DNA from: Gracilibacillus lacisalsi DSM 19029
GTDB lineage: Bacteria; Bacillota; Bacilli; Bacillales; Amphibacillaceae
Reading direction: 5' to 3'
Length of the DNA: 64,000 nt
NCBI RefSeq assembly: GCF_000377765.1
Contig: NZ_KB898663.1
Span: 248,001-312,000 of the forward strand
Shown here: positions 1 through 64,000 of the stretch, piece by piece
Layout of the letters: the number at the start of each line of letters is the position of its first letter
Numbering within the stretch: the first letter of the stretch is position 1
Program-made: the position numbers and the translations under genes
Notes under the pieces: generated by a model
Database searches by the model: none
Told to the model about the DNA's origin: nothing
The model's input: only the letters and a program-made list of their open reading frames with translations

Positions 1-16
1 TAGACTTCTTTACCAA

Positions 17-43
17 GAAAAAACAGCTGCTCTAAGCAACTGC
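17..43 (-). terminator. Rho-independent terminator of the IDEAL-domain gene
   Basis: On the minus strand a 9-bp stem (GCAGTTGCT with AGCAGCTGT, two G-T pairs) with a 3-base loop begins at the stop codon of the neighbouring gene and runs into a T-rich tract. This is the layout of an intrinsic terminator. Confidence 0.7.
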
Positions 44-486
44 TACATTTCATTTAACTTCGTTGTATACAAATGGAAACTGTCTGGATTTTTTTCATCT
101 AAAGCTCGATCAATAAGTCTTAATAAATTGCTTTTCTCTAATTCCATAATCACATGGTCAATATTATCCGTCTTCTCATCAGTTTGTGACACGATCATAT
201 ACGGGCTTAAAATAGTGGATAGATGCTCCTGAAAATCTTTTACTTTCATCAGATCTGATAATGTTATCCGGTTATATTTTTTTCCTTTTTGAAAAACGAA
301 AACATCGTTTTTATTTTGAATTTGTTGTGTATCGCGATTAATTCGAATTTCTCGAGCTTCGAGCGGAACAAAATGATATACTTCATCATCCATTAACAAA
401 GAAAAATATTGATAAGCAAGTACCACCCGAATGTGTTTGCCTTCTTCTTTCACATAATACGGTTTTAACATTTTTACGGAAAGCAA
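43..486 (-). CDS. IDEAL-domain protein
   Basis: A 147-residue protein if started at the TTG at 486, which lies 8 bases after a strong GAGGAGG; the frame is open slightly further (GTG 493-495), but that codon overlaps the ribosome binding site. The last about 40 residues (LLRLIDRALDEKNPDSFH) match the short IDEAL domain found at the C-terminus of several Bacillaceae proteins, including YpiB. The N-terminal part has lysine-rich stretches and no membrane segment, so the product is probably cytoplasmic. The molecular function of this group is unknown. It is monocistronic, with its own terminator. The IDEAL assignment is fairly sure; the start codon is less so. Confidence 0.75.
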   Translation of the reverse strand: MLSVKMLKPYYVKEEGKHIRVVLAYQYFSLLMDDEVYHFVPLEAREIRINRDTQQIQNKNDVFVFQKGKKYNRITLSDLMKVKDFQEHLSTILSPYMIVSQTDEKTDNIDHVIMELEKSNLLRLIDRALDEKNPDSFHLYTTKLNEM

Positions 487-564
487 ATTCAACACCTCCT
501 CAAAAATTCATAACGCACTAATCTGCTTGAGATATACTCTTATTTTACATCATATGCAAGAAAT

Positions 565-579
565 AAGAAAGCGTTTACA
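565..579. promoter_or_regulatory. Candidate cre-like box
   Basis: The 15-mer AAGAAAGCGTTTACA fits the CcpA catabolite-responsive consensus WTGNAANCGNWNNCW except for the second base. It lies between the divergent starts of the IDEAL-domain gene and the exporter gene. This is a pattern match only. Confidence 0.35.
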
Positions 580-705
580 ACTAATTACCAAAAAGAAATT
601 TTTGGCTAGTAATCGTTATCCTTCCATTTAAGCAGATTCACCATGGTAAGCTAACGATTTCTGCGGTATACTAAGCAATAGAATGTTCGAAGGAGAATTT
701 TTCTA

Positions 706-1746
706 ATGAAATGGTCAAAATTACGCTACCGTTTTTTTGGTAGGCGAATAATCAAAACAGCATTAGCTGTCTTTTTAACATCCATGTTATGTGAATGGAT
801 CGGCTGGCCGCCAGTATTCGCTGTCATCACTGCGATTGTCACCGTCGAACCAACTGTTGCTGATTCGATCAAAAAAGGGATTGTCCGTTTTCCTGCTTCG
901 GCAATAGGTTCAGCCTATGCCGTTTTATTTATCTACTTGTTTGGGAACTCACCCATTACTTATACATTGTCCGCCTTGTTTACAATTATCACGTGTTATC
1001 GATTAGGTTTACATGCTGGACTGCTAGTAGCAACCTTAACATCCGTTGCCATGATCGAAGTAATCCATACTAATTTATTTGTCTCTTTTATTATTCGACT
1101 TGGCACCACAACAGTCGGACTATTAGTATCAACATTAGTCAATATGTTTATTTTACCGCCTAATTACACAAAAAAAATAATGACTAATATCCATGATCTA
1201 TTAAAACAGACAGGAGAAGAATTAGAGATTATATTGAAGCAATTAGTTGGAAAAAACCGACTCTCCAAGCAAAAAACAGAGATAGACAGTCGTTTTTTAA
1301 CATTAAAAACGACATTGGATCAGACAGATAAATTGTTGAATTTTCAAGCAGCAGAATCGAAATATCATCGACTGGACGAGCGTACGAAGCATGTATTTGA
1401 TTACGAAAGAAAAAACCTCAAGAGATTGCGATTGATTCATTATCATATCGGTAATTTAATTAATACACCAATCCAAAACATCTGTTGGTCGAAGCAAGAG
1501 TGTGAAGACATTATGCAAATGGTGGAAACACTAGTTGATTTCATGAAATATCCTGATCATTATAAAGCAAGTGCCTACCGACAACAGGTAAAAAAGTTAA
1601 TGAATCAATTCTGGGAAAGTAAAAAACCAAGTGATGATCAAAATACTACCCTTTTTACACCAGAAGTCATTATCTTATATGAATTACTGTCTATTTATAA
1701 TATCGTAGAAAAGATATTAATTAGTGAAAATGAACTGAAGAAATAA
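706..1746 (+). CDS. Aromatic acid exporter family protein (FUSC/ArAE-like)
   Basis: A 346-residue protein. The first about 150 residues form several hydrophobic segments, with the family motif region around WPPVFAVITAIVTVEPT followed by a conserved SAIGSAYA. The remaining about 190 residues are hydrophilic and helical. This arrangement (N-terminal membrane half, cytoplasmic C-terminal half) is typical of the Bacillus ArAE_1 proteins such as YgaE and YqjA, related to aromatic carboxylate efflux pumps. The substrate cannot be read from the sequence. The start is supported by GAAGGAG about 10 bases upstream. It is monocistronic and convergent with the chemoreceptor gene. Confidence 0.8.
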   Translation: MKWSKLRYRFFGRRIIKTALAVFLTSMLCEWIGWPPVFAVITAIVTVEPTVADSIKKGIVRFPASAIGSAYAVLFIYLFGNSPITYTLSALFTIITCYRLGLHAGLLVATLTSVAMIEVIHTNLFVSFIIRLGTTTVGLLVSTLVNMFILPPNYTKKIMTNIHDLLKQTGEELEIILKQLVGKNRLSKQKTEIDSRFLTLKTTLDQTDKLLNFQAAESKYHRLDERTKHVFDYERKNLKRLRLIHYHIGNLINTPIQNICWSKQECEDIMQMVETLVDFMKYPDHYKASAYRQQVKKLMNQFWESKKPSDDQNTTLFTPEVIILYELLSIYNIVEKILISENELKK

Positions 1747-1786
1747 CAAGAGTCTGGGACACAACTCCTCCGGCTACCCACTTTCC

Positions 1787-1962
1787 TTCCCTTGATTTAG
1801 GCAATTATCCCCGGAAGAGAAGAGATTTTCCTCGGAACAGAGGTAGCGCTTCCGGGGATATCTCTTTCCCTTCCCTGGATATAGGCGATTATCCTTGGAA
1901 GAGAAGGCTTTTTCCCTGGAAGAGAAAGCTTTTTCCTCGGAACAGAATGGCCATTCCGGGGA
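1787..1962. repeat. Periodic array of TTCC(S)GG modules (9 modules, 20-22 bp)
   Basis: Short modules with the core TTCC or ATCC followed by CTGG, CCGG, TCGG or GGGG recur at 1787, 1807, 1828, 1850, 1871, 1891, 1912, 1933 and 1954, so spacings are 20-22 bp. The linkers are AG-rich (such as AAGAGAA) or TATCTC. The array fills the spacer between the converging exporter and chemoreceptor genes and is the same family as the larger array near 28.1 kb. The open frame across it is an artefact of the repeat. Confidence 0.8.
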
Positions 1963-2166
1963 TATCTCCTTTAATAGGGTTTCCACGACGGCATAGAAAA
2001 CAATCCGAAAGTAATTTTTGTTTGAGTAGATGTTGTATTTGCACAACGAAGTAATCTGCAGGAGCGGTTTGTCAGCATTCTCCAAGGAAGATTAAGCAGA
2101 GTGAATCGAGGCACGTTACTGCACAGTTTATGTTTAAGCCGCTATAAAACTCATCAGCTTGCATCT

Positions 2167-2210
2167 AAAGACCCGAACTATTCCATTTGTTATGGATAGT
2201 TCGGGTCTTT
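2167..2210. terminator. Strong terminator hairpin between convergent genes
   Basis: AAAGACCCGAACTAT pairs with ATAGTTCGGGTCTTT around a short loop (near-perfect stem of about 18 bp with one bulge). An A-run on one side and T-run on the other mean it can work in both directions. Between the array and this hairpin (about 1970-2160) I see nothing recognisable. Confidence 0.85.
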
Positions 2211-2234
2211 ATTTAACTTAGATACTTATTTCCT

Positions 2235-3938
2235 TTAAATCTTAAATTGCCTTACTAATCCATTTAATTCTTCTGACAGCTTTGCCAGATCTTCGGAATT
2301 GGACGATACTTCTTCCATTGAACTGCTTGCTTGTTGGGCAGATGCTGACGTCTGCTCAACACCGGCAGCTGATTCTTCCGAAATCGAGGCAATTTCTTCG
2401 ACAAAACTATTAATCTCTTCACTACTTGTCCTCATGTCAGACAAATTAGTTGTTACAGTTTTAATACTAGAAACCATTTCTGTTACAGCATGATTAATTT
2501 GCTCGAAAGTCTCTCCTGTCTTTTCAATTTGTTCAGAGCCTGCTTCCACTTCACCGTAACCTTCTTCTAACGATTGGGTTACATTAGAAGATTCACTTTG
2601 GATATTCGTAACAATTCCAGTGATATCGTTAACGGACTCTGCTACCTGTTCCGCTAATTTGCGAACTTCATCTGCTACGACCGCAAAACCTTTGCCATGT
2701 TCTCCAGCACGTGCTGATTCGATGGCTGCATTTAATGCTAATAAATTAGTTTGTTCCGCAATATCCTTAATCACTGCGACTAGTTTTGAAATTTCTTTTG
2801 ACTGATTATCTAAACCACGTACTTTTTCTACTGCATCTTGTACAATCGTATGGATCCGGCCCATTTGTGCAATAGAAGTGTTCATCAATTCATTACCATT
2901 TTCAGCCATACTTAATACATTAGCTGATGCTCCTTCAATTCTCTCCCCATTTTGATCCGCCTCATGTACCTTTTGAGAGAAATCACTCATTTTCGATGCA
3001 ACATCTCCGGCATGATTTGCTTGGGTTTCTGCGCCTGAAGCTAATTCCTGCATAGTCGAAGCTATTTGCTCCGTTCCAGACTTCACTTCAGTTGCTGATT
3101 GATTTAATTCTTCACTTTGAGCAGTCACTGTATCAGAAACAGTTGAAACCTGTTGAATGATCTTCCTTAAATTCGTACTCATCTTATTTATCGAACTTGC
3201 AAGTTGTCCAATTTCATCATTGGCTTGATAATCTATATTTTCAACTAAAAGATTACCATTCGCAATGCTATTACTTACATCGACTACTTTATTTAAATTT
3301 TTGGAAACTGTTCGATTAACGATGATAATTAATATGATACTAATAATCAGTGATACAACAATCGCGATAACTAGTGCTACGATGGCCATTGTTTGACTTG
3401 TTTTTGCCCCTTCTATCGCATTTGCTCGTTGATCATTAACTAATACTTTTAGCTCTTCTAGGGTCCGGACAGTTTCACTTTGAAATTGTTGAGCCTGGCT
3501 TGCATGTTGTCCAGCTGCTTCCATATTACCTTGACCCACATAACTAACCACTTCATTGAATTCCAAGTTAAATTCATCATCATAGGCTACTACTTTTTCA
3601 ATGAGTTCCTTCTCTTTTTTAGTGTTCATTTTTTCACTTATTTTAGATTCTAACCTATCTAATAAATCTTTACGTTGATTAAATTCATTTACTACTTCAG
3701 ATGTAGGATCTTCCATATATTGAAACACACGGATACCTTTAGCTCTGATTAATGAACCCATCTCTGTTACATCAACTGCTCTATCTCCTCTTCTTTCCAT
3801 TGCTTCAATTTGCGATTGAACATTTTGTAAGAAAAAGAAAACTAACACAGCAGAAATCACAAAAAGACTTAAAACAACACTAAGGATAAGACCATACTTT
3901 GTACCAATCTTCACATTCTTAAAACGAAATTTTTTCAT
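2235..3938 (-). CDS. Methyl-accepting chemotaxis protein
   Basis: A 567-residue transmembrane chemoreceptor. A basic N-terminus and membrane segment (about 17-40) lead into an extracytoplasmic helical domain of about 150 residues resembling the four-helix-bundle 4HB_MCP sensor. A second membrane segment (about 190-210), a HAMP domain and a long coiled-coil signalling domain follow. The invariant hairpin tip ([20 protein letters not shown], then [15 protein letters not shown]) that contacts CheA and CheW is intact. The ATG at 3938 is chosen over a start 8 codons upstream because GGGAGG lies 8 bases before it. No chemotaxis kinase gene is nearby. The ligand is unknown. Confidence 0.9.
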
Positions 3939-4098
3939 GCTTTTCCTCCCATTGGTGATCATACTTGATGAAAAAGTTATAATATGCGACTATTCTAACA
4001 TGACCATTAGCATATTACCATAACGACCATGTAGTACTTATGTCCTTATTTTTTTATATAATTTTCTTTCCTATGAGAGGTAAAATCTCCAAAAATTA

Positions 4099-4124
4099 AA
4101 AACTCCCAATCAAATGGGAGTTTT
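4099..4124 (-). terminator. Terminator of the second chemoreceptor gene
   Basis: AAAACTCCCA and TGGGAGTTTT form a 10-bp stem with a 6-base loop directly after the stop codon of the gene on the minus strand, followed by T-rich sequence. Confidence 0.8.
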
Positions 4125-4129
4125 GTATG

Positions 4130-5848
4130 TTAAATCTTAAATTGTCTTACCAATCCATTTAGTTCTTCAGCAAGTTGTGCCAGTTCCTGCGAATTAGTTG
4201 ATACTTCTTCCATTGAACTACTGGCTTGTTGGGCAGATGCTGACGTCTGCTCGACACCGGCTGCTGATTCTTCCGAAATCGAGGCAATTTCCTCAACAGA
4301 ACCATTAATTTCTTCACTGCTAGTTGCCATTTCTGATAAGTTAGATGTTACCGTCTGGATACTTACAACCATATCTGTTACCGCTTGATTGATTTGCTCA
4401 AAGGTCTCACCTGTTTGCTTAATCTGCTCAGAACCAACTTCTACTTCACTATATCCTTCTTCAAGTGATTGGGAAACATTCGTCGATTCAGCCTGAATGT
4501 TGGTAACAATCCCTGTGATATCTGTAACAGAATCAGCTACTTGTTCTGCTAATTTTCTCACCTCATCTGCCACTACGGCAAACCCTTTTCCGTGTTCACC
4601 TGCACGAGCAGATTCAATCGCTGCATTCAGTGCTAATAGATTTGTTTGTTCGGCTATATCTTTGATCACAGCGACCAGCTTCGATATTTCTTTTGTTTGC
4701 CCCTCTAATCCTTGTACCTTACCGACGGCATCTTTTACAATCGTGTGGGCACGTTCCATTTGTGTTACTGAAGATTCCATCATATCCCGACCATCTTCTG
4801 TCATATCTAAAACATGAGAAGATGCTGATTCGATTTTGTTGCCATTGTCATTTGCTTCCTGTACCTTTTTGGAAAAGTCACTCATCTTAGCTGCAACATC
4901 TCCAGCATGTGTTGCTTGTGTTTCTGTTCCATCAGCTAATTCTCCCATTGTTGTCGCAATCTGCTCTGTTCCTGATTTAACTTCGTTGGCTGAAGTGTTT
5001 AATTGTTCACTTTGGCTACTTACCGTATTGGAAACGTCTGCGACTCGCTCAATGATATTACGTAAGCTAGAACTCATGGTATTCATTGCGTTTGCTAATT
5101 GTCCTATTTCATCCTTACTTTGATACTTGAGATTTTCAACTAGTAAATTACCCTCAGCAATTTGATTACTAAAATCCACTACTTTATTTAAGTTTTTGGA
5201 GAGTTTGCGATTCATCACAGTAATAAGAATAACACTGATAACTAGTGAAATAACAATCGAACCAACTAATACAGCAATCGCGAACATTTGACTAGATTTT
5301 GCGTTGTTTACGGCAAGTACACGTTGTTCATTTACTATTGTTTTCAACTGTTCTAATGCTTGTACTGCTTCTGCAGCTATTTGATTTGCCTCATTAGCAG
5401 TATTGATCGCAATTTCTTCCTCATCTTGTCGCATATATCCGATTACTTCATTAAATTTTCGATTCAATTGGTCATCCAAATCACTCATTTCTTGGAATAA
5501 AGCCACTTCAGCTTCTGTATTCATACTTGGCTCCAACTGTTCCCGAAGTGCTTCAAATTGTTCAATTCGAGCATGGTATTCCTCATCAATTTCCGTAGAT
5601 GCACTGTCGACATATTGAAAAATATTGATACTTTTAGCGCGAAGCAGAGATCCCATTTCGGTTACATTTACCGAACGATCCCCTCTTCTTTCCATCGCTT
5701 CAATTTCCGATTCAACATTTTGCAATAAGTACCATACGACACCTGTTGAGATTAAAAATAGTGCTAATACAATCGATAATATAATGCCGTATTTTGTTCC
5801 AACCTTAAGGTTTTTAAAATCGAATAATTTCCCCATAAAAGACTTCAT
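4130..5848 (-). CDS. Methyl-accepting chemotaxis protein (paralogue)
   Basis: A 572-residue chemoreceptor with the same plan as its downstream neighbour: membrane segment, four-helix-bundle-like sensor, membrane segment, HAMP, and signalling domain with the conserved tip ([20 protein letters not shown]). The two proteins are nearly identical in the signalling half and much more different in the sensor half, which fits tandem duplication followed by change of ligand specificity. Each gene has its own terminator and ribosome binding site (GAGGG before ATG 5848), so they are probably separately transcribed. Confidence 0.9.
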
Positions 5849-6062
5849 CTGTATTCCCTCATTTCTCAGCTAGTCATTTTTTATATATGATTTAAAGTAA
5901 AATTGCATGAGTCTATTCTATCACGAAAACGCATACATTACTATGTTTATTTATAGGCCTTTTAACCTCTAGTTGATTCAAAATGCCTGAAAAATCTAGA
6001 TTAGTTTTCTTGTATGTTACAATATTATTAATAGACAATGAAAAGAAAGAAGGTTGTTGAAG

Positions 6063-6743
6063 ATGCTTCTTCAATCTATTTCGGAAAATGCCATCATGAT
6101 GACATTACCGTATACACCCGATTCATCTGCTTATTTGATTGCAGTCAAACAACAGCTAGAAAATCAATCGTTCATTGTTGAAGCAGTAGTTGGTTACAGA
6201 ACGATTACCGTATACTTTGATCCTTTACGCATTTCTCACCAAAAGATGAAAAAAGTAATTACTGCTACTAGCGAACAGAAGCAAACCGAGAAAATAAATG
6301 GTAGATTGCATCACATTCCCGTTTGTTATGACAAAACGTTTGGTATCGATATAGCACACGTCATGAAAAACAAAAAATTATCATGGCAGAAGGTTGTTGC
6401 ATTACATAGCAATCCTACCTATAACGTCTCATTCTTAGGGTTCTCACCGGGGTTCCCTTTTTTAACCGGAATGGATCAAACACTTGCTACACCGAGAAAA
6501 GACAAGCCCAGACTGGAGGTACCGCAAGGATCTGTCGGAATTGCAGGCGGTCAAACAGGTATTTACCCGAGCACGTCTCCTGGTGGGTGGCAAATCATTG
6601 GGCGTACACCAGTAAATTTATTACCATTAGCTGATGACAGGCCGACATTATTAGCTCCTGGGGATCAAATTAGATTTTATCCAATCACAAAAATAGAATT
6701 TGAACAGCTTCAGAAAGAGGAGCGTATAAAAAATGACAATTGA
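6063..6743 (+). CDS. pxpB: 5-oxoprolinase subunit PxpB (KipI family)
   Basis: A 226-residue member of the KipI/carboxyltransferase domain family. The motif SFLGFSPGFPFLTGMD and the run GSVGIAGGQTGIYPSTSPGG are the family signatures. With PxpC and PxpA it forms the ATP-dependent enzyme that opens 5-oxoproline (pyroglutamate) to glutamate. The ATG at 6063 is preferred over TTG codons at 6054 and 6057 because AGAAGG at 6047-6052 sits about 10 bases before it. The gene overlaps pxpC by 11 bp. In B. subtilis KipI also inhibits the sporulation kinase KinA; whether that holds here is unknown. Confidence 0.9.
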   Translation: MLLQSISENAIMMTLPYTPDSSAYLIAVKQQLENQSFIVEAVVGYRTITVYFDPLRISHQKMKKVITATSEQKQTEKINGRLHHIPVCYDKTFGIDIAHVMKNKKLSWQKVVALHSNPTYNVSFLGFSPGFPFLTGMDQTLATPRKDKPRLEVPQGSVGIAGGQTGIYPSTSPGGWQIIGRTPVNLLPLADDRPTLLAPGDQIRFYPITKIEFEQLQKEERIKNDN

Positions 6744-7698
6744 AATAATAGAAGAAGGATTACATACCACTATCCAGGACCAGGGACGTCTTGGCTATCA
6801 ATCCTACGGGTTTTCAGTCAGTGGTCCGATGGATGAATTTGCTGCCAAAATGGCGAATATTCTCGTTAATAATGATACCGACGAAGCTGTGATAGAGATG
6901 AGCTTCATTGGACCGACAATTAAATTCCATCAGCATGCGATTATTGCGATAACCGGCGGGAATATGTCTGCTAATTTAAATGATAGGCCGATACCGCTTG
7001 CCCAGCCTATCCAAGTCAAAAAGGACGATATCTTACAGTTTCGAACGGTGAAAACTGGTGGCTTTGGATATATGGCTATTAAAGGAGGCTTGGATATACC
7101 TGAAATCCTAGGAAGTCAAAGTACAGTTGTGAGAGCGGATGTAGAAGGAGTTTTAAGAGGAAAATTAGCTGTGGGTGACACGATTCCCTTTTCTCACTCC
7201 TGTCACACCGAAAACCAGCTGCATTGGGGCATTAGCCATTCTCTTTTTAATTATATTGAACAACCGGAAGAGGTAATACGTTACCTCGAAGGTCCCCAAT
7301 ATGATTGGTTTGATTCCGACAGATTTGAACAAACAGGATGGATTGCTTCTACACAATCCAACCGAATGGGATATCGCTTGGAAGGAACACCGATTAAAAA
7401 AAGGAAAGATCAACAGCTTTTAACAGAAGCTACGACATTCGGTTCCATTCAAGTACCACCGAATGGGCAGCCAATCATTTTAATGGCAGATGGGCAACCG
7501 ACAGGAGGTTATCCAAAAATCGGACAGGTTGTGCGAGTTGATTTAAGTAAAGTAAGTCAATTAAGACCTGGTCAGCCTTTCAGATTGCAGAAGATAACGG
7601 CTGATGAAGCAATCGTCCTTTTAAAAAGTCGTGAGCGCTTAATTCGAACTATCCAGCGCTTTTGTCAGGAAAAATGGGGAGGGATAAAGCTGTGGTAA
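6733..7698 (+). CDS. pxpC: 5-oxoprolinase subunit PxpC (KipA family)
   Basis: A 321-residue biotin-dependent carboxyltransferase-like protein of the KipA family. Family signatures: TIQDQGRLGYQSYGFSVSGPMD near the N-terminus, AITGGNMSANL, and SNRMGYRLEG in the middle. It is the large partner of PxpB in the cleavage of 5-oxoproline. It overlaps pxpB at the 5' end and pxpA by 7 bp at the 3' end, so the three genes are translationally coupled. Confidence 0.9.
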   Translation: MTIEIIEEGLHTTIQDQGRLGYQSYGFSVSGPMDEFAAKMANILVNNDTDEAVIEMSFIGPTIKFHQHAIIAITGGNMSANLNDRPIPLAQPIQVKKDDILQFRTVKTGGFGYMAIKGGLDIPEILGSQSTVVRADVEGVLRGKLAVGDTIPFSHSCHTENQLHWGISHSLFNYIEQPEEVIRYLEGPQYDWFDSDRFEQTGWIASTQSNRMGYRLEGTPIKKRKDQQLLTEATTFGSIQVPPNGQPIILMADGQPTGGYPKIGQVVRVDLSKVSQLRPGQPFRLQKITADEAIVLLKSRERLIRTIQRFCQEKWGGIKLW

Positions 7699-8420
7699 GA
7701 ATAACATTGAATTGTGATTTAGGCGAAAGCTTTGGTATGTATCAAATCGGTAATGATGAAGCAATCATTCCATTAGTTGATGCAGTTAATATTGCATGTG
7801 GATTTCATGCTGGTGATCCACATACAATGAATAAAACAGTACAGTTGGCTAAAAAGCATCAAGTTAATATTGGGGCACATCCTGGTTTTCAGGATTTACA
7901 AGGTTTTGGCAGAAGAAATATCGATATACTTCCAGAACAAGCCTATGACTTGGTTGTTTATCAATTGGGTGCTTTGCAAGGATTTGTGACCATACATGAT
8001 ATGCAGTTAGCTCATGTGAAACCACATGGCGCTTTATACAATATGGCATGCAACAATCGTGAGCTTGCATTTGCTATCGCGCAAGCAGTACATGATGTCG
8101 ATCCGAGCTTAGTATTAGTCGGGCTTGCAAATAGTGAGTTAATTAACGCTGGAGAAGAGCTTGGATTACATGTTGCCAATGAAGTGTTTGCTGATAGAAC
8201 TTATCAGCCAGATGGCAGCTTAACACCTAGAAGTGAGGCTGGTTCCGTTATTCATGATATAGAACAAGCTATGAAACAAGTTTATGAAATCGCCACAACA
8301 GGAAAGGTTACTACAATTAATGGAGACAATATCAATATCAAAGCAGATACTATTTGTGTGCATGGCGATTCAGAAGAAGCATTACATTTTGTGCAGAGAA
8401 TTCGAGAAATCATTGGATAA
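7692..8420 (+). CDS. pxpA: 5-oxoprolinase subunit PxpA (LamB/YcsF family)
   Basis: A 242-residue LamB/YcsF protein. Signatures: LNCDLGESFGMYQIG at the N-terminus, NIACGFHAGDP, GAHPGFQDLQGFGRR, HVKPHGALYN and the C-terminal ICVHGDS. The GTG at 7692 is chosen because GGGGAGGG precedes it by about 8 bases and because the family starts at this point; the ATG 30 bases upstream lies inside pxpC. Third gene of the pxpBCA operon. No transporter gene accompanies the operon here, unlike B. subtilis, where ycsG lies in the same region. Confidence 0.92.
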   Translation: MVRITLNCDLGESFGMYQIGNDEAIIPLVDAVNIACGFHAGDPHTMNKTVQLAKKHQVNIGAHPGFQDLQGFGRRNIDILPEQAYDLVVYQLGALQGFVTIHDMQLAHVKPHGALYNMACNNRELAFAIAQAVHDVDPSLVLVGLANSELINAGEELGLHVANEVFADRTYQPDGSLTPRSEAGSVIHDIEQAMKQVYEIATTGKVTTINGDNINIKADTICVHGDSEEALHFVQRIREIIG

Positions 8421-8429
8421 GTAAGTGGA

Positions 8430-8545
8430 TCTGGACACTTTTGGTGATTTTCTGGACACTTTTTACGATAATCTGGACAGTATTTCACGTTTTCTGGACA
8501 CTTTTCGCTATTATCTGGACACTTTATAACATAATCTGGACACTA
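8430..8545. repeat. Exact 21-bp tandem array, TCTGGACACTTTT units
   Basis: TCTGGACA starts at 8430, 8451, 8472, 8493, 8514 and 8535, so the period is exactly 21 bp for six units. The first 10-13 bases are conserved (TCTGGACACTTTT) and the rest of each unit is variable A/T-rich sequence. It begins 10 bp after the pxpA stop codon in the convergent spacer. Confidence 0.9.
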
Positions 8546-8628
8546 GTAAAAAAGAATTTACGGAAACAATTGAAATGAATAAAATGGCAGAATGATCGAA
8601 TGTTCCCTAGACTATTGCAATGGTAAAC

Positions 8629-8661
8629 TAAACCGCATGAAAGCTGAATTTCATGCGGTTT
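8629..8661. terminator. Terminator between pxpA and the YesL operon
   Basis: AAACCGCATGAAA pairs with TTTCATGCGGTTT around a 6- to 7-base loop, flanked by AT-rich sequence on both sides. It lies at the 3' end of the YesL-containing operon and may also stop transcripts coming from pxpA. Confidence 0.8.
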
Positions 8662-8691
8662 AAACATTGGTTCGTTAGTGATATTACATCT

Positions 8692-9294
8692 TCATAAAAC
8701 TTGCTGTTCAACTTTGATAGATAATTTACGAAAGATATAATACATAGTGAATGCTAAAATACTTCCGAAGATTATCAGAAAAATCGGTGCAATCAAAGTG
8801 ATAGTAATTACCACAGCTATCGTTACCAACAGCAAAAGTGTATGAATAAAGTAACCTAACGAAAGAAATAAAGCATTCTTAAGCGTTTGTAATATGGAAA
8901 GTTCATAATGTACTAAAACAAAAAAAACATAAATGGTCATAAAAATAAATAGAATAATGGAAAATACCAATAAGGCAAATACTCCCGTCTTTCCAGTTAA
9001 CTCTACTTGTTGCAGGATTGACCAATCAACAAATAAAATCAATCCTGCAACCGTCCATAAGACACCAATCATAAAGCTTTTTTTAAAATTTTCTTTAAAT
9101 AGCGAAAAAAACAATCGAACCGATCCGGCATCTGTACCATCTGTGTGCCATTTACGGACAACTCCAAACAAAGCCGTTGTCGCAGGGAAAATAGTTATGA
9201 TAGGTACAGAGCAAATAATCCAAAGCGCATTAAGCAATACAAAGTGAGCAAAAATATCAAGTATACGAAAGAAAATGTTTTCTGATTTATTCAT
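8692..9294 (-). CDS. YesL family (DUF624) membrane protein, copy 1
   Basis: A 200-residue polytopic protein with about five hydrophobic segments. The N-terminal block (LNALWIICSVPIITIFPATTA, shown here in part) carries the family's W, P and PA-T-A-F signature. YesL proteins accompany CUT1 sugar transporters and YesM/YesN systems in Bacilli; their biochemical role is not established. The start has GAGGGTGATGAC upstream and lies 10 bp after the LacI gene stop, so it is the last gene of the five-gene sugar operon starting at 13517. Confidence 0.82.
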   Translation of the reverse strand: MNKSENIFFRILDIFAHFVLLNALWIICSVPIITIFPATTALFGVVRKWHTDGTDAGSVRLFFSLFKENFKKSFMIGVLWTVAGLILFVDWSILQQVELTGKTGVFALLVFSIILFIFMTIYVFFVLVHYELSILQTLKNALFLSLGYFIHTLLLLVTIAVVITITLIAPIFLIIFGSILAFTMYYIFRKLSIKVEQQVL

Positions 9295-9304
9295 GTCATC
9301 ACCC

Positions 9305-10339
9305 TCATGTGGACATTGTTATATCCTTTTCGATTACACAGGAATCGCGGATAACTAGTTTTGGATCTACCAAAATGGAACCAGGTTCTGTGTTTCCATT
9401 GATTAAATCATGCAGCATATAAGCTGCTAACTTCCCCATCTTATCCTTATCTTGCTTTACAGTCGCAAGCGGGGGATCACTATAGCGACACGCTTCGATA
9501 TCATCACAACCTACTAGCTTCATATCCTCAGGTACACGTATGCCCTCTTCTTTCAAAGCTTTTAATGCACCTAATGCCATCATGTCAGATGCCGTGTAAA
9601 CTGCCTCTGGATATGGCTTATTAGCTAATATTCGTTTCATAGCCTGATAACCACTATCTTCAAAGTAATTACCGTATTGAATCCAATTGGATCTAACAGA
9701 CATCCCAAAAAGGTTAATAAAGTGGATAAAAGCTTCCTTTCGGAGGTTAGAAATAATTGAATTTGATGGGCCACCGATAAACGCTACCTTCTTAATCGAA
9801 TTTAAGTATAGATATTCTACTACTTTAGCAGAAACCTTTGCATTATCAGTAGATACATAGCTAGATCTTGGTCCCTTCAATTCGATATCGACTCCAACGC
9901 AAGGTACATTACTCTGATCCAATTGGTTAACAGCTTCCTCTAATTGTTCCCCTGCGATAATGACACAGCCATCAAGATGAAAATGTTTACATCTAGCCAC
10001 ATAATCCTCTTTCATCTTATTAAACTTGTCATTAGAAAAAACTAGAATATCGTATCCTAGTTTTCCTATCGCATTTTTAAATGCATTAACCACTTCATTA
10101 AAAAAAGGGTGGCTAAACTCGACATGAACTTCCCCAGCATAAATCATACCAATTAGATTGGATTTTTTTGTTGCCAATGACTTCGCTGAAAAACTAGGGT
10201 GATATCCTGTTTCTTCAATTATTTTCTTTACTTTTTTTACCGTTTTTGGACTAATACTGCCGGTTTTATTGATTACTTTTGATACGGTACCTGGTGACAC
10301 ACCTGCCATATTGGCTATCTCTCTGATTGTTAACTTCAT
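9305..10339 (-). CDS. LacI family transcriptional regulator of the first ABC operon
   Basis: A 344-residue LacI/GalR repressor-type protein. Residues 2-50 hold the helix-turn-helix and hinge helix (TIREIANMAGVSPGTVSKVI), followed by a periplasmic-binding-protein-like effector domain (LIGMIYAGEV, VGCDDIEACRYSDPPLATVKQD). It lies 30 bp after the permease gene and just before yesL, so it appears to be encoded inside the operon it controls. Two pseudo-palindromic GAAAWCGGTTTC boxes upstream of the binding-protein gene are candidate operators. A close paralogue lies at 14722-15732. Confidence 0.9.
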   Translation of the reverse strand: MKLTIREIANMAGVSPGTVSKVINKTGSISPKTVKKVKKIIEETGYHPSFSAKSLATKKSNLIGMIYAGEVHVEFSHPFFNEVVNAFKNAIGKLGYDILVFSNDKFNKMKEDYVARCKHFHLDGCVIIAGEQLEEAVNQLDQSNVPCVGVDIELKGPRSSYVSTDNAKVSAKVVEYLYLNSIKKVAFIGGPSNSIISNLRKEAFIHFINLFGMSVRSNWIQYGNYFEDSGYQAMKRILANKPYPEAVYTASDMMALGALKALKEEGIRVPEDMKLVGCDDIEACRYSDPPLATVKQDKDKMGKLAAYMLHDLINGNTEPGSILVDPKLVIRDSCVIEKDITMST

Positions 10340-10369
10340 GTGAATCCCTCTATTTTTTAATGTATTACC

Positions 10370-11215
10370 CTAACTTTTTACCGCACCCTCTGTCAGACTT
10401 TGAATAAATAATCTATTTAATAACAAGAATACGATGATCAGCGGGACAGTAGCCCAAAAGGTTCCAGACAAGATCATACCATTATCACGGACATAGTTAT
10501 CAATCAAACCACGTAAAGCAACCTGAATCGTAAATGATGATTCTTCACGCAAGACAACCAGCGGCCATAGAAAGTCATTCCAAATATACATAAATCGAAT
10601 AATCGCTAAAGTAGCAAACGCTGGTATAATAACTGGTACGGCAATATTCCAATACACTCTAAAGTTGGAGCAACCATCAATTTTGGCGGCATCCACCAGT
10701 TCATCTGGAACATTACTACTAATATATTGCCTCATCCAAAATATACCAAATGCATCAATCAACCCTGGTACAATAATGGCTTTTAAATCGTTTAACCAAT
10801 CTAGTTTCGTAATGATGAAATATTGTGGAATTAAGCCCAATTGTGGTGGGATCATCATCGTAACCAAGATAAAGACAAACAAGACATTTTTACCTTTGAA
10901 GGAAAATTTAGCAAAAGCAAAACCTGCTAGAGAACATAGAAATAATACACCTATTGTTGTAACAGTTGATACAATAAGTGAATTCCAAATAGCACCAAAG
11001 AAATCGATAGTCTCTATTACTTTCACAAAATTCGTCACTAATTCTGCGCCCGGAATAAATGCCGGTGGCACACTATTAATCGCACTATTGTGGTTGGTTG
11101 CCATTACAAACATCCAATATAATGGAAAGATGGATAGAAAGGTAGCAATGGCAAGTAGCACATACACAAATATTCTCGAAGTGGAAACCTTTTTAGTTCC
11201 GACCTTTTCACTCAT
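10370..11215 (-). CDS. Carbohydrate ABC transporter permease (MalG type)
   Basis: A 281-residue inner-membrane permease of the CUT1 family with six predicted membrane segments. The EAA loop that docks the ATPase is present (VDAAKIDGCSNFRVY), as is the typical C-terminus LTEGAVKS. It pairs with the MalF-type gene 13 bp upstream. Start supported by AAGGAGGG. The transported sugar cannot be inferred from the permease. Confidence 0.88.
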   Translation of the reverse strand: MSEKVGTKKVSTSRIFVYVLLAIATFLSIFPLYWMFVMATNHNSAINSVPPAFIPGAELVTNFVKVIETIDFFGAIWNSLIVSTVTTIGVLFLCSLAGFAFAKFSFKGKNVLFVFILVTMMIPPQLGLIPQYFIITKLDWLNDLKAIIVPGLIDAFGIFWMRQYISSNVPDELVDAAKIDGCSNFRVYWNIAVPVIIPAFATLAIIRFMYIWNDFLWPLVVLREESSFTIQVALRGLIDNYVRDNGMILSGTFWATVPLIIVFLLLNRLFIQSLTEGAVKS

Positions 11216-11228
11216 TGACTAACCCTCC

Positions 11229-12149
11229 TTATCTCCCAATCCGATTTGCAATTAAAACATTAATTGAGGATATGATAATGATAATAATAAATAAGATAAT
11301 CGCAGCTGCTGAAGCTGGACCAAATGCTAAATTAGAAAATGCTTCACGGTATAAATAAAGCACTACGGTTATTCCTTCTTCTCTATATGTTCGACCAATA
11401 TATATCAGTGGTTCGGTAAATAGTTGTAATGCACCAATTGTTGAAGTAAATACTGTTAATATAATGATTGGTCTTAACATCGGAATAGTAATATACTGTA
11501 TTTTCTGTCTAATCGTTGCGCCATCAATCTGTGCAGCTTCATATAGTTCATTTGGAATAGCTTGAAGACCAGCTAAATAAATAATCGTGTTGTAACCAAC
11601 CCAACGCCAAAAAACCATCGTGGAGATTGCCACTTTAACACCCCACCAGGATGTTCCCCAGCTAATAGGATCTACTCCGAACAAGCCGAAAATGACGTTA
11701 AATAACCCGAATTCCTGACTATTAAACATAATTCCAAACACAATAGCAACCGCAACGGTCGAAGTGACATAAGGCATAAAGATGGAAACTCGGAAGAAGC
11801 TTTTCATTCTTATCAATGCCGAATTTAATGCATATGCCAAAATAATCCCTATTAACAATTGAGGAAGTGTACCTAATACCCACATAATTAATGTATTGGT
11901 TAACGAAGTCCAAAATATCTCATCAGTAAGCACCCATTTAAAATTTTGCAATCCGACATATTCCATCTCACCTAAACCATTCCACTTTTGAAAGCCTAGG
12001 TAAAAACTAAAAAGAATGGGAAATAGTCCAAAAATAGCAAACAAAATAAAGAAAGGGGAAACATATAAATAACCTGATATCGCTTCTTTCGTTTTCTCAT
12101 TCAAGGATGATTTTTTGTGCGTTTTAATCGATACATCTGTCCGAGACAT
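11229..12149 (-). CDS. Carbohydrate ABC transporter permease (MalF type)
   Basis: A 306-residue CUT1 permease with six membrane segments and an EAA loop (YEAAQIDGATIRQK). The ATG at 12149 is preferred over one 9 codons upstream because AGGAGA lies 8 bases before it. It follows the binding-protein gene, separated by a hairpin. Confidence 0.88.
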   Translation of the reverse strand: MSRTDVSIKTHKKSSLNEKTKEAISGYLYVSPFFILFAIFGLFPILFSFYLGFQKWNGLGEMEYVGLQNFKWVLTDEIFWTSLTNTLIMWVLGTLPQLLIGIILAYALNSALIRMKSFFRVSIFMPYVTSTVAVAIVFGIMFNSQEFGLFNVIFGLFGVDPISWGTSWWGVKVAISTMVFWRWVGYNTIIYLAGLQAIPNELYEAAQIDGATIRQKIQYITIPMLRPIIILTVFTSTIGALQLFTEPLIYIGRTYREEGITVVLYLYREAFSNLAFGPASAAAIILFIIIIIISSINVLIANRIGR

Positions 12150-12175
12150 TTCATTCTCTCCTTTCACTGATTTCA

Positions 12176-12206
12176 AACGGTCTATGAATGGACACCATAG
12201 ACCGTT
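12176..12206 (-). promoter_or_regulatory. Intercistronic hairpin after binding-protein gene
   Basis: AACGGTCTATG and CATAGACCGTT form a perfect 11-bp stem with a 9-base loop between the binding-protein stop and the permease start. There is no clear T-run. Such hairpins often protect the upstream message and lower expression of the permeases. Confidence 0.6.
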
Positions 12207-12218
12207 CGATAATCATCC

Positions 12219-13517
12219 TTATTGTCTCTCTAGTTGTGAATTGATACGTTCAACAGCTGCATCCCATTCTTCTTGAGGATCAGCACCTTCGACAGCAACA
12301 TTAATAAGTGCTGTATTAAGTTCCGTGTCAACAGTTGCATAATTAATACCCATATAAACCGTTTTCACTGATTGGGCAGCCTCTGCAAAAATTTGTGCAG
12401 TAGGAGCACCATTGAAGTATTCGTCTGTAGTTGCTAAAAATTCTTCATTTTCATACACATCTGGAGTAGAAGGGAATAATCCAGCAATTTCAAATGATCT
12501 CAATTGTTGTTCTGGTGCTGTTAACCAAGCAATAAAATCAAATGCTTCCTGTGGGTATTCGGATTCTGCTGGAACCGTTAAAAACGAACCTCCCCAGTTA
12601 CCTGCCCCTTCCGGTATATTTGCGATATCCCAATTGCCACCTGCATCTGGCGCATTACCTTTCACGTTAGCTACCATCCAACCCGGAGCACCAGGCATTG
12701 TAGCATAGCTTCCATCAGCCATTGCATTTCCCCATTCAGGAGTCCAAAGTTCATTTTGACCAATTAAATCTTCTTGAATCATTTTAGTAGTATAATCATA
12801 AGCTTCTTTCACAGTATCTTCGATGATCAATTCATCATCTTCATTAAAATATTGCTGATCTTGCTGGTCCCTAAGCGCATTGAAGACAAGCTGAGGAGCA
12901 TCTGCCATAGGTTTACCGGTTTCCGCTTTGACAGTTTTAGCTGCCTCATAGTATGAATCCCATGTATCAATCTCTTCTGCTAGTTCTTCACGATCTGTTG
13001 GAAGGCCAGCTTCTTCCATTACATCTGTGCGATAAAACATAGTGGTTGGTCCAATATCAGTAGGTAATCCAATTTGAAATGATCCATCGACATTCTGTGC
13101 CTGTGCCCACTTCCAATCAAGAAAATTACCAGCGACATCCTCTGCTCCATAGTCATTTAAATTATAGAATTGATCTTGTGCATCTAAAAATTTTTTAATT
13201 GCACTAATTTCAATCTGAGCAATATCTGGTGCGCCACTTCCAGCTGAAATAGAAGTAAACAAATTGTTGTGCATATCTTCCATTTCACCTTCGTTAATCG
13301 TGATTTCAACGTTAGGATGTTCTTCCATGTATTCGTCTACTAACTCACCATAACCCGTACTTCCAAAAATCCAAAAATCTAACGATACAGTTTCACCATC
13401 GCCACCACTATCGTTGCCACCACCGTCATCACTACCAGCACTCTCATTGTCATCACTACAAGCAACTAAAGCGAATACTAGTGAAGAGAATACAACTAAC
13501 ATCAACCATTTTTTCAT
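12219..13517 (-). CDS. Sugar ABC transporter substrate-binding lipoprotein
   Basis: A 432-residue extracellular solute-binding protein family 1 member. It begins with a lipoprotein signal peptide and lipobox (VFALVAC) and a Gly/Asp/Ser-rich linker, then the typical two-lobed domain (LDFWIFGSTG, FLTVPAESEYPQEAFDFIAW). It is anchored outside the membrane and delivers an oligosaccharide to the two downstream permeases. The start at 13517 follows GGGGG by 8 bases; the longer frame adds only five residues. First gene of the operon. Confidence 0.9.
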   Translation of the reverse strand: MKKWLMLVVFSSLVFALVACSDDNESAGSDDGGGNDSGGDGETVSLDFWIFGSTGYGELVDEYMEEHPNVEITINEGEMEDMHNNLFTSISAGSGAPDIAQIEISAIKKFLDAQDQFYNLNDYGAEDVAGNFLDWKWAQAQNVDGSFQIGLPTDIGPTTMFYRTDVMEEAGLPTDREELAEEIDTWDSYYEAAKTVKAETGKPMADAPQLVFNALRDQQDQQYFNEDDELIIEDTVKEAYDYTTKMIQEDLIGQNELWTPEWGNAMADGSYATMPGAPGWMVANVKGNAPDAGGNWDIANIPEGAGNWGGSFLTVPAESEYPQEAFDFIAWLTAPEQQLRSFEIAGLFPSTPDVYENEEFLATTDEYFNGAPTAQIFAEAAQSVKTVYMGINYATVDTELNTALINVAVEGADPQEEWDAAVERINSQLERQ

Positions 13518-13617
13518 GATTCTAACCCCCATATTTTTATACTTAAATCTAACAACAAAAAATAATATAAATCAGACTTTTCTACCTCTAGAATACGAGG
13601 TATTACTTCAGAAAAAA

Positions 13618-13630
13618 GAAATCGGTTTCC
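13618..13630. promoter_or_regulatory. LacI-type operator candidate, box 1
   Basis: GAAATCGGTTTCC is a pseudo-palindrome with the central CG typical of LacI-family operators. The same box recurs 145 bp upstream at 13763. It lies about 100 bp before the binding-protein start. Confidence 0.5.
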
Positions 13631-13762
13631 TTAAAAGCGAAAAAAATAAACACTTAATTACACTGCAGCATAATGTATCCGCTTTCTTAATCCATTATAT
13701 TACTTGAATATTGCAAAATCAACAGTTTTTTGAAATAATTCTTAGTAAATTATCTTTATAAA

Positions 13763-13775
13763 GAAAACGGTTTCC
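13763..13775. promoter_or_regulatory. LacI-type operator candidate, box 2
   Basis: GAAAACGGTTTCC, flanked by AAA and TTT, matches box 1 at 13618 in 12 of 13 bases. The 145-bp separation would allow looping by a tetrameric or paired repressor. CcpA is an alternative binder, but the flanks do not fit the cre consensus well. Confidence 0.5.
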
Positions 13776-13820
13776 TTTCCTGGTACATTTATGGCTATGA
13801 TTAACAATTAAGATATGGTA

Positions 13821-13907
13821 ACAACTTCTACGGGAATTGCACGAGCCGAAAATACATCAAACATTCAAAATAACTACTTCGCTTAATACAGTCATTGCAC
13901 TGATTTT
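13821..13907. repeat. Decayed copy of a dispersed Bacillaceae-type repeat
   Basis: The segment 13862-13907 matches 49896-49941 at 39 of 46 positions by eye (CAAAATAACTACT, then CAGTCATTGC). The preceding ACTTCTACGGGA resembles one arm of the large inverted repeat in the 49.7-kb copy. The other arm and the central hairpin are missing. Confidence 0.6.
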
Positions 13908-13963
13908 ATACTTTCTGTACTTACAATCTAGAGCTCTTTACTAATACTTTGCGATATAAATAA

Positions 13964-13990
13964 AACTGCTTCTCAACCTAAGAAGCAGTT
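13964..13990 (-). terminator. Terminator of the second YesL gene
   Basis: AACTGCTTCT and AGAAGCAGTT form a perfect 10-bp stem with a 7-base loop that overlaps the stop codon of the second yesL-like gene. The minus strand continues TTTATTT. Confidence 0.8.
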
Positions 13991-14624
13991 AACGATAACG
14001 ATATTTTAATAAACACTGATCCAAAAAGTCTTGCGGTAATTTTTTGACAGCTTTTTGCCATATATTAATATGAATAAATGCAAAAAGACTCACACCTGCA
14101 ATAATTGCCATAGGGAAATATAATCCAACAATTACAAAAATAGCACCTATGCCTCCAATTAATAATATATCAGGCAAGATGGTAATCGAAGCAATCCAAG
14201 CGTGTTTCCATAACTTTAAGCCTTTTAAATGAGATGTGACGATTAATGGCAGCATTGCTATTAAGGTGAGAATGAAAATACTTGCTGCAAATAACCATAT
14301 CACTTGCATAACAAAATGCAGAAATCCGTTAAATGTCGGAAGAATACTTGCATTTAAATTAAAGATAATCGCAAGCACACCAACATTAATGCCTAAAAAT
14401 AGCGTATTTCTAAAATTCAGTTTAAAAGCTTGATAAAACGTCTTCCATACCCCTGTTATATCTATCCCATGTTTCGACCATTCCAAGACAACAGCATACA
14501 TAGCAACAGTTGCGGGAATAACGGTAACAATCCCTAATGAGAAGAAAAACCATAATAACTGTAATGCCAAAAACGAAGCAAATACATGTAGAATGCGAAA
14601 CAGCATCGTTTCCGTCTGGTTCAT
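13989..14624 (-). CDS. YesL family (DUF624) membrane protein, copy 2
   Basis: A 211-residue paralogue of the protein at 8692-9294, with the same N-terminal block (LWFFFSLGIVTVIPATVA) and about five membrane segments. The ATG at 14624 is chosen because GGGTGATGAG precedes it exactly as in copy 1; the longer frame adds 15 unlikely residues. It follows a LacI gene, again as in copy 1, but here without an intact transporter. Confidence 0.78.
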   Translation of the reverse strand: MNQTETMLFRILHVFASFLALQLLWFFFSLGIVTVIPATVAMYAVVLEWSKHGIDITGVWKTFYQAFKLNFRNTLFLGINVGVLAIIFNLNASILPTFNGFLHFVMQVIWLFAASIFILTLIAMLPLIVTSHLKGLKLWKHAWIASITILPDILLIGGIGAIFVIVGLYFPMAIIAGVSLFAFIHINIWQKAVKKLPQDFLDQCLLKYRYR

Positions 14625-14721
14625 CTCATCACCCATTTCTTCTATTATTTTAGAATATTGTGTTAACATTATAGCCGTTTTCTAAAATAATAAACGTCCT
14701 CAATGAGAAAAAATAGCTGAT

Positions 14722-15732
14722 TTAAATTTGTCCGGAATCTCTGATAATTAATTCCGGGTCCACATATACAGATTTCTGTACTTTCCTCTCATTTATTAAG
14801 TCATGCAATATATTGGCTGCCAGCTTTCCTATCTTCATTTGATCCTGCTTTACTGTTGCCAAAGTAGGATCACTGTATCTACATGCCTCAATGTCATCAC
14901 AACCAATTATTTTGATGTCTTTAGGAACCGATAACCTCGATTCTTTAATCGCTTTCAAAGCTCCTAACGCCATCATATCGGACACAGCATAAACCGCCTC
15001 AGGTATACTTCCTTCTTCTAAGATTTCCTTCATTTTTTCATAGCCGCTCTCTTCAAAAAAGTTTCCGTATTTAATCCATTTATCACGCAAGTCCATTCCA
15101 AAATCTTGCATGGATTGTTCATACGACGCTTTACGTACATTGGAGATTATCGAATCTTCTTGTCCTCCAATAAATGCTAATTTTCGAATGCCATTCAAAT
15201 AAAAATACTCAACAACCTGTCTTGAAATTTTTTCATTGTCCGTCATCACATAACTGGAATGCTCGCCAGATAATTCTAAATCGACAGCCACTGTCGGTAT
15301 ATCACTTTGATCTAATTGATAAATTGCTTCCTCGATATGCTCCCCTGCAATAATTAAACAGCCATCTAATTGGTAGTGCTTTGCTCGAGCTACATAGTCT
15401 TCTTTCCCAATATTAAACGATTGGTTTGAAAAAACAAGAATATCGTAGCCCAGCTGTCCTACCGTGTTTTTGAAGGAATTAATAACCTGGTTAAAAAAAG
15501 GATGGTTGAATTCAACATGAACTTCCCCAGCATATATAAGGCCGATCATATTCGATTTCTTTGTTGCAAGAGCTTTTGCTGAAAAACTTGGTTGATATCC
15601 TGTATCTTCTATGACCTTCTTTACTTTTTGAATCGTGTTTGGGCTAATGCTGCCAGTTTGGTTAATTACTTTTGACACTGTTCCTGGTGAAACCCCTGCC
15701 ATTTTTGCAATCTCTCGTATCGTCAACTTCAT
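14722..15732 (-). CDS. LacI family transcriptional regulator, paralogue of 9305-10339
   Basis: A 336-residue LacI-type regulator. The first 40 residues are almost identical to those of the regulator at 9305-10339 (TIREIAKMAGVSPGTVSKVI) and similarity continues through the effector domain (IGCDDIEACRYSDPTLATVKQD). The HTH identity suggests that both proteins recognise similar operators. A permease remnant lies just upstream, so this is what is left of a duplicated operon. Confidence 0.88.
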   Translation of the reverse strand: MKLTIREIAKMAGVSPGTVSKVINQTGSISPNTIQKVKKVIEDTGYQPSFSAKALATKKSNMIGLIYAGEVHVEFNHPFFNQVINSFKNTVGQLGYDILVFSNQSFNIGKEDYVARAKHYQLDGCLIIAGEHIEEAIYQLDQSDIPTVAVDLELSGEHSSYVMTDNEKISRQVVEYFYLNGIRKLAFIGGQEDSIISNVRKASYEQSMQDFGMDLRDKWIKYGNFFEESGYEKMKEILEEGSIPEAVYAVSDMMALGALKAIKESRLSVPKDIKIIGCDDIEACRYSDPTLATVKQDQMKIGKLAANILHDLINERKVQKSVYVDPELIIRDSGQI

Positions 15733-15799
15733 AATTTTATCCCTCTGCCTCTTTATCTAATTAAAATGTCCGAACAACAAAACATTCTATACTCTATTT

Positions 15800-15853
15800 T
15801 TAGCTTTTTATTGCCCCTTCTGTCAAGCTAGAAAGCAAATAACTATTGATTAG
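15800..15853 (-). pseudogene. Remnant of a MalG-type permease (last 17 codons)
   Basis: On the minus strand the 17 codons before TAA at 15800-15802 read LINSYLLSSLTEGAIKS, matching the C-terminus of the permease at 10370 (LLNRLFIQSLTEGAVKS). An in-frame stop lies just before this stretch. It sits 67 bp upstream of the LacI paralogue; in the intact operon the permease stop lies 30 bp before LacI. It is the trace of a deleted transporter. Confidence 0.8.
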
Positions 15854-15966
15854 TTATACGATAATTGAAAATGTTCAGATGTAATCATCATCCTAGAAAT
15901 ACTTCCTAGCTCTTTAATAAACAAATACTTTTTCCATACAGTTAGCTTATCTCAATAAATAATGAA

Positions 15967-15996
15967 GAAGCTACTCCCTGACCGAGGAGTAGCTTC
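15967..15996 (-). terminator. Terminator of the YdjO-like gene
   Basis: GAAGCTACTCC and GGAGTAGCTTC form a perfect 11-bp stem with an 8-base loop just after the ydjO-like stop codon; the minus strand continues with TTCATTATT. Confidence 0.75.
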
Positions 15997-16003
15997 TCAT
16001 CTA

Positions 16004-16186
16004 TTATTTCATTTCCGGAATTACTCTTACTTCCTTCTTCATTTCTGATTTACAGATTGGACATGCAGGTTCTTTTTCAAATGAATAATTCTCACGCATC
16101 CAGCCTTGACAATCATCACTTACACAGGACCAAACATTCGTCTCAACATTTTGGACAGGTTCTTTCTGGTTATTAAAATAAGCCAT
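16004..16186 (-). CDS. ydjO: YdjO family zinc-ribbon-like small protein
   Basis: A 60-residue protein with four cysteines in two pairs (WSCVSDDCQGW and PACPICKSEM), as in the cold-inducible YdjO family of Bacilli. The pattern suggests one bound metal ion; the cellular role is unknown. AGGGAG precedes the ATG. Monocistronic, with its own terminator. Confidence 0.8.
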   Translation of the reverse strand: MAYFNNQKEPVQNVETNVWSCVSDDCQGWMRENYSFEKEPACPICKSEMKKEVRVIPEMK

Positions 16187-16247
16187 ACGGCACTCCCTTT
16201 CATGGGTGATACCTCTATTATACGCTTATTTGTCCACAAATACAAAG

Positions 16248-19409
<3,162 letters not shown>

Positions 19410-19413
19410 CTAG

Positions 19414-20475
<1,062 letters not shown>

Positions 20476-20483
<8 letters not shown>

Positions 20484-21249
20484 TTTTATATATGGTATCT
20501 CTTAACATATGCAATGTTTGAGCATCTTTCAGAAATTGTCTTTCATCATCATCTTTGACAAATTCCATTAATACATAGCGATCATGTCCATCTTGCTGGA
20601 TTGCCTTTATATATTGTTGCCATTCTCCTTCACCACTTATAAGCTCCAATCGGTCCTCGAAAGAATGCCAGTGAAAAATATGGACATTCGTTATCCACTC
20701 CTTCACTAAATCGATACTCGCTAACCGTTCTGCTACGGAGACATTATTAGCAGGCTGCCAATATAGGAAAAGGTTAGGATGATTGATCTCTTCCATTAGT
20801 CGTCTGGCACTTTCTTTTGTATCTGTTAACGTATGATCATGATATTCCAAATGTACAGTAACCCCTTCATCTGAGGCTAAATCTGCTACCCTTCTAGCAT
20901 CCTCAACTACTTTTTTACGATCATGATCATTTGCCTCGTTACTTCCTTTCATACCTGCCCAAACACGAATTGCCGGTGCTTGTAATTTCTTTGCCGTCTC
21001 CAGAATTGTGGTAAAATCATATTCATTACCAGTATGGTCTGCTAGCCGATAGTAAGAACCGTAGGAACTTACCTCTAAGCCTCGTGATCTCGTGATTTCA
21101 CCTACTTTTTCTGCATGCTCGTAATCTCTAGGTGGAACATGGACATCTCCCCCCCATTCAATCCCATCTAACGAAACTTCCATCGCTAAATCTACAATTT
21201 GTTCTGGACTTTTATCACGAAATGTTACCGAGCACAAACCTATTTTCAT
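20476..21249 (-). CDS. Sugar phosphate isomerase/epimerase (TIM barrel)
   Basis: A 257-residue protein of the xylose isomerase-like/AP endonuclease 2 fold. It starts with a typical first strand (IGLCSVTF) and has probable metal ligands in LDGIEWGG, VHLEYHDHT and YVLMEFVKDD. Such proteins interconvert keto sugars, inositol derivatives or hydroxy acids; the substrate cannot be fixed from sequence. It lies 15 bp after the 2-hydroxyacid dehydrogenase gene, so the two probably act in one short pathway. Confidence 0.8.
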
Positions 21250-21264
21250 GCTACATCCCCTTTC

Positions 21265-22260
21265 TTAAGCCATTTTTTGAAATTGCTGCTTAGATACGGA
21301 CCATTTGAGCGGTTCCTCGTTGATATATCGCTTTAATTCCTTTAACATATAGGCACCCATTCTGCCACATTCTTCTCCTTCACTTCCAGCCAAGTGAGGT
21401 GTTAACACAACATTTTGCATTTGGTATAACGGAGAGCCTTGCTCTGGAGGTTCAGGATCCGTTACATCCAATACTGCGGTAATGTCTGTTCTATGTTGTA
21501 AAACATCGATCATTTCTTTCTCACGGACAACTGCTCCTCTAGCAGTATTAATGAAGCTAGCTCCTTTCTTCATCACGCTAAAATGATTAGCCGTAATCAT
21601 ACCAATTGTTTCCTCCAACAACGGCGTGTGAAGGGAAACAACATCTGCTTTGCGAAAAACATCTTCCAGTGAACACAGTTTTACCCCTAATTGATTGGCC
21701 TCTTCCTCTGAAACAAATGGATCGTAAGCTAAAATATCTATATCAAATGGTTTTAACAACTCTACTGTATGTCTCCCGACTGTACTTAAAGATATTAATC
21801 CGACAACACTCCGGTAAGCGCCTTTTATAGCAAAAGGTTTTGTTGGATATTGTTGGTTAGCCTCAATACCACGTACAAATTGCCAACCGTTTTTTAAACA
21901 AAATAGAATTTGTGATAAGGTAAATTCTGCTACTGGTTGTCCATTTGCCGAAACTGCTGTTGTAAATAGAATACCTCTTTCCCAGGCTGCTTCTGTAGCG
22001 ACGGTTTTAATCGAGCCAGCTGCATATAACACCGCTTTCAAATTTGGTGCATGTTCTAGTAATCTTTCATTTAACTCTGGACAGCCCCAGCCAGTTAGTA
22101 ATATCTCCACCTCTTGAAGTACTGATAAATCATCCAACACTTGTTCTTTATTGATAGGCTCTGCTACTATATCAACCAATTGCTCAATCTCTTCCCTTAC
22201 AAACTTTGGATATACTAGATCAAACGAACGCTGATCCATTACATAAATGGCTTTTTTCAT
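21265..22260 (-). CDS. D-isomer-specific 2-hydroxyacid dehydrogenase family protein
   Basis: A 331-residue NAD(P)-dependent dehydrogenase. The catalytic Arg is in NTARGAVV, the Glu in LDVTDPEPPE and the His in TPHLAGSEGE. The nucleotide-binding loop reads GLISLSTVG, so two glycines of the usual GxGxxG are serines; some members of this subfamily share this. ATG 22260 is chosen because AGAAGG lies 10 bases upstream; a GTG three codons earlier is too close to it. First gene of a pair with the epimerase. Confidence 0.82.
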   Translation of the reverse strand: MKKAIYVMDQRSFDLVYPKFVREEIEQLVDIVAEPINKEQVLDDLSVLQEVEILLTGWGCPELNERLLEHAPNLKAVLYAAGSIKTVATEAAWERGILFTTAVSANGQPVAEFTLSQILFCLKNGWQFVRGIEANQQYPTKPFAIKGAYRSVVGLISLSTVGRHTVELLKPFDIDILAYDPFVSEEEANQLGVKLCSLEDVFRKADVVSLHTPLLEETIGMITANHFSVMKKGASFINTARGAVVREKEMIDVLQHRTDITAVLDVTDPEPPEQGSPLYQMQNVVLTPHLAGSEGEECGRMGAYMLKELKRYINEEPLKWSVSKQQFQKMA

Positions 22261-22390
22261 CGTAAACACACCTTCTAACTTATAAAATATAAAATTACAA
22301 GCAACTATTCATAGCTAAAACTCAAACTAATGAATTAGCTGTTGATTTCTACGGCTTGGATATATTGGGCGACACTAACGTTTTATGGAG

Positions 22391-22569
22391 TGGACATTTA
22401 ATTCGTTATTTAATGGAAAAACAGCTATTATTCGATGGTGGCGGACATTTAATCCCTTATTCGGTTACTTTTGATCAAAATAAGCGTTATTTTCGATGAA
22501 TAGCGGAATAATTGTCCGTTAACACGCTAAAAACGGCACTTTTGTAACAAATAACGGAACAGATGTCCG
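22391..22569. repeat. Inverted array of GCGGACA...TTATT modules
   Basis: Two direct GGACATTTAAT modules (22392 and 22443, 51 bp apart) are followed by two modules in opposite orientation containing TGTCCG (22513 and 22564, again 51 bp apart). Read in one direction the shared pattern is about GCGGACA-N6-TCC-N-TTATT. The rest of the 22270-22586 spacer shows no gene. Confidence 0.65.
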
Positions 22570-22586
22570 CTCCCATTATCTAATGA

Positions 22587-22615
22587 GAAATCGACAAGTT
22601 GTTCTTGTCGATTTC
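22587..22615 (-). terminator. Terminator of the membrane-anchored unknown gene
   Basis: GAAATCGACAAG pairs perfectly over 12 bp with CTTGTCGATTTC around a 5-base loop, immediately after the stop codon of the minus-strand gene at 22620. Confidence 0.75.
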
Positions 22616-22619
22616 TTGG

Positions 22620-23237
22620 TTAGGATTCTAATAACGTTTCTAAAAATTGTGTGGTTTTGTCATGGTTTTCTGAATTAATAGGGATGATTAAAACCTTATC
22701 CTGGAAAGGCTCGATATCATCAAAAACATCTAATTGGTTCGTATCTATCCCATATACCGATTCTGTTCCGAACTGATATAATTCCACACCATTCTGCTCC
22801 AATAATGATTCGTCAACCACTTCGTCTACTTCTAATATTCCTTCCTGTTCTACCATTTGTTCCGCTATCGTTTCATTCGTTACAATAATATCCACCATAT
22901 TAGCCCCAATATTAGCCCAAAACTTTTGAATATCTGCATAGGACAAATCCGCAATAGATTCGCCTCCAGAAGTTATATTATTTACTGTTACTTGGAATTC
23001 ATCAAAGTATTTCTCATTGACTTGATTGGAGAATTGCTCCGTAATATCATACGGTATTTGGCTGACAACCATCACTTCATAGGTTTCTTCTTTCTCCCCA
23101 AAAATAGTCGATAAAATGGATACTAGAAAAGCTACTCCTAATACAATCCCAATTATGTGGATTTTATAATATTCCCAAATATAATCTACTGCTTCTTTAA
23201 AAGACATCGTTTTCAACGTTTCCCATAATTTTTTCAT
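22620..23237 (-). CDS. Membrane-anchored protein of unknown function
   Basis: A 205-residue protein I do not recognise. A short cytoplasmic N-terminus (FKEAVDYIWEYYKIH) is followed by one membrane segment (about 28-47) and an acidic, mostly soluble extracytoplasmic domain of about 155 residues rich in Glu, Asp and Ile. There is no lipobox and no known catalytic motif. The start is ATG 23237 or the adjacent GTG 23240, both served by GGGGGAG. It stands alone with its own terminator. Confidence 0.6.
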   Translation of the reverse strand: MKKLWETLKTMSFKEAVDYIWEYYKIHIIGIVLGVAFLVSILSTIFGEKEETYEVMVVSQIPYDITEQFSNQVNEKYFDEFQVTVNNITSGGESIADLSYADIQKFWANIGANMVDIIVTNETIAEQMVEQEGILEVDEVVDESLLEQNGVELYQFGTESVYGIDTNQLDVFDDIEPFQDKVLIIPINSENHDKTTQFLETLLES

Positions 23238-23372
23238 CACGCAACTTCTCCCCCTGCTACCATTCTGTCTTTAATTATGAGTATATCACATTCATGAGAA
23301 ACTGAAATCGCAAACAAGAATTTTACATAAAGTTTCCGTCGTTTATAGATTTCATCGTATAGTGAGCCTACC

Positions 23373-24389
23373 TCAATGGGAAAGCAACTGATCTATCAAC
23401 CAATCATACGACTTTCTTCCACTAATTTCATGTACCCCAGGAAAAATATCATAAGCGAATTTTTCAGGGCGATTATGATAGTATTTCTCAATTTCAGCAA
23501 TTGCCTCTTTTACAAATTTATTGGGAAAAATCGGATCTTTTTCCCCTGATTCAATAAATAAACTTCTTGGTGAAATTAATGATATCCATTCCGGCAATTC
23601 CGCATAATTCAAAATCCCCGGTATATAATTATCAATACAATGATGCATCGCCATAATGCTTCCCTTAAAAGTATTCGGGAATCCTGTTAAGACAGTTGCA
23701 CTTACACGTAGGTCTAGGGCAGCTGTATATGTCGTAATGACTGCTCCACCAGAAAAACCCATCATTCCTATTCGTGCAGTATCTACGTCAGAACAGGCTT
23801 CGATATAATCTAACATACGACGTGCCTCCCATATTCGTAAACCTGCAAGAGTTTTCCCTTCCAATAACAGGTTTGTTGCCATTGCTTCACAAGAATTAAT
23901 ATTGCCAGCTTCCTTATCTCGAGTGAGGCGCCGATCTCCAAATCCCATTACTTCTGGTGCGAACACTTTCATACCACGTTTCACCAATTCTACTGCAAAT
24001 TGCTTATGAATACCTGGCTCTCCTTGTTCTTCTTCTCCACTTTTAGTCAGTCCAACTGCTTCGTTAATACCATAGCCATGACCATGGAGTGCTAAAACCG
24101 AAGCATAGGTTTGTTGTTCATTTTTGGGTGTCAAGACATAGACTGGTATGTGGATTAATTCTGTAACTGGTAAGGAAATCAACTCTCTGGTATAGTCATC
24201 AAATTCTTTCGTTTCCTTAACAGTAGGTTTCATCTCCACTCGTGTTTCGTCTAAATATGAGAAGTCACCTAACAACTCTACTAAACTACTTTTTAAAGTT
24301 AGTTTTCGTTCGATGGGGCCAACTGCTTTAACCGTTTCTTCTAGTGCATTATCATAAAATTGGTTAAACAATCGATCTAACTGATTCAT
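23373..24389 (-). CDS. Alpha/beta hydrolase family protein (esterase-like)
   Basis: A 338-residue cytoplasmic protein without a signal peptide. Alpha/beta hydrolase hallmarks: oxyanion strand VLALHGHGYG (about 107), nucleophile elbow GMMGFSGGAV (Ser about 211), an acid region near ESGEKDPIF and a C-terminal histidine in FPGVHEISG. The size and long N-terminal extension resemble Abhydrolase_7/acetyl xylan esterase-like proteins of polysaccharide-using Bacilli. The substrate is unknown. Confidence 0.75.
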   Translation of the reverse strand: MNQLDRLFNQFYDNALEETVKAVGPIERKLTLKSSLVELLGDFSYLDETRVEMKPTVKETKEFDDYTRELISLPVTELIHIPVYVLTPKNEQQTYASVLALHGHGYGINEAVGLTKSGEEEQGEPGIHKQFAVELVKRGMKVFAPEVMGFGDRRLTRDKEAGNINSCEAMATNLLLEGKTLAGLRIWEARRMLDYIEACSDVDTARIGMMGFSGGAVITTYTAALDLRVSATVLTGFPNTFKGSIMAMHHCIDNYIPGILNYAELPEWISLISPRSLFIESGEKDPIFPNKFVKEAIAEIEKYYHNRPEKFAYDIFPGVHEISGRKSYDWLIDQLLSH

Positions 24390-24513
24390 ATGTCCAACTC
24401 CTTTTAGATTACGTAGCCAAAAATGAAAACGTTTTAAAGTGTAATTCTATTATATACGATTTTGGTACTTTAAAAAAATAAAAAATCTAAAAGGAGTTTA
24501 AAATTATTGAAAG

Positions 24514-24541
24514 GGCTAACCTTCATTTTCGAAAGTTAGCC
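24514..24541 (-). terminator. Terminator of the small-protein gene run
   Basis: GGCTAAC and GTTAGCC form the base of a stem with TTC/GAA pairing above it; the minus strand continues CCCTTTCAATAATTTT. It ends the three small genes at 24551-25096. Confidence 0.6.
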
Positions 24542-24550
24542 ACAAATAGA

Positions 24551-24694
24551 TTATAGTCCACCACAATGTCTGCCAGTTTGTCTTCTCACCATTTCATTTC
24601 TTTCTCCGCCATCCGATAGTTCTTCAGAAAATTCATGATCTTTCTTATTTTTTAGTTTGTCATTGGTATGATTTGATTGTCTTTTATTTTTCAC
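24551..24694 (-). CDS. Small basic protein, 47 residues
   Basis: An open frame starting at GTG 24694, preceded by AGGTGG with a 5-base gap, and overlapping the end of the 56-residue gene upstream by 11 bp. The sequence is Lys/Asn-rich, then KDHEFSEELSDGGERNE, then a basic tail ending in CGGL. The EFSEELSD stretch is reminiscent of YfhD-type small Bacillaceae proteins, but the resemblance is weak. Overlap and ribosome binding site make it likely to be a real coupled gene. Confidence 0.5.
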   Translation of the reverse strand: MKNKRQSNHTNDKLKNKKDHEFSEELSDGGERNEMVRRQTGRHCGGL

Positions 24695-24854
24695 CTTGTC
24701 CACCTGTTTCCGTATTTAAATAATCATTACCAGGTTCCTTCGACGCTTGTTGTAGTCTTGTTTCATCCCTATCAGGATGATGTGTTTCATGATTAATTTC
24801 AGGTATTGACTCTTGTTCAATCTCTACTGTTTTTGGTGGTTTTTTCTCTTTCAT
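24684..24854 (-). CDS. Small hydrophilic protein, 56 residues
   Basis: A charged, probably disordered protein with many Glu, His and Gln (PEINHETHHPDRDETRLQQ) and no hydrophobic segment. ATG 24854 follows AAGGGTGATTAGT; the longer frame upstream lacks a site. It lies between two other tiny genes on the same strand. Function unknown; small spore- or stress-associated proteins have this composition, but nothing here proves that. Confidence 0.55.
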   Translation of the reverse strand: MKEKKPPKTVEIEQESIPEINHETHHPDRDETRLQQASKEPGNDYLNTETGGQGEK

Positions 24855-24886
24855 ACTAATCACCCTTTTTTCCGTTTTATTCAAGG

Positions 24887-25096
24887 TTACGAGTTATTTC
24901 TTACTTGTTCTATTTCTTTGTTAGCAACATATTCATTCGCTTCTTCCAATTCTTTATGTGCGTCAACAGAGTCTCCTGCATAGCGCTCACTTGAATCCTC
25001 AAGATGGGCAGGATCTACGTCTTTTCTGATCCCTAATTCTCCATCCTGGTTTGCTTGGTTAGGCATATGAAAGGTCTTTTTTCGCTTACTTTTCAT
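24887..25096 (-). CDS. Small hydrophilic protein, 69 residues
   Basis: A Lys/Arg-rich start (KSKRKKTFHMPNQANQDGEL) is followed by an acidic helical half (HKELEEANEYVANKEIEQV). No membrane segment or cysteine. ATG 25096 is chosen because GAGGTG lies 6-7 bases upstream. First of three small genes, divergent from ykuS. I do not recognise the family. Confidence 0.6.
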   Translation of the reverse strand: MKSKRKKTFHMPNQANQDGELGIRKDVDPAHLEDSSERYAGDSVDAHKELEEANEYVANKEIEQVRNNS

Positions 25097-25259
25097 GATA
25101 ATCACCTCATCGTTATTTTTTGCATTGCTCTTATTTTCATGCGGAAGGAATTTAATAAGTTAAAAAATTTGAGGAATAAAACGATAAAAGTAGTAAAAAA
25201 TATGACTATGTATGAAAGAACATATTAAAAGATGATGTTAATTTAAGGAGGAAAATAAA

Positions 25260-25511
25260 ATGGCGCGTATTGGAGTAGAGGAATCCTTAACAGCAGTACA
25301 ACAACAATTACAGGAAAATGGGCATGAAGTCATCACATTAAGACAAGAACAAGATACTAATGGCTGTGATTGCTGTGTAGTTTCTGGTCAAGATCAAAAT
25401 GTGATGGGAATGCAAGACACTGCGATTCAAGGTTCAGTAATTAGTGCTCAAGGACTTAATGCGAATGACGTTTGTCAGCAAGTAGAGCAAAGATTGCAGC
25501 AGCAGCAGTAA
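25260..25511 (+). CDS. ykuS: YkuS family (UPF0180) protein
   Basis: An 83-residue UPF0180 protein: [20 protein letters not shown] at the N-terminus, the [18 protein letters not shown] core with a Cys pair, and a helical Gln-rich end. B. subtilis YkuS is the reference member; its function is unknown. The start has AAGGAGG 8 bases upstream. It is followed by an intrinsic terminator. Confidence 0.88.
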
Positions 25512-25534
25512 ATTTTATATAAAAATGAGAGCGA

Positions 25535-25569
25535 AAAACCAGCCTTCCAATCATGAAACGGCTGGTTTT
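25535..25569 (+). terminator. Terminator after ykuS
   Basis: AAAACCAGCC and GGCTGGTTTT form a 10-bp stem with a 15-base loop, followed by CTTATTTTTAT on the plus strand. Confidence 0.8.
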
Positions 25570-25739
25570 CTTATTTTTATATAACATGCTCATCTATGAT
25601 GCTGTCAATGTTGAAGCATCTAGCTTTTCTACCTATTCAGCCGGACAACCACTCCCCATTTTACCCTTTTACCAAAGTATAGTTTTATCATTTTAATACA
25701 AGCTATAAGCATCAGTTTGTTATCAAAGGAGCTACACAA

Positions 25740-27131
25740 ATGGAAGGTAGTTGGATTGCCATTATTCCGTTTATCGTTGTGATCGTGACAGCGATAAAAA
25801 CAAAACAAGTATTCCCGGGATTAACTCTAGGACTGATCGTTGGGGCTTATTTCGTTGAACCGTCTCTAATAGGTGGTATCGAACAAGCAGCACAATATAT
25901 CGTAGACAGCTTAACTGATATTAATAATTTAAAGATCATCATTTTCTTATATATGTTTTCTGGTCTTGTCGGAATTATGAAGGCTTCAGGTGGTATCAAA
26001 GGATTTGTTGCATTGACTTCTGAGAAAATTAATACAAAGCGAGAAGCCATTTTGCTAACGTGGGCTTCGACACTTGGTACATTTAGTGCTCCTAGTTTCC
26101 GGATTGTAACAGTAGCACCAATTATGAAGGCATTATTACAAAAAATTAACATGACTCGCAAAGAACTTGCCTTTATGATTGAGACAAGTACACAACCTGT
26201 TATTGTGTTAATCCCGATTGCTACAGCTTTTGTTGGTTATATGGTTTCCGTTATCGAAATGGGTTTGCAAAATCAAGGAATTGAAGCTGATCCTTATTCT
26301 ATGTTTATTCGCAGTATTCCGTTTAATTTTTTTGCCATTTCAATGATTGTTATCGGGACATTATTCGTTATATTCCGCCATCCAAAAGAAATTGATCAAG
26401 ATGAACGTGACCCTGAACGAATTAAAGATGAAGACAACAGCTCTGCCGATGATATCGAAGCAAAACCATGGAATTTAATCATTCCCGTATCATTAGTGAT
26501 TATCTTAACTTTGTTCCTGACCTGGTGGGATGGTAATCAACAAGGATATGGATTTTTCCAGGCCTTTATCGAAGCCGATGTCTTACAGGCAATGGTGGTG
26601 GCATTATTTATTACCTTATTAATAACGGTCATCATGCAAATCATTCAAAAAAAATCGTTAAAAAACACTATACATGAGTTTATTGAGGCTGGAAATAATC
26701 TTATGTCTGTCATCCTTTTATTAGCTGTTGTATGGGGATTATCTTCTGTTACGGAAGATCTCGGTTTTTCAACGTTTGTTACCAACAATGTAGATTGGGT
26801 ACCAGCTATGTTGATTCCACCTGTCATGTTTTTAATTGGTTCGTTTGTGTCCTATTTTATTGGCTCTTCCTGGGGAACATGGGGGATTTTAATGCCACTT
26901 GGGGTCTCTCTGGCACAGGCTGCTGATGCATCCTTTCCTTTAGTAATAGGAGCAGTATTTGCAAGCGGATCATTTGGTTCAATCGCATCACCGTTAAGTG
27001 ACAACAATAATACGATTGCTGGATTGTTGAACATTAATGCGATGCAATACGCTAGGTATAAATTAGTTCCAGCATTAATCGCACTTGCTATTTCGACCGT
27101 TCTATATGGTGTGATGACATTTATCTTATAG
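25740..27131 (+). CDS. NhaC family Na+/H+ antiporter-like protein
   Basis: A 463-residue polytopic membrane protein with about 11 hydrophobic segments, of the NhaC/YheL antiporter group. Characteristic stretches: IIIFLYMFSGLVGIMKASGG, STLGTFSAPSFR, SYFIGSSWGTWGILMPLGV and GSFGSIASPLSDNN. Members exchange Na+ for H+ or for an organic partner (malate/lactate in MleN/YqkI relatives), so the exact exchange is open. Start supported by AAAGGAG. The alpha/beta hydrolase gene follows with a 54-bp gap. Confidence 0.85.
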   Translation: MEGSWIAIIPFIVVIVTAIKTKQVFPGLTLGLIVGAYFVEPSLIGGIEQAAQYIVDSLTDINNLKIIIFLYMFSGLVGIMKASGGIKGFVALTSEKINTKREAILLTWASTLGTFSAPSFRIVTVAPIMKALLQKINMTRKELAFMIETSTQPVIVLIPIATAFVGYMVSVIEMGLQNQGIEADPYSMFIRSIPFNFFAISMIVIGTLFVIFRHPKEIDQDERDPERIKDEDNSSADDIEAKPWNLIIPVSLVIILTLFLTWWDGNQQGYGFFQAFIEADVLQAMVVALFITLLITVIMQIIQKKSLKNTIHEFIEAGNNLMSVILLLAVVWGLSSVTEDLGFSTFVTNNVDWVPAMLIPPVMFLIGSFVSYFIGSSWGTWGILMPLGVSLAQAADASFPLVIGAVFASGSFGSIASPLSDNNNTIAGLLNINAMQYARYKLVPALIALAISTVLYGVMTFIL

Positions 27132-27185
27132 TTGAGACTTACATCAGTGACTATAGTAGTGATAAAGCTAAAGTGGAGGTATATC

Positions 27186-28031
27186 ATGTATTCGAGCAAT
27201 TATATCCAATCAAAAGATGGCATTAACCTTTTTTATCAAACCTGGACACCTTCTCATCCAAAGGCAGTCATTATTATTGTGCACGGAGCCGGTGAACATT
27301 CTGGCAGATATCAGCCGATTACCGCCCAATGTGTCAACCATGAAATTGCTGTAGTTGCCCCTGACTTACGAGGTTTCGGGCAATCAGAAGGAGCTCGGGG
27401 GCACATCAATACATTCCAGGAATATGTAGACGACCTGCATACGCTCGTTGAGCTGGTATCCGCTCAGTTTCAACATATGCCCATTTTTTTATTCGGTCAC
27501 AGCTTAGGTGGTTTAATTGTGATTCGTTACAGTCAAATATACGCATATGAGACAAATGGTGTAATCCTATCTTCACCCGCATTAGCATTGCGTTTTGAGC
27601 TGCCTTCTTTTAGCAAGAAAATCCTTGCAGTTGCTTCTAGTGTATTACCGAACCTATCGATACGTCCTAATAAGTGGGAAAGGATTTTCAGAGCAATCAC
27701 ATCCTTAGAACCATATCTACCAAAGAAAAAAGAACTAAAAAAAGACCCATTAATGACGTCTCAATATACGCCACGTTGGCTATTTGAGTTAATCCAAAAT
27801 GGAGTTGATGCGATAGCAGAAGCAGCCTTATTCCAATTCCCAGTTCTATTTGTCTACGATCAAAAAGATCCGATCATACATCCTCGTTTTATTCAAGATT
27901 TTTTCCATTCCGTTTCGATACCGGATAAGCATTTCGTTACGTTTAATGATGGATTCCATCATCCGCTACAAGCCCACTATCGAGATTTAGCACTGGATAA
28001 TGTTATGCAATGGATCAATAAGCGGCTATGA
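27186..28031 (+). CDS. Alpha/beta hydrolase (monoacylglycerol lipase-like)
   Basis: A 281-residue serine hydrolase of the Hydrolase_4 group. Oxyanion region VIIVHGAGEHSGRYQ, then RGFGQSEGARG, nucleophile elbow FLFGHSLGGLI (Ser about 100), acid in YDQKDPIIH and histidine in FNDGFHHPLQ: the full pattern of monoacylglycerol lipase/lysophospholipase homologues. No signal peptide. ATG 27186 follows GGAGG by 6 bases; the frame is open 18 codons further but without a site. Probably cotranscribed with the antiporter gene. Confidence 0.85.
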   Translation: MYSSNYIQSKDGINLFYQTWTPSHPKAVIIIVHGAGEHSGRYQPITAQCVNHEIAVVAPDLRGFGQSEGARGHINTFQEYVDDLHTLVELVSAQFQHMPIFLFGHSLGGLIVIRYSQIYAYETNGVILSSPALALRFELPSFSKKILAVASSVLPNLSIRPNKWERIFRAITSLEPYLPKKKELKKDPLMTSQYTPRWLFELIQNGVDAIAEAALFQFPVLFVYDQKDPIIHPRFIQDFFHSVSIPDKHFVTFNDGFHHPLQAHYRDLALDNVMQWINKRL

Positions 28032-28060
28032 GTAATAAAAAAGGATAAATTCATCATTTA

Positions 28061-28485
28061 TTCCGGGAAGGGAGTGCTTTTCCCTTGGAGCATAATTTCG
28101 CTTCCGGGGATAAGTGCTCCGCTTCCGGGGATATTCGCTTCTCTTCCCTGGATATATCCATTTATCCAGGGAACAGGACGCCTTTTCCTCGGAAGAGAAT
28201 GCTTTTCCCCGGAGTAGGATTTCGCTTCCGGGATAAGTGCTCCGCTTCCGGAGATATTCGCTTCCCTTCCCTGGATATATCCATTTATCCAGGGAACATG
28301 AGACCTTTTCCTCGGAAGGGAATGCTTTTTCCCCGGAACAGGATTTCGCTTCCATGGATAAGTGCTCCGCTTCCTGGGATATTCGCTTCTCTTCCCTGGA
28401 TATATCCATTTATCCAGGGAACAGGAGACCTTTTCCTCGGAAGGGAATGCTTTTTCCCCGGAGCAGGATTTCGCTTCCGGGGATA
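28061..28485. repeat. Higher-order repeat: about 124-bp units of six 21-bp modules
   Basis: TTTCGCTTCC recurs at 28096, 28220, 28344 and 28469, a 124-125 bp period with three full units and a partial one. Each unit holds six TTCC/ATCC-centred modules at 20-21 bp spacing (in unit 2: 28226, 28246, 28267, 28287, 28308, 28329). Adjacent modules such as CCTGGATATATCCA and TATCCAGG are mutually complementary. It fills the convergent spacer between the lipase and SGNH hydrolase genes. Open frames on both strands follow from the repeat and are not genes. Confidence 0.88.
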
Positions 28486-28542
28486 TCCAATAATTACTCA
28501 ATAGAACGAACCGCAAGTGAAACTAGACTAGTTTAGTTACCA

Positions 28543-29199
28543 TTATTGTTTCCGCCAGTTAAAATCTATCGTATTTAAGAAAGCTTTTGCTAAAACCGTA
28601 TGGCCTGTGTGATTGGGATGAACTCGATCCCATGCAATTGCAGCCGGATAGATTATCTCTAAAACAGTGTTAAATGCTTTTTGTGTATCAACAAATAATG
28701 TATCGTGTTCGTTCGCAATTTGCTTCACAACTTTACCATACTCATCCATCTTATAACGCATTGGATCATTGGAATTAGGTTCGATATAAAAAGGTGTCAT
28801 CAGCACTAATTGCTTTACTTCTGATTTTGAGTGCTCGACTAGCTCTCGGTATGTTTTCTCATATTCATCGATATAAACATGTCGATCTGGAATAAAAGGA
28901 GAATCGAATTGGCGCCACACATCATTAATACCGATCATGATGACTAACCAATCCGGCGCTTGGTCAAGTACGTCTTCCTGCCAACGATTCTTTAAATCTA
29001 TAACATTATTTCCGGATATCCCTTTATTTACGACACGGATTCCTAATTCAGGGTATGTCGATTGTAGAAATGCATCAACAATGGATACATATCCAGTTCC
29101 TAACGCTTGAAATAATCCTTCCCCCTCTGGTTTTGCACGATCACAATCAGTTACAGAATCTCCAATAAACAATAATTTTTGATTTTTTGCTAGCTTCAT
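28543..29199 (-). CDS. SGNH/GDSL hydrolase family protein
   Basis: A 218-residue esterase-like protein without a signal peptide. SGNH blocks: LLFIGDSVTD (Ser 15), NKGISGNNV (Gly/Asn), VIMIGINDVW (Asn) and WDRVHPNHTGH (Asp and His). Such enzymes remove acetyl or other acyl groups from sugars, which suits its position 17 bp after a sugar isomerase gene at the end of an ABC uptake operon. The exact substrate is unknown. Confidence 0.87.
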   Translation of the reverse strand: MKLAKNQKLLFIGDSVTDCDRAKPEGEGLFQALGTGYVSIVDAFLQSTYPELGIRVVNKGISGNNVIDLKNRWQEDVLDQAPDWLVIMIGINDVWRQFDSPFIPDRHVYIDEYEKTYRELVEHSKSEVKQLVLMTPFYIEPNSNDPMRYKMDEYGKVVKQIANEHDTLFVDTQKAFNTVLEIIYPAAIAWDRVHPNHTGHTVLAKAFLNTIDFNWRKQ

Positions 29200-29216
29200 T
29201 TTGTCCTCCTATTATA

Positions 29217-29738
29217 TTAAGATATTCGATTAACTCCAGGATTAGTAAAGATATCATACTCGTCACGACTTGTAGTAGAAAATTCGGAAACAACTGCACC
29301 TTGATCTGTTGCTTGGAACCAATGCAACGTATTCGGTGGAATCGTATATTGTTCACCTGGGTTTAATTCAATCTCGTGAAATACGGTATAATATGCTTCA
29401 CTTTCTTTCGGAATCGTTGCTTGGATCGGTTCCGTCGGTTCTCCTTCTACATATAAATAAACTTGACCTGCCCGACAGCGAAATGTTTCTTGCTTTCCTT
29501 CTGTTTGACCAATCGGGGGATGCTTATGCTCAGGGCATGTTTGATTTGGAAACAAGACAAGTTCTTTAGCACAATAGTGGGAATTATTTTCATATGTAAT
29601 TAACTGTAAGCCTTCTTGCTCTAATCGATTTAGACCAAAATCAGCAATTTCCACACGTTGCTTTTCCTCTTCCGTTAAAAATAACCCTGTCTTTGTTAAA
29701 GTTTCAATAGTTTTACGTTGAGCTTCTTTTTGATTCAT
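29217..29738 (-). CDS. D-lyxose/mannose isomerase family protein (cupin)
   Basis: A 173-residue cupin-type sugar isomerase. The metal ligands of the D-lyxose ketol-isomerase family (YdaE-like) are visible: H71 and H73 in CPEHKHPP, E84 in KQETFRC and H139 in NTLHWFQ. Such enzymes interconvert D-lyxose/D-xylulose and D-mannose/D-fructose. ATG 29738 is chosen because AGGTGG lies 9 bases before it. It follows the ABC transporter genes and a GntR remnant. Confidence 0.82.
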   Translation of the reverse strand: MNQKEAQRKTIETLTKTGLFLTEEEKQRVEIADFGLNRLEQEGLQLITYENNSHYCAKELVLFPNQTCPEHKHPPIGQTEGKQETFRCRAGQVYLYVEGEPTEPIQATIPKESEAYYTVFHEIELNPGEQYTIPPNTLHWFQATDQGAVVSEFSTTSRDEYDIFTNPGVNRIS

Positions 29739-29814
29739 TTTATCACACCACCTATTCATCATGTATATTGTTATATATATCTATAATTCTAATTTGTCAT
29801 TACATTTTTGCTTC

Positions 29815-29980
29815 AAAATAGCAGTTCTTCTTTAGCGAGTTTTAAAAAAGCTTCTCTTACATATGTTTCTAGTAACGATATTGGGTAACATCTTTTTCCG
29901 ATACTTTTTTCCTGGCTTTAGATACGATTCTTAACGTGCTCATATATTCTATCCCTAGCTGAATGATGTAAATTATACAT
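29815..29980 (-). pseudogene. Decayed N-terminal fragment of a GntR-family regulator
   Basis: From ATG 29980 (with AGGAGAGG upstream) the minus strand reads HHSARDRIYEHVKNRI and then a stop; after frame changes VREAFLKLAKEEL follows. These match LSARDKMYEHIKNRI and VREAFLKLAEEEL of the intact GntR protein at 33216-33893. Only the winged-helix part is left. It sits between the permease and isomerase genes of the operon controlled by the intact copy. Confidence 0.8.
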
Positions 29981-30015
29981 AACCTCTCCTAACCTTTCTA
30001 ATAAACTAGTTTGTA

Positions 30016-30849
30016 TTATCCCTTAACAGCACCTGATGCCATACCTTTAATAATTTGTTCTTGAAATAGAATATAAGCAATTAATACTGGAATAATGGAG
30101 ATAATAACTCCTGCTGCAATTAATCCATATTCACTTAAATGCGAAGATTGAAAACTTGCTAACCCAAGTGGCAAAGTCTTTGTTACATCTGAAGAGATTA
30201 AAACGGTTGCAAAAATGTATTCATTCCATGCAGCGATAAACACTAAAATACCTACTGTAGCAAGTACTGGCTTACTCATAGGAATGACCACTTTCGAAAA
30301 TACATTCCAATAGTTGCATCCGTCAATTATCGCCGCTTCTTCCATTTCTTTTGGAATCCCTTTCATAAATCCTACTAGTAAAAAAACTGTTTTAGGTAAA
30401 TTTAAAGCAGTGTACACAATGATTATTCCGAAAATGGTGTCTCTTAAACCTAACGTATGCATTTTAAAAAACATAGGATATATCAGGGATTGAAGTGGGA
30501 TGGTTAACCCGATAATAAATAGTAAATATAGGAACGTATTTCCTTTAAACTCAAATCTTGATAATGCATAAGAAACCGTAGAACCAAGTACAAAACATAA
30601 CAATACGGTAGCTACTGCAACAATTAGACTATTCAACAAATACATGACCATATTTACATCAAATAATGCAAAAATATAATTGTCAATATTAAATGATTCT
30701 GGTAAACCAAATGGATTTGAAAAAATCTCCCTATTAGACTTAAATGATGTTATTAATACCCAAATAAATAAGCCAAAAGTCAGCGAGAAATATCCCCATA
30801 TGAATAGATACTTTAAAGGGGATACAAAATTAGAAAAGACTTTACCCAT
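30016..30849 (-). CDS. Carbohydrate ABC transporter permease (MalG type)
   Basis: A 277-residue CUT1 permease with six membrane segments and the EAA loop EEAAIIDGCNYWNVF; the C-terminus is IKGMASGAVKG. ATG 30849 has AGG 6 bases upstream; the GTG four codons before it overlaps the ribosome binding site. It forms the channel with the gene 19 bp upstream. Confidence 0.86.
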   Translation of the reverse strand: MGKVFSNFVSPLKYLFIWGYFSLTFGLFIWVLITSFKSNREIFSNPFGLPESFNIDNYIFALFDVNMVMYLLNSLIVAVATVLLCFVLGSTVSYALSRFEFKGNTFLYLLFIIGLTIPLQSLIYPMFFKMHTLGLRDTIFGIIIVYTALNLPKTVFLLVGFMKGIPKEMEEAAIIDGCNYWNVFSKVVIPMSKPVLATVGILVFIAAWNEYIFATVLISSDVTKTLPLGLASFQSSHLSEYGLIAAGVIISIIPVLIAYILFQEQIIKGMASGAVKG

Positions 30850-30868
30850 ATATATCCTCACCTCTCCA

Positions 30869-31738
30869 TTATATATCTTTTGGTTGTAACATTCTATTTA
30901 TTACCATTGTAAAAACAATAACAATAAACATCATGGTAATTGCTATAGCATTTCCATAACCGTATCTAGTTTCACTGAATCCTTGCTTATACATATAAGT
31001 ACCCGTAACTTCTGTTAAGTGTACTGGCCCACCATTCGTCAACAATAATACGTAATCAAACTGTTTAAAAGCATATGAGATACCCAGAACTAAACAAATT
31101 ACTAATACATTTCGTAACGATGGTAAGATAACATAGACTATTTTTTGTAGTGCATTAACCCCATCCATTTCAGCAGCTTCTATCAATTCATTTGGAACAG
31201 ATTGTAACCCCGAATATAATATTACCATCATCAAACCGATATAATTCCAAACAAATGGTAATGATACTGCCGTCATTGCAGTAAGAGAATCTTGTAACCA
31301 AGCTGTTGTTAAATTGTCTAAACCGATTAATTTTAAAAAGCTATTTAAGATCCCAAACTGTGCTTCGTATATAAATGAAAAGGCAAGTGACACAGCAACG
31401 GACGATGTTATAACAGGAATAAAATAAACGGTTCTTAAAAATTTATAACCTTTGACTCGCTGATAAATAAAATAAGCCAGAAAAAAACCGATTGGAATTT
31501 GAACTACAAGCACTAAAAACACCCAATAGAAAGTATTTAATAGGGATTTATAAAAGATTGGATCGGTAAATAATTCTATATAGTTATCAACAAAGAGAAA
31601 AACTTTAGGTGAGATACCATCCCAATCAAACAAGCTATTGTAGAAGGTGTCTATTACAGGATTCAAAAAGAAATATATATAGAACAGCAATGTTGGTACG
31701 ATGAAACATATAAGAGTTAGCATTCTTTGACGAACCAA
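30869..31738 (-). CDS. Carbohydrate ABC transporter permease (MalF type)
   Basis: A 289-residue CUT1 permease with six membrane segments and EAA loop IEAAEMDGVNALQ. The probable start is TTG 31738, 6 bases after GGGGTGG; the next ATG (31723) is possible. It follows the binding-protein gene beyond an intercistronic hairpin. Confidence 0.86.
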   Translation of the reverse strand: MVRQRMLTLICFIVPTLLFYIYFFLNPVIDTFYNSLFDWDGISPKVFLFVDNYIELFTDPIFYKSLLNTFYWVFLVLVVQIPIGFFLAYFIYQRVKGYKFLRTVYFIPVITSSVAVSLAFSFIYEAQFGILNSFLKLIGLDNLTTAWLQDSLTAMTAVSLPFVWNYIGLMMVILYSGLQSVPNELIEAAEMDGVNALQKIVYVILPSLRNVLVICLVLGISYAFKQFDYVLLLTNGGPVHLTEVTGTYMYKQGFSETRYGYGNAIAITMMFIVIVFTMVINRMLQPKDI

Positions 31739-31762
31739 ATTAAACCACCCCTTTTATTTTGA

Positions 31763-31795
31763 CAGGGGATAAAAGTGTTTTCCTTCTATCCCCTG
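31763..31795 (-). promoter_or_regulatory. Intercistronic hairpin after binding-protein gene
   Basis: CAGGGGATA pairs perfectly with TATCCCCTG around a 15-base loop between the binding-protein stop and permease start. It has no terminator-type T-run at its base and probably acts as an mRNA stabiliser or partial attenuator. Confidence 0.55.
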
Positions 31796-31807
31796 GAGAA
31801 ATGATAT

Positions 31808-33112
31808 TTATTCAAACTGTACATTTGGATGTTCACTTACGATGTCATTCATCTGATCCACATATTCTTGAGGGGTAATATCTCCTAACAATAAAGCATC
31901 CGTTAATGGCCAATATTCTCCTTCGACTGCAGATGCAAACAATTCTTCTTCGTATGAAGGTAAAAGCTTTTCAGCATTATCCATATCATCTAAGATTTGA
32001 TTTAGTATCGGATTAACGTTTTCCTCATCATATTCAACGTTTAATGCCGTATTGTTCGCAATATCCTCGACAAATCCTTTTGCAACATCAGGACCAGCAA
32101 TTTTTTTCATTAATTTCCATGCAGCTTCTCGTTTATCAGGATCATCATAAGCTCGTTGACTCATATAGATAAAATGTCCTGTCCCCGCTAATACAGTAGG
32201 TTCTGATTGCTCATCACCTAGAGGAAACGGAATAATTTCATATGAATCTAATAATTCTTCATCGATCGAGCCGACTGTCCAACTATGTTGATAAAACATC
32301 GGTGCTTGTTCTGCATGGAAAATTTCTAAGGATTGGGCCGTTTCCAAATTCATATAACCTTCAGGAAATGCGCCTAATTCTGCTAGTTCCAGTGCTTTTT
32401 CTGCTGCCAGCAATAAATCTTCCCCAAATTCTTGTTCTGCAGTTGCATAACTTCTTAAATCTTCGGTAGTTTGTTTTTGTGCAAACCATGTTAATAACAT
32501 ATATCTTGCACTATGATTATTGGCAGCAAACGGAATCAAACCAACGTCCGTGAATTGTATAACTGCTTTCTTCAATTCTTCATAATTCGTCGGAATATCT
32601 ACTCCATGTTCTTCAAACAGATCTTTATTTATCATTAGATAGTAACTATAACCCTGAAATGGTAACCCATAGATGCCTCCTTGATAAGTAACAGGTCCAA
32701 ATGCTCCATCCATATAGAGTCCATCTAAATCTTGATCAGATTCGATCATGTCACTAATATCAGGTATTACACCATTTTTTATATAGTTTTCAGTTCTTCT
32801 CATTCCCCAATGGGTAAAAACATCTGGTGGATCTTCTGCTGCCATTTCCGTTCTGAGCTGTTCCAAAATATCGTTACCTGCTGCTGTTTGAATATTTAGT
32901 TCAATATCACCATGTTCTTCATCAAATTCTTCAAAAGCTGGTTCCATTACTGGTGCTTGCGGTTGAGAACCTGTAAAACTGTGTAGTACCCTTAAGTTTA
33001 CGATATCATCCGATCCTTCTTTTTCACCTGTTTCACTTTCATTCAAACCTTGACAACCAATTAACACAACGAAAAACAATATACCAGATAACATTTGAAT
33101 CATTCTTTTCAT
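31808..33112 (-). CDS. Sugar ABC transporter substrate-binding lipoprotein
   Basis: A 434-residue family 1 extracellular binding protein with a lipoprotein signal (LFFVVLIGCQG). The mature part has typical lobes (LRVLHSFTGSQPQ, WGMRRTENYI, WKLMKKIAGP). It binds the sugar imported by the following two permeases. GGAGG precedes the ATG. The intact GntR gene is 103 bp upstream on the same strand. Confidence 0.88.
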   Translation of the reverse strand: MKRMIQMLSGILFFVVLIGCQGLNESETGEKEGSDDIVNLRVLHSFTGSQPQAPVMEPAFEEFDEEHGDIELNIQTAAGNDILEQLRTEMAAEDPPDVFTHWGMRRTENYIKNGVIPDISDMIESDQDLDGLYMDGAFGPVTYQGGIYGLPFQGYSYYLMINKDLFEEHGVDIPTNYEELKKAVIQFTDVGLIPFAANNHSARYMLLTWFAQKQTTEDLRSYATAEQEFGEDLLLAAEKALELAELGAFPEGYMNLETAQSLEIFHAEQAPMFYQHSWTVGSIDEELLDSYEIIPFPLGDEQSEPTVLAGTGHFIYMSQRAYDDPDKREAAWKLMKKIAGPDVAKGFVEDIANNTALNVEYDEENVNPILNQILDDMDNAEKLLPSYEEELFASAVEGEYWPLTDALLLGDITPQEYVDQMNDIVSEHPNVQFE

Positions 33113-33215
33113 AATAAAGCCTCCAAATTAAAATTATAGTTGGCAAATGTACCCTAAGTAATTGGAGCTTGCAATTGCAGCCTGTTGCAATAAACTTTCA
33201 TAACAGGTATCGATT

Positions 33216-33893
33216 CTATTCAAAATAATCCAAATATTGCTCTTTCAATTCTTTCGTTTCAAAATGAACTAAATTAAGATGATCAAGCATAACTTTTTCA
33301 GCCTTCTCTGGTTGACCACTGGATATATTATCAAAAATTCTAGTGTGTTGATCAAATAATATTTTCCAATCATGATTAGATGCTAATCTTAATACTCTCA
33401 ATCTATCAAAATGGCTGTTCATTGATCTCATCAATTTCCATATTCTTAATTTATTGCACATTTCAAATAGCAATCGATGAAACTCTTCATCTAAGCCAAA
33501 GAGTTCTTGATAGGAACCTTTCTCTATACAAAACTGTTGTAATTTAAGATTTAGTTCAAAATGCATGAAATAGTCATCATTTAATTTGTTACATGCCTCT
33601 TTCACTATCGCGCATTCAATGTTCTCCCTTAAAAACCTCCCTTCCTCGACTAGATCCAAGTCGATTTTGGAAACTGCTGTATACCTTTGCGGATAAATTT
33701 TTATCAATTCTTCTTCAGCAAGCTTTAAAAATGCTTCTCTTACAGGTGTTTTGCTTACGTTATAATGCAGAGCAACATCTTTCTCAGAAATTTTTTCTCC
33801 TGGCTCGTAATCTAAATTAATTATTCGATTTTTGATATGTTCATACATTTTATCCCTAGCTGATAATTGTACATGTGTTCTATCCTTATGCAT
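33216..33893 (-). CDS. GntR family (FadR subgroup) transcriptional regulator
   Basis: A 225-residue regulator with an N-terminal winged helix (SEKDVALHYNVSKTPVREAFLKLAEEELI, shown here across residues about 35-65) and an all-helical FCD-like effector domain (FGLDEEFHRLLFEMCNK, HTRIFDNISSG). ATG 33893 is preferred over an upstream in-frame ATG because AAAGGAG lies 11 bases before it and homologues start here. It heads the ABC/isomerase cluster and probably controls it. Confidence 0.85.
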   Translation of the reverse strand: MHKDRTHVQLSARDKMYEHIKNRIINLDYEPGEKISEKDVALHYNVSKTPVREAFLKLAEEELIKIYPQRYTAVSKIDLDLVEEGRFLRENIECAIVKEACNKLNDDYFMHFELNLKLQQFCIEKGSYQELFGLDEEFHRLLFEMCNKLRIWKLMRSMNSHFDRLRVLRLASNHDWKILFDQHTRIFDNISSGQPEKAEKVMLDHLNLVHFETKELKEQYLDYFE

Positions 33894-34290
33894 AAAGGCT
33901 TTAACTCCTTTTTTTATGTTAAAGAAATATGAAGCTACCTTTAATGAAACCACCAGTAAAAACTTAAGATCGATCTATTGATTGGTTCAGATAATACACA
34001 ATGAAGGATAACGCTTACATTTTATTGAGATTCAACTTGTTTTTGATCACGTGTAATATCTGTATATCTCCTTAAACCACTAGTACGATTGTTAGTAAAA
34101 AGAACATCCCTTTTTTGTACATTTTTCACGCTCCAATCCATTTACTTAAAATATATAAATTTCTTCATCCTTGCATGGTAGCATTTTAATATCTTAGTAT
34201 AATTAATATTCTTGAATTCAAAAATAATTCCGGGAATTCAAACTTTCTATTTTGAATAAAATGGAAGTTGTAATAAAAGAAGATTCTCCT
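33894..34290. other. Gene-free spacer upstream of the GntR gene
   Basis: About 400 bp of AT-rich DNA between the GntR start and the structured repeat at 34291. The only notable site is the dyad AATTCCGGGAATT near 34225. It presumably holds the GntR promoter; I could not choose a convincing -35/-10 pair. Confidence 0.5.
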
Positions 34291-34460
34291 AAGAAAAGCG
34301 CAGAGCGCCCGATTAGAAACGTAGCGACTGGAACGAATTAACTGAGATAAAGGAATCACGGTGAGTTTACGAACCGATGATGACTTATCGTAGGGCAATT
34401 CGTGAAGTCGCCTAGTTTCTGGGCGCTCGGAGCTAGACATCTGCGCAAAATTCATACCTT
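34291..34460 (+). repeat. Dispersed structured repeat, copy 1
   Basis: About 170 bp nearly identical to 41434-41601 and 49511-49681, from AAGAAAAGCGCAGAG to a terminal TTCATACCTT. The ends pair (GAGCGCCC with GGGCGCTC), as do AGAAAC with GTTTCT, CGAATT with AATTCG and GATAA with TTATC, giving one long imperfect hairpin with a small inner stem-loop. It lies between the GntR gene and a dehydrogenase operon end. Confidence 0.85.
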
Positions 34461-34474
34461 CTTATCTTAGAAAA

Positions 34475-34512
34475 AAAAAGACATCCACCAACTTTAGTGA
34501 ATGTCTTTTTTA
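34475..34512 (-). terminator. Terminator of the Lpl-type ABC/dehydrogenase operon
   Basis: AAAAAGACAT and ATGTCTTTTT form the stem, with CAC/GTG above it, directly after the stop codon of the last dehydrogenase gene on the minus strand; a long T-run follows. Confidence 0.8.
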
Positions 34513-34520
34513 ATAAACAT

Positions 34521-35597
34521 CTATTCAATTTTCATTGCTTTTTCTTGTGCTTCAATAGATAATTCCGCTACTCTAAAAGCGTGTTCCTGTGTCATAGCAT
34601 TTTCTGTGTTATTTAAACAATCCAAAATAAATGCTCCGAAATATGGAAATCCTACTTTTCCAGATAACTCGAAATGTTTTTCTTCTTTATCATTGACTAG
34701 ATACAGGTGATTGGAGGTATTATGATTAGCAATATCAATATACTTCCTAATCTCAATATAGCCTCCTGTTCCTAAAATAAAAGCTCTTCCATCTCCCCAT
34801 GTACCTAGACCATCAGGTGTAAACCAGTCTACTCTGAAATAGAAGGTTGCACCATTATCTGCTACTAGTGTTGCATCACCAAAATCTTCAAAGTCTGGAT
34901 GGTCTTTATAATGATAATTGGCAACTTTACTGTGTAAGACTTTAGCATCCTTCGCACCTGCAAAGTGAAGGAACTGCTCAATTTGATGGCTACCAATATC
35001 ACAGAGAATACCTCCGTAGTATTCCGGATCAAAAAACCAGTCCGGACGATTGGCAGCATTTGCTCGGTGTGGACCAGTTCCAATTACTTGAATCACCCGG
35101 CCAATTTCTCCCTGTTCAATTAACTGACCTGCATAAATGGCACTTTCTACATGTAATCTTTCACTATAGTAAACGCCCCACTTCAAACCAGTTTCTTCCA
35201 CTAATCGACGAGCTTTTTTTACTTGTTCCTGCTTAATGAAGGCGGGCTTATCCGCAAAAAAATGTTTACCGTGATGTAATGCTTTTTCCCCTATCTCATA
35301 ACGACTTACCGGGATACTTGCACATGCAATTAAATGTATCGAATCATCATTATAGATAATATCTTCGTTATCAACAGTTTTTACTTGAGGGAATTTGTTA
35401 CAAAATGCTTCAACCTTCTTTGGATCAGGATCATAGACATATTCTAAATCTGCTCCCGCTTCAATCAGACCATTACACATTCCATAAATATGACCATGAT
35501 CTAAACCAATTGCAGCAATTCGAAATTCCCCAACATCAACTACTTTATTGGATTTTCCTTCTGGCGCATAATTCATACCATCTTTTTTGTTAACCAT
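34521..35597 (-). CDS. Gfo/Idh/MocA family oxidoreductase
   Basis: A 358-residue NAD(P)-dependent sugar or cyclitol dehydrogenase-like protein. N-terminal Rossmann region FRIAAIGLDHGHIYGMCNGL; the family's EKP lysine motif appears as FFADKPAF, and the C-terminal domain includes GGILCDIGSHQIEQFLHF. ATG 35597 follows AAGGAGG; the longer frame adds 12 residues overlapping the upstream gene. Last gene of the five-gene operon, after a second member of the same family. Confidence 0.87.
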   Translation of the reverse strand: MVNKKDGMNYAPEGKSNKVVDVGEFRIAAIGLDHGHIYGMCNGLIEAGADLEYVYDPDPKKVEAFCNKFPQVKTVDNEDIIYNDDSIHLIACASIPVSRYEIGEKALHHGKHFFADKPAFIKQEQVKKARRLVEETGLKWGVYYSERLHVESAIYAGQLIEQGEIGRVIQVIGTGPHRANAANRPDWFFDPEYYGGILCDIGSHQIEQFLHFAGAKDAKVLHSKVANYHYKDHPDFEDFGDATLVADNGATFYFRVDWFTPDGLGTWGDGRAFILGTGGYIEIRKYIDIANHNTSNHLYLVNDKEEKHFELSGKVGFPYFGAFILDCLNNTENAMTQEHAFRVAELSIEAQEKAMKIE

Positions 35598-35616
35598 AGT
35601 AACCTCCTTACAAAAT

Positions 35617-36771
35617 CTATTCGTACTTACCACCAGTTGTAATTTCCGTATCAGAGAAATTCTCTACCGATGCTCCTTTTTCATAGAAGTGTTTCGCATT
35701 TTGTAAAATACCTTCTCTCGTGTAAAAAGGACTCTCTTTCGTTAATGGTAATGTCACTGTACGTTGGTAGTTGGCAGATTCATAGATTGCTGTAATCAAC
35801 TCTAAAGTTTGACGTCCTTGTATGCCATCAACCAATACCGGTTTATTTTCTATAATCGCATCAAGTACATTTTCGATCTGACCGGGATGTCCTTCATACT
35901 CTAAATCTGGCTGACTGTTAAATGCTTCCGTCAATAACTGCTCGAGTTCGGGATCATCATTCGGAAAGCCATTTTCCTTTGAAGTTGACGCCTTTACCTT
36001 CCATGGTACGGAGACACGTGCTTTCTTACCTTGGAAGATCAACTGCTGCTCTTCTCCGTGATGAACAACAGAGCTAGTGATTTGCGCTAAGCTCCCATTC
36101 TGATAACGACCAATTGCAATAGAAATGTCCTCTACTTCAGCATTGTCATGAGCTGTATTACTTGTTACTGCCGTTATTTCGGATGGCATGCCTCTCATCC
36201 ATTGGAAAATATCAATATGATGTACGGCATGATTTAATGTACAGCCGCCGCCTTCTTTTTCCCAAGTACCTCGCCACCATAAATCATAATAGCTGTGTCC
36301 TCTCCACCAGTAAGAATCAACTTGTGTATGGAGAATGGGGCCCATTAATTCTGTTTCGAGTACATGCTTCAATTTCATCATTGGTGTAGTAAATCGATTT
36401 TGAGCGACAACCGATAAAATTTTGTTATTCCGTTTGCCGGCTTCAACCATTGCATCACATTCTTCTAGGGAAGATGCCATCGGTTTCTCAACCAGTACAT
36501 GTTTTCCAGCGTCCAAACTGTTAATCGCAATATCTGCATGAGTATATGGTGGTGTACAAATAGAGATTAGATCGACCTCTTCCTTGTCAATCAGATCCTG
36601 ATAATTGTCAAATACATGCGCATCTAAGTTGAAGTCTTGTTTTATTTTTTCCGCTTTTTCTGGATAAATATCACATAATGCAACAATCTTACACTGACTA
36701 GGAAATTGTAGATAACTCTTTACATGAGATGGACATATTGCTCCTGTACCAATGATCGCTACTTTTAACAT
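35617..36771 (-). CDS. Gfo/Idh/MocA family oxidoreductase
   Basis: A 384-residue member of the family. Rossmann motif VAIIGTGAICPSHV, catalytic-lysine motif HVLVEKPMASS and C-terminal domain with GGCTLNHAVHHIDIFQWM. These enzymes oxidise or reduce a hydroxyl of sugars, inositols or their derivatives with NAD(P). It follows the permease genes of an Lpl-type transporter, so it probably processes the imported sugar. AGGAGAG precedes the ATG. Confidence 0.9.
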   Translation of the reverse strand: MLKVAIIGTGAICPSHVKSYLQFPSQCKIVALCDIYPEKAEKIKQDFNLDAHVFDNYQDLIDKEEVDLISICTPPYTHADIAINSLDAGKHVLVEKPMASSLEECDAMVEAGKRNNKILSVVAQNRFTTPMMKLKHVLETELMGPILHTQVDSYWWRGHSYYDLWWRGTWEKEGGGCTLNHAVHHIDIFQWMRGMPSEITAVTSNTAHDNAEVEDISIAIGRYQNGSLAQITSSVVHHGEEQQLIFQGKKARVSVPWKVKASTSKENGFPNDDPELEQLLTEAFNSQPDLEYEGHPGQIENVLDAIIENKPVLVDGIQGRQTLELITAIYESANYQRTVTLPLTKESPFYTREGILQNAKHFYEKGASVENFSDTEITTGGKYE

Positions 36772-36835
36772 GAAATCTCTCCTATCTATTAAAAATTAAT
36801 AACTTCCATAAAGTAAGGTTGCCTAAAAATATTAA

Positions 36836-37714
36836 TCATTCTTTTTCCGCTCCTAAAACGATACCTTTCACAAAATATTTCTGGATAAACGGGTAGACAA
36901 CTAACATAGGTAATGCTGAAATAAAAATTTGCGCTGACTCTACTGTACGTTGAGACATGTTCTTCAATTCCTGAGCATCCGTCACATTACTTAAATCTTT
37001 CTTAACGACGATGGACTGTAAGAAGGTTTGAAGTGGATAATTTCGTTCATTAGTCATATAAATCAATCCGTCAAACCATTGATTCCAGTGAAATACCATT
37101 GTAAACAAGGAAACGGTTGCAATCGCCGGAATAGAAATTGGTAAGTATATCTTTAAGAATATCGTAAAATGGCCTGCACCATCAATAAATGCGGATTCTT
37201 CCAACGACTTTGGTACGGATGTACGAAAAAAGTTTAATAGAAGAATTAAGTTAAATGCATTGATCGCTGTTGGTAACACTAATGACCAGATTGTATCCCC
37301 CAAGCCTAAGCCTGTTACAATAATATAGGTTGGTACAATACCACCGTTGAATAACATCGTAAATACGAAAAACCACATATACCATTTACGTCCTTTAAAC
37401 TCTTCATCATACTTGGATAGGCCATAAGCGGCACATAATAATAACCCCATGGAAATAATCGTACCTAGGACGGTTCGCTGTATAGCAATTAGTAATGATC
37501 TGATAAAATTATCGTTACCCATCGTTTTGTCATAAGCATCCCATGTAAAATCAACTGGCCATAACGATACCATGTTACCAGAAGCTGCTGCACTGCCACT
37601 TAATGAAACTGCTAATATATGAATGAGTGGCAAGACACAAATAAATGCAAGGAATGCTAAAAAAACATAGTTGAAGGCGGTGAAAATTCTATAGCCTTTA
37701 GTTTTATATATCAT
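36836..37714 (-). CDS. ABC transporter permease, LplC/YtcP type
   Basis: A 292-residue CUT1 permease of the LplC branch, recognised by the loop EESAFIDGAGHFTIF, the segment FNGGIVPTYIIV and C-terminus VKGIVLGAEKE. Six membrane segments. AGGAGG precedes the ATG. It works with the LplB-type gene 11 bp upstream and the binding protein before that. Confidence 0.87.
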   Translation of the reverse strand: MIYKTKGYRIFTAFNYVFLAFLAFICVLPLIHILAVSLSGSAAASGNMVSLWPVDFTWDAYDKTMGNDNFIRSLLIAIQRTVLGTIISMGLLLCAAYGLSKYDEEFKGRKWYMWFFVFTMLFNGGIVPTYIIVTGLGLGDTIWSLVLPTAINAFNLILLLNFFRTSVPKSLEESAFIDGAGHFTIFLKIYLPISIPAIATVSLFTMVFHWNQWFDGLIYMTNERNYPLQTFLQSIVVKKDLSNVTDAQELKNMSQRTVESAQIFISALPMLVVYPFIQKYFVKGIVLGAEKE

Positions 37715-37725
37715 GATATTACCTC

Positions 37726-38640
37726 CTAGAAAATTCTCCAGTTTGCATATTTATAAGCAAGTCGATACCCTAAGACGATCAAGAAGAAACTGATCACAGA
37801 TTTAAATAAACCAACCGCTGTACCGAAACTGAAGTCACCATCAATTAAAGCTCGTCGATAAACATACGTATCAATGATATCTCCTGTTTTATAAACTAGC
37901 GGATTGTACAGGTTGAAAATCTGATCAAAACCAGCATTTAAAATATTTCCAAGAGATAATGTCCCAACAACTATAATAATCGGCATCATTGCTGGTAAGG
38001 TAATATATAACGTTTGTTTCCATCGATTCGCACCATCTATATGTGCTGCTTCATATAAATTAGGATTTACTGCTGTTATGGCAGCTAAGAAGACGATTGT
38101 GTTAAAGCCTGTTTCTTTCCATAAATCCGTTATAATCACTGTAGGTACAAACCACGTATTATCTCCTAGGAAAAAGATTGGTTCTACACCAAAAATCCCA
38201 ATAAACTGATTAAATAAACCACCTTCCGGAGATAGTAAATCTAGTAATATACCACCGAGAATTACCCATGAAAGAAAATACGGTAAATAGATAACCGTTT
38301 GTACCGTTCTTTTGAATACATTGTGGTACACTTCATTTAACAATAAAGCAATCGCGATCGGTACAATTAATCCGAAGATCAATTTTAACACCGAAATAAT
38401 TAAAGTATTCAATATGACTCGACGTGCATGATCTGTTTGCATGATGGTATGAAAATGTTCAAATCCAATCCATTCAGATTGAAAAAAGCCTAACCATGGT
38501 TTGTAATCCTGAAATGCCATGATCAAACCACCCATCGGAGCATATTGGAAAAATAGTGCTACAATAACGGCTGGTAATATTAATATATGTAAAGGCCAAT
38601 TACGCCTCATGTTCCACTTTTGTTTTTTCTTAACCTCCAT
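37726..38640 (-). CDS. ABC transporter permease, LplB type
   Basis: A 304-residue CUT1 permease of the LplB branch (PMGGLIMAFQDYKPW near the N-terminus, EAA loop YEAAHIDGANRWKQT). Six membrane segments after a basic N-terminus. AAAGGAGG precedes the ATG. Separated from the binding-protein gene by a strong hairpin. Confidence 0.88.
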   Translation of the reverse strand: MEVKKKQKWNMRRNWPLHILILPAVIVALFFQYAPMGGLIMAFQDYKPWLGFFQSEWIGFEHFHTIMQTDHARRVILNTLIISVLKLIFGLIVPIAIALLLNEVYHNVFKRTVQTVIYLPYFLSWVILGGILLDLLSPEGGLFNQFIGIFGVEPIFFLGDNTWFVPTVIITDLWKETGFNTIVFLAAITAVNPNLYEAAHIDGANRWKQTLYITLPAMMPIIIVVGTLSLGNILNAGFDQIFNLYNPLVYKTGDIIDTYVYRRALIDGDFSFGTAVGLFKSVISFFLIVLGYRLAYKYANWRIF

Positions 38641-38677
38641 CTCATATCCTCCTTTACCATCTGTATAAATGAAGGAA

Positions 38678-38715
38678 GGTGTGAATTAAATAAAGATAAA
38701 TATTTAATTCACACC
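38678..38715 (-). promoter_or_regulatory. Perfect 15-bp intercistronic hairpin
   Basis: GGTGTGAATTAAATA is followed after 8 bases by its exact reverse complement. It lies between the binding-protein stop and the LplB-type start, with no T-run on the minus strand (TTCCTTCATTT follows), so it is more likely an mRNA processing or stability element than a full terminator. Confidence 0.7.
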
Positions 38716-38729
38716 TGATGCTTCACTAA

Positions 38730-40379
38730 TTATTCTGCACTTTGGACTTGATCATACCATTCATTTACTTCTTCAGTAACTTGATCTCCACCACGTTCTT
38801 TCCATTCTTCAACAAAATCATCGAACGCATCGACCTCCACGTTACCCATTACAATATCAGCAAAAATTTCTAATTCGAGTTGCTCAAGATTAGACCATTG
38901 GTCAGCCATCGTTTCTGTAGGTGCACCCGTAAATTTGTTCTCAATGCGAATGTCATTGGAACGGTTGATAATAGCTGCTGCTTCGATATATTCAGGATCT
39001 CTTTGTGCTAAGTCGGTTTCATATGCACCAGATGGCTCTTTATCAGGATTTTCGTGGAATTCCTGTAATAAGCCATACATTTTATATGGGAAAGTTGGAA
39101 CGTTTGTCGGTAAGAAATAGCGACCCGGATCGACTTTTTCCTCACCAGTTTCTTCTTCAATTACGTTTGGATCATAGACAGGCTCACCATCAACCATAAT
39201 ATAGTCGTAACCTTCGAATAATCCATCTTCAAAGTACTCAGAGTCATTTAAAATGTATCCATATGTCTCATCCCAATATTCAAAAAATTTATCCCAGTCA
39301 TCAAATTCTGAACTAAACAAAAATGATCCTGTTAATAAAGATTCACCTTTACGGCCCATTTCACCGTCTGGACCACTAGGTAGTTGATAAGGCTTGATAA
39401 CGGCATCTGGGTCATTCGTTTTTGTTTCCCCAAACGGCCAATCCCATGCCCATGGTGGGCCGAATGCTAAACCAGCTTTACCGGATACGAAGATCTCTTG
39501 TGCTTGGTCTGCTGGAGCGATTGCCAGTTCCTGAGAAATATATCCTTCTCCCATCCATTCTTTCATCTTAACTAAGCCATCTTTCATACTTTCTTGAATA
39601 GAACCGTAAACAAGAACTCCGTTTTCATCCTCTGACCATAGTCCAGGAACATAGTCACCGTACATACCGAATACTGGGCTAGTATCACCAATATTCGTTC
39701 TACCAAAGCCAACTTCACCAGCAGACAGTAACAAACCAAAGGTATCATCTTCACCATTACCATCTGGATCTTCATTTACAAAAGCATCCATCACTGCTTC
39801 TAATTCTTCTAATGTTTCTGGCGCCTCCAGACCAAGATTATCTAACCAATCCTGACGTACCCACATTAATGATTCGGTACCGTTACCACCAGAGAATCTT
39901 GGAAGTCCGTATCTTTCGCCATCAATAGTAGCCTGGTTAAAGGCATCAGAAAATTCATTAAAAATCTCTTTTAAGCGATCTGGAGCATGCTCGTCAATCA
40001 CTTCTCCAATCGGTTGAACCTTTCCAGACTCAACCAAGTCAGCTATTAATTGCGTATCTGTCACTTGAAATACATCTGGTAAAGGCTCATTGGATGACAT
40101 CATTAAACGAATTTGTTGATTATACTGTTCATCATTTGGACGTGTCCATAAGTATTCAAAGTTAATGCCTAATTCCTCTTCTGCCCATCTTGTTACAACA
40201 TTATCGTTAACATCTTCACCATCTTTGTAAACGGTACCATCATCTTGTGTACGTACCGTCGTGATAGTTGTTAAACCATCTTCTTCAGAGTCGTTACTGC
40301 TGTCACTACTTTCTATACAACCTACCAATAAAATAATGATAATGAACACAAACAATGCACTGAATAATTTTTTTTGCAT
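38730..40379 (-). CDS. Extracellular solute-binding lipoprotein, LplA type
   Basis: A 549-residue large binding protein with lipoprotein signal (IIIILLVGCIES). Length and motifs (WVRQDWLDNLGLEAPETLEE, DPDGNGEDDTFGL) are typical of the LplA/YtcQ branch that handles oligosaccharides. GGGAGGG precedes the ATG. First gene of the operon running to 34521. A cre-like box lies 61 bp before the start. Confidence 0.88.
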   Translation of the reverse strand: MQKKLFSALFVFIIIILLVGCIESSDSSNDSEEDGLTTITTVRTQDDGTVYKDGEDVNDNVVTRWAEEELGINFEYLWTRPNDEQYNQQIRLMMSSNEPLPDVFQVTDTQLIADLVESGKVQPIGEVIDEHAPDRLKEIFNEFSDAFNQATIDGERYGLPRFSGGNGTESLMWVRQDWLDNLGLEAPETLEELEAVMDAFVNEDPDGNGEDDTFGLLLSAGEVGFGRTNIGDTSPVFGMYGDYVPGLWSEDENGVLVYGSIQESMKDGLVKMKEWMGEGYISQELAIAPADQAQEIFVSGKAGLAFGPPWAWDWPFGETKTNDPDAVIKPYQLPSGPDGEMGRKGESLLTGSFLFSSEFDDWDKFFEYWDETYGYILNDSEYFEDGLFEGYDYIMVDGEPVYDPNVIEEETGEEKVDPGRYFLPTNVPTFPYKMYGLLQEFHENPDKEPSGAYETDLAQRDPEYIEAAAIINRSNDIRIENKFTGAPTETMADQWSNLEQLELEIFADIVMGNVEVDAFDDFVEEWKERGGDQVTEEVNEWYDQVQSAE

Positions 40380-40439
40380 TTGCTGACCCTCCCGAGAAAT
40401 TTAATAAATTGTACCTAATTAACCCTACCTCAAGATCCG

Positions 40440-40454
40440 GTATAACGCTTTCAT
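40440..40454 (-). promoter_or_regulatory. Candidate cre box of the LplA operon
   Basis: On the minus strand ATGAAAGCGTTATAC fits the CcpA consensus apart from the last two positions. It lies 61 bp upstream of the binding-protein ATG, where catabolite repression of a sugar operon would be expected. The rest of the 40380-40804 spacer is AT-rich without a gene. Confidence 0.4.
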
Positions 40455-40683
40455 TTTTTCGGTATTAACTGGAGATTCATCACCCCTTTCACCGGTATTC
40501 CAAATACTTTTTTTATTTGGAATAGATATTGGTACTAAAGTAAAATAAGCGATAACATTCCTACTTCCAGCTATTAATCTGCTATGTAAAGCACACAAGA
40601 AATACTAGTATGGTAGTTTAGATAATAGAATGTATTGCCCCTCTATACATTATTTGATATGATAAAGGAAACAATCTGATATA

Positions 40684-40697
40684 ACTAGTATACTAGT
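40684..40697. promoter_or_regulatory. Perfect 14-bp palindrome, possible operator
   Basis: ACTAGTATACTAGT is an exact palindrome about 110 bp before the lone YesL gene and in the divergent spacer with the LplA operon. A half-related ATACTAGTATGG lies near 40607. GntR- and LacI-family sites have this form; no regulator gene adjoins it. Confidence 0.45.
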
Positions 40698-40804
40698 GAA
40701 CGATTAATTTGTTTAATTATAACGCGTTTTTATGAAATGTACAATATTTTTTCTGGATAATTTGTCAAAATGCTGATCAAAAACCTAATGTAGAGGTGAA
40801 TACA

Positions 40805-41458
40805 ATGAATCAAAATGGGTTGATTACAAAACTTTATACAGTGATGGAATGGATAACAAGAATCGCGTATGTTAATGTTCTCTGGATTTTATTTACTGTA
40901 TTTGGTCTTTTATTATTCGGTGTTGCGCCAGCTACTGCATCGATGTTTACAATAACTAGACAATGGTTGAGAGGGAACAGTGACATTTCTGTTTTTAAAA
41001 CGTTTTGGCGAGCCTATAAAATACACTTCGTCCGAGCAAACCTTTTGTTATGGCCAATAGCTCTTCTTGCCTATATGTTATATATTAATTATCAATATTT
41101 GTTTTTAGTTCCTCCGTCTGTCTATTACTTAATGCTCTTTATTTTTGCAACATTGACACTTATTTTTTTAATATTATTGTTTTATATCTTTCCAGTGTTG
41201 GTGCACTTTGAACACAAAACATTTGATTATTATAAAATCGCACTATTAACAGGAGTCTCTAATCCATTTCTTACGGTTACCATGTTTGTTACTACTTTGC
41301 TGATCGGATTATTGACAGAACGTATACCGGGGATTTTGCCATTTTTCCCTATGTGTCTTTCCAGTCTTATTACCATGCACCTGGCATTATTAGCTTTTAA
41401 AAAATTACAAAAAAAGAGTGTGAATCGACCAATAAGAAAAGCGCAGAGCGCCCGCTAA
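40805..41458 (+). CDS. YesL family (DUF624) membrane protein, copy 3
   Basis: A 217-residue YesL protein (VNVLWILFTVFGLLLFGVAPAT, then MFTITRQWLRG) with about five membrane segments. ATG 40805 follows GAGGTG by 6 bases; the GTG nine bases earlier overlaps that site. Its last seven codons and stop lie inside the dispersed structured repeat, so the natural C-terminus may have been replaced when the repeat arrived. Divergent from the Lpl-type operon it probably belongs with. Confidence 0.8.
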   Translation: MNQNGLITKLYTVMEWITRIAYVNVLWILFTVFGLLLFGVAPATASMFTITRQWLRGNSDISVFKTFWRAYKIHFVRANLLLWPIALLAYMLYINYQYLFLVPPSVYYLMLFIFATLTLIFLILLFYIFPVLVHFEHKTFDYYKIALLTGVSNPFLTVTMFVTTLLIGLLTERIPGILPFFPMCLSSLITMHLALLAFKKLQKKSVNRPIRKAQSAR

Positions 41459-41601
41459 AAAACGTAGCGACTGGAGCTAATCAACTGAGATAAAGGAATC
41501 ACTGAGAAAAGTGAACCGATGATGTCTTATCGTAGGACGATTCGTGAAGCCGCCTAGTTTTTGGCGCTCGGAGCTAGACATCTGCGTAAATTTTATACTT
41601 T
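41434..41601 (+). repeat. Dispersed structured repeat, copy 2
   Basis: Same element as at 34291 and 49511, same orientation, more diverged. AAAAAC/GTTTTT replaces AGAAAC/GTTTCT, keeping the stem paired; the inner hairpin is TCACT/AGTGA instead of TCACGGT/ACCG-TGA. It starts inside the end of the YesL frame at a convergent junction. Confidence 0.85.
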
Positions 41602-41615
41602 GCTTACTTATTAAA

Positions 41616-41658
41616 AAAACGAACGCAAGGACATTTAACTAGTCTTTGCGTTCGTTTT
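41616..41658. terminator. Bidirectional terminator between YesL and dehydrogenase
   Basis: AAAACGAACGCAAGGAC pairs with GTCTTTGCGTTCGTTTT (17 bp, one G-T) around a 9-base loop. The converging YesL and Gfo/Idh/MocA genes both end beside it. Confidence 0.85.
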
Positions 41659-41682
41659 ACATGAATCCAGTTAATGCACTAC

Positions 41683-42702
41683 CTACAAGTAAACTTTCTC
41701 ACCCTTTTCTGCACTTTCTATTGCTGCAAATACCATTTTCATACTATGAATATTATCATGACAATCTGTTTCTGCTTGACGATTTTCTTCCAAAGCAGAA
41801 AACATTTCATCTAAGCAGCCAGCATGTTCCTCTTTTCCAGTCCAACTATTGGGTATCGTGCTTTGTTCCGTTTGTTTAAAAAAAGCTGTGTCAGCTGGAT
41901 TCTTGACGATTTCGGTTGTAAGATGATTAAAGCCGTCCCATTTAGCTGTCCCTTTCGTTCCGATAATTCGCCAATCTCCGTTCCATGACGTGCGAAATCC
42001 TTCTGCTGCCCAGGAACCACGGAATGTACAAACAGTGCCATCTGCCATTTCAAAGATACAAATAGCAGAAGCATTACCATTATACCATGAACCCGTTGGA
42101 TTGAATTCATGACAATAGACGGAGACAGCATTGCTATTTGAAATATATCTCGCCTGATCAAATGTATGTATTGCCATATCGACAATTAACGGATGATCCA
42201 TTTGCTCACGAAATCCGCCAAAATGAGGGCCTAAGTAGAAATCAACGTTTAATGTATGAACTTTTCCTAATCCATCACTTTCCAAGAAATGGCGAAGGGA
42301 TCTTATTTCTTTGAGATACCGTCGATTTTGCATGACACTATATGTTTTGCCTGTCCGTTCTGCAATTTTTTTCACTTCCAGAGCATCGTTTAAAGATTCC
42401 GCCATCGGTTTTTCACCGAATACATGACAACCAGCTTCAAGTGCTGTTGTAACAACTTGTTTATGAGCAGCTGGAATGGTCACATCGAAGACGAGATTGG
42501 CTCCTGTTTCTTTTATGGCTGTTGCTATATCTGTAAAAATAGGTACGTGTAAGTTTCGTTGATCAGCCTTTTTCTGAGCTGCTTCCTTATTGAGGTCGAC
42601 CAACCCTACTATTGAGGCATTTTCACGTTGTTCCACGTAGTCCAACCAAACATTTGCCATACCGCCACATCCTGCAACTATAATGTGATGTTTTGTAGAC
42701 AT
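41683..42702 (-). CDS. Gfo/Idh/MocA family oxidoreductase
   Basis: A 339-residue NAD(P)-dependent dehydrogenase-like protein. Rossmann motif IIVAGCGGMANVWLD, lysine motif HVFGEKPMAES, and a substrate-domain stretch LIVDMAIHTFDQARYI with the usual Asp/His pair. It is the last gene of the alpha-xyloside operon, after the GH31 gene, and probably acts on a sugar released by that enzyme. GAAGGGG precedes the ATG. Confidence 0.88.
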   Translation of the reverse strand: MSTKHHIIVAGCGGMANVWLDYVEQRENASIVGLVDLNKEAAQKKADQRNLHVPIFTDIATAIKETGANLVFDVTIPAAHKQVVTTALEAGCHVFGEKPMAESLNDALEVKKIAERTGKTYSVMQNRRYLKEIRSLRHFLESDGLGKVHTLNVDFYLGPHFGGFREQMDHPLIVDMAIHTFDQARYISNSNAVSVYCHEFNPTGSWYNGNASAICIFEMADGTVCTFRGSWAAEGFRTSWNGDWRIIGTKGTAKWDGFNHLTTEIVKNPADTAFFKQTEQSTIPNSWTGKEEHAGCLDEMFSALEENRQAETDCHDNIHSMKMVFAAIESAEKGEKVYL

Positions 42703-42745
42703 AAACTCACCCCTTCACCACTCCATGATAACGGATTCATTCAGA

Positions 42746-42796
42746 GAATACTAGAATTTAGTATTCGCGAGATAAGTGTAAATATCTCGCGAATAC
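42746..42796 (-). promoter_or_regulatory. Two mutually exclusive hairpins between GH31 and dehydrogenase genes
   Basis: GTATTCGCGAGATA (42761-42774) pairs perfectly with TATCTCGCGAATAC (42783-42796) around 8 bases. The neighbouring GAATACT (from 42746) can instead pair with AGTATTC (to 42766), which is part of the first stem. There is no T-run, so this looks like an mRNA switch or processing site rather than a terminator. Confidence 0.6.
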
Positions 42797-42802
42797 TCTG
42801 CA

Positions 42803-45067
42803 TTATATTTCAATTGTAACGTTTTGTTTTCCAGCGTTTACGGATACTTTCTTATGGCCGACAATTTCAATATGATAGGCTTGCTCGACACCGGTTGTCT
42901 GTACTTGAATCTTATTAGCATTTCGTTCTGCTACAATTGCCCCAATCTCTTCACCTTTTGCGTTAACAAGTGTGCGTTCCGCTTTTTGTTTGTTTGATAA
43001 CTGATAGATTTTAAAGGTTACACCATCGGTATAATCATAGACGGGATTCTCTTCACTTGTTCCTACCGGTAAAATGGTATTCGACTTTACAAAAAGCGGC
43101 AGGCTAAAGTAATCGTAATGTTCTTTTATCCATGTACCACCATTCACTACTTCTCCAGTTAAAAGGTGTGTCCATCTACCTTCAGGCAAGTAGAATGAGC
43201 CGATTCCTTCCTCATTAAAGATTGGTGCTACAAGTATGGAATCTCCCAACATATATTGACGATCTAATGTTTCACATAGTGGATCATCTGGGAATTCTAA
43301 CAACATCGAACGCATAACAGGGACGCCTGTTTTACTATTTTCCACTGCTTGCCCATAAAGATAAGGCATTAAACTATTTTTTAACTTAGTAAAGTGACGC
43401 GCAACATCTACAGCTTCGTCATCAAAGTTCCATGGTACACGATAGGAAGAGCTACCGTGAAAACGGCTATGGCTTGAAAGTAAGCCGAATGCTGTCCAAC
43501 GTTTGAATACATCCGGAGTCGCAGTATTTTCAAAACCGCCGATATCATGACTCCAGTAACCAAAGCCTGAAGTTGTTAATGATAAACCGCCACGTAAACT
43601 TTCGGCCATCGCATCATATGTGGAATCACAGTCACCACCCCAGTGTACCGGGAATTGTTGCCCACCTGTAGTGGCTGATCGCGCAAATACAACAGCTTCC
43701 TCTTCACCTTTTACATCTTTCAGTAAATCAAACACTACTTTGTTGTATAGATAAGCATAGTAGTTGTGCATTTTCTGCGGATCTGATCCATCATGGTACA
43801 CGACATCCGTCGGGATTCGTTCACCAAAGTCTGTTTTAAAGGAATCTACACCCATATCCAATAATTCCTTTAGCTTGTCTTGGAACCATTTGCATGCATC
43901 TGGGTTCGTAAAATCCACAATTCCCATACCCGCTTGCCATAAATCCCATTGCCATACATCACCGTTTGGCTTCTTTAATAAATAACCTTTTTCCATTCCT
44001 TCATCAAAAAGTACTGACTTCTGTGCAATATATGGATTGATCCAAACACAAATTTTCAGTCCTTTGTCTTTCAGTCGCTTTAACATGCCTTCTGGATCTG
44101 GGAAATTACGACGATCCCAAATAAAGTTACTCCACTCGAATTCTTTCATCCAAAAACAGTCAAAATGAAAGACACTTAGTGGGATACCACGTTCTGCCAT
44201 GCCATCAACAAAATGATTAACCGTTTCCTCATTATAGTCTGTCGTAAAAGAAGTGGATAACCATAATCCAAATGACCATGCAGGAGGCAAAGCAGGTTTT
44301 CCTGTTAATTCTGTATAACGACTGACTACTTCTTTTGGTGAAGGACCATTAATAAAGTAATAATCTAAATATTCTCCTTCCACACTAAACTGAGCGCGAG
44401 ATACCGTTTCAGAGCCTAACTCATAGCTCACTTCTTCAGGGTGATTGACAAAAACACCATATCCTTTACTACTTAAATAAAAAGGAATATTTTTATATGA
44501 TTGTTCAGAGCTTGTACCACCATCTTTGTTCCAAATATCAATTGATTGACCGTTTTTTACAAATGGCGTAAAACGTTCACCTAAACCATAAAGATGTTCT
44601 CCTACTCCAAGGCGTAATTGACCACGCATATATGTTTTATTTGCCGGTCCATCAATCCATGCTAGCCCTTTTCCATCAGCATCTGTTAATCTACCATTAG
44701 CATTTTCAAATGATAATGCAAAATTTTGTTTTGATATTTGTAAGCGAAGAGTTCCACTCGTGAAAGAAACATACTCTTCATTCTCTTCTAACGCTATCGA
44801 ATTGTGTTGGTCACTAATATCAAAGTTCGGATATTTCGCTTTGCCACCTTTAAAATGCCATGTTTCAACACGAATCACTTCATCAACGGGGGATGAAATT
44901 TTAATTGTTAACAATGGTCCATCTAAAGTGTCCCCACGATGATTGAGATATTTACATGGTGCATATAAGGTTACCGAACCATCTATCTCTTCCACCTCAT
45001 GAATTAATTTTGGAAAATGTATTTCATACCCCTCTCTTACTAACCAATTACCGTCTGTAAACTTCAT
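42803..45067 (-). CDS. yicI: Alpha-xylosidase, glycoside hydrolase family 31
   Basis: A 754-residue GH31 enzyme of the YicI type. An N-terminal beta-sandwich (about 1-240) precedes the TIM barrel, which contains the nucleophile aspartate in SFKTDFGERIP (about D413) and the acid/base aspartate in HWGGDCDSTYD (about D479), then C-terminal beta domains. KTDFGERIP is characteristic of alpha-xylosidases rather than alpha-glucosidases. No signal peptide: it cleaves imported alpha-xylosides such as isoprimeverose units of xyloglucan in the cytoplasm. ABC genes lie directly upstream. Confidence 0.92.
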   Translation of the reverse strand: MKFTDGNWLVREGYEIHFPKLIHEVEEIDGSVTLYAPCKYLNHRGDTLDGPLLTIKISSPVDEVIRVETWHFKGGKAKYPNFDISDQHNSIALEENEEYVSFTSGTLRLQISKQNFALSFENANGRLTDADGKGLAWIDGPANKTYMRGQLRLGVGEHLYGLGERFTPFVKNGQSIDIWNKDGGTSSEQSYKNIPFYLSSKGYGVFVNHPEEVSYELGSETVSRAQFSVEGEYLDYYFINGPSPKEVVSRYTELTGKPALPPAWSFGLWLSTSFTTDYNEETVNHFVDGMAERGIPLSVFHFDCFWMKEFEWSNFIWDRRNFPDPEGMLKRLKDKGLKICVWINPYIAQKSVLFDEGMEKGYLLKKPNGDVWQWDLWQAGMGIVDFTNPDACKWFQDKLKELLDMGVDSFKTDFGERIPTDVVYHDGSDPQKMHNYYAYLYNKVVFDLLKDVKGEEEAVVFARSATTGGQQFPVHWGGDCDSTYDAMAESLRGGLSLTTSGFGYWSHDIGGFENTATPDVFKRWTAFGLLSSHSRFHGSSSYRVPWNFDDEAVDVARHFTKLKNSLMPYLYGQAVENSKTGVPVMRSMLLEFPDDPLCETLDRQYMLGDSILVAPIFNEEGIGSFYLPEGRWTHLLTGEVVNGGTWIKEHYDYFSLPLFVKSNTILPVGTSEENPVYDYTDGVTFKIYQLSNKQKAERTLVNAKGEEIGAIVAERNANKIQVQTTGVEQAYHIEIVGHKKVSVNAGKQNVTIEI

Positions 45068-45088
45068 ATTTTTCCCTCCTGTATTAAA

Positions 45089-45913
45089 TTATTTAACTGC
45101 GCCTTCAGAAATACCATCAATAATATATCTTTGTAGGAACATATATAAAACAATAATCGGAATCATCGCAATAACTAAAGCTGCTAAGGCAAGATGCCAT
45201 TGTGTGGAATATTCACCAAAGAAATAAAACGTTTTTAACGGGATGGTGTACATGCCTTCTTTGTTGATCACAAGTGATGGAAGTAAGTAATCATTCCAGA
45301 ACCAGATCGCATTCAGAACAATAACCGTTACCGTCGTTGACTTTAACATGGGCAACATGATGTACCAATAAACTTGAAATCTATTACAACCATCAATAAT
45401 CGCCGCCTCATCTAATGCTTTCGGAATCCCTTTCATTGCACCTACGTATAAGAAAACCGCTAGACTAGACCCTAACCCTAGATACATAATGGCTAAACCA
45501 GTTCGATTTAATAAATCTACTGCACCAAATAGCGAAACTAAAGGAATCATAATAGACTGAAAAGGAATCAGCATACAAATAGCAAACAAAAAGTAAATAG
45601 CTGAACTAGTTTTTCCTGGTTTGCGAGATAATGCATACGCTGCCATCGAAGTACAAATGACAATGATCAAGATACTTCCACCCGTTACTACAACGGAATT
45701 AAAAAACGTCAACAGGAAATCTAATTCGGCAAAAGCTGTTGGATAATTTTCCAATGTTGGTGTTCCTGGAAGTCCTAAAGTACTTTCGAAAATATCTGAT
45801 TTTGTTTTAATCGAATTAATGAATACTAGATAGAAAGGATATATCCACAATAAAGAGACAACAGCACCTATAAACATCATCGTATACTTATGTGTACGTT
45901 CTTTGTTTCTCAT
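45089..45913 (-). CDS. Carbohydrate ABC transporter permease (MalG type)
   Basis: A 274-residue CUT1 permease with EAA loop DEAAIIDGCNRFQVY and six membrane segments; C-terminus IDGISEGAVK. Its ATG overlaps the stop of the upstream permease gene (ATGA), so the pair is translationally coupled. The GH31 gene follows after 21 bp. Confidence 0.88.
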   Translation of the reverse strand: MRNKERTHKYTMMFIGAVVSLLWIYPFYLVFINSIKTKSDIFESTLGLPGTPTLENYPTAFAELDFLLTFFNSVVVTGGSILIIVICTSMAAYALSRKPGKTSSAIYFLFAICMLIPFQSIMIPLVSLFGAVDLLNRTGLAIMYLGLGSSLAVFLYVGAMKGIPKALDEAAIIDGCNRFQVYWYIMLPMLKSTTVTVIVLNAIWFWNDYLLPSLVINKEGMYTIPLKTFYFFGEYSTQWHLALAALVIAMIPIIVLYMFLQRYIIDGISEGAVK

Positions 45914-46773
45914 AGTTCTGTCTCCTTTTTACGAGTAATATAAAGTTGGATAACAGATATTAAAGTGATGATGATTAAAAAGACAATCGCTTTTGACTGA
46001 GCATATCCCATATCTTGCACTTTAAATGCCGTATCATAAATATTCATGGTAGCCATCTCTGTTGATCCAAATGGTCCTCCATTTGTTAAGGCCATGTTTT
46101 GGTCATATACTTTAAAAGCATTTGATAATGTTAAAAATAAACTTACCGTAAACGCAGGAATAATAAGTGGAAACTTAACCTTCCAAAAACTTTGCCATTT
46201 ATTTGCTCCATCTATCGTTGCTGCTTCTAGCAGTTCTTTTGGAACATTATTCAAAAAGGATATATAAATAACCATGATATAACCACTCATTTGCCATACA
46301 AACAGGATTACCAATCCCCAAAAGCCCGTTTCTGTGTCAGACAGCCAACCTCTAAAAAACTCGATACCAGTCACATCTGCAATTCCTGTAAAAGCTTTTA
46401 AAAAGACGAATTGCCAGATAAAACCTAAAATAATCCCACCAATTAAGTTTGGCATAAAATAAATCGTTCGAAATAATGTACTTACTTTCCCTAATTTTTG
46501 TGTAACTAATAAAGCAAAAGATAATCCTAATACATTAATTCCGATCACAGAAGCAGCTGAAAAAGCTGCAGTAAATCCTAAGCTATAAAGAAACTGATCA
46601 TCTGAGAATAACTTGATATAATTATCAAAACCTACAAATGATGTTACTTGAAAGCCATCGTATTCCGTGAATGAATAATAAACACCTTGAAAGAAAGGTA
46701 TGATTAACACGAGTAATAAGGCTAGCAGAGTTGGTAATAAGAACAACCAGTATGTGCGGTTTTTAAAATTCAA
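45910..46773 (-). CDS. Carbohydrate ABC transporter permease (MalF type)
   Basis: A 287-residue CUT1 permease if started at TTG 46773, which has AAAGGAG 8 bases upstream; the frame is open 19 codons further but that part overlaps the intercistronic hairpin. EAA loop LEAATIDGANKWQSF; six membrane segments. Part of the alpha-xyloside uptake system. Confidence 0.85.
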   Translation of the reverse strand: MNFKNRTYWLFLLPTLLALLLVLIIPFFQGVYYSFTEYDGFQVTSFVGFDNYIKLFSDDQFLYSLGFTAAFSAASVIGINVLGLSFALLVTQKLGKVSTLFRTIYFMPNLIGGIILGFIWQFVFLKAFTGIADVTGIEFFRGWLSDTETGFWGLVILFVWQMSGYIMVIYISFLNNVPKELLEAATIDGANKWQSFWKVKFPLIIPAFTVSLFLTLSNAFKVYDQNMALTNGGPFGSTEMATMNIYDTAFKVQDMGYAQSKAIVFLIIITLISVIQLYITRKKETEL

Positions 46774-46801
46774 TCTTCCCACTCCTTTAAACCATGTGTA
46801 T

Positions 46802-46831
46802 GATGGAGCAAAAATATGTTTTTGCTCCATC
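46802..46831 (-). promoter_or_regulatory. Perfect 13-bp intercistronic hairpin
   Basis: GATGGAGCAAAAA and TTTTTGCTCCATC form a perfect stem with a 4-base loop between the binding-protein stop and permease start. In the minus-strand message no extra T-run follows, so partial attenuation or 3' protection of the binding-protein message is likely. Confidence 0.65.
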
Positions 46832-46845
46832 TTTCTTGGGGATCT

Positions 46846-48141
46846 TTAACGCATTTCTGAAAATGCATTGCTAGTTGCTTCCTCAAATTCTTCCCAGCTT
46901 TGTTGTTCACCTAAATATTTTTGAAACTCTGGGTGTAACGCTTCAGAGAAAAAGCCATCAGGATACTGGTTATTCGCCCAAATTTTCCCTTTTCCATCTA
47001 ATAAATACTGATATACTTCGGCAGATACTGGATCTGAAATGGAATCGGTATCATAACCTTCATGGGAAGGAACATATTTAAAGTCTTCAACAATTAATTC
47101 TTTTCCTTTGTCAGAAGTATACATCCAATCAATAAATTTCTTAGACTCTTCTACTACTGCTTCATCTTTCTCTTTATTAATTCCCCAATACCATGACGGA
47201 CCGGCAACAATTTTCCCTTCGGTATCGGAAGAAACAAAGAGAGGAAGAATGCCAAGTTTTTCTTGTGCAAAACTTTCGTCCATACTATTTAATGTTGGAA
47301 CGATCCAGTTACCTTGGTGAATAATCGCTGCTCTATCATTTGCAAATAATTCTTCTACTGACGTACTGTAGTCTAATGATAGAATAGGTTGATAGTTATA
47401 CTGGTTAAATAAATCCGTATATTCTTTCATACGTTCACCATATTCAAAATTCAGTTCATCTGATTCGAAAGCAGTCTTAACATCATTACCAAATTCCGGA
47501 GCCGTAAAGTGACTTGAGAATTGACTTACGACCCAGTCTTCTTTTGCACTAAAGGCAAATACCGAATCTATCCCTAATTCTTCTTTTTGAGAATCAATAG
47601 TTTCTACTGCTTCCACAAATTTGTCGTAACTATCAATCGTTGACGGATCTACCCCTGCTCTTTCAAAGATATCTTTGTTAATCATCCAACCGTATCCTTC
47701 AATATTTAAAGGAATGCCATATGGTGTACCATCCATAGAAGCCCCCTCTAAAGTTCCGTCAATAGCTGTTTTAGCACTCTCCATATCTGATACATCTAAC
47801 AAATATTCACTATATTTTTCGACATCCGACAGACCACCTAATAAAAAGATCGATGGTGCTTCACCAGAAGAAAACTTAGCTTGTAATGCCGATGGAGCAT
47901 CTTGCCCACCACCAACTGTTGTTACATTAATTTTTACATTTTCATTTTCACTCTCATAAATATCGATTAAGTTATTTAGTTGATCCGTTGTTTCTACTTT
48001 TATATTAAACAAATCAACAACTACTTCATCCCCTTGACCTGATGACTCTCCATTGTCACCGCTTTCATTTGAACTACACGCAACAATTAAACTCATAGAA
48101 GCTAACATTATGAACGAAATAAAAACTAATCTAAATTTCAT
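46846..48141 (-). CDS. Sugar ABC transporter substrate-binding lipoprotein
   Basis: A 431-residue family 1 binding protein with lipoprotein signal (SMSLIVACSSN). The second of two adjacent ATGs (48141) is chosen because AAGGAGG lies 6 bases before it. The mature protein has the usual two-lobe motifs (VVDLFNIKVETTDQLNNLI, GPSWYWGINKEKD). It probably binds xyloglucan-derived or other alpha-xylosyl oligosaccharides, as judged from the GH31 gene in the operon. Confidence 0.88.
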   Translation of the reverse strand: MKFRLVFISFIMLASMSLIVACSSNESGDNGESSGQGDEVVVDLFNIKVETTDQLNNLIDIYESENENVKINVTTVGGGQDAPSALQAKFSSGEAPSIFLLGGLSDVEKYSEYLLDVSDMESAKTAIDGTLEGASMDGTPYGIPLNIEGYGWMINKDIFERAGVDPSTIDSYDKFVEAVETIDSQKEELGIDSVFAFSAKEDWVVSQFSSHFTAPEFGNDVKTAFESDELNFEYGERMKEYTDLFNQYNYQPILSLDYSTSVEELFANDRAAIIHQGNWIVPTLNSMDESFAQEKLGILPLFVSSDTEGKIVAGPSWYWGINKEKDEAVVEESKKFIDWMYTSDKGKELIVEDFKYVPSHEGYDTDSISDPVSAEVYQYLLDGKGKIWANNQYPDGFFSEALHPEFQKYLGEQQSWEEFEEATSNAFSEMR

Positions 48142-48181
48142 CATTGACCTCCTTAGATTTGATATCAATAGTTGATAGAAT

Positions 48182-48211
48182 TAGTACCTGTTACAACTTT
48201 CACCTTCCAAT
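48182..48211 (-). promoter_or_regulatory. Promoter of the alpha-xyloside transport operon
   Basis: On the minus strand TTGGAA (48206-48211) and TACTAA (48182-48187) are 18 bases apart, about 40 bp before the binding-protein start and just downstream of the palindromic operator. This is a moderate sigma-A match. Confidence 0.5.
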
Positions 48212-48220
48212 GATTCGCGA

Positions 48221-48238
48221 TGATGTACGTACATCATT
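48221..48238. promoter_or_regulatory. Perfect 18-bp palindromic LacI-type operator
   Basis: ATGATGTACGTACATCAT is an exact palindrome with a central CG-containing TACGTA, positioned immediately upstream of the -35 of the operon promoter. It is the likely site of the LacI-type regulator encoded just upstream. Confidence 0.75.
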
Positions 48239-48324
48239 TCAAGGTGAAAAAGTAGATGAAGCACGCAATGTAAAAGCGCATTCATCTTTAGGTAACTCAT
48301 CTATTTATTAATATGATATATCAG

Positions 48325-48348
48325 AAAATGATGTACGTCAATCATTTT
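48325..48348. promoter_or_regulatory. Second operator, overlapping the regulator's stop codon
   Basis: A 24-bp dyad with AAAATGAT and ATCATTTT arms around GTACGTCA. It shares ATGATGTACGT with the perfect palindrome 107 bp away (centre to centre) and includes the last codon and stop of the LacI gene. Confidence 0.6.
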
Positions 48349-49417
48349 CCTGTTTATTAATTAAATTATTTTCATTATTGATATAATATTTTGCATTAGC
48401 CTTCGTTACGATTTCAGGTTTGACAATATATGAACTGATATCGTTGATATTATCATCTAAAAAGTAGTTCATTATTTTTTTCAATGAAAAGTTAGCTTGT
48501 GCTACCGGATCTTGACAGATTGAAGCAGTGATAAGATCCTTTTGAAACGCATGATAAATAGTTTCGTTAATATCATGACCGATGATGACAGGCTTTTTCT
48601 CCCATTTCTCTATATTTGGGATAATCTTATCTAATAAACCACCAGCTACGTAGATAGCATCTGCAGCCAGCAGCAATTCTTTATGATCTTTTAACAATTT
48701 TTCTACTTGTTCCTCTTCGATATAAGCAGATGTATCATACTTAATTTTTTGTAATTGATAATTTACGTTCAATTTTTCGAAATAATCAGTAAATCCATTT
48801 TCTTTATTTTGCATTTGGAAGGTGTTTTCTTTTTCTCTTATAAATACAATATGTTGTGCGCTTCTACTAAATAAGTAGATTAGCTCTCCAGCCAGAAAGC
48901 CCGCATCATAATAGTCACTACCTACATATGCTATACGTTGACTATTTGGTACGTCTGTGTTTATGGTAAACACTGCTATCTGTTCTTTTGTTGCTTGATC
49001 GATAATTTTTTCAAGTGGTTTCGTATCATGTGCCGCTATCACAATTCCTTGATATTCCTTCGAATCTACAATTCCCTGCAAATATTCTACTTGCTGATTT
49101 TCAGGCACTGTATGTACGCGATGGACATCGACTTTTAATCCGAACTCAGAATAAAGCATGGCTCCTTCTTTAATTTCAAAATCTAAGTCGTCCCAAAAAT
49201 AATTAGGAAATACAGGAAGAATAAAGGCAATATTAATTACCTTTTGCGTTGCTAAGAATTTAGCTGCTCTATTCCGTTGATAACCTAACTCGTGAGCTTT
49301 AGATTTTACTTTCTGTATCGTCTTTTCACTTACCCCTTTCCTATTATTTAAAACTCGATCAACTGTAGCTGGAGATAAACCTAGTTCATCTGCTATCATT
49401 TTTGCTGTTACTCGCAT
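48338..49417 (-). CDS. LacI family regulator of the alpha-xyloside operon
   Basis: A 359-residue LacI-type regulator: helix-turn-helix TAKMIADELGLSPATVDRVL with hinge NNRKGVSEKTIQKV, then a periplasmic-binding-protein-like domain (FILPVFPNYFWDDLDFEIKE). The effector domain resembles the subgroup that binds free sugars. GAGGTGG precedes the ATG. The palindromes between it and the binding-protein gene suggest that it represses the following transport operon. Confidence 0.88.
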   Translation of the reverse strand: MRVTAKMIADELGLSPATVDRVLNNRKGVSEKTIQKVKSKAHELGYQRNRAAKFLATQKVINIAFILPVFPNYFWDDLDFEIKEGAMLYSEFGLKVDVHRVHTVPENQQVEYLQGIVDSKEYQGIVIAAHDTKPLEKIIDQATKEQIAVFTINTDVPNSQRIAYVGSDYYDAGFLAGELIYLFSRSAQHIVFIREKENTFQMQNKENGFTDYFEKLNVNYQLQKIKYDTSAYIEEEQVEKLLKDHKELLLAADAIYVAGGLLDKIIPNIEKWEKKPVIIGHDINETIYHAFQKDLITASICQDPVAQANFSLKKIMNYFLDDNINDISSYIVKPEIVTKANAKYYINNENNLINKQEND

Positions 49418-49510
49418 TTGTTAGCCACCTCTATACAAGAATGTTTTACTTTTATGTAATCGTCCTCATTATTTACACTTTTTATCTGATTGTCAAGTTT
49501 TTCATAGTAT

Positions 49511-49681
49511 AAGAAAAGCGCAGAGCGCCCGTTTAGAAACGTAGCGACTGGAGCGGATCAACTGAGATAAAGGAATCACGGTGAGTTTACGAACCGATGA
49601 TGACTTATCGTAGGGCGATTCGTGAAGTCGCCTAGTTTCTGGGCGCTCGGAGCTAGACAGGCACCCAATTTTTATACTTTC
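49511..49681 (+). repeat. Dispersed structured repeat, copy 3
   Basis: Third copy of the element at 34291 and 41434, in the same orientation. Stems: 49523-49530 with 49641-49648, 49535-49540 with 49635-49640, 49545-49548 with 49627-49630, 49554-49559 with 49617-49622. It is followed directly by a different large inverted repeat. Confidence 0.87.
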
Positions 49682-49739
49682 TTTATAAGAAAAACCGGGA
49701 AAGCCCGAAAAGTTAACAGGTACAAACGTTGTTGAACAG

Positions 49740-49941
49740 TTTCATAGCGGAGGCCGTCCACTTCCACTCCTACGGGATGACTTTCGACTAAGATCCACTT
49801 TGGTAAGCGCTCTTTGCTTACCAAAGTTAGCTTAGGCGAAAATCCCGTGGAAAGGGAAGTGGGCAACCGCAGCGATGGTTTCCTGTACAAGCTAACTTTC
49901 AAAATAACTACTGCATTTAACACAGTCATTGCGCTAATTTT
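49740..49941. repeat. Large inverted-repeat element with nested perfect hairpin
   Basis: CCACTTCC (49758-49765) pairs with GGAAGTGG (49855-49862), and ACGGGA and CTTTCG in the left arm pair with CGAAA and TCCCGT in the right arm. A perfect 12-bp hairpin sits at the centre (ACTTTGGTAAGC, 49797-49808, with GCTTACCAAAGT, 49816-49827). The tail 49896-49941 also occurs at 13862. It resembles widespread Bacillaceae intergenic repeats with ACTCCTRCGGGA arms. Confidence 0.75.
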
Positions 49942-49952
49942 CCATATAAAAA

Positions 49953-49981
49953 AACTAACGATGAACCCATATCACCGTTAG
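49953..49981 (-). terminator. Terminator of the GH42 operon
   Basis: ACTAACGATGA pairs with TCACCGTTAGT (one mismatch) around 7 bases, 17 bp after the GH42 stop; the minus strand continues TTTTTTTATATGG. Confidence 0.8.
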
Positions 49982-49998
49982 TCGTACGTCGTAATCTA

Positions 49999-52026
49999 TT
50001 AAAGACTTAAAATTAATGTATCTTTTGCTTTTATTTCTGTTTCACCTGTATATTTTTCACCCGTTAATAGATTTGTATAGGTCTCCTCACCTGTATCAAA
50101 GCTTGCTGACTTATTATTATGATTCATTACAAATAAAATCTTTTCATCAGCTTTGTTTCGTGCTATAACTTCAACACCTTGTGCAGAATCTAATTCACCT
50201 TGTATATTTTTGTCAGCAGCAATAGTATCGACAAAATCTTGGACAAATACTTGATCAGGACTAGAGGCGATATAGTATGCATGACCTTCTCCGTATTGAT
50301 TTTTTGTTAGTACCGGCATGCCTTTATAAAAGTCTGAACCATATGTTGCCAGTACATCCGCACCTTCAGCATGAATCAGATCAAATAATATGTTGCATTT
50401 GTACTCGCCCGATAGTGACCCTATTTTGTCCTGCATGACAATCTCGTTATAATTAGATGGCTCTAATGCATCAATTTCTTCAGCCCATATTCCAACTAAG
50501 TCTCTTAATTCTCCTAGATAACCTCCCAATGTGACAAGATCGTTCTCGTTAACGATGCCACTGAAGAAAGTGGTTACGAAGGTACCACCTTTTGCAACAA
50601 ACTGCTTCAAGCGATCAGCATGTCCTTCTTTTACCATGTATAACACTGGCGCAATCACAATATCATAACCACTTAAATCTTCTTCCACACTTATCATGTC
50701 GACCGGAATATTACGTTGATAAAAAGCATCATAATATTTATGCACTTCTTTTACATAATCTAGTGCTATGGAAGGTCCGCTTGATAATTGAATGGCCCAG
50801 CGATTTTCCCAGTCAAAGACAATTGCTACCCGTGCGTTCACACGACTATCGATAATTTTATCTTCTAATTGGCTGAGTTCTTTCCCTAATTCAGCGGACT
50901 CACGGAATACGCGTGTATGTTCATGTCCGACATGTTCAATCACTGCACCATGATATTTTTCCGTAGCACCTCGTGAACGTCTCAATTGGAAAAACATCAC
51001 TGTATCAGCACCGTGTGCTACCGCTTGATAACTCCAGAGGCGCATAACTTCCGGGCGTTTTAAGGCATTGTATGGTTGCCAATTTTGCTGGCTTGGTGTT
51101 TGTTCCATCAGCATAAACGGTTGACCACTTCGAAGACCTCGCATTAAATCATGGGTCATCGCTGTCATACTTTCTGGTGTATCGATTGAAGGATAGTTAT
51201 CCCATGATACGACATCCATCTCTTTCCCCCATTTGAAGTAATCAAGCTCAGGATACAGTCCCATTAAATTGGTTGTTACCGGAAGGTCTGGTGTATGTTT
51301 CTTTAATGCATCTCGTTCTAGTTTAAACACATCTAATAAACTATCAGACTGGAAACGACGATAATCTAGTGAAATACCTTGGAAATTAGTGTTTTGGCCT
51401 CCTTGCCATTCTTCACTTAAACCATTTGGTGCCACAATCTCATCCCACTCATAAAAAGTGTGACCCCAGAATCGTGTATTCCACGCTGTATTCACTGCAT
51501 CAAGTGTCCCATATTTGTCTTTTAGCCATACTCGGAATGCCTTTTGACAATTTTCACAATAGCAATAACCACCATATTCATTGGAAACATGCCAGATTAA
51601 TACAGCAGGGTGATTCTTATAGCGTTCTGCTAACCTTTCCGCAATACGTTCTGCATATTTGCGATAGGTCGGACTGTTTGGGCAGGAGTTGTGTCTACCG
51701 CCAAACTGCCTTTTTCTACCTTCAAAATCAACTCGTCTAACATCCGGATAGCGCTTTGCCATCCAAGCCGGATGCGCCGCTGTACTGGTTGCAAGACAAA
51801 TATAAACACCATTTTGGTATAAGCGATCAATTGTTTCATCCAACCAAGTGAAATCATAGGTATTTTCATCAGGCTGATTTAATGCCCATGAGAAAACATT
51901 AACGGTTGCCACATCAATCCCCGCAAGTTTAAACATTCTGATATCTTCGGTTACAGTTTCTTCATCCCATTGTTCTGGATTATAGTCTCCTCCATACCAT
52001 ATTTTTGGTAGTTTTTCATGGATCAT
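49999..52026 (-). CDS. Beta-galactosidase, glycoside hydrolase family 42
   Basis: A 675-residue GH42 enzyme without a signal peptide. The TIM barrel starts with WYGGDYNPEQW; the acid/base glutamate is E150 in IWHVSNEYGG and the nucleophile E308 in FMLMEQTPS. Zinc-binding cysteines are visible (C115, C155, C157, C160). A trimerisation domain and a C-terminal beta domain follow. Homologues cleave beta-galactosides from galactan or rhamnogalacturonan side chains (GanA, YesZ). It is the last gene after permease, permease and binding protein. Confidence 0.93.
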   Translation of the reverse strand: MIHEKLPKIWYGGDYNPEQWDEETVTEDIRMFKLAGIDVATVNVFSWALNQPDENTYDFTWLDETIDRLYQNGVYICLATSTAAHPAWMAKRYPDVRRVDFEGRKRQFGGRHNSCPNSPTYRKYAERIAERLAERYKNHPAVLIWHVSNEYGGYCYCENCQKAFRVWLKDKYGTLDAVNTAWNTRFWGHTFYEWDEIVAPNGLSEEWQGGQNTNFQGISLDYRRFQSDSLLDVFKLERDALKKHTPDLPVTTNLMGLYPELDYFKWGKEMDVVSWDNYPSIDTPESMTAMTHDLMRGLRSGQPFMLMEQTPSQQNWQPYNALKRPEVMRLWSYQAVAHGADTVMFFQLRRSRGATEKYHGAVIEHVGHEHTRVFRESAELGKELSQLEDKIIDSRVNARVAIVFDWENRWAIQLSSGPSIALDYVKEVHKYYDAFYQRNIPVDMISVEEDLSGYDIVIAPVLYMVKEGHADRLKQFVAKGGTFVTTFFSGIVNENDLVTLGGYLGELRDLVGIWAEEIDALEPSNYNEIVMQDKIGSLSGEYKCNILFDLIHAEGADVLATYGSDFYKGMPVLTKNQYGEGHAYYIASSPDQVFVQDFVDTIAADKNIQGELDSAQGVEVIARNKADEKILFVMNHNNKSASFDTGEETYTNLLTGEKYTGETEIKAKDTLILSL

Positions 52027-52185
52027 TTTGGTTCCTCCTCTAACTATTTATGTATAGCAAGTATTCGACAGATCAACGATAAATTCCTCTACTTTATTGC
52101 GATTCGTTGTAAATTTATCACAGTGCTAATTTCGCTAATCAACGACCAACATTAAAACCGAGATCTTCAAAGCAATCTCATCCCA

Positions 52186-52233
52186 TAATAGATGAAGCCT
52201 GAGACCACTTAGGTGGAATCAGGCCCATCATCT
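52186..52233 (-). terminator. Branched hairpin after the binding-protein gene
   Basis: ATAGATGA pairs with TCATCTAT, enclosing CCTGA/TCAGG and CCAC/GTGG, directly after the stop codon of the binding-protein gene. Only AT-rich sequence follows, so transcription probably reads through in part to the GH42 gene 160 bp further on. Confidence 0.65.
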
Positions 52234-52239
52234 ATCAGA

Positions 52240-53940
52240 TTACTTTGTACCCCATAGTTCCATAACATCTAATGTTTTTTGAGTCATCAATTCATTTGCT
52301 TTTTCAATATCCATTGCTTCTAACTCTTCAATCATGGCATCCCATGATGCATCAAAGTCTGCTGGATCACCTAAAACGGCTTGTGTTATTCGTTGCTCTG
52401 TTAAGTCGTCTGCTTTCTGTTGGATAATCTCTAAATCACTTCCTGATTCGATGGTATAATTCGCCGCAGCACCATGTTTAGAAATTCCTAATTCTTCTGC
52501 CGGTGGGAACCAGTCCGTCCAGTTTTCCATATCGTATTCAGCTACAACCTCTTTTTCGGCCTCGTTAAAGTTGTCAATAATATCTTGCTCAGAGTTTGGT
52601 GTGATCGGCTGACCATTAGAGTCCACTGCTCCATTACCCCATTGTGGGAATGGATAGATATAATAGCCTACACCTGTTTCTTTAGCATAGTCACTATCGG
52701 AATTCATTCGTTCACGGTCATCTTCGTGCATCACTCGTTTTCCGTCTACAATATCGTAGTTTTCGCCCTCAATTCCCCAGTTAACGAGGATCTGAGCTTC
52801 TTCTGATGCCATCCAATCTAAAAACTCGAATGCTTCTTCTTGATGTTCACTAGTGGAAGAAATAGAAATCCCCCAACCTCCAGCAAAACCGTAATCTTTT
52901 AGACCTTGTGACTTATATTCTTCACCTAACGTGACAGGAAGTGGTGCGTATGTTCTCCATTCTTTTCCATCGGCTACAAGTGCTGCATCTGCGTCAGTAA
53001 TATTCCAATTTTGATCAGCAATACTTAGTACACGACCAGATGAAAGCTTCGAAATATACGTGTCGTATGTGTGTGTAAATGACTCCGGATCTAATAGTCC
53101 TTTATCATTCATACCATTTAACCATTTAAAATATTCTTTTAATTCCGGTAACAAGAACTTGTAAGTTGTTTCACCTGTTTCATCATCTATAGCCCACTGA
53201 CCATCATCCGGTATACCTGCTGCGAATCCTGCCGGGTTACCTACCGTAATTAACCAACGCCAGTCACTACCTAATAGAGATAACGGGATCGTTTTTTGAC
53301 CATCAATTTCTGGATACTTTTCGTAGTATTCTGTAATCGCTGCTTCAAAATCTTCTAATGTTTGAATTTCAGGATATCCAAGTTCACGTAAGACATCTAA
53401 TTGTATTTGGAAGGTACCACTTGTTTCCCAGCGTGCTTCTTCCACACCATAAGTACCGACGTTATAGATACTTGGGTCGTCTATTGAGTTACGTAAACGA
53501 TCGAGTTGATCACCATACATTGCTTTTAAGTTGTCACCTTTTTCTTCAATCAAATCATCTAATTTAATGATACCACCAGCTTCAATCAGCTTTCCAATAT
53601 CACCTTTTGCGAAAATTAAATCTGGATAATCACCACTTGCAATCATCAATGGGATCGCTTCATCATTCCCACCAACTGGATAATCCATTTCCAGTTTTAT
53701 ACCTGTTTTTTCTGTAATTTTTTGTGCTACTGGATCGTCAAATGATTTTTCTTCGCCATCAGCATTGAAATAAGTCAATGTCAACGGCTCATCATTTAAT
53801 GAATCACTTTCATTCTCTTCTGTTGCATCATCACCTTCAGCGCCTGTATCTGATTCTGAATCATCACTACAAGCAGCTAAGAAAAGTACTGCAAACATGA
53901 ATAATAAGGATAAAGATAAGATGGATAGCTTTCTCTTCAT
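52240..53940 (-). CDS. Extracellular solute-binding lipoprotein, LplA type
   Basis: A 566-residue large binding protein with lipoprotein signal (FAVLFLAACSDD) and an acidic linker. Stretches such as LRELGYPEIQTLEDFEAAI and EAFEFLDWMASEEAQ are typical of the LplA/YtcQ branch. GGAGGGG precedes the ATG. Here it is the third gene, after its two permeases, whereas the other four operons place it first. Confidence 0.88.
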   Translation of the reverse strand: MKRKLSILSLSLLFMFAVLFLAACSDDSESDTGAEGDDATEENESDSLNDEPLTLTYFNADGEEKSFDDPVAQKITEKTGIKLEMDYPVGGNDEAIPLMIASGDYPDLIFAKGDIGKLIEAGGIIKLDDLIEEKGDNLKAMYGDQLDRLRNSIDDPSIYNVGTYGVEEARWETSGTFQIQLDVLRELGYPEIQTLEDFEAAITEYYEKYPEIDGQKTIPLSLLGSDWRWLITVGNPAGFAAGIPDDGQWAIDDETGETTYKFLLPELKEYFKWLNGMNDKGLLDPESFTHTYDTYISKLSSGRVLSIADQNWNITDADAALVADGKEWRTYAPLPVTLGEEYKSQGLKDYGFAGGWGISISSTSEHQEEAFEFLDWMASEEAQILVNWGIEGENYDIVDGKRVMHEDDRERMNSDSDYAKETGVGYYIYPFPQWGNGAVDSNGQPITPNSEQDIIDNFNEAEKEVVAEYDMENWTDWFPPAEELGISKHGAAANYTIESGSDLEIIQQKADDLTEQRITQAVLGDPADFDASWDAMIEELEAMDIEKANELMTQKTLDVMELWGTK

Positions 53941-53990
53941 GTTTTTCCCCTCCGTTTTTAATAAATTTTTATATTAATTTTCATTAATAC

Positions 53991-54875
53991 CTAGCTTTTG
54001 ACTGCACCTAGCGTTAGTCCTGTTACAAAGTATTTTTGCAGGAACGGATATACCATTAGGATAGGTACCGTAGCGATAATCGTAATTGCCATTTTAATCG
54101 ATTGTGGGTTAGTTTGACCTGCTATGACCTCGGCATTCTGTGAGGTAATATCCCCGCTTGAGATATTAGCATTATCTAATATTTTCATTAATTCAAACTG
54201 CAACGTCGTTAAAGCCTCGCTACCTCTAGCATATAAATACGTATCAAACCAGCTGTTCCACTGCATAACTGCAAGGAATAACGCAATCGTTGCGATAACT
54301 GGTAAACATAACGGAATAATAATTCTGGTAAAGATAACAAAATCATTGGCACCATCCATTTTGGCTGATTCTTCTAGAGCTGTCGGCAAATTATCCATAA
54401 ATGAGCGGATAATGATAACATTAAATGCCGAAATTAACATCGGCCAAATATAAACGCCAAAGTCATTAATCAAACCTAGCTGACGAATTAGCATATACTC
54501 CGGAATTAATCCCCCACTAACAAACATTGTTAATACGAGTAAGAAACCTACTAAGCCATTAAAAACAAAATCTCTTCTGCTTAACACGTAAGCAAGCATC
54601 GTACTTGCAATAATACCTGTAATGGTTCCAACTACTGTTCTTAAGATCGACATAAAAAATGCTTGCAACAGCCTGTCATTACTGCCAAAAATCTCTTGAT
54701 AATTAGCAAATGTAAAGTCACGGGGCCATATATGAATTCCACCCTTAGCTGTATCCACCGCATTATTTAACGATATGGCTAAGATGTTCAGGAATGGATA
54801 AAGTGTAATGACTACAATGAAAAGCATAAAAATAGTTAAAATGATATCAAATGTCGTCCATTTTCTTTTTTTCAT
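53991..54875 (-). CDS. ABC transporter permease, LplC/YtcP type
   Basis: A 294-residue permease with EAA loop EESAKMDGANDFVIF and C-terminus VTGLTLGAVKS; six membrane segments. ATG 54875 has AAAGGAG 11 bases upstream, whereas the earlier GTG touches it. The LplB-type partner ends 21 bp upstream. Confidence 0.87.
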   Translation of the reverse strand: MKKRKWTTFDIILTIFMLFIVVITLYPFLNILAISLNNAVDTAKGGIHIWPRDFTFANYQEIFGSNDRLLQAFFMSILRTVVGTITGIIASTMLAYVLSRRDFVFNGLVGFLLVLTMFVSGGLIPEYMLIRQLGLINDFGVYIWPMLISAFNVIIIRSFMDNLPTALEESAKMDGANDFVIFTRIIIPLCLPVIATIALFLAVMQWNSWFDTYLYARGSEALTTLQFELMKILDNANISSGDITSQNAEVIAGQTNPQSIKMAITIIATVPILMVYPFLQKYFVTGLTLGAVKS

Positions 54876-54896
54876 TTGATGTGACACTCCTTTCTG

Positions 54897-55931
54897 CTAG
54901 AATACACGTCCTTCACCTATTCGTTTCGCAAAGCCGTTACATATTAAAATAAGAATAATACTAATAACGGATTTAAAAATCCCGATTGCAGTACCAAATG
55001 AATAGCGGAACATTCCTATACCATAATCTAGTGCATATAAGTCTATAACCAAAGCCTTTTCGGCGACTATATTGTTCCCTAATAGCATTTGTTTTTCAAA
55101 ACCAATATTGATTAAGTTACCAATATTTAAAATAAGTAATACGATAATAACGGGGCGAATACTTGGTAAAGTAATATGCCACATCTGTCGCCATCTACTT
55201 GCACCATCTACTTTCGCTGCTTCATAGAGCTGCGGATCGACACCAGCCATTGCCGCCAAATAAATGATTGCGTTCCAACCAGTCTCTTTCCAAACATCAG
55301 CAGCCGTAACAATCCCCCAAAACATATCAGGTTGTGCCATAAAGTTAATGGGTCGATCGAGAATACCTGAACCAACTAACAAGTTGTTGATGATTCCTTC
55401 TGGTGAAAGCATGGTGATGACAATATTGGCAACAATTACCCAAGATACAAAGTGAGGTAAATAGGATATTGTCTGTGTCCATTTCTTTAACGTTAAAAAC
55501 CTAACTTCATTGAGAAGTAAAGCAAATGCAATTGCTGATAATGTACCAAACACCAGCCCTAAAATCCCCATCCCCAATGTATTCTCTAATGCTCGATAAA
55601 ACATCGGTTCATTGAAGAGGTCTTTAAAATGCTTGAATCCTACCCATTCTTGCTCAAGAATACCTAATTGCGGCTTATAATCTTGAAATGCCATCACCCA
55701 GCCTGCAACTGGAATGTATTTAAAAATTAGTAACCAGATAACAAAAGGAAAGGACATTAAGAATAACGCCTTTTGTTTACTCAACCTTTTAAAGAAGCCT
55801 TTATTGCCTGGGTCTGGTCCGCGCTTCTTTCCTTTATGCGAAGAAAAGCCCGGCTTCACTGGCGTTTGCAAAGGTGAGTGTGACTCAGGTAGATTCGGTT
55901 GTGCCTCTGCAGCATTGTTGATTCGACTCAT
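54897..55931 (-). CDS. ABC transporter permease, LplB type
   Basis: A 344-residue permease with a long basic cytoplasmic N-terminus (about 45 residues, including SSHKGKKRGPDPGNKG), then six membrane segments and the EAA loop YEAAKVDGASRWRQM. AGGAGAG precedes the ATG. First gene of the GH42 operon, under two cre-like boxes. Confidence 0.87.
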   Translation of the reverse strand: MSRINNAAEAQPNLPESHSPLQTPVKPGFSSHKGKKRGPDPGNKGFFKRLSKQKALFLMSFPFVIWLLIFKYIPVAGWVMAFQDYKPQLGILEQEWVGFKHFKDLFNEPMFYRALENTLGMGILGLVFGTLSAIAFALLLNEVRFLTLKKWTQTISYLPHFVSWVIVANIVITMLSPEGIINNLLVGSGILDRPINFMAQPDMFWGIVTAADVWKETGWNAIIYLAAMAGVDPQLYEAAKVDGASRWRQMWHITLPSIRPVIIVLLILNIGNLINIGFEKQMLLGNNIVAEKALVIDLYALDYGIGMFRYSFGTAIGIFKSVISIILILICNGFAKRIGEGRVF

Positions 55932-55962
55932 TTTATCTCTCTCCTAACCTGTCAACCCTATA

Positions 55963-55977
55963 TTGAAAGCGTTTTTT
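55963..55977 (-). promoter_or_regulatory. cre-like box 1 upstream of the GH42 operon
   Basis: TTGAAAGCGTTTTTT on the plus strand matches the CcpA consensus except at position 14. It lies 32 bp before the first permease start, where bound CcpA would block transcription. Confidence 0.45.
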
Positions 55978-55998
55978 TAAGTTATAATTATTATATTA

Positions 55999-56010
55999 GA
56001 AACCGCTTTC
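55999..56010. promoter_or_regulatory. cre/LacI-type box 2 with overlapping promoter
   Basis: GAAACCGCTTTC is a pseudo-palindrome with central CG. On the minus strand a TATAAT hexamer (near 55992) lies just downstream of it, so the box would occupy the promoter spacer. The remaining 56011-56370 spacer is AT-rich, with no gene seen. Confidence 0.45.
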
Positions 56011-56370
56011 TCAAAAAACATAAGAAACAAGACATAAAAACCGGTAAAAATGAGAGGTGGAATTAAATACCTTTCATAGTAATTTAGTGAGACTATGTTC
56101 AATGAGGAGATTTTAAATTTAACTTCTCTTATCCTAGTCTTACTTGAAGCTTGAGCGGAAAGGGTTACTCAGAAAAAATTGAAGAGTGTAAAATAAACGA
56201 AATCGTAAAATGATATCGTTCATCTGTAAAGTTTTGGCTTTTTATACGTGTGAAAATTAATTTTTCTACTGTTTTGACCTTTTACTTTTTCTTTTTTACC
56301 ACTTTGACTTTATTCATTTTTTGTTCAATAATACTTGTCGTAATACTTAACTTTAGAAGGGAAGAGAAAA

Positions 56371-57270
56371 TTGAAGACAAGATTAAAACCACGTGAATTA
56401 GTCCTTTTCGAATACCTCAAAAGACGCCGATCATTGTCAAAAGAAGAAATAAAAAAATACCGAAGACTAGACAGAGGTTATCAAGGCGAAGTTCTTTTTG
56501 ACCAATACCTAGAACGATTATCAAGCAACTTTCTATTACTCAAAGACCTTTGGTTGTCCCATCACAACAGAGCCTTTCAACTGGATCACATCCTTCTTTT
56601 CCATAATACCTTGTACATGTTTGAGATCAAAAATTACCCAGGTGAATTTTATTTTCAAAATGAACAGCTATATCTTAATTCTGGAGAAGAGATAGATAAT
56701 CCTCTTATCCAATTAAGAAGAAGTAAATCATTGCTTCGTCAACTTCTTCAACAATTAGAATGGGATATACCAGTAGTGGCAGCAGTTGTTTTTATTAACC
56801 CCGAATGTTCCCTCTTTCAAACACCAAGAAATTCCAATATTATATTACCAACACAAATAAATCGATACCTACGTCAATTCGAAAATGAGGTGCCACTAAA
56901 TCCAATGATGCACCATGTAATGAATCATCTAGAATCAATCCAACTTGAACATTCTCCTTATGAGCAGTTGCCTACATACCATTACAATGATTTAAAAAAG
57001 GGCATCCCTTGTACATCATGTGATTTTTTTATGACCATAGTAGAAGGTAAAAAATGCAGATGTCAGAACTGCGGTCAATCAGAATTCGTCCAAACTGCTA
57101 TAATTAGCAATGTTGAAGAATTTATGTTTTTGTTTCCAGATGAACGCGTGACAAGTGAGCAAATATATGATTGGTGTCGTCTACCGATTTCCCTTGAACG
57201 AATAAGATATCATTTAAAAAAGCACTTAAAATCAAAAGGAATAAAAAAAGGAACCTATTATATACAATGA
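56371..57270 (+). CDS. NERD domain protein with C-terminal zinc ribbon
   Basis: A 299-residue protein started at TTG 56371 (GAAGGGAAGAG upstream). Residues about 35-150 form a nuclease-related NERD domain: GYQGE (E40), FQLDHILL (D72) and MFEIKN (E85, K87), the PD-(D/E)XK-like residues, plus Q114. Residues 214-234 hold a Cys cluster (CTSC then CRCQNC) that looks like a zinc ribbon, followed by a basic helical end. It could be a DNA-processing enzyme; the true substrate is unknown. It stands alone between the sugar operons. Confidence 0.82.
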   Translation: MKTRLKPRELVLFEYLKRRRSLSKEEIKKYRRLDRGYQGEVLFDQYLERLSSNFLLLKDLWLSHHNRAFQLDHILLFHNTLYMFEIKNYPGEFYFQNEQLYLNSGEEIDNPLIQLRRSKSLLRQLLQQLEWDIPVVAAVVFINPECSLFQTPRNSNIILPTQINRYLRQFENEVPLNPMMHHVMNHLESIQLEHSPYEQLPTYHYNDLKKGIPCTSCDFFMTIVEGKKCRCQNCGQSEFVQTAIISNVEEFMFLFPDERVTSEQIYDWCRLPISLERIRYHLKKHLKSKGIKKGTYYIQ

Positions 57271-57310
57271 ATCAAGCCTGTTCGCCATTCTTTTTTCGTT
57301 GGCAAGTTAA

Positions 57311-57463
57311 CTACCAGGAAAACTATTAATTATAACAGGGAGATTTCCCTGTAAAAGTGAAGTAACAGGGAAATCTGCCAATTCAGAGTAGGGGATTTCC
57401 CTATAAAAACATCATTACCGGGAAATCTATCAAATAGAAGTAGAGGTTTTCCCGGTAATAAAG
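57311..57463. repeat. Inverted array with 52-bp period (GGGAAATC/GATTTCCC)
   Basis: GGGAAAT occurs at 57368 and 57420 (52 bp apart). TTTCCC in the opposite sense recurs with 52-bp spacing too, in GATTTCCCT, GATTTCCCT and TTTTCCC at 57343, 57395 and 57447. Opposite units alternate, giving dyads such as ACAGGGAGATTTCCCTGT. The array fills the convergent spacer between the NERD and DUF4340 genes. Confidence 0.75.
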
Positions 57464-57473
57464 TGAGCGAACA

Positions 57474-58817
57474 TCATGATTCAGTTTGTACTGCCCATAC
57501 TATTGCCTGGTGCAGTTTGTCTTTTTTGATGGTGAAGTCAATTTCACTGCTGTTGTTTTTGATGATTGCATAATCTGTATCAGATATTGCATGGAATGCT
57601 ATCGTGTTTTCAATTGGTTGATTGTTCTCGTCTGTGATCAAATAGTTTATCATTACTTCCGGCTCATCTTTCACCGTTTCTCCCTTATAAGCTTGATCAA
57701 ATGTCAGGCCTGCCAATTGTTTGTAATCATCGCGGAAGGTGTCGATCTCTAGTTCTTTCCCGTCATGGAATACAGTTGTTTCCACCTCTTCTTCCGTATT
57801 TTCCTCATGGTCCATTGTATATTGCACACTATCTTCTGGTGTCTCAATCGTTAATTCATCGATTACTTCTAAAGAAACGATATGGACAAAATGATCAATC
57901 ATATCATAAGCCTTGTAACTGTATGGATCTAGTAATTCTGTAGGTACCTTATACACTTCTTCCTTACCATCAACTTGGACATAATACTGATTATTTGCAG
58001 CAGGATCACCGATGATCAGCTTTTCTTCCTCTTCTCCATTCGAAAATATTATCGAAAAGTCAGAATCCGCTAAGCCGTATTGGTCGTCGCCATCGACAGT
58101 TTCTACTTGTTCGATGCCATCTACACCAACTACCATCTCCTCTGCATTGGAAAAGGCAACACTATAAACATGTTGATAAGGCTCATGCATATACCAGCCA
58201 CTAAGGTGTGCTAATGATTCCTTTTCTGAAAAAGGGGACTCCTTATTCAACTGAATTACTTCTGTTCCATTGTCTATTTCGATTTCTGTAATATCTTGAG
58301 AAGAAATGGTTAAAATCTTATTATCCAATAATGCTATCCGTTGCAATGGAATCATTTCCACCGATGATCGGTCCACTAAATAAATCGTTTCTTTTTCTTT
58401 ATGTTCAACATAATAGCGATCCCCTTGGTCATGCATTTGACCTATAGCAATTCTCTGCCTATCATCTTGCTGATCCATAAAGGAAACAACCACTTTCGGA
58501 AAATCTAGATTGACATTTTTCTTCTTGACTTCAACCGCTTCCCCTGTCATTTCTTCCATTGCTAATAGAAAGCTATCTATTTTATCCGTATCTTCTTGTT
58601 CCTCTGCGCCCTCAACTTGCCATCCTTGATCCGATTTCATTAAAGAAATATCCTCACTTGCCAACACATCAATGGCAGTTACTTGTTCAAAATCATCAAT
58701 GAGCTGATCAGACTCTGCTTCTGTTTCTTTTTTGTCCTGATTTACTAAAACGAATAACAAGACAGTTAATGCGACAATACTGATGATCACATAAATTAAA
58801 ATGCTAGTTTTCTTCAT
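57474..58817 (-). CDS. DUF4340 domain-containing membrane-anchored protein
   Basis: A 447-residue protein with one N-terminal membrane segment (about 7-25) and a long acidic extracytoplasmic part of DUF4340 repeats (SDQGWQVEG, FPKVVVSF, IAIGQMHDQGDRYYVEHKEKETIYLVD, shown here in separate motifs). DUF4340 proteins usually sit with gliding-type ABC exporters; here the gene overlaps the YesL gene by 14 bp in a two-component operon, which is unusual. Function unknown. Ribosome binding site AGAGGG. Confidence 0.8.
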   Translation of the reverse strand: MKKTSILIYVIISIVALTVLLFVLVNQDKKETEAESDQLIDDFEQVTAIDVLASEDISLMKSDQGWQVEGAEEQEDTDKIDSFLLAMEEMTGEAVEVKKKNVNLDFPKVVVSFMDQQDDRQRIAIGQMHDQGDRYYVEHKEKETIYLVDRSSVEMIPLQRIALLDNKILTISSQDITEIEIDNGTEVIQLNKESPFSEKESLAHLSGWYMHEPYQHVYSVAFSNAEEMVVGVDGIEQVETVDGDDQYGLADSDFSIIFSNGEEEEKLIIGDPAANNQYYVQVDGKEEVYKVPTELLDPYSYKAYDMIDHFVHIVSLEVIDELTIETPEDSVQYTMDHEENTEEEVETTVFHDGKELEIDTFRDDYKQLAGLTFDQAYKGETVKDEPEVMINYLITDENNQPIENTIAFHAISDTDYAIIKNNSSEIDFTIKKDKLHQAIVWAVQTES

Positions 58818-59490
58818 ATTCCATCCCTCTTTGTGCCAATTGTTCTTCCATCAACTGAAGTGGCTTTCGCATATTAAACATGATAAAAAAAGCTGCTGCA
58901 CTCATACAAAACCAAACGGTAATCCCAGGAGCAAAATAATAGATGATTCCCAGTGAGACCAAGGTAGAAATATGAAACAAGGTCGTCTTAAAATAACGGA
59001 AGACCGCATAAATCGATACAATAAACAAGTTCTTTAATTTCACTTCAAACCTTGTCAAAATTGGAAAAGCGTAAAGACAAACAAACAACGTAAAAATTAA
59101 TAAAATTAGAAATACTGGAGATAGCACTGCCAGATAATGATTCGCATAATAAATATCTACTATTAAAATCGTCATAATCGTCAACTGAAAGAGCCAATAT
59201 TTGGTTGCAATGCTGAAATTATTTTTGTAATAGCTCCAGAAATCTTTTGTCGGACTAAGGTCGCGTTCGCGAATCATTTTTCCCATTGTTGCGTATAAGG
59301 CAGCCAAAGAAGGGCCTGCTGGTAATAACGCAATAGAAAAAAGGATGATATTTTGCACGGACATTTCAACAAACACAAAAGCTAGTAAAAACAGGAGATT
59401 AGCTAGCATAAAATGAATATTAGTTATGAGAAAGTAATAAAAATATTGAACACCTATATATAATGGCCTTTCTGTTACTGTTTGTGCCAT
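58804..59490 (-). CDS. YesL family (DUF624) membrane protein, copy 4
   Basis: A 228-residue member, more diverged than the other three (FYYFLITNIHFMLANLLFLL, then LLPAGPSLAALYATMGKMI), with about five membrane segments. The second ATG of MSMAQ (59490) is used because GGGG lies 7 bases before it; the first ATG lies within the site. Coupled to YesN upstream (12 bp) and to DUF4340 downstream. Confidence 0.75.
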   Translation of the reverse strand: MAQTVTERPLYIGVQYFYYFLITNIHFMLANLLFLLAFVFVEMSVQNIILFSIALLPAGPSLAALYATMGKMIRERDLSPTKDFWSYYKNNFSIATKYWLFQLTIMTILIVDIYYANHYLAVLSPVFLILLIFTLFVCLYAFPILTRFEVKLKNLFIVSIYAVFRYFKTTLFHISTLVSLGIIYYFAPGITVWFCMSAAAFFIMFNMRKPLQLMEEQLAQRGMEYEEN

Positions 59491-59502
59491 CGACATCCCC
59501 CT

Positions 59503-60984
59503 TTAAGCGTGTTGTTTCCGCTGATTTTTTTGATACTCTTTTGGACTAACACCGGCATATTTTTTGAACTTCTTATAGAAATAATCATTATTGGAATAAC
59601 CTACTTTTTCTGATACCTCGTATACTTTCAGCTCCCTTTCGACTAAGAAATATTTTGCTTTTTCCATTCTGACTATATCGAGATACTGATGAAAATAATA
59701 CCCTGTTTGCTTCTTGAATTTTTTTCCTAAATAAGAGCGGTTGTAACTGAACAAGTCAGCTATTACTTTTAAATTTAAATCCTTATAATAAAACTTCTCG
59801 ACAAATTCAACGATTTTCTCAATTGTATTTTCTGAATTACAAGCAAATCCATTGATTTCAGAGGCTGCCTTGCTAAATTGGTTCTTTAGTGAAGACAGCA
59901 GTTGTTGTAATGTCTGAGACGCACAAATAATATTGGCCATTTCTTCATTGGAAGGTATATGAATATCTTGGTTTGCTCGCGATAAAATCGTATAAATATC
60001 TTTGGTGATTTCAATTAATTCAGCAGTAATTCTTTGTGGCTGGTATTGTTTGGCTTGATAATATTTTTCCATTTCTTCAAAATAGTTGTCTAATTTATTA
60101 TCATCTTCAAATTCAATCGAACGACATACTTCTTCTACCCAGCCGTCTGGTAAACTAGTTTTCTCTGAAATCAGTTCTTGCTTAGATAAAACAGTTGTAT
60201 TGCTATAACTGAAGTGTAAGTGTTGCAACTGCTTCAGTTGGTTGACCATGTCTGGTAATCTTTCAATGGTCGTTCCTTCTTCTATGAGCTGAAATTGATG
60301 TTGTTTAGCTGCCATTAACCGGCTCATTGATTGGAATAACCGTTTAATAGAGGCAACTTCACCATTTTTAAAAAGTAGATACATAACTTGATCGATCCAA
60401 ATATATTTGAAGAGTTGATCCGACTCTATCTTTTGTTCCACCCAGTTTTTTTCTGGTCTATTGATGAATGTGACACTTGCTATATGGAAAGTCTCATTTT
60501 GATACTGGTTCAACCTGTGATGTTTTTTTCTCCCTTGTAAAAATTGCTTCCACTCTTCATTCTCTGTCATCGTCTCATATTCGTGTATTTGTGAATGCAA
60601 TAGATACTCACTGTTGCATTTTTCTTTAAGCTGACGAATAAGTGGGATCAACTCCTCTTCATCAACTGGTTTCAGTAAATAGGATTCCATCCCAAGACGA
60701 ATGGATTGCTGTGCATAAGAAAAATTGGAATAACCAGATAATACAACAAACTTACAGGGATAACCTTCATTCTTCGCTTGCTTTACCATATCTATTCCAC
60801 TTAAGCCTGGCATCCGAATATCTACAAAAACAACATCGGGTTTTAACGTTCTTATTTTCTCTAAGCCGACTTTACCATTTTCCGCAGTACCTACCACTTG
60901 ATAACCATAGTCATTCCAATCAATAATGGAAGCAAGACCTTCTCTTATCAACGGTTCATCATCTATAAACAGAACTTTTAACAT
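59503..60984 (-). CDS. YesN-type response regulator, AraC family output
   Basis: A 493-residue protein. Residues 1-120 form a receiver domain with the acidic pocket (FIDDEP), phosphorylation site D55 in VVFVDIRMPG and the switch lysine in YLLKPVDEEE. A central linker region precedes two AraC-type helix-turn-helix motifs at the C-terminus (KVIADLFSYNRSYLGKKF and VYEVSEKVGYSNNDYFYKKF). Its ATG touches the stop of the kinase gene (TGAATG), so both are coupled. It probably activates the adjacent polysaccharide genes. Confidence 0.92.
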   Translation of the reverse strand: MLKVLFIDDEPLIREGLASIIDWNDYGYQVVGTAENGKVGLEKIRTLKPDVVFVDIRMPGLSGIDMVKQAKNEGYPCKFVVLSGYSNFSYAQQSIRLGMESYLLKPVDEEELIPLIRQLKEKCNSEYLLHSQIHEYETMTENEEWKQFLQGRKKHHRLNQYQNETFHIASVTFINRPEKNWVEQKIESDQLFKYIWIDQVMYLLFKNGEVASIKRLFQSMSRLMAAKQHQFQLIEEGTTIERLPDMVNQLKQLQHLHFSYSNTTVLSKQELISEKTSLPDGWVEEVCRSIEFEDDNKLDNYFEEMEKYYQAKQYQPQRITAELIEITKDIYTILSRANQDIHIPSNEEMANIICASQTLQQLLSSLKNQFSKAASEINGFACNSENTIEKIVEFVEKFYYKDLNLKVIADLFSYNRSYLGKKFKKQTGYYFHQYLDIVRMEKAKYFLVERELKVYEVSEKVGYSNNDYFYKKFKKYAGVSPKEYQKNQRKQHA

Positions 60985-62784
60985 TCATCCTACCCCCTTC
61001 TCATGTTTAATTTTAGGTATTTTTAGGGTCATCGTTGTGCCCAAGCCTTCAATACTATCCATCTCAATACCATATTTTTCTCCGTAATAAAGCCTTAACC
61101 GTTGATGGACATTGTGCAAGCCAATTCGATTACCATCTGAATAGTATTCTTCATCGTTCAATCGTTCTCTAATTTCACTGAGACTTTCTTTCGGAATGCC
61201 AACACCATTATCTTTTACTTCTACTTGGATATATTTATCCTCTTCTGCCATCGTTATCTTAATAAACCCTTGCTCTTCTTTTGGCTCAAGCCCGTGAATA
61301 ATAGCATTCTCTACAATAGGCTGAATCAATAACGGGAAAATATAATAGTCTTCTACTGCATCTTCCACTTCTAATTGATAACTAAATTTCTCACCGAAAC
61401 GTAATGTCTGAATTTCTAAATAATAATGCATAAGAACTATTTCGTCAGTAATCGGAACAGGGCGATCTGTTCTTTCTAATGCTGAACGCATCATTTTGCT
61501 TAACATTTTTACAATTTTTGCGACTTCCGGGTCCTTGTTTAAAATTGCCTTCATCCGGATCATTTCTAACGTATTGTAAAGAAAGTGTGGATTAATCTGA
61601 CTAGCTAGCATTTTAAAATCCATTTCCTTTTGTTTGCGTTTCCAAGTTTCTTCCTTAATTTTATGAATATAGACTTCATCAATGATTTTCTGAACACTTT
61701 GGGAAGTTGTTGCTAAGTCGTGGTAAACCTCACTAATTTCATCGTGTCCATTTATCTGTTGGTTAACCTGAAAATTACCTTTTGCTACTTGATACATTGT
61801 TTGCCTCAATTGCTGAATCCGCTTATGAAAACTTCTGATAAAAATACCGATTAATAGAATCGATACCGATAACGCGCTAATGATCACCAAAAGTCCTCGT
61901 GTATAAATAGCATTTGGTTCCTTCATCACTTCTTCAACCGGAATAACGGACGAGACTTGAAAACTATTATCCAGCGATTTATCAGGTCGAAAGTCGTGCT
62001 GGTTTATTTTGACATGCTCCCCTTCAAACTTTGTATCCATCACATCATTTCCGGATGCATTAGATTCTTGGTTGAAAAAAGTAGCTTTGTTGCCAATATA
62101 TTCACGCTCTGTACTATATACGATTGTTTCTCGATCTAATGTGATATAGGCTTGATATGGCTCCCCTTCTACTACTGATTTCAGCATATCCGGTGAAACG
62201 TAAATAGCTAATACTCCTAATAAATCATTACTTTGACCGTATACTGCTCTTGTTAGCGCTAATAATTCCTGACCAGTCCAATAATCCTCCATATAAACCC
62301 ATGATAAACGTCCACTTTTTTCAACTGCTTCCTTGTACCAATCCTCTTGCTTTACGATGGAATCCGCATAAATAAAATGTGAATCCGTTATCATATCTTT
62401 GTTCATAAAAAATTGAATGGTTTCAATTTCATCGTAGTATTTCAGAAAATCGTCGAACACCGGGTAACGATTATAGGCATTGTAAATTTCTAATGTCGAT
62501 TCATACTCATTTTCTAACAACTCTTTCATATTCTGATTGATGTAAACCATATCTGCAATACTAATAACTCGATTAAAGATCGTTTGTAATCGTAATTCAA
62601 GCTTATCTACATTCGATTCGGCTTCACTTAGTGAATGACTTAATACAATATCTCTCGTACTATCATTCAAATACGCACCAACCAAAAGAACAGGTATCGC
62701 TGTGACAATTAGGTAAATGCCTAACAATTTATGCTTTACTTTTAAATAATCAAATAAAGACATGATTTTTTTCTTTAGGAACAT
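60985..62784 (-). CDS. YesM-type sensor histidine kinase
   Basis: A 599-residue membrane kinase: membrane segment about 20-40, dCache-like extracellular sensor (about 45-290), second membrane segment about 297-317, HAMP (about 318-370), His_kinase dimerisation motif with phospho-accepting H400 in SQINPHFLYNTLE, and a C-terminal ATPase domain (PIVENAIIHG, VKDNGVGIP, GLHNVHQRL). This is the LytS/YesM class. AGGAGGG precedes the ATG. It starts 71 bp after the GH95-like gene and is followed directly by yesN. Confidence 0.93.
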   Translation of the reverse strand: MFLKKKIMSLFDYLKVKHKLLGIYLIVTAIPVLLVGAYLNDSTRDIVLSHSLSEAESNVDKLELRLQTIFNRVISIADMVYINQNMKELLENEYESTLEIYNAYNRYPVFDDFLKYYDEIETIQFFMNKDMITDSHFIYADSIVKQEDWYKEAVEKSGRLSWVYMEDYWTGQELLALTRAVYGQSNDLLGVLAIYVSPDMLKSVVEGEPYQAYITLDRETIVYSTEREYIGNKATFFNQESNASGNDVMDTKFEGEHVKINQHDFRPDKSLDNSFQVSSVIPVEEVMKEPNAIYTRGLLVIISALSVSILLIGIFIRSFHKRIQQLRQTMYQVAKGNFQVNQQINGHDEISEVYHDLATTSQSVQKIIDEVYIHKIKEETWKRKQKEMDFKMLASQINPHFLYNTLEMIRMKAILNKDPEVAKIVKMLSKMMRSALERTDRPVPITDEIVLMHYYLEIQTLRFGEKFSYQLEVEDAVEDYYIFPLLIQPIVENAIIHGLEPKEEQGFIKITMAEEDKYIQVEVKDNGVGIPKESLSEIRERLNDEEYYSDGNRIGLHNVHQRLRLYYGEKYGIEMDSIEGLGTTMTLKIPKIKHEKGVG

Positions 62785-62855
62785 TTGTGATCCCTCCTGT
62801 CACAGCTTCTTCTTACTTATTAGCTAGCTTTTCTCCGTTCGTTTCAATCACCTGT

Positions 62856-64000
62856 TTACAAATTTATCTGAAATGAAACTGGTTTATTTCGCTGTAGCAT
62901 GATAGTTTGCTGATTTTGCTCCACTTCTTGATAAAGCGGCAAATACAATTTTATCTCCTGATCGATTTTGCTGACGATTTGTAATTCTACGTGTTTTGCC
63001 TCTAAATCCCAAGTCAATCTATTCACTATCATTTGATTTGGCAGGCGAATTCCTTTCATTTCTCCTTTTGAAATCGAAGATGGAAGGGCACCTAATAAGG
63101 TTAATCTGCCATTGCTGAAATCAACTAGCATCTCGTGAACGACTTGTGGTAAAGCTCCGTTTCCATCAACATTGAAAATTTGCTGTTCATTATAATGTGA
63201 CATCATTAATGAAGAATAGAAACAATTATGATCAATCAACAGACGGAAAATATCATCTAATAATTCCGGCATATGGAATTGGGTAGCACACAAGGCGGAA
63301 TGCATCCGACCATGAGTAGAGGAGGTGTCTCCTTCTTCATTTAATAACCATGCTTCCAAGCGCTTATTAAATGCGGTTCTTGCAGCTTGCCACATTTCTG
63401 GATTTGTCTCATCATTAAATTCCCTGCTTTGGAAAACAGGATAAAGATGAGAAAAATGACGGTGGTTATAATTTTCACCTTTTTCTGGTATTAACCATTC
63501 TTTCAATGCACCATCTTCGTTTACCTGATAAGCAGGTAGTTTATTTTTCATCTCTTGACATTTCTTTATCTTTTCTTCTGGATAACCTAAAATTTGATAA
63601 GCTTCACTTAAGTTAGTTAATACTTCTTTCGCGACCGCTATATCTTGTGTTGCATTATCTGCCGCTCCATTTTCTGCTGAATAGGAAGGGGTAAATCGAT
63701 AAGTACCATCCGGATCTTCAACAAGAAAATCTTCATAAAACAAGACATTCTCTTCTAAAAAAGGTAACGCTTCATTTTGCAAAAACAACCTATCGTCGGT
63801 AAAACGATAATATTGATAATACCAATGCGCTAACCACCCAGCACCACACGTCCATAAATGTAAGGGCCATTCTTGATTCCAGTGAACATGTTTGCCACTG
63901 TTACTGGCGTGAATTGCTGCCATAACACCTCTGGCACCATAATACTTTTGGGCATTCTCACGAAAACCTGGCATTAACTCTTTTATTAATCGGAAATATC
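62856..64000 (-). CDS. GH95-like glycoside hydrolase, C-terminal part (cut by window)
   Basis: At least 381 residues; the frame is open to the window end, so the start lies outside. It has the (alpha/alpha)6-barrel features of alpha-L-fucosidase family GH95: LMPGFRENAQKYYGARG, WNQEWPLHLWTCGAGWLAHW, FTPSYSAENGA with a probable catalytic acid Glu, and HRHFSHLYPVF. The usual GWSxAW stretch is replaced by DTSSTHGRMHS, so the member is divergent and may act on another L-fucose- or L-galactose-like sugar. Located just upstream of the YesM/YesN operon. Confidence 0.65.
   Translation of the reverse strand, partial: YFRLIKELMPGFRENAQKYYGARGVMAAIHASNSGKHVHWNQEWPLHLWTCGAGWLAHWYYQYYRFTDDRLFLQNEALPFLEENVLFYEDFLVEDPDGTYRFTPSYSAENGAADNATQDIAVAKEVLTNLSEAYQILGYPEEKIKKCQEMKNKLPAYQVNEDGALKEWLIPEKGENYNHRHFSHLYPVFQSREFNDETNPEMWQAARTAFNKRLEAWLLNEEGDTSSTHGRMHSALCATQFHMPELLDDIFRLLIDHNCFYSSLMMSHYNEQQIFNVDGNGALPQVVHEMLVDFSNGRLTLLGALPSSISKGEMKGIRLPNQMIVNRLTWDLEAKHVELQIVSKIDQEIKLYLPLYQEVEQNQQTIMLQRNKPVSFQINL

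Follow-up and report, generated by a model that had tools for sequence, protein, structure and literature searches.

A folded, gene-less repeat found behind terminators in Bacillaceae as a probable MITE-like mobile element

The 64,000-nucleotide stretch of Gracilibacillus lacisalsi DSM 19029 analyzed here (the window) contains three copies of an intergenic repeat, which raises the question of what this repeat is and how it reached its sites. The original prediction had described a structured, repeated intergenic element. This description stood, while the function, which had been left blank, can now be approached: the data favor a repeat without genes that is mobile and sits at terminators. We consider it probable (about 0.7) that the repeats are a non-autonomous, MITE-like mobile element targeted to terminators, with a mechanism that we infer from the comparisons described below.

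The window copies and their conserved fold

The three copies had been placed at positions 34291-34460, 41434-41601, and 49511-49681, all in the same orientation. A model of the fold recovered all three on one strand with scores of 147 to 170 bits; the cores fell inside these limits, and the tails ran to approximately 34466, 41607, and 49684. The tail ends and the ends of the whole elements were set by analogy with a group of recent copies in a related genome, G015. The features are as follows.

34290..34466, + strand: copy 1, whole element, putative ends; reads T followed by AAGAAAAGCGC ... ATACCTTCTTATC
34291..34439, + strand: copy 1, conserved folded core (model R1, 170.1 bits)
34470..34512, - strand: intrinsic terminator predicted from sequence, downstream of the - strand gene at 34521-35633 and oriented toward copy 1
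41433..41607, + strand: copy 2, whole element, putative ends
41434..41580, + strand: copy 2, conserved folded core (model, 147.2 bits)
41611..41659, - strand: intrinsic terminator predicted from sequence, downstream of the - strand gene at 41683-42702 and oriented toward copy 2
49510..49684, + strand: copy 3, whole element, putative ends
49511..49659, + strand: copy 3, conserved folded core (model, 169.8 bits)
49685..49912, no strand assigned: DNA right of copy 3, ATAAGAAAAACCGGG plus the body of another repeat family; no ordinary terminator

Each element consists of a core of about 149 bases and a tail, which in the home genome (G000) usually ends with TTTTATACTTTCTT; the evidence points to a right end that extends past the conserved core. 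Throughout its length of about 150 to 205 bp, the element contains short chance open reading frames (ORFs) only and no gene.

Copy 3 folds on the + strand with -70.6 kcal/mol and a z score of -6.1, compared to a z score of -3.7 for the - strand. An alignment of the three copies verified the individual base changes that had been proposed. AGAAAC/GTTTCT in copies 1 and 3 is AAAAAC/GTTTTT in copy 2, and CGAATT/AATTCG in copy 1 is CGGATC/GATTCG in copy 3, which has a G.T pair. The stem mismatch in copy 2 (CTAATC) is present, and the TCACT/AGTGA inner hairpin of this copy is a local replacement of the tip.

The fold is conserved well beyond the window, and the covariation of the element is strong. 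In an alignment of 21 divergent copies, RNAalifold predicted 37 pairs, 20 of which have changes on both sides, as expected from the original claim that differences between copies preserve pairing. Altogether, 92 cells of this alignment are changed on both sides; column shuffles gave 12.2 pairs and 28.3 cells, slid partners gave at most 9 and 14. The structure exceeds both nulls by each measure used, although 8 of 500 column shuffles equaled its number of further pair types. In an alignment of 117 model matches (3 from the window and 114 from named loci), double-sided changes affect 32 of the 37 pairs and 562 cells (shuffled, 20.3 pairs and 155 cells; slid, at most 23 and 144), although it was fitted to the structure and so leans to it, and 27 of its 117 rows score below 60 bits. 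Both nulls, column shuffles and slid partners, ignore the kinship of the copies. Stems broken as often as kept, or an absence of covariation, had been named beforehand as arguments against the element; neither was seen, and 95.7% and 93.9% of the cells pair in the two alignments, respectively.

The helices do not contribute equally. Helix 6 (59-65/102-107) has zero double changes in alignment A2 and is therefore silent on the fold there, and 3 of the 7 pairs of helix 7 are invariant. An internal motif, GATAAAGGAAWCA / TGWTGACTTATC, is near-invariant across genera, and the inner helices bearing it vary little. On the + strand, GU/UG cells exceed AC/CA cells (31 versus 12 in alignment A2 and 143 versus 36 in alignment A3), which identifies the + strand as the folding strand. 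Base pairing by itself cannot separate action as single-stranded DNA from action as RNA. The G-U pairs kept on one strand and the nearly invariant motif would also suit resident RNA elements, i.e., functional parts of untranslated regions (in processing, stability, or insulation) that are kept by selection and whose dispersal is old.

Copy number, spread, and recent multiplication

When genomic copies were collected by nucleotide search, 43 BLAST pieces were obtained in G000 from the 40 of 98 candidates that were scored. In three cases, two pieces belong to a single copy interrupted by 57 bases, and the genome therefore contains at least 40 copies. Forty of the 43 pieces start at base 1 or 2 of the element, the other three being second halves of split copies. 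The one clear left truncation is that of L060.

The remark that similar intergenic elements occur in Bacillaceae was borne out, as many genera match. Among relatives, BLAST matched 56 of 101 genomes, G000 included (about 8 candidates scored per genome). A model search of the order at E 0.001, with at most 12 candidates per genome and stricter filters, matched 173 of 249 genomes and 78 of 105 genera. Named hosts among the matches listed are Pontibacillus, Siminovitchia, Virgibacillus, Oceanobacillus, Neobacillus, Lederbergia, Niallia, Halobacillus, and Bhargavaea. A model search of the phylum at a threshold of 1e-5 matched 2 of 249 genomes, both of the home order, that of G000. G102, also of this order, had no match, and kinship sorting puts the other 246 genomes outside it; G000, G099, and G102 are listed as members of the home order, and for 227 of the matchless genomes we infer the placement.

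In the comparison with Rfam, 0 families reached the gathering score in the window, and the element is in no Rfam 15 family at this score. The best weak match in the region around copy 3 was sR14, a C/D snoRNA (17.9 of 38 bits, E 0.013). A description of the element was not found in the open literature library searched, where gataaaggaatcac was absent among the matches listed. Plasmid and phage collections, from which near relatives may be left out, gave zero matches at E 1e-5.

Close relatives differ in whether a given site is occupied. The L007 locus contains the element in G000 and G009, and G016 reads GAGAAATAAGAAAAATATCCC with nothing between; G002 has other DNA there, which starts like the sequence to the right of the L072 copy. 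Copy 3 of the window is missing at the orthologous site in G009 (L145), which reads TTCATAGGAATAAGAAAAACCGGG, and the neighboring 499 bases are 98.6% identical. A comparison of G000 (contig C2) with G009 (contig C17) over approximately 195 kb listed 20 differences of 35 to 900 bases. These include a 55-base short form of the element, which lies behind a terminator in G009 and is absent in G000; three belong to other repeat families whose ends are similar (right ends T-rich or AAGAAAA), and the remaining 16 are other sequence. Insertion and precise loss cannot be distinguished at such presence/absence sites.

The element has also multiplied recently in one genome, G015. Twelve of the 13 copies inspected there are 202 to 203 bp long with pairwise identities of 0.961 to 1.000; the 13th belongs to another subtype and was excluded from the burst set. 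The burst copies start with GAACAAAGGCGC (one with GGGC) and mostly end with ATACTTTCTTGAC. Their left flanks are unrelated and without consensus up to GAACAAAGG, while the right flanks read approximately TYATAAGAAAAA. There is no consistent target duplication: in the 12 copies, the lengths range from 0 to 3 and sum to 13, compared to 7.3 in shuffled data, and 5.2% of the shuffles were as high. Variation of the copies between relatives and their recent multiplication argue against resident RNA elements of old dispersal.

Terminators, neighboring genes, and replication strand

To the right of the element lies, in most cases, a terminator that reads toward it. From 78 copies, 14 were dropped for an unrecognized right end, and 47 of the remaining 64 have such a terminator, compared to 4/64 and 2/64 in the left flanks and 10/320 in shuffles; the right-end patterns were written after looking at these copies, which include orthologous or duplicated sites (e.g., L090/L091, L021/L168, and L006/L136). 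Copies 1 and 2 of the window (L118 and L028) pass the test and were counted as having a terminator. Copy 3 (L066) fails it and is one of the 17 of 64 copies in this class; the other-family repeat beside it (window positions 49699-49912) recurs in G009, G002, and G016. On the terminator strand, the hairpin is followed by the T-tract, a few further bases, and then the element.

A second test used the named genomes, some of whose records share a genome. It took 67 of the 117 model rows (at least 105 bits, the window's 3 omitted), of which 62 remained after the loss of 5 at locus ends; L319 7712, L353 2880, L325 731, L340, and L371 1184 were omitted. Within 150 bases downstream, a terminator was found on the - strand in 35/62 and on the + strand, reading away, in 22/62; the two directions are therefore not cleanly separated here. 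Upstream terminators numbered 2/62 and 3/62. The two tests differ in their energy cutoff (-6 and -8). A T-tract lies 10 to 19 bases past the tail in 12 of the 14 tailed copies in the named genomes. Possible pairing of the tail with the T-tract of the terminator was noticed by eye and was dropped as an argument.

Gene context was scored in the home genome, where 30 loci were entered, 3 were unread, and one had no right gene. The gene on the right is directed at the element in 22 of 26 cases. Both neighbors were scored in 26 cases: in 15, the left gene runs toward the element on its folded strand, and in the other 11 both neighbors read the other way, so that the folded strand has no upstream gene there. 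Mostly, then, the element lies behind a gene's terminator, and its folding strand is antisense to the gene. No neighbor recurs: among 595 ORFs from 80 named loci, no cluster of related proteins within 600 bases exceeds 3 members. For resident RNA elements, the 15 cases with a left gene reading into the folded strand are favorable, while the 11 without an upstream gene and the lack of a recurring neighbor are not; given also the recent multiplication, we regard this explanation as improbable.

In the complete genome of G015, the - strand of the element lies on the strand of positive GC skew in 39 of 40 scored copies (from 82 candidates), compared to 246 of 319 sampled genes on the leading strand (P = 4e-4). 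Coarse sampling of the skew gave 36/40, and finer sampling, with the switch at 2.94 Mb, added three agreeing copies. The bias was not significant in G002, with 40 of 62 candidates scored (30/39 by skew and 31/39 by halves; genes, 0.71; P = 0.17); 21 of its best 22 rows agree, in a subset picked afterwards. G011, with 32 of 32 candidates scored, showed no clear partition (18/22 at best, and 72 of 500 shuffles did as well). One burst genome, G015, thus suggests that the lagging-strand template is preferred, which G002 and G011 do not bear out.

Proposed mechanism, candidate enzymes, and known systems

In the preferred reading, the MITE-like element with terminators as its target would depend on an enzyme provided in trans that recognizes a hairpin together with a short T-rich stretch. 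Such a site lies in the target terminator and would also lie at the element's own end, as a GCGC stem followed by TTTTCTTA; a single enzyme acting on single strands could serve both. Because the element would bring its own hairpin/T-rich site, later insertions could land beside it, giving rise to tandem and mixed arrays. Single-stranded DNA might be captured at the replication fork, which would fit the strand bias in G015, and the conserved internal motif may be required by this enzyme or by an RNA form of the element.

Arrays of this kind are present in Niallia taxi (L324), Bacillus sp. FJAT-49711 (L313), and Bacillus sp. SD088 (L304). The units lie head to tail, separated by a few variable bases or, in L304, by tails. 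They have common GAAAAGCGC... and ...GGAGCTAGACA-like ends, and the body is either the element core or a second hairpin. Inside an L304 unit with the same ends, there is a match to the Bacillaceae-1 RNA (RF01690) at positions 5302-5366. The L304 locus has a second match at 5742-5807. The arrays suggest that bodies are exchanged between constant ends. It would be possible, if rather doubtful, to extend this to a Bacillaceae-wide set of modular single-strand mobile cassettes, in which an enzyme places constant hairpin ends with exchangeable folded bodies behind terminators, perhaps using the template of the lagging strand and in the form of either DNA or a reverse-transcribed folded RNA in the manner of a bacterial SINE; the nonsignificant strand bias in G002 and G011 lowers the probability of this extension.

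If the preferred reading is right, most sampled genera of an order carry an abundant structured mobile element that has no Rfam family. Its terminator target would spare genes, and it would offer a testable case of hairpins choosing insertion sites. It would also caution that structured repeats of Bacillaceae, perhaps including the Bacillaceae-1 RNA, may be mobile DNA and not host regulators.

A partner enzyme was not found in searches for Y1 transposases, group II maturases, reverse transcriptases, and REP-associated tyrosine transposases (RAYTs) or in the neighbor clusters. No Y1 transposases were detected in G000, G002, G003, G004, and G011. In the 17 genomes of the genus that were searched, no group II maturases were found in the copy-rich G000 and G016, and no reverse transcriptases at E 0.001 in G000, G006, G010, G011, G013, and G016. 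A group II maturase or reverse transcriptase partner was rejected, being absent from the home genome. A classical Y1 element with the same ends was also rejected: of 30 Y1 loci cut out (L171 to L200, from many more matches), 3 match the end patterns once each. ORFs upstream of TTTTATACTTTC, which may include an autonomous copy between the shared ends, were listed at 17 places in 16 regions.

These searches bear on a further explanation, a retroposon analogous to SINEs, in which the folded + strand RNA would be reverse transcribed onto the 3' end of the terminator hairpin strand. The + strand folds, the joining strand carries the hairpin and T-tract, and both the strand bias in G015 and the lack of a consistent target duplication would be expected. 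The burst genome G015 has 7 reverse transcriptase matches; however, the copy-rich G000 and G016 have none, like the four other genomes named above, and left-truncated copies appear to be rare, judging from the 40 of 98 G000 candidates scored and one clear case, L060. We consider such a retroposon slightly less probable than resident RNA. Least credible are REP-type repeats moved by RAYTs, since, although the element is palindromic and extragenic and several relatives encode longer, RAYT-like Y1 proteins (judged by length only), the core or a piece of it occurs in just 3 of 20 regions of about 6 kb around such proteins, which were hand-picked and include one broken fragment (L259), and its size and tags are unlike those of REPs in the part of a published account that describes them (PMC3733652).

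That account gives REPs as palindromes of 20 to 40 bp with a GTAG or CGTC tag, and it defines MITEs, in its passage on them, as 70 to 300 bp long and without coding capacity (PMC3733652). The element is not a REP: it differs in size and tags, and, where repeats flanking a RAYT gene would be expected, a core or a piece of one occurs in just 3 of the 20 chosen regions. It is short and noncoding, like MITEs. It lacks terminal inverted repeats of 15 to 30 bp, with just about 8 to 10 weakly matching end bases seen by eye, and is therefore MITE-like only. MITEs are also marked by target-site duplications, for which the 12 G015 copies gave lengths of 0 to 3, and by a mobilizing transposase whose own element has the same ends, of which the 30 Y1 loci gave no example.

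bcr1 is an imperfect palindrome. Together with bcr2 and bcr3 of the Bacillus cereus group, it shares with the element a dispersed, intergenic location and a similar size. A table lists bcr1 at 147 or 167 (PMC2267715), and, in the passages that treat these repeats, they are compared to MITEs and regarded as mobile (PMC6542083, PMC3446304), confined to B. cereus sensu lato, and tied to TTTAT repeats (PMC6542083). In contrast, the element is present in many other genera (among the matches listed, Pontibacillus, Oceanobacillus, Neobacillus, and Siminovitchia), TTTAT repeats are not at the ends of the 12 recent G015 copies, and the plasmid collection yielded no match to it at E 1e-5. By two tested features, the element is not bcr1; it is set apart by the description of bcr1 and not by its sequence.

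The Bacillaceae-1 RNA is likewise structured and found in Bacillaceae, but its model has 67 positions, and no match lies in the window. Group II intron ribozyme domains had no Rfam match at the gathering score in the window and none at E 5 around copy 3. Group IIC introns insert just behind intrinsic terminators, a site that they have in common with the element; unlike them, the element encodes no maturase, and its folded strand is antisense to that of the terminator. Integron attC cassettes, on whose folded sites the tyrosine recombinase IntI acts, also form head-to-tail arrays of folded units that differ in their bodies, which resembles the arrays described above, whereas the units of the element are dispersed and carry no genes.

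Repeats that share the element's right end or adjoin it

A second set of repeats (window 13904-13915, + strand; loci L061-L089) has the right end TTTTATACTTTC in common with the element and carries different bodies, one example of which reads ...ACTTCGCTTAACGCAGTCATTGCACTGATTTTATACTTTC. The genome contains 50 occurrences of this 12-base right end, compared with 3 of the reversed control. To the right of copy 3, window positions 49699-49912 are a portion of a third repeat family, which was also found in the related genomes G009, G002 and G016.

Variants of the element and Bacillaceae-1 RNA

One subfamily of the element (loci L077 and L084 in the home genome, and L310) is marked by some 57 additional bases inserted at a constant position in the inner loop. 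Some of the copies that start with AACAAA[AG]GC contain TTATCCACA, presumably a DnaA-box sequence, in their tails (L044, L045, L054, L143 and L304). The last of these loci, from Bacillus sp. SD088, holds a head-to-tail array, and an Rfam match to Bacillaceae-1 RNA lies at its positions 5302-5366. Since this match sits within a unit whose ends are those of the element, the Bacillaceae-1 RNA family, too, may form part of mobile repeats.

Target sites and neighboring genes

Near position 20496 the window has an empty insertion site, at which G009 has a 55-base short form of the element. At L007, a locus occupied by the element in the home genome, the G002 ortholog (L106) has other DNA at the same terminator site, similar to the stretch adjoining L072. 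The site may therefore be a re-used target. The six genes checked near the copies have the look of sugar metabolism.

Genes near the copies
Window 33216-52026, regulators: GntR, LacI
Window 33216-52026, oxidoreductases: two Gfo/Idh/MocA
Window 33216-52026, other proteins: DUF624 protein, family 42 beta-galactosidase
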